Both the position numbers and the translations under genes were made by a program. A stretch of DNA of 64,000 nt from Siphonodentalium dalli (Eukaryota > Mollusca > Scaphopoda > Gadilida > Siphonodentaliidae), in the NCBI GenBank assembly GCA_032622095.1, contig CP136064.1, positions 249,149,827 to 249,213,826 on the forward strand, given 5' to 3'. A model generated the notes under the pieces. The model saw only the letters and a list, made by a program, of their open reading frames with translations, searched no databases and was not told where the DNA came from. Below, piece by piece: positions 1 through 64,000 of the stretch; within the stretch, counting starts at the first letter, position 1, and each line of letters starts with the position of its first letter.

Positions 1-504
1 TTAAAGGCACGTGAGGCCTTAATTGTCGAAAATATTCATATTTGTTCCAAACACCGTAAACAGAAAAACATTAAAACGCATACAGTTTCGTTCATATATA
101 CCATGACCATCGCGTAAACAGGATGTTATCATAAATACCTACTATATTTTACCTCAGCAAGAGCCTGATTGGGTTACAGAGGACAGCACAATGCTACTGG
201 CTAATCACACACAAATGGCATAAACACTCTTTATTAGTTCCATATCAGGAATTCACCAACAAAGAACGCTCTTTATGTTTACCATCATAATATAAACAAA
301 CACCAGAAAAGAAACTTTTTATGCTTTTGTTTACATAACAATGGTTAAACATATGAGAATAACATACTGTTTATGCGATATTTCTTATTTATATATGGAC
401 AAAGTCTGTCTACATTTTGATGTTCTTTCTGTTTGTGGCGGTTTTTGACGGGTGGAAATATTTTCACAGGATACCCACCGCCAAGGCCAACCGTACCTTT
501 AAAA
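1..504. other. intron or upstream sequence, nothing recognised
   Basis: This stretch is AT-rich and has no reading frame, splice-bounded exon or repeat that I could match to the rest of the window. It precedes the first recognisable exon of the neurexin-like gene, which begins in mid-protein, so it is probably intronic. Confidence 0.5.
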
Positions 505-662
505 GTGATCATCGGAATGGTCTATTATTGATTTGTAGGGAAGGTAACATGATAAAGGCTGACGACAGATAAATAAAAGTGCATGATGAGCCCTATTTAT
601 TCAGGGAAATGTGAAGATAATAAGTTCAACAAATGACCTATGGTCGTTTGTTGAACTTATTG
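505..662 (+). repeat. family D MITE fragment
   Basis: The segment matches the interior of the complete family D element at 7,940-8,177: a diverged 'ggaatggtctatta' block and then the small palindrome TTCAACAAATGACCTATG with its inverted half. Its TTAA ends are missing. The fragment abuts a LINE remnant. The palindrome supplies the ATG of the open frame that follows, so that ATG is not a genuine gene start. Confidence 0.6.
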
Positions 663-1146
663 CCTGAACATGTTCTGTGGGATAAATATAGAAATGAAAA
701 GCTAAATCTCAGAAAATGCACATTATGTGCCTCACATGAAGTCGAAGATGAAATGCACTTCCTATTAAAATGCCCTTTCTATAACGAAAAGCGAGAACTT
801 TTACTCGACTCTCTCCCTTTAAATGTAACCATGATGATAGAACAAAACCAGTTAGAATCAGCTTTTATTGAAATAATCAACAAACACACACGACAGTGTG
901 CTAATTTTATCCATGATGCCTATCTGAAAAGAAAGCAGTATATATATAAATAAACATCATAGCATATAATAGCGTAAATTGACAGGCGTCTTGCTATACA
1001 ATGCAAAAATTAATTAACTCTTATTTTCAGGGTGACATATAGGCCCAATAGGGCCGGGTGCGCGATGTAAATTAAATGTCTTAAATTTGTTTGTAATTTA
1101 ACGTGCACATGTCACGTAAATAAAAGATATTACTACTACTACTATA
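663..1146 (+). mobile_element. 3' end of a non-LTR retrotransposon (5'-truncated LINE)
   Basis: An open frame ending at 953 encodes about 95 residues with a CTLC pair, an acidic EDEMHF stretch and HFLLKC. That is the C-x2-C...H-x3-C layout seen after the reverse-transcriptase domain in many invertebrate LINEs. An untranslated tail follows, then 'aataaaagatatt' and a (TAC)n run ending near 1,146, a typical LINE 3' terminus. No reverse-transcriptase motifs are present upstream, so this is a 5'-truncated insertion in an intron. The clade cannot be assigned from so short a piece. Confidence 0.6.
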
Positions 1147-1217
1147 CTCATGAATGATTCAAAAGGGTTTAACTAAATGGTTATTGAATTGCAATAAAAC
1201 TATGTTTATATTTGCAG

Positions 1218-1952
1218 AACTCCCTGGCGATGATTTCTTCTTTGACGTCGAAAGAATCTATGTCGGAAAAGTTAGTGACAATCTGAACTATGTCAACATC
1301 CCAGGCTACTACGTTGGCTATATTCAGAACTTCCAGTTTGATGACATCGATGTCATAAAGAAGCTGCCACCATGGTTTAAGCAAGAGTATGTCGACCCAC
1401 TCCCTCCAATCATATATAACCCAATCACGATCACAAAGAAGAGCGCATATGTTGAGCTTCCAACACTAAGAGTCATTCCAAACATGAGACTGTCATTCAT
1501 GTTCAAAACAAAGGAACCTGATGGTTTGATCATGTTTAATGGTGGGCGGAACAAGGAATTTCTTGGCATTGAATTGACCAATGGTAATCTGAGATTTGCT
1601 GTCAATACTGGAAGCGGAGTGAGAGCAACATCAGTACCAACTGATAAACTCCATGACAACGAGTGGCATCATGTTTCAATCACTGCAGACCAGGATCGGT
1701 ATTATGTCAAAGTGGACGACGTCATTGATCAACTTAACATTCCTTCTGGATCTTCACCCAATTTGCGGGGAAAGCTCTACATTGGTGGCATGCCAAAGAA
1801 CTTGTATACCGTTGACTACATCAGCAATGGTATGGTGTCCCGTAAAGGATTTATGGGCTGCCTAGCATCAGTTGAATTGGTCGGGACAGTTCCAAACCTC
1901 AAAGAGAAAGCCAAGGGCAGCAGTGCTGAAGCAATCTTACAAGGGTGTACAG
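1218..1952 (+). CDS. neurexin-like exon: end of one LamG plus a complete LamG (LNS5-like)
   Basis: The acceptor is tttgcag at 1211-1217 and the donor is gtaagg at 1953. The exon enters and leaves in phase 1, as is usual for extracellular module exons. The first 60 or so residues (GYYVGYIQNFQFDDI) close a preceding LamG. A full LamG follows, with FMFKTKEPDGLIMFNGG, the conserved NEWHHVSI strand and the closing GFMGCLASVEL and LQGC. This matches alpha-neurexin LNS5 better than other LamG proteins. A family A1 MITE begins only about 24 bp after the donor. Confidence 0.9.
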
Positions 1953-4900
1953 GTAAGGAGCTCATATATTCCTATTTAACCCTTTCATGACTGGAGCTTC
2001 CTGAAATTTTGAGAAAACCCTGTGGCAATGTATTCTCTTATATATGCGAGTCGCCCAAAGGGCGCCTCGCATATATAAGAGAATGGATTGGCCTAACAAT
2101 ATTTACCTTGATCTTGTAAGCCAGTGCATTCTCTTATATATGCGAGGCTCCCTATGGGAGACTCGCATATATACCAGAGAATGCACCACACAGGGTTTTT
2201 AATGCTGCACCAGTGCAGCTCCCGTCATGAAAGGGTTAAATTCTCTGATAATTCCTTTAATTATTTTGACTGATTCCTTATTCTGTTTAGGACGGCAGAG
2301 CGATTGAAAATATATATTAATATGCAGATTGTAGAACTAATTGGAATTTGGAATTCCAAGGCTTTTTGCAATATGGAGTATTCAAATCAAGGGTCCCAGC
2401 ATATGGACTACACGAGTATCAGCACTCAGCATACTGAATGGGGACCATTTGGGGACCATAATGGAAATAAATGGTCATCAGACATCAGATACATTGCCAT
2501 ATGCACATGTATTTTACATGTAACTCAACTGTACTACACTGCTCATTATTCACGACATGTAAATGTTTTTCTAAAAGCTATCTCTTGTACTTGTAATTAA
2601 ATTTTATTGTTGTCTGTTACTTGTTATGGTTATCCAAAGACCATTAACCCTTTACCCAACAGAAGGGCCCTGTGCCAATGCATTCTCTTATATATGCGAG
2701 TCGACCATAGGTCGCCTCGCATATATAAGAGAATGCATTGGCTTAACACGTTAAAAATTATAAAATTGTTAAAGAATGTAAGAAAAAATGGTAAAAAGTG
2801 TTTAAAAAAGATTTTTTTTAGGCCAATGCATTCTCTTATATATGCGAGGCGACCTATGGTCGACTCGCATATATAAGAGAATGCATTGGCACAGGGCATA
2901 ACTGTAACTATCACAATGTGGTCAAGGAGCCGGTTCCAATGATATCCATATTTGTATGGTTCTATTGAGACAGACCGAAGATATTTTAGGCTGTTGAAGC
3001 TTTATTTGGCCGGTTTTGGCTGGTTTGTTGGGTTAAAATGTATCTTAACTTAAAACATACATTTTATCTTAAAATGTATCTTATTTTATCTTATTGCTGT
3101 ACTATCATTACTAACGCTGAAATCTGCAGAAAATATGCTTTTAAATGCTTGTAAATCAAATTATAATTTGGGGGGGGGGGGGTTGCCAAATGGTCATTAT
3201 ACGATCATCGCATTGTTTCAAGGTTTGCCCACGTTATTGTCAACTATATGAAACACCAGCTTTGATTGGCTGACTCATTTTGAATTAAGCCTGGAAAACC
3301 CATTCCATTTTTAAGCACAAAGAGGTCAGCAGAACTTACATTAACCTCTTATGGATTTGATGGTAACTGCTCATTTTCAAACTTAGAAGTTAATATTGTC
3401 AAATGATTGCATTTATGTGATGTTCATTAGTATCATGTCTGAGTTTAGTGTGCCTGTCATTTGCAGAATGAGGTCCCCAGAGGGTGAATTTAGTGACGCT
3501 ATCCTGCATAATGGGCCAGCATCACTAAATTCACCATCTGGGGACCTCATTCTGCTTAGGCCTCATCGTCTCTGGAAAGTTTCTTTATTATCAAATTTCT
3601 ATTTATTTTATTCTATTTCTTTTTTAGTTCATTTTCTCTATATCCTCAAATTGGCTGATTACACATTGCATAATCGAGGTTACCAATGGGTGCACATCAC
3701 AATATTCACCATTTGGGAACTTCAATCTGAGTAATTGTCTGCCATAGCAGATGAGGCCATGCAGAATGAGGTCCCCAGAGGGTGATTTTGGTGATGCTAG
3801 CCCGCTATGTGGGATAGCATCACTAAATTTACCCTCTGGGGACCTCATTCTGCAAATGACAGGCACATTATAATCAGGCTTAGTATGCGATTTTGAGAGG
3901 TCTATTTATATTCATATAAATTTTTTTATATATTTCAAAGAAAGATTTAACAACCTTCCAGCTAATTCCTTAAAATGTAGGAATATATTGTATGTTTACT
4001 TCATTTTTGCAGCTATTATCATTCCACCTGTTATTTGCACAACATCTACCTGTGCTAACGGAGGAATATGCATCCCGGTCGGCACCAAGAGCTACAAATG
4101 TGATTGTACATACACCGGATATTCAGGAGACACATGCAACAGTAGTAAGTAATAATTTTAGTTATTTCCTTTTTCTGTAACAGTGGTCTGGCCATATTGT
4201 GTGGAAAAAGTATTGACTTCCTGAGAAACTAGTATCCGCTTAATGTAGCCTGAAAAAAAATCATAGATTTTTGGCAATCTTACATCACGATGGCTAAGTC
4301 AATCTTATGAGCAGGATCCAACTTTTTTCTAGTGGAGCTATCCCCTTTTTTTATTTCGAAAATGTTCGAAACATGCATAATTTTGTCTGAGCTTGTATTC
4401 ATTGTGTTTGTTTGTTGTTTTTTTTTTAAACATGTTAATATGCTACACTTAATGTAGACCAATAGCACTGTGGGGGTATCCTTAGTCCCACTGGGACAGT
4501 CCCACCTCTAGTTTCAATACCAATATCCTCAAGCTGATTAATAACTTCTAACAATTAGGGACCAGCCTAGAGGGCGACTTGAGAGATATTTTCTCCCTAA
4601 ATTGTACCCAAGGGAGAAGTGACTTCTCTCTCATATACCAGTCTGCATATGTCCCAACAGCATATTTAAACTGTATTTTCTTATTATAATGGTGTAATTA
4701 CTCATTATCATAGTTTTATAAAGGGGCTATTGTTGCATAATACTTAGTGGATCATAGCAGGGTATAGTTTTGGTGTAAATTTAACTTGAGCCATTATGAC
4801 TTCTTGAGAACTGTCCACTTCTCCCTAATAATCAAATGGGGAGAAGTGATTTCTCTCAATGCTAGGCTGGTATCTGCTAACAATTAGTTTTGCAATGGGC

Positions 4901-7900
4901 ATGTATAACATTATCTTGTGTAAAACATTTGCCCCCCCCCCACAAAGAACAAAGCTATGTTATAATCTACATATAAGCTATTAGACCTCTGAACAGGCAT
5001 TATACAAATTTTCTGTTCATTAGTATTATGTATATTTCTGCTGATAATTATTTAAATTTATTTACAGTGGAAGTCGGTGTTCGGGTGATGGAGCACGGCC
5101 TGAAGGGATTGATGGTTTACGAGTTTAAAAAACCATACCCTGACTCAAACAACGACACAATTCTGCTGGCATTTAAAACATACGGGGCAAACGGCACAAT
5201 GATTCGAGTCCATAGCCACCTGTTCCATAATCATTTCATTGAGCTAAAATTGGTGAGTTTCTTCATTCATAATCAACTAGACGAGGGCAAATTCACATTT
5301 ATTGTGAATTACACTTAAACTGAGCATAAAATTCTGAAATGATACATCTAATTGGCCTTATTTGGGGACATTAAACATTAAAATACCAATCTTAACCCTT
5401 CGATGACTGGCGCTTACTGAATTTTGTGAAAAACCTTTGCCAATGCATTCTCTTATATATGCGAGCCTCGAATATATAAGAGAATACATTGGCCTAACAA
5501 TATTTACCTTGACGTTGTAAGCCATTGCATTCCCTATGGGAGACTTGCATATATAAGAGAATGCACTGGCACAGGATCTTTAATGCTTCACCAGTGCAGC
5601 TCCCATCATGAAAGGGTTAATATGATATTAAAGACTGTTTCTGTGTTTCTACAGAAACATCAGTAACACATACTCCCAATACAAAGAGAACATTTTGAAA
5701 AATGCATTTTTTTTCTTATGTGCAAAATCCAAATTGAAATGAACGTCAATTTCCACCATTGACAAACCTACATGAAATGTTACCCAACAGCAATGTCGAT
5801 AAACCATCAATCTCAATGCCAATTAATCTAACACCCTAGGTTATCAAATGATGATCATCTGAAGCAATGACAGGCCGTGAATACACACATACTTGCAAAA
5901 AACACAGGTAATACTTTGCATGTGGATTGCTTGAGTATATACCATGGATACATGCGTGAGTATTATACATAAGCTTTGTACATCTCGCCGCTGGAGGAGA
6001 ACAGGTTGGAATGTTAGAAAGATCACGATACATATATTGAAGACACCTGACACCTTCACACACACACTGGACACAAACTGTATATATGCAAGCTGTAGTT
6101 ATCATAAACAAATTTTAATTTGACCTTCTAGGAAAATGGACATGTGGTTGGTGAATACAGAATCAAGGACACCACACGGAGAATAGTGTCTGATATTGGT
6201 GGTCTTAATGATGGTCGGTTACACTTCGTCAAGTTCTACAGAGAACCACTGTCGACAAGACTGGTTGTGAATGGTGTTGCTAAATCCAAGGTGCACTCAG
6301 GTATGTCAAGACCCAAATGTATATATAAAAATAAGCTTTTATCTGGAGGGTTATGTGGAGAATTTTCTATGGCGTCAATACCTAACCAAAACATCCTCCC
6401 GATTTGTTATGCAATTTATATTCCATATGAACCTGTATGAACTGAGAGAGTCGTCTTGCAAGACAAATTTTAAGTTCCGCATTAGTTTGGAAGGAAATGG
6501 TGAGAAAATATTGTGGAGTGTGTACTAGTATATTGTCAGGGAGTAATCTTAACATTTCCTTGAGTTTGTGTACATATAACAGACCAATTTCAGTGCATGC
6601 AGAATTTTAAGCATTATATATTTTAAGAACATTTGAAAATTCAGCTCTCTAAACATAAAGTATCTCATAAACTCATTAACTTTTCAAAAGAAGCATTGTT
6701 GTTTCCCTGCTGTCACAATTGGTCTGCAGAGTGCCTGAGATCCAAACATTAGTGGAGTAGATTAGTGAAAAAAATATTTCACTTTATGACCAAGACATGA
6801 AACATGTCCACATACTTATATTCATTTTAGATATGGAGGCACCTACAAACTTTAAGCCCATTTTTAATCGGCTTGTTTGGGGTGTAAATATTTTTGTTTG
6901 TAAACACCGTCTCCCATAGCAGTACACTGAAAGGGGCATAATCCATTTGTCAACGTTTTTGGTCAAAACAAAATCAATGCAGATGAAATAGTCATTCGAA
7001 AATTCATAATTTAAACCAAAAAGGAAACATGTATATAGATTAAAGTGTAACATGTATGATGTTTTATTATGTGAATTATACATATTATTTGAATGTATGT
7101 AGAAGCTTCAATCTCCGTGACATTCAAGTCAGTGACGAAACAAATTTGCCTTAAATCCAACGACTTTACAACTATATAAATACTCAAAGTGTTTGATATT
7201 GCTGCAATATCCAATGATTTCATATTAATTGATGTGGTTGAAAATAACTAAATACCTGTCCATTTTATTTTAATATGCAACAGCTCTAATATGTAATATG
7301 TGGCCCCATTACCCACAGAGTAAATAAGTTGTGGTGACCTAGAAATGCTCTACAGATAAAGATAATTATTAAAGTAAGCTACAGTGTAAAAATTTGTGTC
7401 TAACATTTTATACTATACCTTGAGCCAATTTTTATTGCACCTTGAACAAAATGAACCTTTTGAATTTCAGCAACCGGAACTGAGTTTGGCGCCATAGAAA
7501 CAATCTATGGTGGAGGATATAGAACTCGTCTTGGTGGCGACTTGATCCACAGCTCATTTAATGGAATCATCGCAGGTAAGCAGCAACTCTAATTAGCCCT
7601 TTCATGATGGGAACATTAAAGATCCTGTGCCAGTGCATTTTCTTGTATATAGGGAGCCACGCATATGTAAGAGAATGCACTGGCTTACAAGGTCAGGGTA
7701 TATTTTGTTAGACCAATGTATTCTTTTATATATGACTTGCATATATAAGAGAATGCATTGGCACAGGTTTTTCAAAAAATTTCAGGAAGCTCCAGTCATG
7801 TAAGGATTAATTAGCTACTTTTAAATATTATTAAATATATTATATTAAACATTAGCCATTTCATACATGAAAGGAAAATACTATGGGAAATGAAGTGAAT

Positions 7901-10900
7901 GTAATAATACAGGATAAGACATGTATTCATATACCTTAACCCTTTCTATACTAAATGGATTCTCCCACTCATTCATAAAAGTATACATCGGAAGGGTCTA
8001 TTAATCATCTGGAGGGATATTCAGGAAAATGAGCAGATGGCAGACAATAGATAGGGCAGAAGGAATCATATTCATTGGTGGGAAATGTTCAGATAATAAG
8101 TTCAACAAATGACCTATGGTCGTTTGTTGAACTTATTATCTGAACTACTCGTCAATGAGTATTTAGTATAGAAAATGTTAACTTTATTATACCCCCCGCA
8201 ACGAAGTTAGGGAAGGGTATACTGGAATCAGCTTGTCCGTCCGTCCATCTGTCGTCCGTCGTGGACACAAATGAGTTTTTCTCAGTCGTTTTTTGATTGA
8301 TTTTCGTGAAACTTGGCACAGACATCAACCACCATGGGAACCTGTGCACCTGCGATTATGACGTCTGTCAGACTTTTTTTGGTGGAGTTATCCCCCCTTT
8401 TTCGACTTAGAAAATTTTCGCAACATGTATAATTTTGTCCGAGCTGTTATTCCTACATTTTTAGGAAAAACTTGGCACAGATATGTAGTACCATGGGAAC
8501 CTGTGCACCTGCGATTATGATGTCTGTCCGACCTTTTTTTGTGGAGTTATTCCCTTTTTCGACTTAAGAACATTTTCGCAACATGCATAATTTTGTCTTT
8601 AGTCCCATTGGGACAGTCACACCTCTAGTTATTTTCTGTTTTTCAGATGCATATTTTGTGCACTCTAAAGGAAGCATACCTGTGATTAAGATGGTCAAGA
8701 CACTTGGAGGTGGTGCTGGCAGTAACTTGTACGATGACGCTACATTCGTTTACCCACCATATGACCTGACTAGGTGAGTTATAAATTTCAATTTTTCCAT
8801 GTATGTGGAGAGCTATTAACCAAGTTATCTCTAATTAGACCAAGTTTATGTTGCCTCCACCAAACGATGGCATCAAGATAGACGCAGCCAAAGATGAAAT
8901 TCTGTTCTGTACATCTCTTATTTGCACTCAAATATATATATATATATATAAGCATATCCATTGATCATGCAATATTGCTAGTGGACATATGCTTTAGATG
9001 ATCGGTTTTCAGCATAATATTTCATTTTCCATATAACTTTCCACACATTTACCATAATACAATGAAAAATATTCATTTATGGAGCCTTTAACCTTTCATG
9101 ATGGGAGCTGCGTTGGTGCAGCATTAAAGATCCTGTGCCAGTGCATTCTCTTATATATGTGTGTCTCACATAGGGTGCCTCGCATATATAAGAGAATGCG
9201 CTGGCTTACAAGTTCAAGGTAAATATTGTTAGGCCAATTTATTATCTTATATATGAGAGGCTCCCTATGGGATACTTGCATATATAAGAGAATGCAATAG
9301 CACAGGATTTTCGCAAAATTCAGAAAGCTCCAGTTATGGAAGGGTTAATGTTGCATTTGTATTGTAGACCAAAAGTCTAAAAGATATCGATCTTAAAGGT
9401 ACTCAATCCGATCAGACAGTCCCCATACCATCAAGATACAACAACAATATTTCGTCAAAATACGCTTTAGTTATCAGAATCGATTTATTGCAACAAAATA
9501 ATACTAACCACTGTCAACTATGGTATCAAATTTCCCAAAACTTGTTATTTATCAACATTTTGTTCAACAAAATATGGCTGTATTATCACTAACGTATCAC
9601 AAAATTTGTCCGTATTACCAATTGATTTTAGAGTTATCCATCTTCATTCGCAAATTTGTCCAAGACCCTCCGTGTTTCTGGGCCACATATTATTACAGTT
9701 CATGAGAAATAACAAACTTCAAAAATCGATATCTGATCACTCTGAGCTTTGATGGGTGGGTTCCTCGACAGGAATCAAATATTTTTTACCCCGAAGCCAA
9801 ATAAATAGTAATTTAGGAGCGTCTGATCGGATTGAGTACCTTTAATCTTCTACTCATCTTTACATTGCAGACCTCCTGTTACTCCAAAACCAGTCCCCAT
9901 ACCACCAGGCCCTGTCCCAGGAGAGGTAGGTGGTGGTGGAGCTGCTTGGGTTCCCAACACTGTTGGTGGTGGAGGTGGTGAAATTCTTGTTGGTGGAGGC
10001 GAAGGTCTCGGTGGAGCTGTAGGAGGTGCTGGCATTGTTGTTCCTGGCGTTGCTCCACCCATAGCTGGGGCTATATCAGGAGCTAGTGCTGGGGCAGGTG
10101 TTCTTCCCCTCACAGGACCTCGAGCTGGCGCAGTCATGGGAACCATTTTGGGAATATTTGCAGCAGCAATTGGGCTGACTTGGGCTTTCTACCGATGCAA
10201 ACCTGGATATTGCGGCTGTATAAAATCTCCTCCAGCACCAGCATCCATGGCTATTTCAACACCAAGAACAGCTGGTACAAACCTATCCTTGGTTCAAGCA
10301 AGTGGTTTTAACGTAGCTGGAGGTGGCGGTAGCGCGAGTGGAGGTGGAGGTGGTATGTCGGCATCTTCTAGTTCTCAGAAGATAACCGCTGGCACTGGTG
10401 GATCTGGAGGTGCACAGTATGACAGCGCTACATTGAGAGCGACCGGAACCTTCTCTAATAAAGGCACAGCTATCGGAACACCGACACCCACACGAACCAC
10501 ATTTGATGCCGCCGGTGGTGGTGGTGGTGGTGGATCATCATCGTATTCTGCTAACTACAGCTCATCTCAGACAACTGTGACACATGGCGTATCTGGTGGA
10601 GGCCATGGTGGCGGTGGCGGTGGCGGTGGCGGAGGCGGAAGCGTCAGCGGATATAGTTCAGGGATGATAACTCCGGGTGCTCAGTCCATGTCGCAGTACA
10701 ACTACGACTCGGGTGCAGATTATGATCATGCAGTAGGAGGAGCCGGTGCAAGCAGTTCTGCGATGAGGGGCGGGTCTGCATCGACAATGAACTCTGCATA
10801 CAATTATCATGTTGCTAATTATAGAACTGTGTATGTGAATAGGCATGGACAGCAGGTTCTAGGACATATTGGTTCAACGAGCGGTTCAATGACACCAGGT

Positions 10901-13900
10901 GGCATGCATGAGGAGGTCAGAGTTGACTGTTGTTTGATATCAGGAGACGGACACTCTGTTATAACAGGATCTAGTCTCGGACCACCACAAATTTGGGACA
11001 TGCAGGTAAGCCTTATGAAATTTTGACCTGATAGTAAAACAATTTTGATAACACGGGCAATCCCTCGCTGTTTTTCATGTCCTTTTTTATCTTTTCACAT
11101 GTGGTCATGGATAATTATGTTGTGTATTTTATCTTAGAGATGATCGCCACTGGCTTATTTATATATTTCTAAATGTTTTCCAATGGAGTTTGGATATTTT
11201 TATATTTAATCTGCCTCTGAAGCCATCATTAGGAGGCAAAATAAGAAATAAAAACCATCTTTTCTCAAATTTCCCAAAAATATTGCCTACAATATTGGCT
11301 TCTATATATTCAATTTTTCAAAATCTAAAAAAAATTACCCACTTCCAAATATTTATAAAACCTTTCTTGATAATGTTATATTGGTATATGACGTGATATG
11401 TATATAATGATATTGTGAGAACATATGGTAAGCCTTGAGTTCTGGCAGATATATCTACTGAAATACACATGTTGTCATGGAGGAGTGTGGAGTACCGTGT
11501 AGCGAAATTGGTTCTATTAAAAATATCCTGGAACCCTGAATACATGTTTAACCCTTTCATGAGGTTCATGATGGGAGCTGCGCTGGTGCAGCATTAAAGA
11601 TCCAGTGCCAGTGCATTCTCTCACATATACGAGTCTCCCATAGGAAGCCTTGCATATATCAGAGATTGCACTGGCTTGCAAGGTCAAGGTAACAATTGTA
11701 AACCAATGTATTCTCTTATATATGCAGGGGTCCCAATGGGAGACTCGATATATAAGAGAATGCATTGGCTCAGGGTTTTGTGCAAAATTCAAGAATCTCC
11801 AGTCATGATTAAAGTGAATGAAAATTGTGCCATTTTTCAAGTAGGGCCCAGCGAATCGATTTGATTCGATGCGATTCGGAATCTTTCATCTGATTTGATT
11901 CGATTCAAAATCAGCTGTCGAATCATTGGCACCAGTTGCATTCTCATTAATTCAACAGATCACATTGCTTTTTCGTGAAGATATATTATGATATAAATAA
12001 CGTTGTCGTTGACCTGATATAACACAATTTCATATATATGTCAAACTTGTGAACCCGATTGCTTTCTGGCTTCAATATGGCTTCTGAACTGATTCATTAT
12101 TGTATAACAGAGACGGCCACAAAGAATGCGCACTTAATTTGTTAGACATGCATTTGATTCATTTAAAGATAATATTTACATTGTATACTGACGAACATTT
12201 ATCATCATTACGAAGTGAGCAAATTGATATTGGTATGGCCTCTGAGTCCTGTATTATCTTCATCTTCCATTATTATGCCTGATGCAATGATTTGATTCGA
12301 GATTCAATGTGATTCGGAATATTTGGCTGATTCAATTCGAGATTCGATTCGAAATGAAAATGCCCGATGCGCAGGGCGCAGGCGCTTTTAACCAAGCCTT
12401 GAAATAGTGTGTCTGTCATTTGCAGAATGAGGTCCCCAGAGGGTGAATTTAGTGATGCTACCCCGCATAGCAGGCTAGCATCACCAAATTCACCCTCTGG
12501 GGACCTCATTCTGCTTACACCTCAGCAGAATGAGGTTCCCAGAGGGTGAATTTGGTGATGCTAGCCCGCTATGTGGGGTAGCATCACTAAATTCACCCTC
12601 TGGGGACCTCATTCTGCAAATGACAGACACACTATTCCAAGACTTGCTTTTAACTAACAATAATTTCTGTATATTCCTCTTGTAGACTGGTGAGCTGGTT
12701 AGGATCATGAAGGGAGAATTAGGAGGTTCGTCACATCTACATCTCGCCTGCAATGATTCTCTACTTGTGGGAACTGTGAACGTTGATCTAGAAATAAACG
12801 AATACTCATCTAGAAAGGGAGTTGTACATAGTCAATTACAGGTCAGTATCCAAAACTATTAAAGAAATGACAAGTAGGCCAGATTGCTTTAGCAGCAAGC
12901 CTGGGTATAGTGTTTCTGACATTTGCAGAATGAGGTCCCCAGAGGGTGAATTTAGTTGATGCTACCTCGCACAGCAGTCTATCATACCAAATTCACCTTC
13001 TGGGGACCTCATTCTGATTAGGCCTCATCTTCAAATAGTCTCAAATTAACATTGGTTTTAGTTACTTTTTCCCTTCTGTTCAGTTCTTTATCCCCTAATT
13101 ACAAAGATAAAATGCATAATCGAGGTGACTAATGGGTGAACATCACCATCTTCAACTGTGGAACTTCAATCTGATCCTAAAGTCTCACATATCAATTGAG
13201 GCCTGAGCCGAATGAGGTTCACATAGGGTGAGTTTGGTTATGTTAGCCTGCTGTGCTGAATAGCATCACTAAATTCACCCTCTGGGAACCTCATTCTGCA
13301 AATGTCGGACACACTATATCCAGGCTTGTTTAGCAGATTCAAGCCTTGAAATAGGGTGTCTGTTATTTGCAGAATGAGGTACCCAGAGGGTGAATTTAGT
13401 GATGCTACCCCACATAGCGGGCTAGCACCACCAAATTCACCCTCTGGGGACCTCATTCTGCTTACACCTCAGCAGAATGAGGTTACCAGAGGGTGAGTTT
13501 GGTGATGCTAGCCCGTTATGCGGGGTAGCATCACTAAATTCACCCTCTGGGAACCTCATTCTGCAAATGACAGACACACTATTTCAAGGCTTGAGTGACC
13601 CTGAGGATATAAATTTTGTATTGACTGAAACATTCTCATTCGAGTAATAGTTCTCTATAGTATTTTATACAGTCTGTGTAGTAAGTTAGATAACTCTATA
13701 GCAATATCAAGACTGAATTAGTCACTAAAATCTAAGAAATCAGTGGATGAGATTACCAAGGATTCTATTTCACCGGAACACCATTTTATAGCTGTAAAAT
13801 TTATATCAAACAAGCAGATTAATATGCTTTAACAGAGATTAAAGTGGTGCTTCCACAACAATATGACTGGGACCGATTTTCAAGCTTGATCTGAGTTGAG

Positions 13901-16900
13901 GGACAGCTCAATATGCCATTCTGATTGATACATGGCCATTTCGATAAGAAGTGAGAAATTGTTTGTGCCCATTGAAGCAAGCACAAGTTATTACACAAAT
14001 GTTGTGTACAGTATGTGTTTTTCTTGTAGGAGTCCAGGTTGTGGTGAAAAGTCATATTGGACGAGACACGACTTTTCACCACAACCTGGACCAGTAGCGG
14101 CAGTACAAGAAAAAAACATACTGTACACAAAATTGTATGACATTTTTATTATCCATTTGTATGTTTGTCCAGATTTTGGGAATAAAACTTTTGTGGTTAT
14201 TTTTGGTATTTGTCGACACTTGATTCTCTATAAAAGCCGGTATTTGATCATCAGAAAGCATGATTTGGAACAGTAAACACAGAAGTGAAAAGAAAACTGC
14301 GGAAGTGAAACGTCTGCTAAATCCACAAGAGTATTGCGCGCGCATCACATTCATTTGGCAATAGAGTTACTTTGTGACGTCACAGAGTCCCGATAAAAAA
14401 GTCATTGGACTCGATTGAGTTCACTATGACTTTCGGGAGTCCAATATGACTTTTTCACGGATTATCATGTGATGGCTTGTGCCCAATCAGAAATAGTGTT
14501 AGTTAAGGGATGGATAATAAATATATATAGGTGACTCTGGATACCCTGATCCATGGATCCCAATTCAGCTGTATTAGGTCCCAGAGAAAAGAAATAAACT
14601 AGGCATTTGAGAATGACACTGATACAGTAATGACCTAAATAATCGACTCCTTAACCACAGCAGAATTATGGGTAACTTATCAGGATTTAGTCAGAAATAT
14701 GGCTTGTTGCCATTCATCAGAAAGCTCTCGCTGTGGTTAAGGAGTTGATTATTTATGGCATTACTGTACATGGTGGGGAATCACATGGTTTCGAGGTTGG
14801 TGAGTACCACGCATTCAAAATGGCCGAGGCAAATTCAAACGCACACAAACATAAAATATGAGGAACTGACACAAAACATAGAATTTTTACTGTTACAAGC
14901 CTATGCTAGTTTATTTTTAAGTTGATACCTTATTTGTTCGGAAATACTCAGTAGTTTTCTATAACATTCTGACCAAAGTTGCCAGTCGCATGTTTGTGGA
15001 ATATACCAGTCCATACATCTAGGAGAATCCTTCGACTGACAACTTTGGTCAAAATGTTAGAGAGTTTGGACACAAATGAGGTATCAGCTTGTGTGAAAAA
15101 TAGTATAGTTATGCTCATAGCTGCCAAAATACTATGTAATATATTATTATCCTAGTTTATTACCTTTTCTTTGTTTCTGGTCGCGTTTGAGATCGCCTTG
15201 GCTATTTTGAATGCGTGATACTCATCAACTCAAAACATCGTGATTCCCCACCTTATGATAATGATAGAATCTTCTTGAATAACCCATTAGATATCTGTGC
15301 ATTTAAATTTTGGTCAGTTTCAATTGACTGACGATTCTTTGAAACATTGATAAAAAATAGTGAATATAATAGAGATGTGATGTTTCTGTCTGCATTTATT
15401 GTGAAAGTATTAATTCCAATACATTATACATGGCTATTTTCAGATCTGGGACTTCGGTTCAGGAATGCCTTTAGATATGAAGGATATGCAGTACTGTTCA
15501 GCTTTATCTGTCATGTCTGATGGAGACAAGGTTGTGTTTGGACGATCCGACAAATTTGGAAGTTCCACAAGTATAATTGTATGGGATCTCATGGGTAATC
15601 AGGCCATTAAGACAATGAACTATGATGCTCCTGTCGGCAACAATGACTATATCAGCTATCTAAATCTGTCCAAAAACAACCGCTTTATCGTGGCGGGCTT
15701 CTCGAACTCAGCAGATAATTACGCGGAATTTGTTGTGTTCGATATGTCTCTAACAAGCAACAATGTAGTGGAGCCAAGCTTGTTGAGATTGGATGCTAAT
15801 CCGGAATGTACTGCCGTCTTACCTCGCGATGAAGCCGTCACCGGTCTTAGAAATGGAGATCTCGTCATCTGGAGTCTGAGAACCGGACAGCCGAGTCGAC
15901 AGCTTCTGTCAGGAAACGGAAGACACGCCCATACACAGGAGGTGAAGGCTGTTGAATTGTCCACTGATGGCAAATATCTGGTATCAGCATCAGCTGACGG
16001 AACACTTAAGGTGTGGGATATGCAGTCCGAAAGAGAACTACACGTCCTCCAAGGTCACATGGATGAGGTGAGTTTGAAACTCCGACAGTCTCAACATTAC
16101 CCAACAAAGAAAAAATTACATTCTCAGTAAATTAGAGATGCACGAGGCCTATTTCCAATTCTTTGGATAATGTTTATCATTTCAATTCTCTGTTCTTCTA
16201 GCTATCTTTCGTTTTGATTATTAACACTTCCATGACTGTTGCTTCCTGAAATTTTGCGAAAGCCCATAGGGCACCTCTCATATATAAGAGAATGCATTGG
16301 CCTAAAACTATTTACCTTGACCTTGTAAGCCAGTGCATTTCTTATATATGCAAGATTCCCTATGGGAGACTCACATATATAAGAGAATGCACTGGCACAG
16401 TATCTTTAATATTGCACCATCATGAAAAGGTTAAGTGGTCTTTCACTTTAACAAATAAATGGAAGTCCTAAGAAAAATGAAAATACCTTGATTTGAAATA
16501 CACATAAATCGTGTAATTAAATTGCATTTCTCATTTTAAACTTCATATGCCACCAATGATCTGCATGTTTGACCATATTGGGAATTACTTATCGTGAAAC
16601 ATTCTATATTATTTAGCTTTATAATGCATTAAAAGTGCTGCATTAGAAATATTTTTTATTCAAATGTTAGAAAATTTAACCATGTGCCTGACAAAATTTA
16701 TACTATTATAACTTAGTATTATAATTATTGAACATTCCCTATAAATGGAAATATGGCTTGTTGCCATTCATCGGAAAGCTTTCACTGAGAGCTTTCCGAT
16801 GAATGGCAACAAGCCATATTTCCGACTAAATCCTGAAAAATGTCCCATAATTCTGCTGTGGTTAAGGAGTCGATTATTTAGGGCATTACTGTATATGTCA

Positions 16901-18240
16901 TATTTATTCACAATTAAAGGTGAAGGGAATGTATGTTTTTGAACATAGTTCAATGGTCTTGAAACGTTGAAAATGGCCATCTGGGAGATTTTTGCAGGAG
17001 GGACAGCCTCCAATTTGGGACCACATTTCCTGTTCACCAACTGATTTATTCTATATATCACCTGCAATGGGCAATCACCTGTTAAACGCGACCGCGACTA
17101 TCTAATTTTCGGCTCAAAACACAAACTTCACCCGAGTTGAGAAAATACCACCATTTATCAAAGAGAAAGAAGCAGACACTTCATTTAAACTAAGAAAAAA
17201 TACTCAGAATTCCACTGGATACAGCTGGATACAGCTGGATATGCGCGAAACCAAAAGTACAAAATCGGAGTAAACTACAAAATGGATTTGTTTTACGGTT
17301 TAATAACCCCCAAAAGAAATGGACACTTTCCACCATTTATTAATAAATTTTAAGAAGCAGAAATTTTGTTTAAGATCAGTTAAGATAAGTAAAAATGAAC
17401 CAGAGTTACACAGGTTACAATTGAACATGCATGAAACTGAAAGTACAAAATGGACCCGTCTTTACCTGCAAACGAAATTGACTCATTCCGTTCGCATGCT
17501 TTGTGACTTAGTGGTTATTTAACAACTTTGTGATTATGTGTCAGTCTGGAGGCCATTAGCAAATAGGTCTATTGAAATAAAGTAGATTCATGATTCCATA
17601 TTTATTTTGACAAACGCTTGAACTGCCTCAGAACAATCAATTAATATATTGAGGGATGCCCAAATTGAAAAAGCCATTAGCAGCCGATGCGTGTACTTAT
17701 TTTATCTGTTGACATGCATGGCCCTATTAATTGTCACATGTGGGAGAAATGGGTGGTTATCCATATATTAGAGGTTTTCGCTATGGCAATCTGGGAGTCT
17801 CACGGACCCTCCTTGAAAGTTAACAGCTCTGTTCTCCATTGTAATTAGCATAACAACAGGTGCTGTAAAGCTTAATTATTAAAATATTTCTGCAGACGCC
17901 TTGTCACCTAGCAACCATAGGCTCTTTCCCATTAATGAATATGTGTGGATACCTCTATTATGAAAACTAATGATATTCTCATTCGTTATAGGTGTGGTGT
18001 TGCTCCATCGCCCCAGATGATGACATCGTAGTATCTGGATCACGGGACGGCACGATCAGAGTATGGCGATTGAAGAGTGGCCAAGAGATGTGCCACTTTA
18101 ACACCGGTGTTGATGTATTCATGATCAAGATGAGCAACGATAAGAAGACCATTGTTGCCCTCGGTGACAAATTCGGTGCTAGGAAACTCATAATGCTACA
18201 GGTTGTCCGTTCTAAAATAAAGCGACAAATCAGCTCATGA
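1218..18240 (+). CDS. neurexin-like transmembrane protein with cytoplasmic WD40 repeats (partial gene, 10 exons)
   Basis: Exons are 1218-1952, 4013-4144, 5068-5252, 6132-6300, 7471-7575, 8647-8773, 9871-11005, 12686-12841, 15444-16067 and 17992-18240. All have AG/GT borders and compatible phases, and together give about 1,204 residues plus a stop. The N-terminus lies outside the window. The order is end of a LamG, LamG, EGF, LamG, Pro/Gly-rich stalk, one membrane helix (about residue 570-592), Gly/Ser-rich region and about eight WD40-type repeats. LamG-EGF-LamG before a single helix corresponds to LNS5-EGF3-LNS6 of alpha-neurexins, which are synaptic adhesion receptors. Classical neurexins end in a short tail with a PDZ ligand. 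Here the tail is about 610 residues of linker and propeller ending KRQISS, with no PDZ ligand. The ectodomain is assigned with high confidence; the role of the propeller is unknown. Confidence 0.85.
1976..2239 (+). mobile_element. family A1 double-hairpin MITE (TTAA-flanked)
   Basis: The ends are TTAACCCTTTCATGA and its inverse. Inside are two near-perfect 60-70 nt hairpins built on TGCATTCTCTTATATATG, joined by a spacer of about 35 bp. TTAA duplication and CCCTTT ends are the style of piggyBac-type elements. No transposase is present. The copy lies in the intron directly after the 1218-1952 exon. Confidence 0.85.
2644..3036 (+). mobile_element. family A2 double-hairpin MITE
   Basis: The left end is TTAACCCTTTACCCAACA and the right end TTTGTTGGGTTAA, the latter about 8 bp shorter than in other copies. 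The same two-hairpin cassette as in A1 lies at about 2,670-2,897, bracketed by CCCTGTGCC and GGCACAGGG. The right arm carries a unique block (tatggttctattgagac) shared with the copies at 19,941 and 21,119. A poly-G run lies downstream at about 3,171-3,182. Confidence 0.8.
3434..3878 (+). mobile_element. family B double-hairpin MITE, long form
   Basis: Two hairpins are built on GCAGAATGAGGTCCCC and GGGTGAATTTAGTGA. They flank a centre containing 'ggcctcatcgtctctgg' and 'caatattcaccatttggg', the long-form middle shared with copies at 12,896, 40,672 and 47,265. The flanks attagtat and cttagtat agree at 7 of 8 positions, consistent with the 8-bp duplication proven for sister copies. Confidence 0.75.
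4013..4144 (+). CDS. neurexin-like exon: EGF-like domain
   Basis: The acceptor is ttttgcag and the donor gtaagt at 4145. The exon is phase 1 on both sides and adds 44 residues. Six cysteines have EGF spacing: VICTTSTCANGGICIP, then YKCDCTYTGYSGDTCN. It sits between the two LamG units exactly as EGF3 does in alpha-neurexins. Confidence 0.9.
4270..4512 (+). repeat. fragment of the dispersed repeat seen at 8,187-8,630
   Basis: Blocks such as gtggagctatcccc, acatgcataattttgtc and 'ttagtccca.tgggacagtc..acctctag' recur in the same order in the longer copy at 8,187-8,630. It lies in the intron after the EGF exon. Confidence 0.6.
4559..4872 (+). mobile_element. family K inverted-repeat element
   Basis: The ends are ACCAGCCTAGAGGGCGACTT and an inverse containing CTAGGCTGGT. 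Inner inverted blocks read gggagaagtgacttctctc and gggagaagtgatttctctc. A second copy spans about 39,006-39,772, where it is split by an A4 element. There is no coding capacity. Confidence 0.5.
5068..5252 (+). CDS. neurexin-like exon: first part of the membrane-proximal LamG (LNS6-like)
   Basis: The acceptor is tttacag and the donor gtgagt at 5253; phase 1 in, phase 0 out. It contributes about 62 residues with EHGLKGLMVYEFKKP, DTILLAFKTYG and ending FIELKL. These are the early beta strands of a LamG fold. The reading frame is still open past the donor, but the sequence after FIELKL is intronic. Confidence 0.85.
5392..5620 (+). mobile_element. family A1 double-hairpin MITE, partly deleted
   Basis: The element is flanked by TTAA, with CTTCGATGACTGG at the left and CATGAAAGGG at the right. 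Both hairpins have lost part of an arm or loop, so this copy is older than that at 1,976. It lies in the intron between LamG exons. Confidence 0.75.
6132..6300 (+). CDS. neurexin-like exon: middle of the membrane-proximal LamG
   Basis: The acceptor is cttctag and the donor gtatgt at 6301; phase 0 in, phase 1 out, 56 codons. Residues include ENGHVVGEYRIKD, SDIGGLNDGRLHFVKFYRE and RLVVNG. This is the central LamG strand pair, with NDGRLHFVKFYR replacing the neurexin NDGKYHVVRFTR motif. Confidence 0.9.
6301..7470 (+). other. intron, nothing recognised
   Basis: This is an AT-rich intron of about 1.2 kb. I saw no duplicated block, terminal inverted repeat or exon-like frame with splice sites in it. 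Confidence 0.5.
7471..7575 (+). CDS. neurexin-like exon: late LamG strands
   Basis: The acceptor is gaatttcag and the donor gtaagc; phase 1 in and out, 35 codons. It encodes GTEFGAIETIYGGGYRTR, then SFNGIIA, the penultimate LamG strands that precede the stalk. A family A1 MITE starts less than 20 bp after the donor. Confidence 0.85.
7593..7810 (+). mobile_element. family A1 MITE, degraded
   Basis: It begins ttagccctttcatgatgg and ends catgtaaggattaa. Both hairpin remnants, with gtaagagaatgcactgg and ataagagaatgcattgg, are still recognisable. Confidence 0.65.
7940..8177 (+). mobile_element. family D MITE, complete (TTAA-flanked)
   Basis: TTAA at 7,936-7,939 and 8,178-8,181 flanks ends CCCTTTCTATACTAAAT and its inverse. 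A 46-nt internal palindrome (TTCAACAAATGACCTATG and its inverse) lies near the right end. Related copies are at 505-662, 38,161-38,943 and 49,062-49,315. The ends again resemble the piggyBac-type TTAA-CCC pattern. Confidence 0.75.
8187..8630 (+). repeat. dispersed 'accccccgcaacgaag' / TCCGTCCGTC repeat
   Basis: The repeat starts ttataccccccgcaacgaag and contains gtccgtccgtccatctgtcg. A block (gtgcacctgcgattatga plus the following 'ttttcgactta') occurs twice about 150 bp apart. Repeats of this kind are widespread in molluscs and other marine invertebrates. It ends just before the 8,647 exon. Confidence 0.65.
8647..8773 (+). CDS. neurexin-like exon: end of LamG and start of stalk
   Basis: The acceptor is tttttcag and the donor gtgagt at 8774; phase 1 in, phase 2 out. 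It encodes DAYFVHSKGSIPVIKMVKTL and ends YPPYDLT with a split Arg codon. It closes the last LamG and leads into the Pro-rich stalk of the next exon. Confidence 0.8.
9088..9348 (+). mobile_element. family A1 double-hairpin MITE
   Basis: The TTAA-flanked copy has CCTTTCATGATGGGAGCTG at the left and TTATGGAAGGG at the right. Its orientation is opposite to the copy at 1,976, because the end carrying the 'gcagcattaaagatcc' block comes first. Both hairpins are present with several loop and arm substitutions. Confidence 0.8.
9397..9841 (+). mobile_element. family G MITE (TTAA-AGGTACTCAATCC ends)
   Basis: TTAA at 9,393-9,396 and 9,842-9,845 flanks inverted ends AGGTACTCAATCCGATCAGA. The 445-bp body is non-coding. 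An inverted second copy lies at 61,284-61,742. TTAA duplication with AGG ends is the pattern of the large THAP-bearing element at 23,443. The right end is only 29 bp from the exon start at 9,871. Confidence 0.75.
9871..11005 (+). CDS. neurexin-like exon: stalk, membrane helix, Gly-rich region and first WD repeat
   Basis: The acceptor is acattgcag and the donor gtaagc at 11006; phase 2 in, phase 0 out, 378 codons. A Pro-rich start (PPVTPKPVPIPPGPVPG) runs into a Gly/Ala-rich stalk. One hydrophobic helix (GTILGIFAAAIGLTWAF, about 10,136-10,186) is followed by basic, Cys-bearing residues YRCKPGYCGC, as expected on the cytoplasmic side. A long Gly/Ser/Thr region follows with runs of up to 11 glycines. 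The exon ends with VDCCLISGDGHSVITGS and PQIWDMQ, a WD repeat. Because helix and WD repeat share one open frame, the fusion does not depend on exon chaining. Confidence 0.9.
11006..11547 (+). other. intron, nothing recognised
   Basis: AT-rich intronic sequence precedes a MITE cluster. I saw no repeat family or coding signal. Confidence 0.45.
11548..11812 (+). mobile_element. family A1 double-hairpin MITE
   Basis: The copy has TTAA ends, a duplicated 'catgaggttcatgatggg' at the left and a right end reduced to cagtcatgattaa. Both hairpins are present, with extra substitutions in the arms. Confidence 0.75.
11849..12366 (+). repeat. family H repeat rich in GATTCGATTCGA
   Basis: It begins GTAGGGCCCAGCGAATCG and has GATTCGATTCGA-like runs at both ends (about 11,856-11,930 and 12,284-12,352). 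The same end appears inverted at about 35,032-35,050. Fragments also lie at 21,983-22,060 and 34,952-35,050. It may be a hAT-type non-autonomous element; the duplication was not established. Confidence 0.5.
12393..12646 (+). mobile_element. family B double-hairpin MITE, short form, with clear 8-bp duplication
   Basis: CTTTTAAC occurs at 12,385-12,392 and again at 12,647-12,654. Ends are CAAGCCTTGAAATAG and an inverse with one change. Two hairpins of about 92 nt face each other across ttacacctcag. An 8-bp duplication suggests a hAT-type transposase supplied in trans. The right end is 40 bp from the exon at 12,686. Confidence 0.9.
12686..12841 (+). CDS. neurexin-like exon: WD repeat 2
   Basis: The acceptor is ctcttgtag and the donor gtcagt; phase 0 on both sides, 52 codons. 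It begins TGELVRIMKGELGG, the usual sequence after a WD dipeptide, and continues HLACNDSLLVGTVNVD. It ends QLQ, so the next exon starts with IWDF and completes the blade. Confidence 0.85.
12896..13328 (+). mobile_element. family B MITE, long form, 8-bp duplication TTTAGCAG
   Basis: TTTAGCAG flanks both sides (12,888-12,895 and 13,329-13,336). Ends are CAAGCCTGGGTATAGTG and the inverse of CAAGCCTGGATATAGTG. The centre includes aacattggttttagttac, which here preserves the uninterrupted version of the site occupied by the 5.76-kb element at 23,443. Confidence 0.9.
13340..13593 (+). mobile_element. family B MITE, short form
   Basis: A complete 254-bp short form starts 11 bp after the previous copy. 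Its flanks agcagatt and agtgaccc do not match, so this copy may have lost its original flank by recombination with its neighbour. Confidence 0.8.
14002..14134. repeat. imperfect palindrome with arms of about 55 nt
   Basis: The arms run from tgtgtacagtatgtg to its inverse, and include agtccaggttgtggtgaa and its inverse. The left arm contains a splice-like ttttcttgtag. There is no open frame across the loop. It lies in the intron between 12,841 and 15,444. Confidence 0.65.
14392..14459. repeat. short inverted repeat
   Basis: The arms are aaaaaagtcattggactc and its inverse with one change, around a short loop. It may be the end of an undefined foldback element. Confidence 0.45.
14625..14766 (+). 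mobile_element. family C MITE, half palindrome (TA-flanked)
   Basis: TA flanks both ends, which read CAGTAATGACCTAAATAATC and its inverse. The TA duplication and CAGT start suggest Tc1/mariner. Compared with the 213-bp copy at 55,638, about a third of the central palindrome is missing. Confidence 0.75.
14772..15252 (+). mobile_element. foldback/MITE with GGTGGGGAATCAC ends
   Basis: The left end is GGTGGGGAATCACATGG and the right end reads CGTGATTCCCCACC. Inverted blocks continue inward ('gcattcaaaatggccgagg' against 'gccttggctattttgaatgc'), and inner pairs include ctgaccaaagttgccagtcg and its approximate inverse. No coding frame was seen and the duplication was not resolved. It directly abuts the family C copy. 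Confidence 0.65.
15444..16067 (+). CDS. neurexin-like exon: WD repeats 2-6
   Basis: The acceptor is ttttcag and the donor gtgagt at 16068; phase 0 on both sides, 208 codons. Blade ends are visible as QIWDF, IIVWDL, FVVFDM, LVIWSLRTG and LKVWDMQSE. The clearest repeat is EVKAVELSTDGKYLVSASAD, with GHMDE opening the next. Several blades lack the GH...WD pairing, a divergence also seen in NACHT-WD type propellers. Confidence 0.9.
16221..16434 (+). mobile_element. family A1 MITE
   Basis: TTAA ends, a left end reading CACTTCCATGACTG and a right end ATCATGAAAAGG. The first hairpin has lost its left arm; the second is nearly complete. Confidence 0.75.
16748..16891 (+). mobile_element. family C MITE, left end lost
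   Basis: The central palindrome (ggaaatatggcttgttgcc and its inverse) and the right end GGGCATTACTG followed by TA are intact. The left terminal block is replaced by 'acattccctataaat'. Confidence 0.7.
16892..17991 (+). other. intron, nothing recognised
   Basis: This is the last intron of the neurexin-like gene. A short duplication (tggatacagc, three times near 17,216-17,240) is visible and nothing else stands out. Confidence 0.5.
17992..18240 (+). CDS. neurexin-like terminal exon: last WD repeats and stop
   Basis: The acceptor is cgttatag and the reading is phase 0. It begins VWCCSIAPDDDIVVSGSRD and GTIRVWRLKSGQ, one of the best WD repeats, then a divergent closing blade (FMIKMSNDKKTIVALGD and RKLIMLQV). 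The protein ends KRQISS with TGA at 18,238-18,240. There is no PDZ-binding C-terminus. If the donor-like gttgtc at 18,202 were used, a further exon would be needed, but none was found downstream. Confidence 0.85.
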   Translation: MWCCSIAPDDDIVVSGSRDGTIRVWRLKSGQEMCHFNTGVDVFMIKMSNDKKTIVALGDKFGARKLIMLQVVRSKIKRQISS

Positions 18241-18347
18241 GGAATAGTTAGTTAAATTGTTCGAATTGGTTTTAAATTATACGAGTTTTAAATGTGCAAT
18301 TTCACCTGAATGACCAGAGTTGTGAATTTTTTACAGATTCGAATGCT

Positions 18348-18353
18348 AATAAA
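18348..18353 (+). promoter_or_regulatory. candidate polyadenylation signal AATAAA
   Basis: An AATAAA lies 108 bp after the neurexin-like stop codon in AT-rich sequence, the first such hexamer downstream. It is plausible as the 3' processing signal. Confidence 0.45.
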
Positions 18354-18802
18354 TATTTATAAAATTATGTTGATATGCCATAATATTTTCTGGATGTAAA
18401 TATTTCTGTGATTCTAAATATTCCAACTCTTCTGTGAGAATTAATGAAGAACTATAGTTAAATTGTAACTTAACCACTGTAATAGTGCTGAAAGCAAAAT
18501 GATGATTATATGTCATTCTTTTGGCGAAATAATAACAAGAAACTTCGGAGTTCTATTGCTTTGGAAAAAATGCCTACAAGGTTCACTGGCAACTCAAATG
18601 TTTAGGGGGTGTTGATCTAATTCTAAGTTATGATTGGAGACAAAATTGTTTAATTTTGGCCTGATGTTACAGTGTAAAATATCAATTCTCCTTAAAATTG
18701 CTTAAATACAGTAGAGTCCTGTTGGGAATGATCTAATTACCAATGACTATACTGCACAAATATCATAAATATAAAGGAAGTACACCCAGGCAAGAGGTTA
18801 AC

Positions 18803-19068
18803 TTAACCATTCCATGACTGGAGCTTCCTGAAATTTTGTGAAAGCCCTGTACCAATGCATTCTCTTATATATGCGAGTCTCCAATAGGGAGCCTTGCATA
18901 TATAAGAGAATGCATTGGGCCTAACACTATTTACCCTTGACTTAGTAAGCCCAGTGCATTCTCTTATATATGCGAGGCTCCCCTATGGGAGACTCACATA
19001 TATAAGAGATGCACTGGCACATGATCTTTAATGCTGCACCAGCGCAGCTCCCATCATGAAAGTGTTAA
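18803..19068 (+). mobile_element. family A1 double-hairpin MITE
   Basis: TTAA-flanked, starting CCATTCCATGACTGGAGC and ending CATCATGAAAGTG. Both hairpins are complete, with inner pairs CTCC/GGAG and CTCCCC/GGGAG. Confidence 0.8.
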
Positions 19069-19387
19069 CTTAATCTAAGTTACTGTGGTTTGCCAAGAAT
19101 GAAAAGTAAAACTTTCCCGTTACCAATGAGATGATTTGTAACTGGATTTAGAACTTGGATCATGAGTTGGATTTCATTTTCAACTACATCAACATTGAAC
19201 AATGTAGAATTCTCACAGTTAAAAGAGTTTGAATATCAGAGAAATTTTGTGTCTAGCATATTTTATTGAATATCCCAGATATTCATTATTTATGAATCTC
19301 AGCGACTGGAAATATTTTTTCTATAAGAACTTACACATTGAGATCTCGGCCAACGCTGCTGTATGTATGATCATAAGAGCTGAAGTA

Positions 19388-19599
19388 CTTTAATTCCCTA
19401 AATATCGACTCCTTAACCTCAGCAGAATTATGGGTAATTTTTCAGGATTTAGTTGGAAATATGGCTTGTTGCCATTCATCGGAAAGGTCTCACTAAGAGC
19501 TTTCCGATGAATGGCAACAAGCCATATTTCCGACTAAATCCTGAAAAATTACCCATAATTCTGCTGTGGTTAAGAAGTCCATTATTTAGGGAATTACTG
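19388..19599 (+). mobile_element. family C MITE, nearly complete
   Basis: TA-flanked. The left end ctttaattccctaaat is changed from the CAGTAAT norm; the right end is GAATTACTG. A long palindrome of about 90-nt arms is centred near 19,493. Confidence 0.75.
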
Positions 19600-19940
19600 T
19601 AATAAGTGAGCATATTCCCTCTAAAGACCATGTTAATTTCATATTATAGGTCTCTTCGCTTATAGATGATAATGATTTTCCGCTTGATTTTTTTTTTACT
19701 TTCAACGAGACATAAGTGGATTATGTTAATTTTGTCTGGTGGATGTGTATGTGTAACACATGCTTTTTGGTAACAAATCATGTGTATTTGCAACTTTTTG
19801 CTGCATTTATCATGAATGTTGAGTGTATTGTTAGCTTTTATTAAACTAAAACATGTTTCTAATGAAACAAGATAAAAGTAAATTTAGGTTAGTCTTCAAA
19901 AGATATTCTGCATTTATAAGTTCTCTGCTTAAGTTGGTTC

Positions 19941-20284
19941 TTACCTTTACCCAACAAAACAGCCAAAAACGCCCAAATAAAGCTTCAACAGCCTAAAATA
20001 TCTTCGGTCTGTCTCAATAGAACCATACAAATATGGATATCATTGGAACCGGCTCCTTGACCACATTGTGATAGTTACAGTTATGCCCTGTGCCAATGCA
20101 TTCTCTTATATATGCGAGTCGACCATAGGTCACCTCGCATATATAAGAGAATGCATTGGCCTAAAAAATGCCTAAAATTGGCCTAAAAAATGCATTCTCT
20201 TATATATGCAAGGCGACCTATGGTCGACTCGCATATATAAGAGAATGCATTGGCACAGGGCCCTTCTGTTGGGTAAAGGGTTAA
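19941..20284 (-). mobile_element. family A2 double-hairpin MITE (inverse of 2,644)
   Basis: It begins TTACCTTTACCCAACA and ends TGTTGGGTAAAGGGTTAA. The unique block with ggttctattgagac, seen here as its inverse, comes first, so orientation is opposite to the copy at 2,644. The second hairpin is shorter because its spacer is reduced. Confidence 0.8.
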
Positions 20285-21118
20285 CAGATTTTTGAAATCA
20301 AGGCAGAACTTAATTCTTTTACCATCAGAGTTTCAACATATTTGAAGCATAGTAACTGGTATATTCGGGTGTGTTACAACTTCATTGAATGAGATGTACG
20401 TTTAATATAGATAGACTTTATTCATCTTAGTATACACTACCCACTAATCAAACCATGATTAAATTTTTCTAAATATTAAAATGCAATTTTTCTGAAATTT
20501 CATGAAACACTCATAAAAAAAACCTCTTTGTTTACCAATTTAAAAGTAAGTTTATGTGTATACCAGGTTAATATAATTTCTCAAAAAGAGCTACTGAAAT
20601 GTCTGTGTATACATTCTTGGCAAGACTGTCATTTGAAAAAGTTAGAAATCTGCATGCTTCCTATAAAAGTTTCCTATATTAATGCACAATACCATACTAC
20701 AGCACTGCACATTCACCTAACCTACACAAAAAAAAAATATGTTAACCAGTTATGTTAACTACACCCTATTAAGCAACACATAACATTTCTTTTATTGTGG
20801 CGTGGTTATCAATTTCATTTGCTACATTACCCACTCTCAGTCAGCTGGCAGAGAACTCTCATCAAATTTTACTCTTGTTGAGTTTCAATTCTCAGCCAAT
20901 AAAAAAAAAAGAAGACGATATATTAGCAAATATTGTGTTCCACAATAATCAGAAGTCGGCAACAAGGATAAAAAGACAGTAGACTTGCTATTAAAAAAAA
21001 TATAAAGGTCACTAAAGTTCAGACTGTAATAAACAATATATTTTGCTACTAAATGAAAGATATATTTCTTAGTGTTACTTTACATCAATAACAAATAAAA
21101 TGAAAATTATATTGATCC
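20285..21118. other. intergenic, nothing recognised
   Basis: AT-rich sequence between two A2 copies. Short open frames are present but have no recognisable composition or splice context. Confidence 0.45.
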
Positions 21119-21517
21119 TTAACCCTTTACCCAACAAACCGGCCAAAACCGGCCAAATAAAGCTTCAACAGCCTAAAATATCTTCGGTCTGTCTCAATAG
21201 AACCATACAAATATGGATATCATTGGAACCGGCTCCTTGACCACATTGTGATAGTTACAGTTAGCCCTGTGCCAATGCATTCTCTTATATATGCGAGTCG
21301 ACCATAGGTCGCCTCGCATATATAAGAGAATGCATTGGCCTAAAAAAAATCTTTTTTTAACACTTTTTACCATTTTTTCTTACATTCTTTAACAATATTA
21401 TAATTTTTAATGTGTTAAGCCAATGCATTCTCTTATATATGCGAGGCGACTTATGGTCGACTCGCATATATAAGAGAATGCATTGGCACAGGGCCCTTCT
21501 GTTGGGTAAAGGGTTAA
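21119..21517 (-). mobile_element. family A2 double-hairpin MITE, best-preserved copy
   Basis: TTAA ends with CCCTTTACCCAACA at the left and TGTTGGGTAAAGGG at the right. It contains the cassette CCCTGTGCC ... GGCACAGGG with both hairpins and a T/A-rich spacer of about 100 bp between them. This copy defines the full A2 ends. Confidence 0.85.
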
Positions 21518-21982
21518 CAGGTTATTTGGTACAATAGAATCTTAGTAAAATAAAAGGGAACATGCTGGAATCTTGAAAACAGCTTATAGAATATTAAATT
21601 GCCTTTAATATAATCTGGTGCCTTCAGCATATTACATTACCTACTGTGTAGAGTTAATACTATGTACATGTAAGTTATTGGTGCTATAATAAAGATATTG
21701 AAGTATCATCTTAAAAATTCATTAGTTTAGAGCTACAGCCATTTCACACACATGAGATTATACTTGTTTTTATCAATTATTTGTATGCCTCTGTATTTAT
21801 CTTCGCCATATTATAAGCTATATGCTTAGTAATAATATTTTGTATGAGATCTCTTTAAATGGTATTAAATTTTGCTAAATTGTTTAATTATGTTCTTAGA
21901 TTTATTTTCCAATTTTTATAAGCCCGGTTTGAAAAAAACAGGATGTACGTATTATGTTATTGGTCTGTCCGCCCATCTTAGG

Positions 21983-22060
21983 GCCCAGTGAATCAGGGGT
22001 TTACATTTCGAATTGAATCTCAAATCGAATCAGGTAAAAGATTAAAAATCACATTGAATC
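21983..22060. repeat. family H fragment
   Basis: It begins agggcccagtgaatcag and continues with cgaattgaatctcaaatcg, diverged from the H ends at 11,849. Confidence 0.4.
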
Positions 22061-22548
22061 TTGAATTGCATCATTATCTCGAGTGTCTGAATAGATGGAA
22101 CAGGTGCAATTCTGGAAACATTTAAATCAGTAGTTGTACCACGCAGTATTGTACCTAATGTGCAATTTCCTCTCGCACGAGCCGTGTCAAGGGGCGTGGT
22201 TTTCCTGTCAGCCAAGGACTATTTTTTCACCAGAAAATGTTCGTAAACGTCTCATTTATCGAGATTTATCAGAATTTTTCATCTGTATAAATGTAATTTC
22301 TCCTTTGTATATTATAAATCTGTGTTTTAAGTTGGGTAATGGACTCGCGACTGGACATTCATAAACTAAATGGTCTCAGCCTATGTCCTGTAGCTCGTCC
22401 ATTGACCCTGACAAATATTTTACAATGAGAATGAAGGTCACATTTGCTGATAATTCATGGCGACTCAAGCCGATGCCAATTGTTCGCCGAGAAGTATTTA
22501 GATCACTTTAAAGTTCAAAAAACATTTCAATAGATTGTATTTAACAGG

Positions 22549-22808
22549 TTAACCCTTTCATGGTGGGAGCTGTGAAGGTGCAACATTAAAGATCCTGTGC
22601 CAGTACATTATATTATATATGCGAGTCTCCCACAGGGAGCCTTGCATATATAAGAGAATCCACTGGCGTACAATCAAGGTAAATATTGTTAGGCCAATGC
22701 ATTCTCTTATATATGTGAGGCTCCCTATGGGAGACTTGCATATATAAGAGAATGCATGGCACAGGGTTTTCTCAAAATTTCAGGAAGCTCCAGTCATGAA
22801 AAGGTTAA
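22549..22808 (-). mobile_element. family A1 double-hairpin MITE
   Basis: TTAA-flanked; starts CCCTTTCATGGTGGGAGCTG and ends CAGTCATGAAAAGG. Both hairpins are recognisable, with loops CTCCCACAGGGAG and CTCCCTATGGGAG. Confidence 0.8.
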
Positions 22809-22973
22809 GGGGGTTTTCTATCACATTTGAAAGCAGAAATATATGTGACAATGCCATTTACCCGGCCATACATGTAATTGGTGCAGTAAGTCAGAAATTC
22901 AAACATTACTGCAAAGTTGGCCATGACCACTGCCAATTGTCGCCCGCTATGCATTTATATATTATATTATAAT

Positions 22974-23046
22974 GTGGTTAAGTGCGATCCCCGTGGTTAA
23001 GTGCAGTCCCCGTGGTTAAGTGCGATCTCCATGGTTAAGTGCGCCA
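22974..23046. repeat. 19-bp tandem repeat, about 3.8 units
   Basis: The unit gtggttaagtgcgatcccc is repeated with one to three substitutions per copy. Confidence 0.85.
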
Positions 23047-24353
23047 GCATTTCAATGAATCCATTATGTTGAAAATGTACCTTTGCTTATGGAAAAATTT
23101 ACTATTTTGAAACATTTGCCATGGCTACTAATGATGAAACAAGCCATCTCCGCGCCACCGTAAATGGGACAGTCCAGTTTCATCGTCTCAAAAGGCAAGA
23201 TTTGAAATAGTGTGCCTGTCATTTGCAGAATGAGGTCCCCAAAGGATGAATTTAGTGATTACCTTATGGGAACCTCATTCTTCTGAGACCTCAACTGCTA
23301 TGATAAATCTAGGATCAGGTTGAAGTTCCCCAGTTGAAGTTGATGATGTTCACCCATTAGTCACCTCATTTATGCATTTTATCTTCTGCAATATTAGGGG
23401 ATATAGAAATTGAACAGAACGGAAAAAGTAACTATATGTTAAAGGCCCACTTAATTATCAAATCCCTCAGATCACATTATACAAAATATATGCCATATTA
23501 TATACCATTTGAAAGAGAAAGCTCCAAAACATTGAATATTTAACTTATTCAATGTAATAAACTGTGACCATGTTGTTTTTGTTGAAATAAAGACGTTCTG
23601 TGCTAAAGTTTCTGCACAAAGTATATTATTTTCAATGGAAGGGGAGAAACTCTATATATTTAGATATAGAGTTATTTCCCTTCCATTGAAAAATAAAGTG
23701 ATGTTTGAATTCTGTTGCATTCTTGGAGTCATAACGTCTATTTTCTATTACTCTATGGGCGCCTTCTGAGACACAGACGTTCTACATGGTGATGAATTAT
23801 AGTATTTTAATCACATTTTATGGCATAGATTGTTATTAAAGGATTGCTATCCTGATGAAACATAACAATCGCGTAGTAAATAAGCCGAGAAATAAATAAA
23901 TAATACCCCCACCGGTTGTCGGCCATCTCTGTCGCAAATCCTCATATGACGTCAAATGAGTAAACTAATTAAAAACACGGAATCGGAGTCGGAGTTAATT
24001 GTGTGACGTCATATGAGTGGCGATGGAAAATGCGGAATCGACATCAGCAAGCGAGTGTAATGGAATTCCTGCGGGGCATGTCAATAGCATTGTGTACACG
24101 TGGTGAATTGTCATCGCCCGGTGAGTTATCTTCACTTGTTATCTGTCATAAGTGCTGTTTGGAAAGTTATTGTTTTGGCAACAAAATATAGAAGGCCGAT
24201 TGAGCGGGGTAGATAACACTTTCGTGTAAAAAATAAAGCTTATAAAAACACGAGCCGACATGTGAACTCTATTCGGGTGCGTGTTCACGATGCTGTTTTA
24301 ATTTTCCATATATATGCCCCGAATGTCCCGTATTTACAATCATTCATTCGTGA

Positions 24354-24617
24354 CAATGCCAAATAAATGCAGTGTTTTCGGCTGTGGCCGGTATAGTGAC
24401 TCTCAATTAGGTATAATTCTGCATTTATTTTCCCTCCACTTCGAAAAAAAGGTGTTTTGAGCACAACGCGAATACACTTGGCCCCAACAGTGACTACGAC
24501 GACAACTCAGAAGAGACGCAACCCCACATTAAACAAACGGACCACCGACGAGAATGCCATCCCCAAGAAAACGTCAGTTGTGAGTATATCCAATCGAACC
24601 TATCGCTAAAAAGCGAA
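24354..24617 (+). pseudogene. THAP-like N-terminal fragment, frameshifted
   Basis: An ATG at 24,354 gives MPNKCSVFGCGRYSDSQLG, then ILHLF. This resembles the start of a THAP zinc finger (M-P-x2-C-x4-C, later a G-x3-H-x-F stretch). The frame stops at TGA about 35 residues in, after a run of seven A. Reading resumes one base over as an acidic, His-rich stretch (NSDYDDNSEETQPHIK) that stops before 24,650. A donor-like gtataa also follows Ser-Gln-Leu. The Trp and the distal Cys/His pair of THAP are not visible, so the call is tentative. It would fit a Kolobok transposase relic. Confidence 0.4.
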
Positions 24618-25548
24618 TACAAATACCAAATAAAGAGTGTTTAATTTGACGAGTCAGTCATGGTTAGAATACATACAATTAAAGTGGGGAGTATGTTGAT
24701 GAAAAATTTAGTAAAGTATTCACGATGACAACTATTCTAAGTCGAGTCCCAATTTTCCTTCACCATGACTCAATAAAGAGTGTTCCATGTTAAGCGTATT
24801 CCTAATATGGTGCGAATAAAAAGAGTTTAATAAACCGGAAATTGCTATGACTTTGACGGATATATAAAGCATGTATATCGCAAGTTCGTGTACATATATT
24901 TACGTGTATTGGTGTAATCAGTAAATAATCACGATGACAACTGTTTTAAGTCGAGTCCCCATGTTCCTTTACCATGACTCAATAAAGAGCGTTCACTGTT
25001 AAGCCTATTCCCGATATGTTGTGAATAAAGAGCGCTTGTACATGTGATTACATATTAAACCGGATTATTATCCCTCCTTCAAAAAGTGTTACATATAATT
25101 GGATGTTTAAACGAACCACGGCGAACGTTTATATATTTTATAATCCTATTGTTATGCGCGATTGACACAAAGAGGTCGATTTATGATCTGGATATTCAAT
25201 AGACCGCGTCGCTAGAGTGCTAATTTTATAGGCCACTAACCATACATAGACGCAGCAATTTTTTTCATCAATGACAGTCGGCAAGATATTGCTAATGAAT
25301 GGCTTTATTATAATTTATTAAATCCGACAGCAATAAACCAATTTTTTTTAAAACAGCGTTACGATAAATTAAAACAAAACGCTCTTTATTGCCACACGAC
25401 TAAGGGCATCTGGAAATTGTTTACGAGATGATAATTGTCTAATAACTGTGCAAGTCTTCGCATATATATGCAATCTTTATATGAGTATATAATATAACTT
25501 GGACTATTCCGGTAACGATAAAAAAAAGATAAACACGAGCACGTGTTT

Positions 25549-28500
25549 ATAATAATAATAATAATAATATTTGTATAGCGCTTATCCCCAATAAGCGGGC
25601 CCTAAGCGCTTGACATAAACATAAACAAGAAATATAAATATACACAATATCAAAGTCACTTTCTGAAATGCCGCGCAAACAAGTAAGTTTTCAATGACCT
25701 TTTTAAAGTTGTCAAGAGATGGTGACTCTTTTATGTTCAATGGCAGAGGATTCCATGCATTTGCGCATGTTACTTTGAAAGATCGGTAGCCAACCGTGAT
25801 CAAATTAGCACCAGATGGTGTCAAAAGAAGTTTGTCCTCTGAACGAAGTGATCGGTGTGGGACATACGGAACAAGGATATCACTGAAGTATGCTGGAAGA
25901 GATTTTGGGTCATGGGTTGCTTGATATGCATATGTAACAAGTTTATAAATAATCCTATCTGTCACAGGTAGCCAATGTAGTTCTTGCAACATTTCATCTG
26001 TGTCGTCAGATCTTTTACGACACAGAACTATCCTTGCAGTAGTGTTGCAGACGCTGAAGCCTGGTAATTTGGATAGATGGTATACCAGCCAAAAGAGAGT
26101 TGCAATAGTCAAGTCGACTGAGAATCAGATATGAAGCAAGTTTTTTAGCTGAGTCAGTGTTTATGTATTTCCTCATTTGACCCAGTTTTCGAAGTTCAAT
26201 GTATATTGTCTTGCATATCTGGCTAATATGTGATATCATAGAGAGTGATCTATCCAAAAATACACCAAGGTTCTTCGTGCTATCTGAGAAATAAACTTGG
26301 TTACCATCAGTAGTCATAACATCTATGCCCACCTTTTCTATGTATGACGGCTTAGACACCCACATTACTTCAGTTTTGTCACTATTTAATTTTAGTTAAT
26401 TAGCCAACATCCACGATTTCACAGAACCGATGCAGTTTTCCATTACAGTGAGAAGAAAATAGGGGTTATCACCAGAAATGTAAAGCTGTGTATCATCAGC
26501 ATACATGTGCGCAGAGACACTGTGTCGCCTGATGATCTCACCAAGTGGTTTGGTGTAGATTAAGTACAAGACAGGCCCCAGGACAGATCCCAGAGGGACT
26601 CCATATTGCAGATGAAAGGTTTTGGAAAACGCACTGCCAATTTGAATCCTCTGAACACGATTAGAGAGATATGAATCGAACCACTTGAGCGCGCTGTCAG
26701 ATATCCCAAAAGAAATTTCCAATCGCTTCAACAGTATTTCGTGATCAAGAGTATCGAAAGCTGCGCCATTGTCAAGCAGGGATACTAGTGAAAACTTGTT
26801 ATCATCACTGGCAAAAAGAAGGTCTGAAGTGATACACAACAATGCAGTTTCAGTACTGTGACCAGGTTTGTACGCTGACTTAAATTTTTCCAGAAGCAAA
26901 TGTTTCTCCATATGATTTCTCAGTTGTTTGAGGACAGCTTTTTCTAACAGCTTCGAGACGAATTGAAGGTTTGAGATGGGCCTATAGTTCTTTAGCAAGT
27001 CGTCATCCAGAGAATTATTTTTAATCAGGGGAATCACAACGGCCTCCTTAAAACAGTCAGGAACAACACCTTCAGACAAAGACCAATTTATGAGCTTTGT
27101 GAGTGGTTCTAATATAAAATCGATATGTTCCACCAGTAAAGAAGTTGGAATGGGATCCAAAACACATGTTTTTGAAGTGGATGATAAAATAAGTTCCTTG
27201 ACCTCATCACATGTAAGCTTGCAGAACGAACTAAGACTGTCACCAACAAACGGTTTGAACTCTGCTTCAGTATTTGATACATCTAGCTGGTAACGCAGGT
27301 TTGCAATTTTGTCATGGAAATATTCACCAAAAGCATCCGGTAATTCACTTTCTTTAACATTAGTAGGAAGAATTGGTACTTTTTTCTTACCACTTAGTTC
27401 GTTGGTTATGGAATAGATGACTTTTGTTGATTTAGCATTCACGATTTTAGAGTTATAATATTCCGAACGGGCAGATCTAGTCATTTGATTCAAACGGTTG
27501 TTCTTTTCAACATAGATTTGACGATCAACTGTTAGACCGGATTTTCGCCATCTCCTCTCAGCATGCCGCTTATCAGCTTTGGCACTCTTTATTTCATCAT
27601 TGAACCACGGGGTAGATGGACGACATCTAATTTTGCGTGTGACTAAAGGCGCATGACCATCCAGTAAAGCACGTAGATTAATGAACCACTGAAGAGGGGA
27701 TTTCCTTGGATGGGTGCATAAACTAGAAACTAGATCACCGGAAAATTTAACACTGTCGATGGACTTTAAATCTCGAGAGGTAGTGGTTCGTTTAAGTGAT
27801 ATGGGACATACAATGTCTGTTTTGAGAGTGACCAAGAAGTGGTCAGATAAATCGATGTCCTGCACCGTGAGGTTTATGGGTTGAGGGTCAGTTTTGCGAA
27901 CAATCACCCAGTCCAAAATATGGTTTTGTCGGTGCGTAGGTACGGATACAAGTTGTTTCATGCCCGAATCATCAATTAAAGTTTTTATGGCGTTAACGTC
28001 ACTGTCAGTTGTCGAATCAAAATGGAAATTGAAGTCGCCGAGAATAAACAATTGTCTTTGATGTCCAACGTAACTATCCAAGAGTGTTGTGAACTCAGTT
28101 AAGAACATCGAATGTTTTAGTTTATTTCTTTTATTAGGTGGTGGTCGGTACAGACAGAGGAGAGTTACAGATCGACCGGATGATCTGACAACGAATTCAC
28201 AGAGTTCAAATGATTTGAATTTCGAGATGGTGGTGAATTTGACTATGAGGGTCTCCGAGAAAATTAACACAATGCCTCCGCCGCGTCCGGTCTTTCGAGC
28301 TGAAGAGAACAGCTTATAACCCGGAGGAGTTATTTCCTGCATTATCAGTTCATCTCCAGATGAACTTAGCCAAGATTCCGTTATGAATATCAGGTCGAAT
28401 TTACAAACCACGAAGTTATAAATTTCCGCCGTCTTATTCCTAACAGAACGAGCATTGAAATAAGCCATGGAAAGACAATTTTCATTTTGATGTTGATGCA

Positions 28501-28573
28501 GGTTAATCAAATTTTCCGAAATGGATGAGCGGAATTTATAATCAGAACAATATATATAGATAACTGTGCACAA
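25549..28573 (-). pseudogene. CR1/L2-like LINE: endonuclease plus reverse transcriptase, inactivated
   Basis: On the minus strand an open frame runs from 28,573 to 26,396 (725 codons). The endonuclease shows TESWL, GDFNFH and SDHFLV. The reverse transcriptase shows NYRPISNL, GHSTETALL, the motif-A Asp in LLDNGAAFDTLDH and the catalytic YADDTQLY. GVPLGSVLGP carries Leu where Gln is usual. A TAA at 26,396-26,398 replaces a Lys codon after WMLAN; the frame continues as LKLNSDKTEVMWVS. A single-base deletion near 26,046 then shifts the frame into NTTARIVLCRKR, and coding ends at 25,582. The 3' tail is a (TAA)n run at 25,549-25,570. No ORF1 is seen beyond 28,573, so it is 5'-truncated. Confidence 0.9.
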
Positions 28574-29379
28574 AATCGAAATAATATACGATAATTTATT
28601 ATTACATCGTGGTAGAATATACTTATTAATATACCAAAGTCTTCATCTGTGATTTCTTTTGCGAGAACAGTTGTAGACCAGGTCCGACGTAATATACGGG
28701 CATGGCTTTATAATAACAACACATCGCGATACATATAATAATAACACGATAAAGACGTTTAATTACGAGGACTGCGATGTATATCGGCGAAGTTTTGCAT
28801 TCGCAGTGTTCTCACATAACGCGACAAACTTCAAAAGCCGCGATCGAATTCATGATCGATTTGCGCACGCAAACTTTATATACCACCGTTGCGTATCTAT
28901 GCGCTGTCATTGAGTTGTGCTATGCTTCTGTTTACATGCGACAATCATGTGATCGGGCCGATGATCACATGACTTCGTCTACAACACAAAATCTTCGGCT
29001 AACTTCGGAATTTTTTTTAATCGTTATAAAATAACGATTGGTGGCCGAATATTCGATTATATGCGCCTAATGGACATTTTATATATATATTATCGGTATA
29101 TTGAAAGAAAATATATATATTTTTCAGGATCATATTCCTTTAAAACTGTATATCAAGCACTATAAGAAAATAATCAGTGAATTGAAAATTAAGTGGGCCT
29201 TTAATTTGAGACCATAGATACTTCCCAGAAGAAAAGGCCAAAGCAGAATGAGGTCCCCAGAGGGTGAATTTAGTGATGCTAGCCCACTGTGTGGGGTAGG
29301 GTCACTAAATTCACCTCTGGGGACCTCATTCTGCAAATGACAGACACACTATTTCAAGTCTTGTCAAAAGGGCAGGCTA

Positions 29380-29449
29380 AGGGTCTGTTATATGGAATAT
29401 GTTGTATATAATGTGATCTGGTGATTTGAAAATTAAGTGGGGCTTTAAG
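29380..29449 (+). repeat. right-end fragment of another copy of the TTAA/AGG element
   Basis: The inverse of this segment reads TTAAAGCCCCACTTAATT, then TCAAATCACCAGATCACATT. It matches the left end of the element at 23,443 over about 65 bp. It lies outside the family B duplication, so it is an older fragment into which family B inserted. Confidence 0.65.
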
Positions 29450-29694
29450 GTCGAACGATACCATGATTGAGTAGAATCTCTTCTCACTCATCTGATAGCC
29501 ATTTCTATCATCAATGGTTGTTAGTCAACTATCAAATGCTTACTAATATATAACCAACAGTAAAAATATTGCATCACAAAGTGTACAATATCGTGTTAGC
29601 AATATGATTGAGAATTCAACCATAATTGGTACACATGAGTGGTTGAAGGTGACTGCACCTGTCGCCTCTAGTTCAATCATAAGACATGGCTTTT

Positions 29695-30077
29695 TGCCAT
29701 GGGGATATAACCTTGGCCTTGTAAGTATGTGCATTCCCTTATATATGTGAGGTTCCCTATGGGAGACTTGCATATATAAGAGAACGCACTAGCATAGGAT
29801 CTTTGACTCTTTCAGGAAGGAGCCATGCTGGTGCAGCATTAAGGATCATGTGCCAGTGCATTCTCTTATATATGCGAGTCTCCCATAGGAAGCCTCACAT
29901 ACATATAAAAGAATGCACTGGCTTACAAGGTCAAGGCAAATATTGTTTGGCCAATGTATTCTCTTATAAATACAAGGCTCCTTATGGGAGCAAAAGGGTT
30001 TTCGCAAAATTTCAGAAAGCTCCAATCATGGAAGGGTTAATGCTGCACCAGCGCAGCTTTCGTCATGAGAGGGTTAT
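29695..30077. mobile_element. cluster of at least two family A1 copies, rearranged
   Basis: Hairpins at about 29,730-29,790, 29,850-29,920 and 29,950-29,990 are separated by A1 end blocks (gctggtgcagcattaagg, agctccaatcatgg). A further partial end is at 30,040-30,077. One copy appears inserted into, or recombined with, another. Confidence 0.65.
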
Positions 30078-30420
30078 AGTTTGGTGTTGAGACGAGACAT
30101 ACAGCTGATCATCAGTGGCTTTAATAGGACTGTACCAATAATTTGTTACAAAAAACACAATATAATAATTACTTATCACACAAAAATCATACAATGTAAA
30201 TAACTGTAAAATGAATACTGTATATATAAATAATACTTCATTTAGGCCACAGTTGTGACCAAATTTTATAATACTTGAGACATAGAGACTGCATAGTTTG
30301 TTGTACCCAAATTAATACTGGTTATACAAATTGAAATATCACTAACAGCGAGGGAGTTTATAACAGGATTTATTTCTGATTTAATACCAGCCAACTGATA
30401 ACATACCCCAGAGGCGGCAT

Positions 30421-30692
30421 CAAAATATGGTGCTGGTCATCTGCAGAATGAGGTCCCCAGAAGGTAAATTTAGTGACGCTACCCTGCACACCAGGCTAGC
30501 ATCACTAAATGTATCCTCTGGGGACTCCATTCTGCATGGCATTATCTGCTATGGGAGACTTAAGACTCAGATTTAAGTTCCCAGATGGTGAATATTGTGA
30601 TGTGCACCCATTGGGCACCTCGATTGTGCAAAGTGTCGTCTGCCAATTTGGGGATACGGAGAAACTAAACTAATGACCAGCACCATATTTTG
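30421..30692 (+). mobile_element. family B relative with CAAAATATGGTGCTGG ends
   Basis: The first family B hairpin and long-form centre are present (gaatattgtgatgtgcaccc). The ends are CAAAATATGGTGCTGGTCAT and its inverse instead of CAAGCC. The second hairpin is missing. A clean duplication was not found. Confidence 0.6.
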
Positions 30693-30809
30693 AGGCTGGC
30701 CCCAGAGGCTTTTAAAATGCATTTCAAATTATGATTATTCAGCAACAAATGAAGATGACAGTGATGAAGCCACAAATAAAAGATTGCTAGATCTTCTTCC
30801 AATTTTTGT

Positions 30810-31058
30810 TTAACCTTTTCACGATGGGAGCTGCTCTGGTGCAGCATTAATGAACCTGTGCCAGTGCATTCTCTTATATAAGCAAGTCTCCCATATACAA
30901 GAGAATGCACTGGCTTACAAGATTAAGGTAAATATTGTTAGGCCAATGCATTCTCTTATATATGTGAGGCGCCCTATGGGCGAATTGCATATATAAGAGA
31001 ATGCATTGGCACAGGGTTTTCGCAAAAATTCAGGAAGCTCCAGTCATCAAAGGGTTAA
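30810..31058 (-). mobile_element. family A1 double-hairpin MITE
   Basis: TTAA-flanked. The first hairpin has lost part of its right loop; the second is intact with inner pair CGCCC/GGGCG. Confidence 0.8.
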
Positions 31059-31100
31059 AGTGGAGTGAGTGCACAAATTTTTTGTGATAATGTCAATATG

Positions 31101-31322
31101 ACATGAGCTGTGCTAGTGCAGCATTAAAATTTTTGTACCAGTGCATTCTCTTATATATGTGAGTGGGAAACTCGCATATATAAGAGAATACACTGGAAAA
31201 CAAGGTAAATATTGTTAGGCCAAGGTATTCTCTTATATATGGAGGCTCCCTTATATATGGAGGGAAACTCGCATATATAAGAGAATGCATTGGCACATTT
31301 CAGGAAGGTCCAGTCATGGACG
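31101..31322 (-). mobile_element. family A1 MITE without clear termini
   Basis: It contains gagctgtgctagtgcagc, two shortened hairpins with loops reduced to GAGTGGGAAACTC-like sequence, and ends ggtccagtcatgg. Both CCCTTT ends are missing. Confidence 0.6.
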
Positions 31323-31387
31323 TTGTGAATAAATTACTTGATATTAAGGAATGTGAACTGATAGGATAGCAGAATCATGTTTGATTT

Positions 31388-31637
31388 TTAACCCTTTGAT
31401 GACTGGGGCATCCTGGATTTTTATGAAAACCCTGTGCCAATGCATTCTTTTATATAGGCGAGTCGACCATATATAAGAGAATGCATTGGCCTAACAATAT
31501 TTACCTTGATCTTGTAAGCCAGTGCATTCTCTTATATATGTGAGGCAACCTATTGTTGACTCGCATAGATAAAGAGAATGCACTGGCACAGGATCTTTAA
31601 TGCTGCACCAGCACAGCTCCTATCGTGAAAGGGTTAA
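31388..31637 (+). mobile_element. family A1 double-hairpin MITE
   Basis: TTAA-flanked; left end CCCTTTGATGACTGGGG, right end TCGTGAAAGGG. The first hairpin loop is deleted to gtcgaccat. The second keeps a GCAACC/TGTTG inner pair with an asymmetry. Confidence 0.8.
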
Positions 31638-31985
31638 TATACATAACATGATCTAATCTATTGAGGTCGGTCCAGATTAATAATAAACTGCGGAATTTAG
31701 AGTAAATAGATAAATAACATTTTTCACTGTGAACCTTTAAATATGGGGTAGGTGGGGAAGAAAACATAGCAATCATTTTATTTTAGCCTAAAGCCAGACA
31801 ATCTGATTGAACACCCTTTTTTCCAGTTTTCATTGTCAATATTAAAACCTTTGAACCCGGGAAGCCTTACTTCAAGTGCCATGGAAATTGTTATATTCAT
31901 AAAATTAATGTTTTCATGGCAAGCCTACTGTTTTTGGGACAGATTTTATAACATCAAATTAGACTGAATTAATTTTATAGGTTAA

Positions 31986-32321
31986 AGGGGTACTGTACAC
32001 TAAATTTGACCATTTATGGGACCATCTCCTTTTATACTTAACATAATACATGCAACAAATGAATGAAATTGAGCCATGTATTAGTGCAAAATACACTCAA
32101 GTTCTCTATGAATGATGAAAACAACATGGTATTTTTAATGAAAATGAATTTATGACTCCAGTCATAAATTCATTTTCATTATAATTACCATATTGTTTGC
32201 ATCGTTCATCAAGTCAATGCGTGTATTTTACTCTCATCCATGGCTCGCTCAAATTCATTCATTTGTTGCATATATTTTGTTGCAGAGTATAAAATGGCGG
32301 GATTTAGGTTACAGTCCCCCT
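31986..32321 (+). mobile_element. TTAA-AGGGG MITE with internal hairpin
   Basis: TTAA at 31,982-31,985 and 32,322-32,325 flanks AGGGGTACTGTA and TACAGTCCCCCT-like ends. A central hairpin with arms of about 27 nt (aatgaaaatgaatttatga) is centred near 32,157. The AGG-type end places it with family G and the 23,443 element rather than with the CCCTTT group. Confidence 0.7.
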
Positions 32322-32854
32322 TTAAAAACTTATTTAAAACTCAATAATATACATGTAACAGTGAAATGCCAAAAAACTTGAAACAGGTGTAACTCAAGGA
32401 AAGAGTGAAAAATGAACATAATGGTAAATTTACAAAGCAGTTCCTAAGATACCCTTTTTCAAAAATAATTACCCAAAATGAGACAAACGAAACAATACTT
32501 AACAAAATATAAACGTATATATACATAACAGACATATTTACACAGCCATAAAAATATTTTGGGCTGTAAACATGCTAATCGGAAATATGTATAAAATGTT
32601 CTTTGGTTAATTTGTAGTTTATCACAGATAGTTTACAGCAGTAGAAAAACTGCAGAAATAAAAATAACTTGGTGACCTCTTCACGGTTATCATCCCCCAA
32701 CACATGAACCAAGATGTGCGGGGCATGATAAAAAAAAAACCCACTAGTTAATCGAAAAAATCAGCCATCAGCCAATCATAGCCGATCAGATAATAATCCG
32801 ACCTCGCTGTTAAAAAAAAATCTGTTTAAATTTCTAAGAGTACTATGCTAGCAT

Positions 32855-33105
32855 TTAACCCTTCCATGACTGGAGCTTCCTGAAATTTTGCGAAAACCCT
32901 GTGCCAATGTATGCGAATCTCCCATAGGGAGCCTCGCATATATAAGAAAATATATTGGCCTAACAATATTTACCTTGACCCTGTAAGCCAGTGCATTCTC
33001 TTATATAAGCGAGGCTCCCAATGGGAGTCTCGCATATAGAAGAGAATGCACTGGCACAGGATCTTTAATGCTGCACTAGTGCATCTCCCGTCATGAAAGG
33101 GTTAA
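32855..33105 (+). mobile_element. family A1 double-hairpin MITE
   Basis: TTAA-flanked; left end CCCTTCCATGACTGGAGC, right end CGTCATGAAAGGG. The left arm of hairpin 1 is shortened. Hairpin 2 keeps CTCCCAATGGGAG. Confidence 0.8.
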
Positions 33106-33161
33106 TAAACATACACCCTACAGCTGGCAAATTGAATGCAAAAACAGTGGCGACGGTGTAA

Positions 33162-33428
33162 ATGAAGTTATTGTCATCATTCACATGGTCAGATATAGAG
33201 GATCTACAACCGAGCCTTTGGCGAGGTCCAGACCTAATTTACTGGACAAGTTTTGTAAATTCCACTATAAACTGGGGACGAGTTGTAGATTCTATTTATT
33301 ACATGATCCAAAACCTAGGCAAAACATACTTAAATCAACAAATGGGACGCGAAACTAACATCAGCTTCTGTAAGGCATGCGATGACGTTTCACGTAACAA
33401 TGCGTTGTTTGCCCGCGTAAAGAAATAG
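33162..33428 (+). other. unrecognised open frame of 88 codons
   Basis: It has a low-bias composition with several Trp residues (SLWRGPDLIYW, STINWG). There is no recognised domain, signal peptide or convincing splice sites around it. It lies between MITEs in the intergenic spacer and is more likely a chance or repeat-derived frame than a gene. Confidence 0.15.
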
Positions 33429-33611
33429 TCCCAGATAAATGAAGACTAGTTGGTGTATTTAATGGCGTATATCTAATGACATAACTTTTCAAACTCTTCA
33501 TTCATTATACATGTAGTTTGTTCGAAAAATATTGGAAGCCAAAGTATCTTGAGACATAGCTTACGGACTGTAAACAGATGACAAACGGGTCACCTGGAAC
33601 TATTTCCTGGT

Positions 33612-33705
33612 AACCCTTTTAGTGCCAGGGGCTCGCATATATAAGAGAATGCATTGGCACAGGGTATATGGGTCGATACAAAAATTGGACCTGGCACTCA
33701 AAGGG
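33612..33705 (+). mobile_element. family A3 MITE, internally deleted
   Basis: It starts CCCTTTTAGTGCCAGG and ends CCTGGCACTCAAAGGG before TTAA at 33,706. One hairpin arm with the GGCACAGGG border remains. It is a deletion derivative of the 480-bp copy at 37,428. Confidence 0.7.
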
Positions 33706-33709
33706 TTAA

Positions 33710-34951
33710 ACGAATGTTTAATATCACAATTTATAGAATGGGTTTATAGACGACTTCGGGTCGAAAATTCTTATTGAATGGAATAAGGGTAGGATCATGT
33801 AATAAATAGTTATAGTTGAACATGTCAATGTTCATACCTGACATATGCCATCGAATATTAAGTAATTGTTTCAATCACGTTGAGATAAAAGAGACTTCAA
33901 CAAAGATTTAAACAGCTGACATCCTTACATAGTTTCATATCGAACGTGTGCCATGTGATGTCGGTTGCCAAGTTAGCAAACTTAGGTAATTTTAAATGTA
34001 TGCCGTTCAGAATAGCCATGCATTATGCAAATTATGTGCTTCGATCGCAACCCGTGACGGTGATCAATCGCCGCATATATTCGTAGTCTGTATCGACGTT
34101 ATGTAAGTTGAAAATTGTCTACACAGTGCGGGATAGCTAGTTGCGAAACTCAATTGATTACCTTATGTTTAGAACTTCAGATATCCAATTTAGATTACAC
34201 GAATAAAATTCAATGTCAGCTGCCGTTATGAGCGACAAAACATAAATTGGAATGAACAGAAACGGTGAGAAACCTTTGAACAATCGGCCTATTACGTTCT
34301 TAAACGGACGACATCATGTGCGACCAGTTATCTGCGACACTGCCGGCAGAATTCCTATACATATCCTACTTTCAGTTTCTGTTTCCCGGGAAATCGAGTG
34401 CGTTGCACCAAGTTTCGATCCGTTGAATATTGTTGATTACATTTGACACTTGCAATTTTTGTCTGTTTTCTGGGACCCCCACCATGAAGACAACTACTGT
34501 TAATATGTGATGTAGGTGTTTGATCTATTGTGGGGTGAACAGTTTAACAGATAACTACCAATGGTATCAGACTACAACAATTATATAGCTGAATGGTGTA
34601 CCCATGTCCACTTGTGTCAAATCTTTATTATCTGTATAAAATAATGTAGACAAGTAACTTCCATTCCATGGGGATTGTGATACGTTGATTGAACTGTCTT
34701 TATGTGTCTTACTCTCACTTCTTGTGTCATGTTTGCCATGACACAGCTAGATAGAAATTCAATACAACATATACCAAACCCTCCATGAGCCTGAGAGTGA
34801 CTTCCATATGTAATGATTTTCCTTAAAAAAACACAAGTTCCAACGGATGTTTAAGGAGATTAACATTGATATATAGCATCTAGTGAATTTTGCCGTTTTT
34901 TTTTGTCATGAGACACCGAAATACACACTGGTAAACAATGTCAATCACTAG
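33710..34951. other. intergenic, nothing recognised
   Basis: Mixed AT-rich sequence with a short open frame (34,252-34,446) that has no recognisable features. There are no inverted ends that I could pair. Confidence 0.45.
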
Positions 34952-35050
34952 CTGATTCGATTCGAGATTCGATTCGATGTTGATATCAGGAAGGAGATTC
35001 GATATCGAGATTCGATTCGATGCAAAATCCACGATTCGCAGATCCCTACT
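34952..35050. repeat. family H fragment
   Basis: Runs of gattcgagattcgattcg end in cgattcgcagatccctac, the inverse of the H end at 11,849. Confidence 0.5.
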
Positions 35051-35466
35051 ATCAAAGGCAGCTGACATGAGCGGAAACAGTTCCGCGAGAGTGCATATAT
35101 CTTTCTTTGTTGATTTATTTGACTTTAAAGTGTACCAACACACTGTCCCGATAGGGAGTTAATTCAATGAGTGTATATGGGAACACCCAACATACACATA
35201 TACATCGGAATTGGAAATCGGCGATTGTGCAGACATATAATCAGAAATATTGATAAGAGAGAGGCAAATTCATAATCGGAACATCACTATTACGGACATG
35301 TACTGGTTATAAGGAATGGGTGATTTGGTATGGTAGTTACCTACAATTTTGTTTCAAAACAGTGTTACCTCACATCTATATTAAGATAGGTCCAAGCCAT
35401 AGCTGTACGACACCACTGAAGTTAATTGCACCAGGAAAAAAATGAACTGGGAATAATTCAGAGATG

Positions 35467-35558
35467 GTACCCTCGTTTGTATAAGATATGTTACCCTTGT
35501 TTGTATACGATATGTTACCCTTGTTTGTATAAGATATGTTACCCTTGATTGTATAAAC
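35467..35558. repeat. 24-bp tandem repeat, about 3.8 units
   Basis: The unit ttacccttgtttgtataag plus atatg is repeated with few changes. It lies about 60 bp beyond the EFHB stop codon, so probably within its 3' untranslated region. Confidence 0.85.
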
Positions 35559-35617
35559 TTTTGATTTAAGATATTGATTCGTTTTGATATGAAATGACTA
35601 AGGCAGGACACTCCACC

Positions 35618-35797
35618 TCACAAAGAGTATGGGTGGTTGTTACTGACTATATCTCTGGCTTCAAGTTCATCCAAGATATCCCTGAATGATTCGACACTAA
35701 CGTGACCTTTTGGATGTCGCAGTACCGCTGTGCTATATACTTGTTCAAATGTAGCACCTGTCATCTTGATTCCAATGTTGGTGAAAATGCTCTTCAA
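35618..35797 (-). CDS. EFHB: EFHB exon 9 (terminal)
   Basis: The acceptor reads tttttcag on the minus strand; phase 0. It encodes LKSIFTNIGIKMTGATFEQV and ends SNNHPYSL with TGA. The segment HPKGHVSVESFRDILDEL is the C-terminal helix-loop-helix of the family, whose loop lacks Ca-binding acids. Confidence 0.9.
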   Translation of the reverse strand: MKSIFTNIGIKMTGATFEQVYSTAVLRHPKGHVSVESFRDILDELEARDIVSNNHPYSL

Positions 35798-38700
35798 CTG
35801 AAAAATAATATGATAATATGCTGAGCAAAATATATGTCCAGTGCTGAAGGAAAAGAATCTTTCAAACGATCATTCAAATACTCATAAGATTAAGAGACGT
35901 CTCTGCCTCGGAGTTCAAAATCGACATTAACCAGTGTATTAACCAGTGAAGGATCCAGGGATTTTTTTGGGACACCTGTTTTTGGGCAATAATATGCCGA
36001 AAGCATATCCCGTAGACCTGAGCGAGGGAGATTCGTGAGGGGGTATCCCCCTGCTGATGTTAGGGGGTTTCCCCCTGGAAATTGTTTTTAAATCCAATGC
36101 ATTGAGAGCTAATCTAGAGCTCTTGGAGTCAGTATTTTGAATTTTACTGAGAGTTCACTTTGATCAAGTTTCTCAAGCGTAACTTTAGAAATTTGTTATA
36201 TATGTATGGATTGAAAATGCTTATAAGTTATTGTCAGATATCTTTTGGTTCAATAGATTATGCTTATCCTGCTTGAAATGAGACCATTATCACTGTAATT
36301 CATATAATAGGCTATTTTCTAAAATTCAAGTGAGAGACACATTCATAATATACTAGTGGTACAGAAATAATGTCTATTGAGTTAGTAATTACTACTAATA
36401 CTAGTAGTACTAATCTCTATGTTAATTATTCATTTGGTATTATGAGATCCCACATGATAACCAGGTTGATTTCATCAAGTTGTCACTGTTCCTGCACTGT
36501 ATTGTGTAATTTCACTTGAATTTGATTAAAATACTGAAGTCTGAAGGCTGAACTCAAACTATTTGAAGTTTTCACAGATGAAAGCTAGATAAAGCCAAAC
36601 ATACTTTACAGTATGATTCCAACTGTTAAACTTAAGTTAATTCTTTTTGTAAACTGACATGTCTTATGTCAATATATATAAATATAATTATCTTGTTATG
36701 ATATGAATTGGGACCTGAATAAAAAAAAATGAAAAAAATGAAGAATTTTTTTATTTTTTTTTGGGCACCTGGAGTTTGGGCGCCCAAACCGGTAAACGGT
36801 ATGAAAAACGGCCTGTATATGTCCCTGTTAACATCCAGGTATACACAACCAAGGGTCATCATAACAGATATTCATGGCCTTCAGGTTCACAGTATTGATA
36901 GTCTTGTGGAATTAGACTAGCTGGCATCATATTTTTATCAAGGTAGGATTATCCCCCTTGGTCAGTAACAGGAAAAGCAACAGATAAGACTAACAATTTG
37001 TATCAATCGATTCTCACACGTAATGCCAATAAAATAAAATATCTGAGTTCTCAAGCAATTACATCTCAATTTTGAGATGAGGGGGAGAGGTTATTTATTT
37101 CAATTATTTTTCTCACAATTTGGAAAACATACTTCAGAAACAATAGAAATTCATTTTTGTTGTTCAAATCCAATATTTCTAACAGGAAATATTGATAAAA
37201 ATGTTTGAAAACATGACATTTTTATTTATTTGGCCCAATTGTAAAAATATATAGTGGAATGTTCTATTTATATCCATTTGCTGGAATGTTCCGATAACAG
37301 AAGCAGATAACAGGAAAAGAAATATTCTATACATTCATTGAATAATACATCCGTTCAGAAGATAAGTTCAACAGCCTAAGATTGTTTGTTTCCTTTCATG
37401 ACGGGAGCTGCAATGGTGCAGCATTAACCCTTTCAGTGCCAGGTCCGATTTTTGTATCAACCCATATACCCTGTGCCAATGCATTCTCTTATATATGCGA
37501 GTCGACCATAGGTCGCCTCGCATATAAGAGAATGCATTGGCCTAACAATTTTTCATCATTTGTTATTATTTTTTACAATTTTTTACAATTTTAATAAATT
37601 TTTCTTATATTCATTAACAGACTTATTTTGTAGGTTTAGTGCCAGGGAATCTTACGTTTTTCATGGGCATCAAAATTATTACTATGAATACTTGGTGATA
37701 GTTTTGAGTTATAACATGCCCCTAAGGTTTTATCCAGTTTGTTTATATATTCGTTATAGCATGCTTAAGCATACCCAAAAAATTTAACCCAAAAAAAATT
37801 CAACCCAAAACAATCTAAAAACAAAAAAAAGTTTTTTCATTTTTTTAGGGCCGATTTTACAGACCGTAAATTAGGGCCAATGAGATCGGCCCCTGACACT
37901 GAAAGGGTTAAGGATCCTGTACCATAGAATGCATCAGCACAGGGTTTTTGGAAAATTTCAGGAAGCTCTAGTCATGAAGAGTTAAATTTATAAGCCATCC
38001 CTAAAATGAATGAATGAAAATAGCAGTCAGCAAGTATTTTTTCTTTCAAACAGAAGGCTGTCCACTCAATATACAATGCCATGTTCCCAAATTACTTCAC
38101 ACTGAAATAATGATAAGATCTTTCCTCCGAGAATTTCAACATGTCTCAGTTGGAAAATAACCCTTTCCATACTAAATTGATTCTCCCATTCAGTTATAAA
38201 AGTATACATTGGAATGGTCAATTATTCATTTGGAGGTGTGTTCAGGTAACAAAAGCAGACAACAGACAGAAAACGGACAATACAAGAGCAGATTGATTAA
38301 TATTCTTTGGTGTGATTTGTTCAGATAATAATTTCAACAAATGACCTATACTCATTTCAACCACAAGCGCGCATTGGTGCTTATACCCTAGGCGCAGATG
38401 AATGATGACGTCATATATTTTTTTCTATATTTTCTGTAGCGATGAGCCAAATTCTGGTTGCATGTACGTTTTTTTGTGAAACTGACACATGATTCCAGTT
38501 AGTAACTGTCTGGAGATTGTTAAATTGCGGAATCGGCAGTGGACCAATGAGATGAAAATAAAATTGTCAACTTCACAACTTCCGAAGCATTCCCATGTGA
38601 TTTAGGCAAATTAGTTTCATTTAGACCAATTTTGTTAGTTAGCTTAATGAAAACCAGAGAAGACGTCATGGCACGGTTTATGACGTCATTTACGTCATGT

Positions 38701-41700
38701 TGGCTTTGCGGGCCAGAATCAATACAAGATATCCATGACAATACTTGTCATGTGGTCTCCACCGGGGCCATTGCATGCTGTTAGATAAATTATTCTTAGC
38801 ATTATCTCGGCGATAGAAACCAAATTTGAGGCACAGCATGTGTGGTTGCTCCACTACGTGTCACATATGATTCATATTATAACTTATTTTCTTAATATTT
38901 CCTAAAGGAACTACTCGTCAATGAGTATTTAGTAAAGAAAGGGTTAAGAGGAACATTTATCTGTTCTCTGGCAACTATATATGGAAAACTAGATTAGGAC
39001 AGGGATAAGCCTGGACAGGGGCAACTTGGGAGACATCTTCTCACTAAATTGTGACTGATTCTGAAACTGCCTATACAGCAGAGTGCTCTCCCTATCATTA
39101 GCTTATGTCAGCTTCTGGTGGGCAAGACATGGTACTCTTGTCGTGGACTCGAGTGTTATTGGGCATCCCCCTTTACTCACATATGTGACCCGCCATATCA
39201 AATCCAGTCGGAAGTCGGGATTTTTTTACCCTGTGCCAATGCATTCTCTTATATATGCGAGTCGACCATAGGTCGCCTCGCATATATAAGAGAATGCATT
39301 GGCCTAACAATTTTTTACAATTTTAATAATTTGTTCTTGTATTCTTTAACAATTTTATAATTTCACCCATACAGAGCCCCAGACAAACATGAGCAGACGA
39401 CACTCTTCTATGTGCTTCTATATATGTGTGGGGCTCCCTGCAGGGTAATGGATGTTTTTTTATTTTATGTCCTAAAAATTGTAAGAAACGTTTATTTAAA
39501 AAACATGATAAAAAATTGTTAAGCCAATGCATTCTCTTATATATGTGAGGCGACCTATGGTCGACTCGCATATATAAGAGAATGCATTGGCACAGGGTAA
39601 AAAAATCCCGACTTCCGACTGGATTTGATATGGCGGGTCACATATGTGGTACATACAAATCTTCTCCCTATTTCTGTGTCTTGGAAAAAGGAACTTATTA
39701 TAATGGTGCATAAATGGGATCAGTCTACTTCTCCTTAATAATCAAATAGAAATTTGAAACTTCTAGACTGGTCACTGGATTATGGAGAAAGGCTTAACCT
39801 TTTCATGACGGGAGCTGCGCTGGTGCAGCATTAAAGTTACTGTGCCAGTGCATTATCTTAAATATGTTAGGCCAATGTATTCTCTTATATATGCAAGACT
39901 CGCATATATAAGAGAATACATTGGCACAAGGTTTTTGCAAAATTTCAGGAAGCTCCAGTCATGAAAGGGTTAATTCAAATTTCCCACCAAAGATTTCTAT
40001 TTAAGAAACTGAACTAAATTTCATGTGGATAAACGGAAAATTAATATTGAAAATTTTGATAAATTTAACAAATAGATTGGGTAAATAAACCCTTATCACA
40101 TATAAAATAAATATAACATTTATAAGAAGTCCCTTACCTCAGCCTCCGTCCTTGGAATGAGGAAGTCTCGTTCATTGACTGCTCGCTGACTATAGATTGA
40201 AGGATTCAACAGACCATATGCATCTGACTCATCGCCATAGTTCTTTCTGTCATCAATCCTTTTTATCCTCGGGGCAGGTAAGTCAGCACGAATTGTTGGT
40301 GTGCCGTATGTCCGATATCCTGGTAAAATAAAGAAAATATACTCAATTTCTACTGTAATTGTTGGTGTGCCATATGTCCGATATCCTGGTAAAATAAAGA
40401 AAATATACTCAATTTCTATTGAACAGTAATGCCCTAAGTAATTGACTACTTAACACAGCAGAATTATGGGTAACTTTTCAGGATTTAGTCGGAAATATGG
40501 CTTGTTGCCATTCATCGGAAAGCTCTCACTGAGAGGTTTCCGATGAATGGCAACAAGCCATATTTCCAATTAAATCCTGAAAAGTTACCCATAATTCTGC
40601 TGTGGTTAAGGAGTCAATTATTTAGGGAATTACTGTAATTTAAGTTGAATATTTGTTGCTGGAGCCGGGCCTGAGAATAAGGTGCCTGTCATTTGCAGAT
40701 TGAGGTCCCCAGAGGTTGAATTTAGTGATGTTATCCCACATAGCTGGCTAGCATCAATAAATTCACCCTCTGGGGACCTCATTCTGCTTAGGCTTCATCA
40801 TCTCTGGAAAGTTTCTTTATTAATATCAAATTTCTATGGAAACTTCTTCACATAGATTCTATTTCTTTTTTAGTTTAGTTTCTCTATATCCCCAAATTGG
40901 CAGATGACTAGTGATGGGCGGTTAACCGAGAAAACAACTCGGTTTCGGTTTTTGACAATAAACCGAAAACCGACCGACGTGATTCTGCTCAAACCGACAT
41001 TACACCAATGGGTGTACATCACAATATTCACCATTTGGTAACTTCATTCTGAGTCTATGTCTCCCATAGCAGGTGAGTCATGCAGATTGAGGTCACCAGA
41101 GGGTGAATTTGGTGATGCTAGTTAAACATTCTCATCTAAAACAGGTGCATTCGAAATTAATTTAGCTTCAACAGTCACTGGTTGTAGGACAATTAATATA
41201 TCCTACTATAATTTTGATGGTTCATTTTGTATGATATACACCCATATGCCATATCTTTTTTTGGCGAAACTGGTTTTGTTAAAATTTCAAGAGCATAATG
41301 CAGAGAAATTGAGTTTGAGAATCACATCATAAAGTTATCACCTTGTGATCATTTCATAATTTCTTACTGCTTGGATATTAGCCTGATGGTCCATCTCATC
41401 CCAGAAAGTTTTATTTTTTATTCCAGGGTAAAATTAATAAATATAATAAATTTGCATTGAAGACAACTGTCAGGAAAAGCTTCTATCAATAATAATATTA
41501 ATATATTTAGAAGTCCTTATGACAGTTTTAGGGATAATTTTTTAGAACAGAAATCAGCGTGAAATTGATCGGAGCGTAGAGAGAAAACTATCTTGTTAAC
41601 ACTCTCAGCTAAGATATTTACCAGGAATTATGATCAAAATAAACCACTTTATTATGCCTTTATAGTCAAATAGTATACCCCATCTTCAGTTTATTCCGTA

Positions 41701-44700
41701 TTTTATTCACAAAATAGTTCTTTCTAGTCTTGAAATCGCTATTTAGAAAAATTATCTTTGCTGTTGTTGTAATTGTGTCCTGGAAGAGATAGACCATCTT
41801 TAAGGTTTTTGTCAAAGATAAAGTCGCACTTGAACACAATCAAGTGCTGTTTATGTTTACTTACCTCTCGTTGAGACTCCACCCACCACTGCATTAATTA
41901 GACTGTTGCTCGTCCTGTGGTCCCCAATAGCTGCATCTATCTGTTTCTGTAACCTTCGTGGCGTACTCTCGGCAGTCTGTGGTGTCTTTGGTACTAAGTC
42001 TCTTTCATTAATGATATTGCCGCTTGTAAATGGTCGTGCTGGCAGCATGTCTATTGGAATAAAGACAATTCCATGAATAATTTCCAAAAAAAAAAATCTT
42101 TAAGAAATAATCTGTTTCCTTCCTAATGTAATTACACAGTTTAAAGACATTTGCCTAATAAACCTATAAATCGCTACGCGATTCATAAAATTCATGATTT
42201 ATAAAGGTTTGGCAAATGCCTTTAAGCTGTGTAATATATTAGGAAACAGAGATGATTCCTTATAATTACAGCTCAACAGAATATATCAAGACAAAAGTGG
42301 AATTTGAGTTGGATATATACTTAAATATTGGGTACTTTATTGTGACGTTGCCATGTCGTCGTTGTGACAAAATTACTATCTCAACTATCAACTCTCACTT
42401 CAAAGTGATCCGCCCCTAATGTAATTATCCTATCTAATTATATCTGCTCTTTCTAAGCTAATCACAGCGATTTGTTTGGGATGGATAAAGGGCTGTTTGT
42501 TTACAATTTTGAGTAGTTCGGACGTCTTTTTTTACAAAATGACAAAGCCGATGGTGTAGAATATATTGACAATAAGAGTTTAATTATGAATTCCTCAAAT
42601 GGGTGTAGTGGCTGGGTCGTAAAATATCAGATTGATGTAGTGAAATAAGCATGTAATATGACTTTAATGTAAACTGATATAGTAAGGACTGCTACAACAT
42701 TTGTAACACACAAATATAGATGTCATATTACCTTGCCCATAATTCAGTCCAGTCGACATCTTGTCTTTCCAATTCAGAAAATTAGAAAACTCAAGATAAT
42801 CTATGTATCCATCTTTGTTGTGGTCACAGTAGTCCATAAGCTGTGTAAGTAACTCGGGTTCTAGTGGCAGATTAAACTGTAGACATGTATCTCTCAGATC
42901 CTCCTGCGAAATTTGACCAGATTTACTCTGAAATTTAGAAATGAAATCAAGAGTTGATTTAATGTGTCTGTCATTTGCAGAATGAGGTCCCCAGAGATTG
43001 AATTTAATGACACTACCTCAAACAGAGGGCATTAGCATATAGTCCGGCAGACATACCAATATATAAACATTTTCAGATAAGCAAAGATGTTTAGCTCTAG
43101 AACGGAAAACCTGAACACTCCATTGAATGTGCTGATATTCGTGAACATCCATACCAAATTTCATTGAGATCCGAAAACCTATAGTTGAGATATCTGCTCA
43201 GACGGACAAAAAAAAACAGATGAATAACTCTAGAACGGAAAACCCAAATAAAACAAATGAACACTCCTCTGAATACCCTCATAGCAACCACAAGCGCGCG
43301 TTGGTGCTTATACCTTAGGCGCAGGTGAATGATGACATCATATATTTTTTCTATATTTCCTGTAGCGATGAGCCAAATTCTGGTAGCGTGTACACTTTTT
43401 TGTGAAATTGACACATGACTTCTGGTTAGCAACTTCTGGAAATTAGTAAATTGCGGAATGAAAATTAAAATGTCAACTTCACAACTTCCAAAAAATTTCC
43501 ATATGATTTAGTCCAGTCTTAGTAAACTTAGCGTACATTTGCTCCCAGAGTCGCGCACGGTACGTCTAATCGAAATGGCAGTCAAGGTCATTTGCTCAAG
43601 CTCGAAAAACAACAGAGCGAGTGACGTCATTATCCTGGCAAGCGACTCCCAAAATAGACTAATTTATGCACGTCAAACATTTTGGTGCCAAGAAACGAAA
43701 GTCGTAAATACTTCCGCAGAATCATGGCGTCCATGGCAACACCTGTAAAATTGATGCCTACGCGAATTAAACGTAGTAGTTGCAATAGAACACACTTTAA
43801 TCGATTATTCTCAAATATCTTCCGCTTTGTTTCTGGTGAAACAATGTAAAGCGGAAGATATTCCTGTTTGGACTGCTAATGCGCGAAGTAATTATGTTAT
43901 CGATTATCCACGCCCATAAGCTAAAATAAGATTTTCCACGTGTTTATTTGTATACAAAAGCTGGCGTTTTTTAAAGACGCCAGCCAATCAGGTGGCAGGA
44001 ATTCCCAGGGCTTTCCCCGGGATGTGCAAACGGAAAAGAGGGGTTCTTTCGTTCGACGTATGAGCGCGAATAGCAATTGTACTTCGAAATTCATTTATGA
44101 CTGGATTTAGTTATATTAGTTTTATTAGGACCAATTTCATCAGTTAACTTCTTGAAAACCACAAAAGATGTCATGACACGGTCCATGACATCATTTACAC
44201 CATGTGTCACGTATGATTCATATTAGTGATGAACATCCATATCAAATTTAATAGAGATCATACAACCTGTGGTTCAGATATCTGCTCGGATGAACAAAAA
44301 AGCAACATTTCCAGAACAACCAGGATGAATAACTCTAGAATTGAAAACCTGAACAAAACGATAGAACACTCAATTGATTGCCATCATAGTGGTGAACATC
44401 TACACCCAAATTAAAATTGAGATCCGACAACTGGTGGTTGAGATATCTCCCCGGACAGACGGCTCAATGGCTAGACAGAGGATCAGACGCATATAATACA
44501 GTATATCCACCATTTCCTTCAGTCATGGTGTTATAATGAGAGGTAGGATAAGAAATAATTGAAAATACCTTATCATAATGACTGAATGTTGATAGGAGTT
44601 CGTGAACATACCTTATCATAATGACTGAATGCTGATAGGAGGTCGTGGAAGTTATGATAATTCGATTTCTTGAGGTGCTGTTGTATTGCTGCAATGACTC

Positions 44701-47700
44701 CACGCTGCCGATCCTTGCCCCGTAGATACATCCCTGGTCCTCGCATATGGATCAAATCACCTGCACCGTATTCATCGGGCTTCATCATGATCCCGAAGGG
44801 GTGGTCATCCGGAACATTCAGAGTGTCCTTGATTCTTGAAAGAGAACACAAAAAATATTATTATAATGCAGATTAATAACGAACCAAAGCCGGACGCTTT
44901 GGTCCTATATAGACTATATCTGATTTTGTGACGTCACCAATTATTATCTAATACGACACTGCTGTTTTTAATTTTTGCGAGCGCTTTTGTCGCACAGTAG
45001 ATCGGTGGGCTTAAAGCATTAATGTCACAATCTGAAATAAACGTGTGCGTCTTTCAATGGCCGGCATTCTAAATCGAGGGGAGTTACTATCGGAATTATG
45101 CACAGTGAAGTTCCCAAATGGTGAATATTGTGAAATGCGCCCATTCGGCACCTCATTTATGCATTGTGTCGTCTGCCAATTAGGGCATATAGAGAAACTA
45201 AACTAAAAAAAAAATAGAAGCCATGTGAAGAAGTTTATATATAATTTTGATAATAAAGAAACTTTATAGAGAAGATGAGGCCTAGGCAGAATGAGGTCCC
45301 CAGAGGGTGAATTTAGTGATGCTAACCCACTATGCGGGATAGCATAACTAAATTCACCCTCTGGGACCTCATTCTGAAAACGACAGGCACAATAAACTCA
45401 AGCTTGCTGTCTAGAGTGAAGATAGAGATTCAGTTACATGTATCTCTAATCAAACATCGTCCATAATTTAGCCAAACTGATTTACATAACTGATATCACA
45501 GTGTTAATTATTGTTACTTACGGGTCATGCACCTTGCCGAGCTGTGGTTGAGTTCTTTCCCTGAACTCATCAACCCTGTTTGATACTATCTTGGTTGCTT
45601 TCTGCTGTTGAAGCTCATGTAGCCATTTCAGCGACTTCTTCATATGTCTGCCATCATCCTCGTGTGGTGTGGGTATGCCAAATTTCTGCGTCGAACAGAA
45701 GTCGGGCCGTTTGTAATTGCGACATATCTGCTCACCAACATGATAGTTGTTGTGTGTCTTTTTATATAAATCCAATCCGATTTCCGATTCTTTTTCAACT
45801 TCCTCATAACGTTTATTAGGGTTTATCAAACCACCAGCCCCAATATCTGAAAAAATTATAAATTGATAAATTAGAATAATAATAATAACAACATACTAAT
45901 TATAAGCATTTCATTCTCGCACACATTTATGAATGGTGCTCACAATCATAAGTCATTTGGCATATATAGAAGAATAGGGTAAAAGAACTCTAATCCAGCC
46001 CTCGAAATTGTCCCACAGCAAAATTAATGCTGTGACATATTAGATTCCAAATGTTGACACAGCATTTCACATGGCATTGCTTATTGCCATGGCTAATTTC
46101 GAGGACTGTCTAATCAGTATTAATTGGTAAAAGAACTCTAATTATCCAGGAAATCCTTCATAAAAACCATGCCATAAAAAAACACTGCCACGGTGGCATA
46201 GTACGCCCCATTGGCTTGTTTCAAATTGCATTTCAGAAAGATTTCATAACTTGGAGTTATCAGCAGAAAAATGAACCATAGGTCTGGTTAGAATCCTTAG
46301 ACAAATCCTCCATTCAAGCATAGCTTGTATATTGAACCAATTCAGTCAAACCAAGTTTGGTGATGATCAAGCAACCCTAACGGCAGTTATCAACCGGAAA
46401 CCAAAAAAACCTGAATTTCAAAAAAGGTTGAAAAGGGCAATAACTCAGATGGTAACAAGAGCACGCCATCGGGGCATGGCATAATACACCCATTTCTGGA
46501 GTAGAGTGGGGCAAGGTTTAATTCATTTGTTTGAAACATTTGACTTAAGATGAAATAATAACAAAAATTAAACACAATAACTTCAAGTGTGGCATTTTTG
46601 ACTGAAAAAGCGAATTAAATTTTTTTTTTTCTGGCTATTTTCAGACAAAAAAATCCTATAACTGGCAAAAATGGTCGGATCGGACTCAATTCGATCTTCA
46701 CCGGCAAAATCATGTAGACAGAACCCATATTTGAACTTGATCTGTATACCAAATTTGGTTCAGTTCACTAGATTCAATCTAAAGTTATCATCTGGAAACA
46801 GCATATCAGGTAAAATCTGTTGAAAAAGGGGCATAACTCAGTCAAAATCATGTGGACGAAACCCATATTCGAATTTTATCTGTATTTTGGGATGGTAAAC
46901 TAATATACCAAATTTGGTTCAGTTCACTTGATTCAATCTAAAGTTATCATCCGGAAACCGCAAATCAGGTAAAATCTAAGTCGAAAAAGGGGCATAAATC
47001 AGTCAAAATCATGCGGACGTAACCCATATTCGAATTTTATCTGTATTTTGGTGTGGTAAACTAATATACCAAATTTGGTTAAGTTCACTCAATTCACTCT
47101 AAAGTTATCATCCGTAAACCAAAAGCGGACGGACGACGGACGGACGACAGACAACCAATTTACATAAATACGACCGTTTTTTCAAACGGGTGTATAAAAA
47201 TGAGTGGCGGACCCCAAAATTTAACTTGACCTGTATTTCGTGGTAGTTAACCTACCGGTACATACAAGCCTGAGTTTAGTGTGCCTGTCATTTGCAGAAT
47301 GAGGTCCCCAGAGGGTGAATTTAGTGATGCTATCCCTCACATAGGGCTAGTATAACCAAATTCACTCTCTGGGGACCTAATTCTGCTAGGCCTAATCTGC
47401 TACAGGAGACATAGACTCAGATTGAAGTTTCCAAATGGTGAATATTGTTATATGCACCCATTGGGAACCTCAATTATACAATGTGTCGTCTGCCAATTTG
47501 GGGATATAAACTAAACTAAAAAAGAAATAGAATCTATGTGAAGAGGTTTCTATAGAAATTTGATTATAAAGAAACTTTCCAGAGAAGATGAGGCCTAAGC
47601 AGAATGAGGTCCCCAGAGGGTGAATATAGTGATGCTAGCCCGCTACAGGGTATGCGAGATAGCGTCACTAAATTTACCCTCTGGGGACCTCATTCTGCAA

Positions 47701-50700
47701 ATGACAGGCACACTAAACTCAGACTTGGGTACATACTAAATTTCATCCCATTTTATAGTTCAGTAGATCTAAAGTTAACCAGAAATGAATTATGAATGGA
47801 CACAGACCAAAAACAAAAATACATACCATTTTTATAACAAGCATGCGTATAAAAATATAATAAATCTGTCAATTTTAATACCCATTTGTGTGTTAGAAAA
47901 AATATTGCCAATTATATCAGGCACATCCAACTTTATAAAATATGAATATTTTGGCCAGGCTGTATTGATTATTTTTCTAAATTGTCACACTGGGCACTTT
48001 AATAGAAAGTACAAAAACACTCTGAGATCATTACTTAAGAAGCTTTCAGCCTTCCCATTAATAAAATATTAACATGGGGTATGTATGTAGTGGAATCACT
48101 GAACTAAATGGTTTCCCATAGGCGACAATGTTAACGTTTCGGCCAAATTCACTGAATTGAAGCCTGCAGGCCATACCAGTGATGTTTACCCAGCAAGATT
48201 GACACCAGTTGATCACGAAAATGCAAGAAAAATCATAGGTCATGTGTTTACTTTTTAAAATAAATCCCCAAGTGTATGACAGGGCTATCCCACAGCCAAA
48301 TTTGATCTGGAAAAACCCAGAACTACATGTACAGCTCAGCTAGTTAAATAAATTTCCCACTCACAAAAATCCATTCCCCCATTCATTCACCAGTTTAACT
48401 TATTTAGATATGATGTACAAATAAAATAAATGCGATGTCATCCTTTAATAACGTGTCGCATGTATCAGGTGAAGGTCATTCTTCAGTTACCTTCACCTTT
48501 AGCATTCCACTGTGTACTGGCTCCCCGACTCTAGAACACATTTAGCTCCCTGATTCCTATTATGCTGTGTAAAGTAAATCCATTAAACACTTCTGTCACT
48601 TGACAAGTTGATTGGCTACTCTGCAATGTCTACCTATGGCTTGTGTACCTTTGTACAAGCCTTGAAATAGGGTGTCTGTCATTTGCAGAATGAGGTCCCC
48701 AGAGGGTGAATTTAGTGATGCTACCCTGTATAGCGGGCTAGCATCACCAAATTCACCCTCTGGGGACCTCATTCTGCTTACACCTCAACAGAATGAGGTT
48801 CCCAGAGGGTGAATTTGGTGATGCTAGCCCGCTATGCGGGGTAGCATCACTAAATTCACCCTCTGGGGACCTTATTCTGCAAATGACAGACACCCTATTT
48901 CAAGGCTTGCCTTTGTACCAGTATGGGTTAGTGGTTTAGTTGTATTTCCAGTTCCCAAGGAATGCCTTATCTTAGTTATCTACAACAAGGTTATATGCAA
49001 TGGGATCTATAGACTGATACATGAGTAAGATATACATGTACCATGAGCCACACGATATTAACACTTTCTATACTAAATATGCATTGATGAGTAGTTCATT
49101 TAGGAAATGTTCAGATAAATTGAACTTATTATTAGAATATTCCCCTCCAATGAATAGGAACCCTCCTGAACTTTTATTGTCTTTTCGTCAATCTGACGTC
49201 TGTTCATTTTTCCTGAACACCCCTCCAAATGAATAATATACCATTCTAATATATAATTTTTTACTTTTATAACTGGGTCACCCGGTGGGAGAATCCATTT
49301 AGTAATGAAACTTTCATCTAGCAACTTGTTGTTTTGACAGATGCACCCTTTCATTATGAAAGGGTGCATCTGTCAAAACAACAAGTTGCTAGATAGGCCT
49401 GCTAATAACTGTTGGACATTATATATCAGGCTAAAGCTGACTTGGTGTTAGACAGAATCATTTGGGTGTAATTACGGTAGTTTTACTTAAGTAAAATAAA
49501 GGTAGCACCTTTGGTTCACCAGAGAATATTTTGGGGATACCTGTTTTGGAGCTGACGATATCCACATTAAATTTTGTATGACTAATCCATTATATATTTT
49601 GGAACTTAATTCTGTCTGTATGTGTGTATGTCTGTTATAGACTCAAAAAATGCTTGACAGATCCGACTCAAATTTGGTATGTAGGCCTACTTTGATCCCG
49701 GGAACAATATGGGCTGGTCCAATTTCACGCGCAACCACGTCCTTGACCTCGCTCATATACTATGATATAGCCATGTTTCTTGACCGATCGAACAATAGTT
49801 TGTCCAGACGCTGTATGTTCTGCCCAGAAGGAGGCGATCACAAAGAAATCCCTAAATAGCCTCCAGGGACAAAGTCGGGCACATCAGCTAGTTTTTTTTA
49901 AATTTCCGAGCTGATTAGACAATTGAACATGTAACTATTTAAGGCTCTATTGCAACTGCAGATTTATGAATCACACAGTATATTGTTGAATTAGGGAACA
50001 TTGCTGTAAAAAAATGACAAATGCAGGTTGACTATATACTTTTTACTAGAAATTTGGGCACATTTGGGCTTCTTGAGTTTGGGCACCCAAACATGTGACA
50101 GCTTGACAGGTACCAAAACAGCCCTGGATATTTATCTATGGTTCCTTGATCATATAATTATGAAACTTTATTTTTGAATGGATGGAGTTTCTGTATTCTA
50201 AGTGTAACAGTTGATGTTTGCATAACAATGGTATTAAGGAGGGAGACTCGCATTTATAGGAGAATGCATTGGCACAGGGTTTTTGCTAAATTTCAGGAAG
50301 CTCCAGACATCAAAGGGTTAACATGCAAAATCTCGTTATTGGACAATTATCAATAATGAAAATACAAACAAGCCTTGAAATAGAGTGCCTGTCATTTGCA
50401 GAATGAGGTTCCCAGAGGGTTAATTTAGTGACGCTACCCCCGCATAGCGGGCTAGCATCACCAAATTCACCCTCTGGGAACCTCATTCTGCTGAGGTGTA
50501 AGCAGAATGAGGTCCCAGAGGGTGAATTTAGTGATGCTACCCCGGGGTAGCATCACTAAATTCACCCTCTGGGACCTCGGGTAGCATCACTAAATTCACC
50601 CTCTGGGACCTCATTCTGCTTACACCTCAGCAGAATGAGGTTCCCAGAGGGTGAATTTGGTGATGCTAGCCCGCTATGCGGGGGTAGCGTCACTAAATTC

Positions 50701-53700
50701 ACCCTCTGGGGACCTCATTCTGCAAATGACAGACACACTATTTCAAGGCTTGAATACAAACAAACTTTATCTATTTATTTCATGGTGTTTTTGATTATTG
50801 CGGTTAAATTACTTAAAATTAATATTCCCATTGGCAGAAATAAAAAAACCGAAAACTAAATATTTTATTTTTATTGACAAACAGCTTCTTTTTTTTTTGG
50901 TAGGGAAACCCTAAACCAAGCAATAAAAAATTAAATGCCTAGGGAGCCTCGCATATATAAGATAATGCACTGGCTGTCAAGGTAAATATGGTTACGCCAA
51001 TGTATTCTCTTATATATGCAAGGATCCCTATGGGAGACTCACATATATAAGAGAATGCATTGGCATATGGTTTTTCACAAAAACACAGGAAGCTCCAGTC
51101 ATGGAAGGTTAATCATAAATTATAAAAGTTAGAAAATCATACCTAATTCTGTTGGCAGTCCAAATGTGAATACTTCTGGATTTAATCCCCTTGGCAGGCA
51201 GTCTCTCTGATCATGAGTCTTTCCCAATGGAGCTCTAATATGACTAGAATATAGACTCTCTTCTCTATCCAAATGCTTCTGTTTGTATAGGGACTTTGGT
51301 GCAGGATTAACGATTTCTCCAGCAAATATTGATGGTTGTGTGTTGATTCCATGGGTCATTGCTGCGGCCCACTGAAGATGGGGGTCGTTTGCCTTTCCAT
51401 AGAATATTCTTGCTTTCCCAGCATCTGGTCTGTAGGTTGCTCTGAACCGTCTTATATCATTTGGTGATGTAGGCTGAAAAGAGATTCAAATCCATAAAAA
51501 CACAATAAGTTATGTTGTGGATTGACGGTATATTGTTGTGACGTTGATGGGTTGAAGTTTATATGTTCAACCGAGTCGCGAAGCGAAAAGTTTGAACTTG
51601 AACATCTTACCGTAAATCCACCACCATAACATATATGTTGTGCCGACAGTCGTTGTCATTCATAGCAATCTGACATTTATTGACAAGACGTATCTACACG
51701 TTATGTCAAAATTTCCTCTTGGCTTCTCCGTAATGTTGTTCAATGAAGATGATGTCTTGAAAAAAGCAGTCCGGCGAGAGACAACGGAATGGTTGTCTTG
51801 GTATCCATTATGGTGATGGCTGGAGACGTAAACATGGGATATGTTGCGTGACTCTCTGACCAATCAAAGATGTTGTTAAGCTCCATGCAGAGTTCAGTCT
51901 CCTACACAGGACTTACCGCTGCCCACACCTACACATAATGTGAAGAATATGTCGCATTTTTTTATTTGAGACTTTGGTAGGTTACAATTCATTCTGAGTT
52001 ATTCTGAGAAACTGAACTGTCCATATTCATTTGAAAATTGTCTAGATCAAGCCAGAATTAATTGTAACTGACAAAACACTTCAATAAAAAATGTTAGATT
52101 TAATTAAGATAAAAGGTCAGCCGACCAGTGTCCCCCGAAAACGTGGCATGTCGATGCCGCTTTTTAAAGAAATTTCCAACCTACCTGACATCCCCCATAA
52201 AGTTAGAAATGTTCTAAATGTGGCCATTTGTTGGTCTAATCACAACATATTTTCCACTGAATACAAAAGTTGGGCTTCAAAACCAGAACCCACCCCCAAT
52301 TTGCCACCTCCTCCCAATTAAGTGATTCTAAACTCAACCCATGAGATTAAATGTCCATATAATTATTTGGGGTAAATGGCCTATATCTGTTCCTGTTTGA
52401 ACCAAATGTAAAACCCAATATGTGAGATCCAATGATCTAGTAATTTCAAAGGGTATATGTTAAGAGCTGAAGTGATTTCATTTTCCTCAAAATTAGTTAA
52501 ATAAAAGGTCAGCCGACCACACAATCGCAACTTCTCGGATTATGCCGCTTTGCTAAAGAAATTAAAAAAAATATTGAAATTTTCTGAGTCGAAAAGGGTT
52601 AATAACGCCGTAAAAAATAATTTTTGCGTCATCTATATACATGTTTCACATCTCCAATATGTGGGTAACAATACTCTGATGTTTCAAATATCTACAATCA
52701 AAACTGTAGGAGGAGTTGATTACACCATGAAGGTTATAAAAAATGTTGGAAATTTCTAAGTCGAAAAGGGTTATTAACTCCGTAAAAAATAATTTTTGCG
52801 TCATCTATATACATGTTTCACATCTCCAATATGTGGGTAACAATACTCTGATGTTTAAAATATCTACAATCAAAACTGTAGGAGGAGTTGATTACACTAT
52901 GAAGGTTATAAAAAATGTTGGAAATTTCTAAGTCGAAAAGGGTTAATAACTCTGTAAAAAAATAAAAAATCCGTCATCTATATACATGTTGCACGTCTCC
53001 AATATGTGGGTACCAATATTCTGAAGTTTAAAATCTCTAGGATAAAAACTGTAGGAGGAGTTGATTACACCATGAAGGTACCCTCATACTGAAATTTTTT
53101 AAAAAATGTTGAAATTGTGGCAAATTTCGAGGAATGCATAATTTACTTGGGGAGTCGATTTCCCCTAGTGAATTATGTCTTTTAATTATAAACCAATTGA
53201 TTACTATTCACTTAATTGATGATGGCTTTAATAAAACATATCATAAAAAATTAAGCATTGTGTGGCAAGTAATTATCTGTCAAAGTTTTTAATACATGTA
53301 TTTCCAAATTACAGAAAAATCTACTTATAAATTAAAGAACAACTATATTTGTGCTAATATTATAAGTACTGTTAGTTTAATTAATAACTAACTTGTGTTT
53401 TGATTAATTTGGAACATAGTTGAGGGAGTGTGCATATTCATGCATCTTTAGAAGAGAAATCAATCTTTTCGCATGAATAACAAAGTTTGAATAGAAATTA
53501 TTATCTACGCATACGGTCATTGCTTTGGTATCTAAATAATCCAAAATAAATTTAAATAGCGATCAATACCTGCATTGTAAGATTAATTTGACTTATGTAT
53601 TGACAATGGCAATATTCACACTGACCGAATGGCATCCAAAAAGCCCGGAACATGTCTGCAAGAGAACACAAAAATCCCAGACATATTGTCCACAAGAAAC

Positions 53701-56700
53701 CTGATTTTGATTAAATACTTGAAACAGGGTTCTTGTGTCATTTCATGTCAGAGCACTTCTTGTAGATACAAACCAATTTTCTTGTAGAAACAAATCCAGC
53801 TTCATTTAGACATGAACCAAAATTCTTGTAGATATGGTCTGGGTTTCTTCGGGTGCCATTAGCTCAGGGTGATATTGGTTTTGGGTGCAATTAGCACAGG
53901 GTGATATTGGTTTCACAATGGCTATGGTGGTCATTGTGGTTAGGTAGATATAAGTTTCTACTAAGGACAGTGTCACCGGTATAATGAGTTTGCGTAACTA
54001 ACTTGATATAGCACTTACCCGTTGAGATTTTGGCTGCAGACAAAGTCTCGCTGTGTCACCCGTTGCTGTTAACTTCCCAGCCTGATAAAGAATCACAAAA
54101 AATTCATTTTGAAATTATAAATACAACATTGTACAGAATCATGTTCCCACAGCACAACAAATGATTTAACCCTTCGACTACTGTATGCTGCAACATGTAA
54201 TATCTTAAAACTGGCAAATGGGTACTTCAGTTCAGGAATGTTCAGATAATAAGTTGATCAGGGTTAATGGTGTCGGCTGCCAAATTGGCCAATGTTTTTT
54301 GGAAAATGGCCAAAGAATGTGCCAATAGAGTACCCCGTAATCCCCATAAATCAGGGTGCGCCAAAATGGCAGATAGACAGCAATTTATAAAAAAATAAAT
54401 ACATTACTTAAATTTCAACCTCTTGCTATATGATGGTACCGTACTCACTACTCAGTACGTCAGGCTGTGTGCAATACATGTAATGATGTATGTCCATCCT
54501 GAATATGGACCTACTTCAGTATACTATCACTAGCAGTTAGTCAAATGTTATTTATAACTGGAACTCAGAAATTAGTACATCGGAGCCATTACACCTTGGC
54601 ATTTGAAACAGCGTATGATATTCCAGGATTGTAAATGTTAATGGTCTTTGAACGGAGGACTTCAGTTTTAGGGTTTTCATGATATTCCAGTTATATTTTT
54701 CACGAGAAAATGGCTATACAAGCAATGGCCGAGCACATGCATTACATTCAGAGAATGTTAATGATAGAGTATCAACTACCATGTATCTTGCTATAAATGC
54801 TTAACTTGACTCAGTTTCTAGAGGTTCTCATATGTGTATGGTCTTTGATCTCCGTCATTCAATTACAATGTTACTGATTTGTATCTCTTCCATTGAAGTA
54901 AGAATACAAAGGTTAATTGCAGTATTGATCTTTAAAAGCCATTCAATTGCCAACCTTTTCTTCTCACGACATCATTCACAAGCTACCTAAGAAATGCTCT
55001 TCAAAAGGCAATTTAAAAATATATATCTTGATCGATTAATAACTTTCAGCTACACAAAGTAACAGAATGGAGTGATTGTGTGCTGTGTTGATTTCAATGA
55101 GACGTGTAAGGATTGAAACCAGTAGCTGTGATAAGTAAAGAATTCTATTGTGTTTTTGTTGTGGAGTGAACTTGGAACATAATAATTAGTACTGTCATGT
55201 TCACATTCAACAGCCTAATAACAAAAGAGATATGTACTCTCAGCATGCTCAAGTGTAACTGTACAGCAAGATTTCATCAGTGCCTCACCATGCCAACATG
55301 GTACATGTACCAGTAGTCCAGAAGTTGTACATTTTGTCTGGTTAATCAGATCTGTCTTGTCATTATCATACCCATTAAATTTTCCAACTTTTTTAATAGG
55401 GACAATCAATCAAATTTAATTAAAAATAATTTTTGTATTTTGCCAGCTTTTATCGAATAAATTTTGGATGTGTCGAGCCATTGTGAGGCCAAGTTTTCCG
55501 ATGGCAGATTTGCCTTAAACGAACATGTCTCACTTGAATCCCCAAAATTATGTAGACTTAATTTGGTAAGATTAGCTCTCCTCCCACCGTCCTACAAAAA
55601 CCAGATTTGGATCTTGGACGTATATGATACAGAGGTACAGTAATGCTCTAAATAATCGACTCCATAACCACAGCAGAATTATGGGTAACTTTTCAGGATT
55701 TAGTCAGAAATATTGCTTGTTGCCATTCATCAGAAATCTCTCACTGAGAGCTTTCCAATGAATGGCAACAAGCCATATTTCCGACTAAATCCTGAAAAAT
55801 TACCCATAATTCTGCTGTGGTTATGGAGTCGATTAATTAGGGCATTACTGTACGTATCTCAAAGCATACAAATGTAGAAGATTGTTGAACAAACGTGTTT
55901 TCTTTCCTGATTTAAGATCATTTGTTTATGCCAGTCATAATTTTCTATTAAATCAGCGGTCACATAAAAATTGCACAGGTAGACCATGGGAGGAAAATGT
56001 CTGTCTTCACTCTGCAACTTTTATAGTACTACCGTTCATAAGTTTGATAACTAAAATGAAGATAAAGCAGTGCGTGTAGTTGCAAAGTTTCCAGCTAAGA
56101 TAACACAATATAATTTTCCGGAAAGTCGCGCATTAATCTGCAACTTCAATGAATACAAATGGCGTATGTTCGGGACCCGCATATTGTGTTCAAAGAACTT
56201 GGTATTTTTTATGACTTCAATGCGTCTTTCTGGATCATATTATGTATGTACATGTAGAAAGGTTTTTCAGGAATTTATCAACCTATATCGATGAAAATAT
56301 TATTAGGTGTATTTTAGAGCGCAAATCGCCATGTGGTTTTAATAATACTATTCTGGAGAAAGGTATTTCAGGATGTTATTGACCTATTATTACATAAATA
56401 TGAAATTTTAGGTTCCGCATTCCTTTAAAGTTATAAAACCCAAAATAATCACACAGCATTGCCTAATTAGATTCAATCGTAAGTGGAAGGATTTCCATCG
56501 TATGAAGTACGGTAACCGGTAGTTGGACTGCGCATGTTCATGTCAATATCGCAAGTAAAAAAATAATATCAAGCATTGTTTGATTTTAGATTCAAAATTG
56601 TGGCGTATCCTTGGATACCTCCACTAATACAACGTAATCGCAGTCATGTGTGCGTAAAAATCGTAAAGACCGCAAGGTAGTTAATCACATGCTTATGAAC

Positions 56701-59023
56701 AACCTACGATATCATCATGTATGATGAAATCGCAATCATGTGAACAAACTATCCACGATTTTGTCGGGACCGATTCCTCCACTTACGATTGAATCATGGT
56801 CGTTCACATTCACTTAAAGGGGAATTGGGGAATGAAAGGGGTGATTTGTCTAGAGTAGGGTCTAGACACAGCAAATAAATCAAGGTAGTCTTCGGGTCAA
56901 TATATAACTGCCGGACTGAGATCATTTTAATGGGAACGGGACGACTCGGGCCAAATTAAGACAACTCGCTGTAAAAAACACTGTCTCAACTCTCATCAAG
57001 AATATAAATGAAAGTCAAAATAATTTAATATAATCTAATATAACTACAAATAAAACAATTATTCATAATAAAAAAACATTAATATATGGTGATGCATCCA
57101 CCTAATTTGGAGACAAGTCCCCCCGGACACATAAGACAAGTCACCCCGAAATCACCGTTGCCATTGGGCCGAATTTTCTCCGCCACTCAGGCCCCAGTCA
57201 TCATGGATGAATCTTAATATGCACACAGCATAGGTACGTGACATGATGGAATACAGGAGAAGTCGGCCCGCTACGATGTCGGCCCAGGAGAATTCGGCCC
57301 CGTACGAAGTCGGCCCAGCTATTAACATTAGTTTGGAAATCCCTCTGGCGCGACGGGAAGTTCCAATTACCAGCGCCAAAAACTCAAGCCGAAAGAACCG
57401 AAGATGGATCAACTAGATTCTGATATTGCTGAATATTTCATACCGAAAGATTATCTCAGATCTGATGTGAAAATTGACGGAGCTCGCCACTTAATCTTCT
57501 TCAACAGTTCACAGCAACATCTGCTTGAAAATGCTACTGACATTTACTGTGACGGCACGTTCAATGTTGTGCGACCTCCATTTAAGCAGCTCTTTTCGAT
57601 ACATGTATTCATTAGTAACGACAGCGACTTTAATGCAAGCAATTGCCATTGATGTTTGCACTCATGTCACGAAAGCGCGCTAAAGACTATTAATCATGGT
57701 CACATAAAATGGAATGCTACGAGGTGATATACCCCTTTTGACACCATGTGGCGAAATGTCGGTCTCATATACGTTATGCATACATCTGTTTGTGCCACAG
57801 GCATTAACAAGCAGTAAAATAATAATGGGACCGACTTCTCTTGACCATCTTTAATTTACCCGGGCCGACTTCTCTTGGGGCCGACTTCTCTGGGCCGACT
57901 TCTCTTGGGGCCGACTTTGTTTTGGGCCGACTTCTCCAGATACCGACAGGATGACGTTATGACGTCGTGGGATTTTGGCCAAAAAAGTGTGACTCATTTT
58001 TAGCTGTTTAAAAGTGTGTTGTGTTTTTGGGTGTTTCGTGTAATAAGATTAATGGCTATATATTATGGCCTGGAGTTGATTTTATCTTAGCTAGTACATG
58101 CATGTACATCATGAAAGTGATTGTCTAGCTCATTTCTCAAATAAAGATTTCTCTTGGGATCCAAATAAGCATACCCGTACGGTATGCTTATTAATTTTTG
58201 GAAAAGTTGCCACCCTGTTTGTGCTTATTTGGCCCTTTGGGTCTGTATGTTTATTTAAAAAGTGGGATTGTCAAGAAATTTATACTACAGCCCTATCAGA
58301 ATTGCTGTCCAGAGCCTTTATTCAGATCAGGAACAGATAGTCCAAACATGTTGCTGGAAGTCTGTTTGGTAACTCCTATGACAACAAACAGTGCAAAATT
58401 TTTGAAATATATATGATTGACCTTATAGTTATACTTTATAAATTATAGCGTTTCAGATAGTCCTGTTTCTTCTATACATTGATACAAACATTTCCATATT
58501 GTTATGTGTTTGAATTTTTTTTTTGTCATTGCCCTACACAGTCACACTCACAGCCTGACACAGGTCACAGCACAGCTCCCAATTATTGAATTAATCAATT
58601 TAATGAGTGTCTTATGACATTATATCAGTTAATGAGTTATCACACATGACATGGTAATCAGGTAATGATGTAAAAAACAATGAAGAAACGGAAGAATTCA
58701 ATAGGCCTATCATTAAATCAATAATAATTACTATATTATAGATATGATTTCATGGTCTACACAAGACTAGTCACAACACAATCAATCATATAAATCAAAG
58801 ACTGGACTCTGGAGACAGTGGAGAACCGCCCATGGCGGTAATAATTTTTCAATATCATTATGGTTTTATAAATTATAATCAGCTGATAATGATAATATCA
58901 TAATTCATTGATGATACTCACGGGTCTTATATTTGCGGAACGATCTCTAACTTTACCCTGGTATATACTCCTGTAATTCATGTCTGCAACACCAACTGGT
59001 TTCTGGACATCTGACATTGCCAT
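35618..59023 (-). CDS. EFHB: EFHB (CFAP21-type) EF-hand domain-containing protein B, complete, 9 exons
   Basis: Minus-strand exons in transcription order: 59023-58922, 54081-54019, 51473-51143, 45846-45522, 44834-44612, 42927-42732, 42050-41865, 40319-40138 and 35797-35618. All have AG/GT borders and phases 0,0,1,2,0,1,1,0. They total 1,788 nt, 595 residues plus TGA. Diagnostic EFHB stretches are PSIFAGEIVNPAPKSLY, APLGKTHDQRD, PDEYGAGDLIHMRGPG and YRTYGTPTIRADLPAPR. One canonical EF-hand loop (DHNKDGYIDYLE) is present. Vertebrate EFHB is longer at the N-terminus (about 830 residues), so this is a short form or an upstream exon was missed. EFHB/CFAP21 is associated with ciliary doublet microtubules and has also been linked to calcium-entry signalling. 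It is convergent with the neurexin-like gene. Confidence 0.92.
35798..36631 (-). other. EFHB last intron, 3' part, nothing recognised
   Basis: AT-rich intron. One locally repetitive segment (gagggagattcgtgaggggg, then gggggtttccccctgg) is visible near 36,020-36,080. Confidence 0.4.
37394..37985 (-). mobile_element. family A1 MITE interrupted by an A3 element
   Basis: The left half (tttcatgacgggagctgc, gtgcagcattaa) and right half (ggatcctgtaccatag ... agctctagtcatgaagagtt) are A1 ends. The A3 element at 37,428-37,907 sits precisely at the internal TTAA of A1 'gcattaaagatcc'. This is a direct example of TTAA-targeted insertion. Confidence 0.75.
37428..37907 (+). mobile_element. family A3 MITE, 480 bp
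   Basis: TTAA at 37,424-37,427 and 37,908-37,911. Ends are CCCTTTCAGTGCCAGG and the inverse of CCCTTTCAGTGTCAGG. One hairpin of the shared cassette is present, next to CCCTGTGCC. The second hairpin is replaced by unique sequence that includes gggccgattttacagacc. Confidence 0.8.
38161..38943 (+). mobile_element. family D MITE interrupted by family E
   Basis: Left end CCCTTTCCATACTAAAT and right end ATTTAGTAAAGAAAGGG followed by TTAA. The centre is interrupted at about 38,357 by a family E copy running to about 38,905, splitting the internal TTCAACAAATGACC palindrome. Confidence 0.7.
38357..38905 (+). repeat. family E dispersed repeat
   Basis: It starts near ttcaaccacaagcgcgc and contains ggcgcag.tgaatgatgac, gcgatgagccaaattctgg and gtcatgacacggt-like blocks. 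All recur in order at 43,285-44,226. There are no clear inverted ends and no coding capacity. Confidence 0.6.
39006..39772. mobile_element. family K element interrupted by A4
   Basis: The left part (cctggacaggggcaacttgg, gacatcttctcactaaattg) and right part (ctacttctccttaataatc ... ctagactggt) match the ends of the K copy at 4,559. The interior is occupied by the A4 element. Confidence 0.5.
39187..39639 (+). mobile_element. A4 element: 8-bp duplication and the shared hairpin cassette
   Basis: ACATATGT flanks both sides (39,179-39,186 and 39,640-39,647). Inverted ends GACCCGCCATATCAAATCC and its exact inverse continue through cggaagtcgggatttttt. Inside is the same cassette as in A1/A2 (CCCTGTGCC ... 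GGCACAGGG with two hairpins). An 8-bp duplication suggests a hAT-type mechanism, different from the TTAA group. The duplication is itself palindromic, so alternative end assignments are possible. Confidence 0.75.
39794..39973 (-). mobile_element. family A1 MITE with one hairpin deleted
   Basis: TTAA-flanked, left end CCTTTTCATGACGGGAGC, right end CAGTCATGAAAGGG. Only the second hairpin remains, with its loop removed (atatatgcaagactcgcatat). Confidence 0.8.
40138..40319 (-). CDS. EFHB: EFHB exon 8
   Basis: Phase 1 in, phase 0 out, 60 codons plus a split Gly. It contains YRTYGTPTIRADLPAPRIK, NYGDESDAYGLLNPSIY and ERDFLIPRT, among the most conserved parts of the family. A 66-bp tandem duplication (40,291-40,419) copies its first 29 bases and the acceptor; see findings. 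Confidence 0.92.
40424..40635 (+). mobile_element. family C MITE
   Basis: Starts CAGTAATGCCCTAAGTAATT and ends GAATTACTG followed by TA; the left TA is mutated to AA. A single long palindrome is centred near 40,530. Confidence 0.8.
40672..41122 (+). mobile_element. family B MITE, long form, right end truncated, with an internal insertion
   Basis: The first hairpin and centre are typical. At about 40,908-40,990 a foreign block begins tagtgatgggcggttaacc and includes ggtttcggtttttgac with its inverse ccgaaaaccg. The second hairpin stops after gtgatgctagtt. Confidence 0.6.
41123..41864 (-). other. EFHB intron, nothing recognised
   Basis: AT-rich intronic sequence with no matched repeat family. 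Confidence 0.4.
41865..42050 (-). CDS. EFHB: EFHB exon 7
   Basis: The acceptor is ccaatag; phase 1 on both sides. It encodes DMLPARPFTSGNIINERDLV, KTPQTAESTPRRLQKQID and ends GGVSTR. This is a low-complexity linker between the EF-hand exon and the YRTYG block. Confidence 0.85.
42121..42252. repeat. short inverted-repeat element in EFHB intron
   Basis: The arms cctaatgtaattacacag and acatttgcc pair with inverses around a short centre containing cgctacgcgattcat. The total is about 130 bp. Confidence 0.6.
42732..42927 (-). CDS. EFHB: EFHB exon 6: EF-hand
   Basis: Phase 0 in, phase 1 out. SKSGQISQEDLRDTCLQ is the N-terminal helix-loop-helix of the EF pair. DYCDHNKDGYIDYLEFSNFL is a canonical EF-hand with D, N, D, Y, D and E at loop positions 1, 3, 5, 7, 9 and 12, so it should bind calcium. 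Confidence 0.93.
42960..43030 (+). repeat. family B fragment
   Basis: It contains gtgtctgtcatttgcag, gaatgaggtccccagag and a diverged first arm; the rest of the element is missing. Confidence 0.6.
43285..44226 (+). repeat. family E repeat interrupted by a 591-bp insertion
   Basis: Both halves match the copy at 38,357 (left: caaccacaagcgcgcgttgg; right: gaccaatttcatcagttaac). Between them lies an insertion at 43,513-44,103. Confidence 0.65.
43513..44103 (+). mobile_element. 591-bp insertion with 8-bp duplication GATTTAGT
   Basis: GATTTAGT occurs at 43,505-43,512 and 44,104-44,111. The ends are CCAGTC and GACTG. The interior has a short inverted pair (atatcttccgctttgt and its inverse near 43,816-43,862). 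It is a hAT-type non-autonomous candidate. No convincing protein is encoded. Confidence 0.55.
44565..44650 (-). repeat. 43-bp tandem duplication across an EFHB donor site
   Basis: Two units (44,565-44,607 and 44,608-44,650), each containing ataccttatcataatgac, differ by a few bases. They duplicate the last bases of exon 5 and its splice donor. Confidence 0.85.
44612..44834 (-). CDS. EFHB: EFHB exon 5
   Basis: Phase 2 in, phase 0 out, 74 codons after the split Pro. It contains VPDDHPFGIMMKPDEYGAGD, HMRGPGMYLRGKDRQRG and NYHNFHDLLSAFSHYDK. The last segment is the start of the EF-hand region. A duplicated donor lies downstream. Confidence 0.93.
45105..45405 (-). mobile_element. family B MITE, half element
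   Basis: It runs from the long-form centre (aagttcccaaatggtgaat) through one complete hairpin to caggcacaataaactcaag and cttg. The other hairpin is absent. Confidence 0.65.
45522..45846 (-). CDS. EFHB: EFHB exon 4
   Basis: Phase 1 in, phase 2 out. It includes NPNKRYEEVEKESEIGLDLY, KRPDFCSTQKFGIPTPHEDD, KSLKWLHELQQQKATKIVSN and QPQLGKVHDP. It matches the conserved central EFHB region. Confidence 0.93.
45990..46125. repeat. small inverted-repeat element
   Basis: ccagccctcgaaattgtcc and an inverse-like taatttcgaggactgtc bracket about 100 bp. Duplicated flanks (aactctaat.ca) are suggestive only. Confidence 0.4.
46660..47190. repeat. about 160-bp tandem repeat, three units, ending in GGACGGACGAC
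   Basis: The block taccaaatttggtt plus agttatcatc recurs at 46,781, 46,940 and 47,101. The array ends in gcggacggacgacggacgg. It belongs to the same broad class of poly-TCCG repeats as 8,187. Confidence 0.75.
47265..47727 (+). mobile_element. family B MITE, long form, 8-bp duplication GGTACATA
   Basis: GGTACATA flanks at 47,257-47,264 and 47,728-47,735. Ends are CAAGCCTGAGTTTAGTG and the inverse of CAAGTCTGAGTTTAGTG. Two hairpins and a complete long-form centre make it a good reference copy. Confidence 0.9.
47736..48655 (-). other. EFHB intron, nothing recognised
   Basis: AT-rich sequence without matched repeats or an exon-like frame. Confidence 0.4.
48656..48909 (+). mobile_element. family B MITE, short form, 8-bp duplication CCTTTGTA
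   Basis: CCTTTGTA flanks at 48,648-48,655 and 48,910-48,917. Ends CAAGCCTTGAAATAGGGTG are perfectly inverted. Two hairpins of about 92 nt are almost exact. It looks young. Confidence 0.93.
49062..49315 (+). mobile_element. family D MITE, rearranged
   Basis: TTAA at 49,058 precedes CACTTTCTATACTAAAT. A right-end block cggtgggagaatccattt plus agtaatgaaa ends against a perfect palindrome. Internal gaatattcccctccaatg and its inverse-like partner suggest partial duplication. Confidence 0.55.
49316..49394. repeat. perfect palindrome, 39-nt arms, 1-nt loop
   Basis: The left arm begins ATCTAGCAACTTGTTG and the right arm is its exact inverse, centred on a single T at 49,355. No mismatch was found in reading the two arms against each other. 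Confidence 0.9.
49395..50197 (-). other. EFHB intron, nothing recognised
   Basis: No matched repeat apart from a poly-T stretch and short simple runs. Confidence 0.35.
50236..50322 (-). mobile_element. family A1 right-end fragment
   Basis: It contains aggagaatgcattggc, acagggtttttgc and tccagacatcaaagggttaa; the left half is missing. Confidence 0.6.
50369..50752 (+). mobile_element. family B MITE with an extra internal hairpin, 8-bp duplication AATACAAA
   Basis: AATACAAA flanks at 50,361-50,368 and 50,753-50,760. Ends are CAAGCCTTGAAATAG and its inverse. Beyond the usual two hairpins, a block (gtagcatcactaaattcacc) is repeated near 50,545-50,610 around a collapsed loop ccccgggg. This gives a 384-bp version. 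Confidence 0.88.
50937..51113 (-). mobile_element. family A1 MITE, left end lost
   Basis: Half of hairpin 1 (gggagcctcgcatatataag), a complete hairpin 2 and the end agctccagtcatggaagg plus TTAA remain. It ends 30 bp from the exon 3 donor. Confidence 0.7.
51143..51473 (-). CDS. EFHB: EFHB exon 3
   Basis: Phase 0 in, phase 1 out, 110 codons. It contains FRATYRPDAGKARIFYGKAN, QPSIFAGEIVNPAPKSLYKQ, SHIRAPLGKTHDQRDCLPRG and PEVFTFGLPTE. The FAGEIVNP and APLGKTHDQ motifs are the best family identifiers. Confidence 0.95.
52105..52570. repeat. duplicated block ataaaaggtcagccgacca
   Basis: The block and the following gccgcttt plus taaagaaatt occur near 52,110-52,170 and 52,502-52,562, with unrelated sequence between. 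An open frame at 52,091-52,321 covers the first copy and has no recognisable domain. Confidence 0.55.
52576..53090. repeat. 172-bp tandem repeat, three units
   Basis: Units start at 52,576, 52,749 and 52,921 with gaaatttctaagtcgaaaag. The first two are nearly identical; the third is more diverged. Each includes catctatatacatgttt and aaaactgtaggaggagtt. Short open frames in units 1 and 2 are by-products of the repeat. Confidence 0.9.
53091..54018 (-). other. EFHB intron, little recognised
   Basis: A roughly 31-bp block (tagcacagggtgatattgg) occurs twice near 53,858-53,922. Otherwise AT-rich and featureless. Confidence 0.45.
54019..54081 (-). CDS. EFHB: EFHB exon 2
   Basis: A 63-nt exon, phase 0 on both sides: AGKLTATGDTARLCLQPKSQ plus R. 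The minus-strand acceptor is tttatcag and the donor gtaagt. Although short, it matches the AGKL...GD...LQ element of EFHB and keeps the frame between exons 1 and 3. Confidence 0.85.
54082..55637 (-). other. EFHB first intron, 3' part, nothing recognised
   Basis: AT-rich. A short sequence resembling a family D end (aacccttcgactactg) occurs at 54,169, but no partner was found. Confidence 0.4.
55638..55850 (+). mobile_element. family C MITE, complete (TA-flanked)
   Basis: TA flanks both sides. Ends are CAGTAATGCTCTAAATAATC and GGGCATTACTG. The 213-bp element is one long palindrome with a few mismatches, centred near 55,744. Confidence 0.85.
56467..56797. repeat. inverted-repeat element, GATTCAATCGTAAGTGGA ends
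   Basis: The left end is gattcaatcgtaagtggaag and the right end ccacttacgattgaatc. It contains two diverged inverted blocks with gcgattacg-like sequence. The duplication is not resolved. Confidence 0.55.
57255..57955 (+). mobile_element. MULE-derived element bounded by GAGAAGTCGGCCC blocks
   Basis: On the left, at 57,259-57,320, GAGAAGTCGGCCC and three diverged repeats (gatgtcggcccag, gagaattcggcccc, gaagtcggcccag) run in one orientation. On the right, at 57,823-57,945, at least five inverse units (gggccgacttctc) occur. The transposase fragment lies between them. The element is about 700 bp and cannot be autonomous. Confidence 0.6.
57404..57690 (+). pseudogene. MULE (Mutator-like) transposase fragment, frameshifted
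   Basis: It encodes IAEYFIPKDYLRSDVKIDG, then ENATDIYCDGTF and PPFKQLFSIHVFI. In Mutator-like transposases the Asp of a DGTF motif is the first catalytic acid and is followed by a Gln-Leu-(F/Y)-x-I-H stretch. After a small indel near 57,615-57,640 the homology resumes in another frame as QLPLMFALMSRKRAKDY, a conserved continuation, and then meets a stop. The DNA-binding N-terminus and the other two catalytic acids are absent. Confidence 0.75.
57956..58921 (-). other. EFHB first intron, 5' part, little recognised
   Basis: A short palindrome (aataagcataccc and its inverse) lies at 58,163-58,192. No other structure stood out. Confidence 0.45.
58922..59023 (-). CDS. EFHB: EFHB exon 1 with start codon
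   Basis: ATG at 59,023 in a good context (AAAAATGGC), 34 codons: MAMSDVQKPVGVADMNYRSI, then YQGKVRDRSANIRP. The donor gtgagt follows in phase 0. A second in-frame ATG lies two codons on. This N-terminus is shorter than in vertebrate EFHB. No upstream in-frame exon was found, so this start is the best available. Confidence 0.75.
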
Positions 59024-59093
59024 TTTTCGTCAATTTCGATGAATTTGCGCTTGTCAAAAATTAGGAAAGCCCCTCCGTCGTCGAAAATACAGC

Positions 59094-59417
59094 ATGTATC
59101 GACGTCTTACATTCAATCGCGCACACTATGTGCTTTTATCACATAACAAACTACACCAGTACGTGTCTTTATTCTCGACAAAGCATGCAATCGATGATTG
59201 TTCGAAAACAGAGCGAAATGAAGGACACCCCGAGGAAGTTGTTGACAGCACCGTGGTAACAAGGTCAAAGGTTACAAACTTCCTGATCGGAGTTCCCAAA
59301 AACGTACCTTGCTATTTTCGATACATTTTTACCCACGATAACCCGGTTTCCAAACAAAATCTCTGCTTCACTCAGATTTTAAGACACGGTTGTTCTCGAA
59401 TAAATGATGCATACTAG
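59094..59417 (+). CDS. unrecognised open frame, possible first exon of a divergent gene
   Basis: The 107-codon frame begins 70 bp from the EFHB ATG in the opposite direction. Its first 32 residues (MYRRLTFNRAHYVLLSHNK onward) are basic and lack acids, like a mitochondrial presequence. Acidic, polar sequence (DDCSKTERNEGHPEEVVDS) and a basic FLIGVPKNVPCYFRY block follow. I do not recognise the family. The end of the frame may be intronic. Head-to-head spacing suggests a shared promoter, but coding status is uncertain. Confidence 0.3.
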   Translation: MYRRLTFNRAHYVLLSHNKLHQYVSLFSTKHAIDDCSKTERNEGHPEEVVDSTVVTRSKVTNFLIGVPKNVPCYFRYIFTHDNPVSKQNLCFTQILRHGCSRINDAY

Positions 59418-59419
59418 AA

Positions 59420-59724
59420 TATAGGGGACATGATTTAATTGAATTTGCTAACATAAGGATAAATTATACAGTACGTAGATTAGGTTGCTTTTAATCAGAT
59501 ATAATGTCAATAACATCGTAGCCCAATGACTTCAACGTGGCTACTATTACAATGCACGAATGTGCGTGACCCCGGACGTTAGTTTTGGTGTTTTTAAAGC
59601 GCAGCACAATCTTCTAATTAAACCTAGTAATTAATATTTCATCATATTGCGCTTCGGGTATTAATCAACATAATTATGGCGACAAATTTAATAGCAAACA
59701 CCAAGTATATATATAGTATGCATA
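59420..59724. other. intergenic, nothing recognised
   Basis: No matched repeat or exon-like frame. Confidence 0.35.
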
Positions 59725-59726
59725 GG

Positions 59727-60972
59727 GGAGACCGGGGCATGTTGGAACGTGGGGTACCGTATATACTAAAACACCCCACCTCTCTTGTTAAAAAATAAAA
59801 CAGCATCTACAACTGCCACTTATTGTGGAAAACACTCTTGTATGCACACATAACACAACAAATTATGACCGTTCTCGGAATGGTGTAAGAGATATGCACA
59901 AAAATCGTTTGGGGGGGGGGGGGGGGGGGTATCAATTAATTTTTGCGATTTTCAGGTTTCATCAATGTTAAAGATAAAATTTCGGGGCATAAAGGGCGTT
60001 AGATGATCCAGTTTCATTTCATTTCAGTCATAAATATTTTATTTACCGATTACTTAGTGTCTTTCCAAGATCGTGTACCATTAGACACTTTTTCCACATT
60101 TGGGGCATGTTGGAACACCCCATGTGGTCCCCATAGTGCGATTTACGGGAAAACCCCATCAAAATTATGCATTCAGCTAGGATAACTAACCATTATGGAA
60201 ACAAATCAGATGGAATTATGGATGAATGCAACCATGTCCTAAATATGATTTCAATACGTTTTCGTTGATGAATAATTATCTGTGTAGCAAATGGGGAGGT
60301 TTGTATCGATAGCACTAAATCCCCTAGACGCCACATCCGTCCAATCTCGCTACTCTCATCAAGTAGCGAGATTGGACGGATGTGGCGTGTAGGACGGATG
60401 TGGCGTCTATAAATCCCCCTCCAAATTTTGCCCTGCTACGTCCCTCCTGTATGTGAAACGACGTTTTCATTGGATTTGCTGCGTTTTCCAGTGTTGACGA
60501 TTTCTCGAACATAATTCTGATTAAATTTCTCTCATCTAGCGTTTTCTGCCTCACGCTGTTAAATCATAAAATAGACAAAATAACAGTACATGTACTTTAT
60601 TTTCCGGACTCAGCTATTATGTTTTATACTAGTAATTTAATATAGTTCTTGGAATATATTAGTGGTTTTACCTCTATTATACATTGATTTCATATGTGTT
60701 CAATACATGATCGGTGTTCTGACTTACCCCGGTCGATGTTCCAATTTGCCCTTGGTTTCAAACAACCCGGGGCATGTTGGAACGAATTTATTTTCGACTT
60801 TTTCTATGTAAAAGCGAAATAGATCATATACCGTAATATATAATGATATGGCATATTTAAAGTCTTTGATATACTTTATAATAATAGTTGAACAAAGGAA
60901 GGGGCCCATGCGCACATTTCCCTGTATGTGTGATTGAATAAAAAACGTTCCAGCATGCCACGCTCTCCCCTA
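59727..60972. mobile_element. element with GGGGAGACCGGGGCATG inverted ends
   Basis: The left end is GGGGAGACCGGGGCATGTTG and the right end reads CAGCATGCCACGCTCTCCCC. TA lies on both sides. The core ggggcatgttggaac recurs internally at about 60,103 and 60,765. A poly-G run lies at 59,911-59,928. About 1.25 kb, no transposase recognised. A TA duplication would fit Tc1/mariner or related cut-and-paste elements. Confidence 0.6.
60324..60395. repeat. palindrome gacgccacatccgtccaatc
   Basis: The arms gacgccacatccgtccaatc and tcgctact pair with their inverses. A second partial copy (ggacggatgtggcgtc) follows at 60,392-60,408. It is nested in the GGGGAGACC element. Confidence 0.75.
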
Positions 60973-61283
60973 TAGAGCTCTACGTCTATAGGCGGGTGAT
61001 TCTCCATTAAGTCAACAAATTGTTGGTAGATTCCAATAATGGTCTGATAAAATATATTGAATGTTCCGAGAAAAATAATTAATATGCCAATTCATTTGGT
61101 TTATCTCTGGGTTGTCTGTGGTGTCCATGAAATGAAGACTATTTCTTCAAACATTCTAGTCATGATAGTCATCAATAAGATGAAGCACTGTATATGTATT
61201 CCCTTATCTATTTCCATCTCAATTATGCAATTATAGACATAACAGCACGATGGGAATTAATGGTGCTTTAGTGGCAGCCAGCG

Positions 61284-61742
61284 AGGTACTCAATCCGATC
61301 AGATGCTCCTAAATTACTATTTCTTTGGCTTCGGGGGTAAACAAATATTTGATTCGAGTCGAGGAACCCACCCATCAAAGCTCAGAGTGATCAGATATCG
61401 GTTTTTGAAGTTTGTTACATCCCGAGATGAGTAATAATATGTGGCCTGAAACACGTGGCCAAACGGACGGTCTCGGACAAAATTGCGGATGAAGATGGAT
61501 AACTCTAAAATCAAGTGGTAATACGGTCAAATTTCGTGATTCTTTTGTGATAATACGGCCATATTTTGTTGAACAAAATGTTGATAAATAACAAGTTTTG
61601 GGAAATTTGATACCATAGTTCACAGTGGTTAGCATTATTTTGTTACAATAAATCGATTCTGATAACTAAAGCGTATTTTGAAGAAATGTTGTTGTTGTTT
61701 TATCTTAATGGTATGGGGACAGTGATATCGGATTTAGTACCT
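61284..61742 (-). mobile_element. family G MITE, inverted copy
   Basis: It begins AGGTACTCAATCCGATCAGA and ends in a degraded inverse (gatatcggatttagtacct). It aligns in reverse orientation with 9,397-9,841 along its whole length. TTAA flanks are no longer intact. Confidence 0.75.
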
Positions 61743-62253
61743 TTACCCAAAATTCTAGGCAGCATCATGCACGGTATGTCTACGAACATTAAACCGTGAA
61801 CCAGCTGTCGATCACCATCCCACATTGGAACGTAGTTCTATACGAAAATTGGCTCTGCAAATATAGCTATTTCTGATTGCAGTAATTGTGTACATACTGC
61901 ATATTTATTCTGTATACAGGTGGAAGGGCAATTTGACCCTATAACTATTATGTATGATACTTGTTTCTGGGGGGAGGGGGCAGAGGTGGGGTCAGGAAAA
62001 AAATTCCGGACACTAGGCGCTTTTTTATTTTTTCCACCCACCACCCCCTAATTTTTATTTTGTCCGATTCTGGGATAGGGACCCACCCCCTTCAAACTGC
62101 TTCAAATGACTATTTCACTAAGTTGTCCTTATCTTATCTCATCTATGTTCCGTATCATGATTATAGAAGCATTTCTACTTATGGCTGTAAAGTTTCAAAG
62201 CAATTCTCCAATAAATGTGGGCTGTATAGGTTGTGCTGATGGATTCACATTTG

Positions 62254-62640
62254 AAATCCAAGATGGCTGCTGGTGGCCATGTTTGTTTTGAACAAATTTC
62301 GGGAAAAAAGGGAGGCTCCCTTTCTTGAGGTCACCCCGAAAATCCATATGCAGTTTGGTGACGATTGGGTGAGAAGTGTGACCTGTAAGATGTGCTAAAG
62401 AATTTAGTCATACAACGAGTAAAATCCAAGATGGCCGCTGACAGCCATGTTTTTTTTTTACAGAATTCGGGAAAAAATGGTAGGCACCCATCGAAAGGTC
62501 ACACCGATTATTCATATGAAGTTTGGTGATGTTCGGATGAGGGATAAGCTCTGTAGGGTGTGCTAAAGGATTTAGTGATGCAAGGAGTAAAATCCAAGAT
62601 ATCTGCCGGTGGCCATGTTTTTCATCAAAAGTCATTCAAA
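62254..62640. repeat. 168-bp tandem repeat, about 2.3 units
   Basis: aaatccaagatggc-type starts occur at 62,254, 62,422 and 62,590. Each unit has cgggaaaaa, 'gaggtcac.ccga' and 'catatg.agtttggtga'. Confidence 0.85.
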
Positions 62641-63245
62641 TTTGACAGCTCCCATCTAGAGGTGATCCTAGAACCATGTACCGAATATCGCTGAAATCGT
62701 TTAAAGTTTGTTTTAAACACATTTATGTTAAAATTTATTATGGTTTTTTGAATAGTCTGTTAAAACCTGAGCGTTTCCATGTCGATGTGCATTGATAGAT
62801 CCTTGATGAAAATATTTAGCAAGCTGACCCATTGGTGTCATCCATCATTATTAACTGATGGTGAACTCAAACCCCCTACCAATAGTTAAGTTCATCCCTA
62901 TTACATAATTGAAGCATTCTTAAAACCTGTTGTCCCATTATTTTGAAGAAAGTGACTGCAGTTGTAGTTGGAACAGACTAAGAGCTATAGTATATGATGA
63001 TCGAATCCATACTATGTTATGAGTGATATGAATTAATGCGCCCCAATTTGCGACCATAAACCGCCATGTTTTTTAACTTAAGTTGACACATTCAAAATCA
63101 TATTTTGCATACTTGCCACTCGTGTGGCCTCAACTGTGAATCTTGACATGGTATTCATGAAGTACGTACTGGCGTTGCTTTGTGATTACGAATTAAATTA
63201 ACCCCCACTTGAACTGTTATAACAGTGCATACACACTTTCGAATT
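62641..63245. other. intergenic, nothing recognised
   Basis: No matched repeat or coding signal. Confidence 0.35.
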
Positions 63246-63720
63246 CATGCCTGCAAATAGTGTGTCTGCCATTTGCAGAATGAGGTCCCCAGGTGGTGAA
63301 TTTAGTGACGCTATCATGCACAGCGGAATTGTACCACCAAATTCATCCTCTGGCCCGGGGACCTCATTCTGCTTATAGGACTCATCTTTTGGGAAGGATA
63401 TATAGTCTCAAATTAACATTGTTTTTAGTTACTTTTCCCCTTCTGTTCAGTTTATATATCCCGTAATTTGTAGCAGATAAAATGAATTATCGAGCCTCGA
63501 TGTGACTAGTATAGGTGAACATCACCAACTTCAACTGGGGAACTTCAAACTGATCGTATATATGTCTCCCGTAGGAGTTGAGGGCAACTTGAGGCTTAAG
63601 CAGAATGAGGTCAACAGGGGTGAATATGGTGACGCTAGTCCGCTGTGCGGGATAGCATCACTAAATTCACCCTCTGGCGACCTCATTCTGCGAATGACAG
63701 ACACACTATTTGCAGCATTG
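63246..63720 (+). mobile_element. family B MITE, long form with diverged ends
   Basis: Ends are CATGCCTGCAAATAGTGTG and the inverse of CAATGCTGCAAATAGTGTG. Two hairpins and the long-form centre (aacattgtttttagttac) are present. The flanking 8-mers do not match. Confidence 0.75.
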
Positions 63721-64000
63721 ACTGAACCGCTTTCTGGTTTTCAGAGTCTTTTGATCAGAGATGCTTCGAGTTGTATGCGACTTGCGATGTATGACCTGCG
63801 TATAAAACTGCAACAGATGAAGCTGAACATTTCTAAAAGAAAACATTTCATGAGAGCATAACTCGATGTACCTCAATGCCCACGTAATGTTATCACATCC
63901 TGACAATAGCATTACTGGTAATCAATCTGTTGCCCAAATACAAAAGGGAGTCATTGAAGTGTCTCTCAGAATCATTACATTTTTCATCTTATCATCAATC
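63721..64000. other. window end, nothing recognised
   Basis: AT-rich sequence with no supported feature. Confidence 0.35.

What the first reader, a model, noticed from the sequence alone, without database searches (positions are those of the whole stretch)
9871..18240. Neurexin ectodomain joined through one membrane helix to a cytoplasmic WD40 propeller
The exon at 9,871-11,005 holds, in one open frame, the stalk, the helix GTILGIFAAAIGLTWAF, a Gly/Ser-rich linker and the first WD repeat ending IWDMQ. Three further exons with matching phase-0 borders add about seven more repeats and a stop. Upstream exons are LNS5-EGF3-LNS6-like. Known neurexins have a short tail with a PDZ ligand; this tail is about 610 residues with none. 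I know of no described receptor with this architecture, though I cannot search. The inference is an adhesion receptor that presents a propeller scaffold inside the cell.
Basis: partly seen in the sequence, partly recalled or inferred. Interest (0 to 1): 0.85.

Follow-up and report, generated by a model that had tools for sequence, protein, structure and literature searches.

The report
Second neurexin with WD40 cytoplasmic tail
This animal gene encodes a second, altered neurexin whose usual short inner tail is replaced by a large WD40 propeller; this design was already noted in molluscs and brachiopods in 2024, and what it does is not known from anything seen here.

Summary
The window's ten exons splice with GT-AG sites into one frame: LNS5-EGF3-LNS6, stalk, membrane helix, a 238-residue Gly/Ser-rich linker, and a WD40 region ending at 18,240. 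Helix and first WD repeat share one exon. Extended upstream in the same genome, the model has 17 exons and 2,060 residues, from a signal peptide to the stop, in alpha-neurexin order. The tail is 614 residues and ends QISS, without a PDZ ligand.

The genome also holds a canonical neurexin on another contig, with a short tail ending KEWYV. Five borders, from entry into LNS6 to the helix exon, have the same phases in both genes, so I read them as paralogues. The WD40 copy lacks two LNS6 calcium ligands that the canonical copy keeps (reference sequence and ligand positions recalled).

The novelty claim fails. PMC11405698 (2024) states that in molluscs and brachiopods one neurexin-1 paralogue is canonical and the other has 'a unique C-terminal WD40 domain'. 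This is a new member of that type, with exon structure and likely topology worked out. There is no transcript evidence, and function is inferred.

The parts
1218..1952 (+). exon A: end of LNS4 and LNS5 (enters phase 1, leaves phase 1)
   Evidence: Laminin_G_2
4013..4144 (+). exon B: EGF3
   Evidence: (PF00008 E 0.00012, 22.7 bits, cut-off 21.5)
5068..5252 (+). exon C: LNS6 first part; enters phase 1, leaves phase 0, as in the C6 neurexin
6132..6300 (+). exon D: LNS6 second part; leaves phase 1 as in C6
7471..7575 (+). exon E: LNS6 third part; leaves phase 1 as in C6
8647..8773 (+). exon F: end of LNS6; leaves phase 2, matching the acceptor phase of the C6 terminal exon
9871..11005 (+). exon G: Pro/Gly stalk, membrane helix, Gly/Ser linker, first WD repeat; leaves phase 0
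10139..10189 (+). membrane helix GTILGIFAAAIGLTWAF (residues 1430-1446 of the 2,060-residue model)
   Evidence: highest hydropathy window apart from the signal peptide
10190..10903 (+). 238-residue Gly/Ser-rich linker, inferred cytoplasmic (58 Gly, 39 Ser)
12686..12841 (+). exon H: WD40 region, second repeat (by eye)
15444..16067 (+). exon I: WD40 region, about four blades
17992..18240 (+). exon J: last WD40 repeats, C terminus QISS and stop
18348..18353 (+). AATAAA, candidate polyadenylation signal

Best explanation
This is the WD40-tailed paralogue of neurexin-1, a type reported in molluscs and brachiopods. Shown from the DNA: an alpha-neurexin-like gene with six LNS domains; a stalk-and-helix exon that continues in frame into a WD40 region; and a separate canonical neurexin in the same genome. 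Inferred origin: an alpha-neurexin gene duplicated, and in one copy the terminal exon was joined to WD40 sequence, so that the short tail with its PDZ ligand was lost. Inferred function: a single-pass surface receptor whose ectodomain binds partners without the LNS6 calcium-dependent neuroligin mode, and whose propeller, on a long flexible tether, docks cytosolic proteins in place of PDZ adaptors such as Mint and CASK.
For: One open frame over 17 exons, 2,060 residues, from signal peptide to stop. Best solved relative neurexin-1-alpha. Six LNS places on C4, plus strand, all over the family's cut-off, two of them only just (24.3 and 23.9 bits against 22.9). Canonical neurexin on C6 with RDEGSY in its tail and the end KEWYV. 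Same phases in both genes at five borders: entry to LNS6 1, then 0, 1, 1, 2. LNS6 identity to NRXN1: C6 71 of 144, C4 34 of 149; Asp and Asn at two recalled ligand positions kept in C6, His and Gly in C4. WD40 fold. Helix and first WD repeat in one exon. The same kind of paralogue pair in print for molluscs and brachiopods.
Against: No RNA evidence: splicing is inferred from sites, frame and homology, and some acceptors were picked because they keep the frame (for one LNS4 exon, the first of ten AGs tried in order that did so). A second hydrophobic window in the stalk (residue 1390, 1.62 against 1.92 for the helix) is read as Pro/Gly stalk, but a second membrane pass is not excluded. A soluble WD40 product from an internal start cannot be excluded (in-frame ATG codons follow the helix in exon G). 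The ligand and propeller partners are unknown. The calcium-ligand comparison rests on letters and positions recalled from memory and on one alignment at 23% identity, with a gap next to the Asn position. The published text that I read does not say that the WD40 form keeps a membrane helix, and I did not see its Fig. 3.
Confidence: 0.85

Rival explanations
1. Two genes read as one: a neurexin ending in or near the Gly-rich exon, followed by a separate WD40 gene with its own promoter.
For: No transcript data here. In-frame ATG codons exist between helix and WD repeats. Retaining the intron after exon G would end the protein six residues later (the frame 9836-11026 ends IWDMQVSLMKF).
Against: Stalk, helix and first WD repeat lie in one exon without a stop, where 0 of 2,000 shuffles stay open. 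The borders after exon G are all phase 0. One motif scan for a short PDZ-type tail in the three + frames of 8,641-24,000 found none (it would miss a motif split by an intron). The joined form is reported in two phyla.
Confidence: 0.06
2. Both products exist: the joined receptor, plus a soluble WD40 or a truncated isoform made by internal initiation, alternative splicing or cleavage near the membrane, so that the propeller acts partly away from the membrane.
For: In-frame ATG codons after the helix. Predicted soluble and alternative 3' forms of neurexin I in honeybee (PMC2570956, abstract and passages). [quoted passage not shown]
Against: Nothing in the sequence requires it. The one motif scan found no alternative end with a PDZ ligand.
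Confidence: 0.3
3. An assembly join or a decaying gene: the neurexin part and the WD40 part are not a working unit.
For: The copy has diverged strongly (LNS6 34 of 149 identical to NRXN1), and Pfam at E 0.01 lists no EGF match over EGF1 and EGF2.
Against: An open frame over 17 exons. The fusion point is inside one exon. The same joined type is reported in other species.
Confidence: 0.02

Closest known systems
WD40-tailed neurexin-1 paralogue of molluscs and brachiopods (PMC11405698, Sci Rep 2024; section 6, part 1 of 2 read)
   Same: Second neurexin-1 gene beside a canonical one; C-terminal WD40 domain; a long run of LamG domains near the N terminus (here Pfam lists four LamG stretches and no EGF in the first 916 residues).
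   Different: The Lingula form also has nine predicted FN3 domains; no FN3 match was listed for the parts of this model scanned with Pfam. The text I read does not discuss a membrane helix in the WD40 form, exon structure or calcium ligands.
Canonical alpha-neurexin (NRXN1-alpha; here the C6 gene)
   Same: Six LNS domains, EGF positions, stalk, one helix; phases of five borders near the 3' end.
   Different: Short tail with PDZ ligand (KEWYV in C6) against a 614-residue linker and WD40; two recalled LNS6 calcium ligands missing in the C4 copy.
Caspr/Neurexin IV, Axotactin and BAM-2 (neurexin superfamily)
   Same: LamG and EGF domains.
   Different: The four C. elegans members have short cytoplasmic tails (PMC12414531, passages). 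Its figure legend names discoidin, fibrinogen-like and BPTI domains among superfamily members; none of these was listed for this model.

Membership tests
alpha-neurexin (neurexin-1 type) | Signal peptide and six LNS domains in order | tested here: met
   (signal peptide by hydropathy only; LNS2 and LNS6 only just over the Pfam cut-off)
alpha-neurexin (neurexin-1 type) | EGF after LNS1, LNS3 and LNS5 | tested here: inconclusive
   EGF3 found by Pfam. EGF1 and EGF2 are Cys-rich stretches at the expected places with no Pfam match at E 0.01.
alpha-neurexin (neurexin-1 type) | Same gene structure as a canonical neurexin | tested here: met
   Five border phases match the C6 gene. In the alignment two inner LNS6 borders fall at the same column and one about four residues away in a gapped stretch. 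Borders upstream of LNS6 were not compared.
alpha-neurexin (neurexin-1 type) | Short tail with PDZ ligand KE[W/Y]YV | tested here: not met
   C terminus QISS; no such end by motif in the + frames of 8,641-24,000
alpha-neurexin (neurexin-1 type) | Calcium ligands of LNS6 for neuroligin binding | tested here: not met
   Asp to His and Asn to Gly in the alignment; reference letters and ligand positions recalled
WD40-tailed neurexin paralogue (PMC11405698) | Neurexin LamG/EGF ectodomain and C-terminal WD40 in one predicted protein, beside a canonical paralogue | tested here: met
WD40-tailed neurexin paralogue (PMC11405698) | Groups with the published forms in a tree | not testable with these tools
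   No collection of animal proteins or genomes other than the window's own was available
WD40 propeller | Four-strand blades closing into a seven- or eight-bladed ring | tested here: inconclusive
   Exon I alone folds as about four blades; ring closure not modelled; Pfam scores only two repeats on their own

The most novel reading that the evidence does not exclude
After duplication, one lophotrochozoan neurexin changed at both ends: it gave up calcium-dependent neuroligin binding outside and PDZ coupling inside, and became a receptor that carries its own propeller scaffold. This would be a distinct, possibly non-synaptic, adhesion pathway kept in several phyla.
Probability: 0.4. Interest if true: 0.65.

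Novelty: new member of a known kind. Interest (0 to 1): 0.42.

Why it matters
A major synaptic adhesion molecule has, in part of the animal kingdom, a sister form with an entirely different inner end. Because a canonical gene sits in the same genome, the pair is a natural comparison of what the neurexin ectodomain does with and without PDZ coupling. In the papers seen here the WD40 form rests on a few sentences and a figure legend in one paper.

Tried and rejected
Axotactin as a known WD40-bearing neurexin: a lead from memory; the figure legend in PMC12414531 names BPTI, and the passages shown name no WD40. A source gene for the WD40 part: the best other match listed in the genome is C1:6939919-6940149, 43% over 77 residues, so no source is named. 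Kinship with a named WD40 family: the whole WD region passes the cut-offs of PF00400 and also of TEP1_C (43.8 against 32), WDR75 (48.8 against 45) and DCAF4 (33.2 against 27) among the 25 of 56 families shown; exon J alone does not pass TEP1_C (25.4), and NWD2_C is weak (15.5 against 33). I take these as cross-matches among propellers. Relatives in viral contigs: none. Lineage by mollusc haemocyanin: no match, and no control rang, so uninformative. NCBIfam gave only sub-threshold propeller matches. PMC11405698 was already in the first listing, but its passages were read only. The single-sequence fold of exon I is of moderate confidence, and four of its five models are poor.

Full report
What is there. 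The region was read directly and exons were placed by open frames and splice sites. Ten exons in the window join with GT-AG borders into one 1,204-residue frame that enters from upstream and stops at 18,240. The strongest single fact is that stalk, helix, linker and first WD repeat share one exon of 1,135 bases, open in one frame only (18 and 19 stops in the other two; 0 of 2,000 dinucleotide shuffles open). The Gly runs use mixed GGT/GGA/GGC codons, though some stretches are near-simple repeats.

Whole gene. The window lies in a 2.23 Gb genome at C4:249149827-249213826. A Laminin_G_2 search listed six places on this strand of C4 between 249037520 and 249156179, all over the cut-off, two of them only just. 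With fetched DNA and a locus, seven more exons join in frame: an ATG at C4:249037376 with a hydrophobic leader, LNS1 with a Cys-rich EGF1, LNS2 in three exons, LNS3-EGF2 preceded by a repeated TRYPP stretch, and LNS4 in two exons. Borders were picked among candidate sites by frame and homology. The model has 17 exons, about 131 kb from ATG to stop and 2,060 residues. The helix is at residues 1430-1446, the tail is 614 residues, the linker 238 residues (41% Gly+Ser), and the WD40 part starts near residue 1685. There are 3 Lys/Arg in the 20 residues after the helix and 1 in the 20 before, which fits a cytoplasmic tail. Apart from the leader, the next most hydrophobic window is in the stalk (1.62 against 1.92); I read it as stalk because of its prolines, but it is not far below the helix.

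What the parts are. The ectodomain's best solved relative is neurexin-1-alpha (E 4.6e-97 for the window part; E 2.4e-125 for the whole ectodomain, where the best stretch covers 574-1278 and LNS1 aligns separately). The WD40 region is well supported as a fold class, has no clear family of origin, and its first 243 residues are divergent: Pfam lists only weak propeller matches there. Exon I has one match in the genome at E 0.001. With the whole WD region as query 93 matches were listed up to E 10; the first four are this gene's own exons and the best other is 43% over 77 residues. About four blades were modelled from exon I alone. I count about eight by eye over exons G-J.

The paralogue. The genome also holds a canonical neurexin on C6 whose last exon reads stalk, helix, a tail with RDEGSY, and the end KEWYV. 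Entry into LNS6 is phase 1 in both genes, and the next four borders are phases 0, 1, 1 and 2 in both. The C6 phases up to the third inner border were checked by script (the last of these uses a weak GTGATT donor); the phase 2 is that of the acceptor of the C6 terminal exon, since the C6 exon before it was not fetched. So exon G looks like the counterpart of a canonical neurexin's terminal exon, carried on into WD40 sequence. The Asp and Asn that I recall as calcium ligands are kept in C6 and are His and Gly in C4. This weighs against calcium-dependent neuroligin binding by the C4 protein, subject to that recalled reference and to alignment at low identity.

Print. Eight of the ten literature searches looked for neurexin or LamG with WD40 or for neurexin paralogues; three of their lists were cut (20 of 32, 20 of 46, 20 of 241). 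[quoted passage not shown] That wording fits this gene, where Pfam lists four LamG stretches and no EGF in the first 916 residues. Its sequences came, with named exceptions from transcriptomes, from database searches checked by reciprocal BLAST (methods passage), so some may be predicted models. I did not see its figure. In the listings and passages that I saw there was no functional study of this form; that covers only this library and what the lists showed.

How it probably works (inferred). The ectodomain reaches into the extracellular space as in neurexins but probably without the LNS6 calcium mode. The helix anchors it. The flexible linker, with three Cys, presents a propeller that could bind peptides of cytosolic partners. 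This would replace, rather than add to, PDZ coupling. None of these binding steps is shown.

Lineage. The WD40 paralogue beside a canonical KEWYV neurexin fits a mollusc or brachiopod, but this is an inference from one paper, and a haemocyanin search was uninformative.

Noticed in passing
window 12390-12649 and 13339-13594: Two near-perfect palindromic elements (arms 126 and 124 nt, 95% and 93% complementary) built from the same GCAGAATGAGGT...CCCTCTGGGG unit, inside introns G/H and H/I; similar units seen by eye near 3466-3555, 3760-3860 and 12925-13020. Perhaps a family of foldback or miniature inverted-repeat elements.
   Followed up: partly
window 25582-28642 (-): Non-LTR retrotransposon remains: reverse transcriptase (RVT_1 E 4.4e-22) and weak endonuclease matches in one frame, with two adjoining shorter frames.
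   Followed up: partly
window 42664-43017 (-): An EF-hand frame on the opposite strand (EF-hand_7 E 8.9e-08), perhaps of a neighbouring gene. Frames at 45518-45895 and 51129-51485 (-) recall EFHB, from memory only; the latter had no Pfam match, the former was not scanned.
   Followed up: no
G000:C4:249144548-249145517: About eleven tandem TR(Y/F/L)PP units between LNS2 and LNS3 of this gene, a Pro-rich spacer (extensin model below cut-off) that I do not recall from canonical neurexins.
   Followed up: no
window near 2030-2240, 5440-5620, 9127-9311, 16260-16440 and elsewhere: Recurrent short inverted repeats around TGCATTCTCTTATATATGCGAG (seen by eye; one pair of arms at 9127-9311).
   Followed up: no
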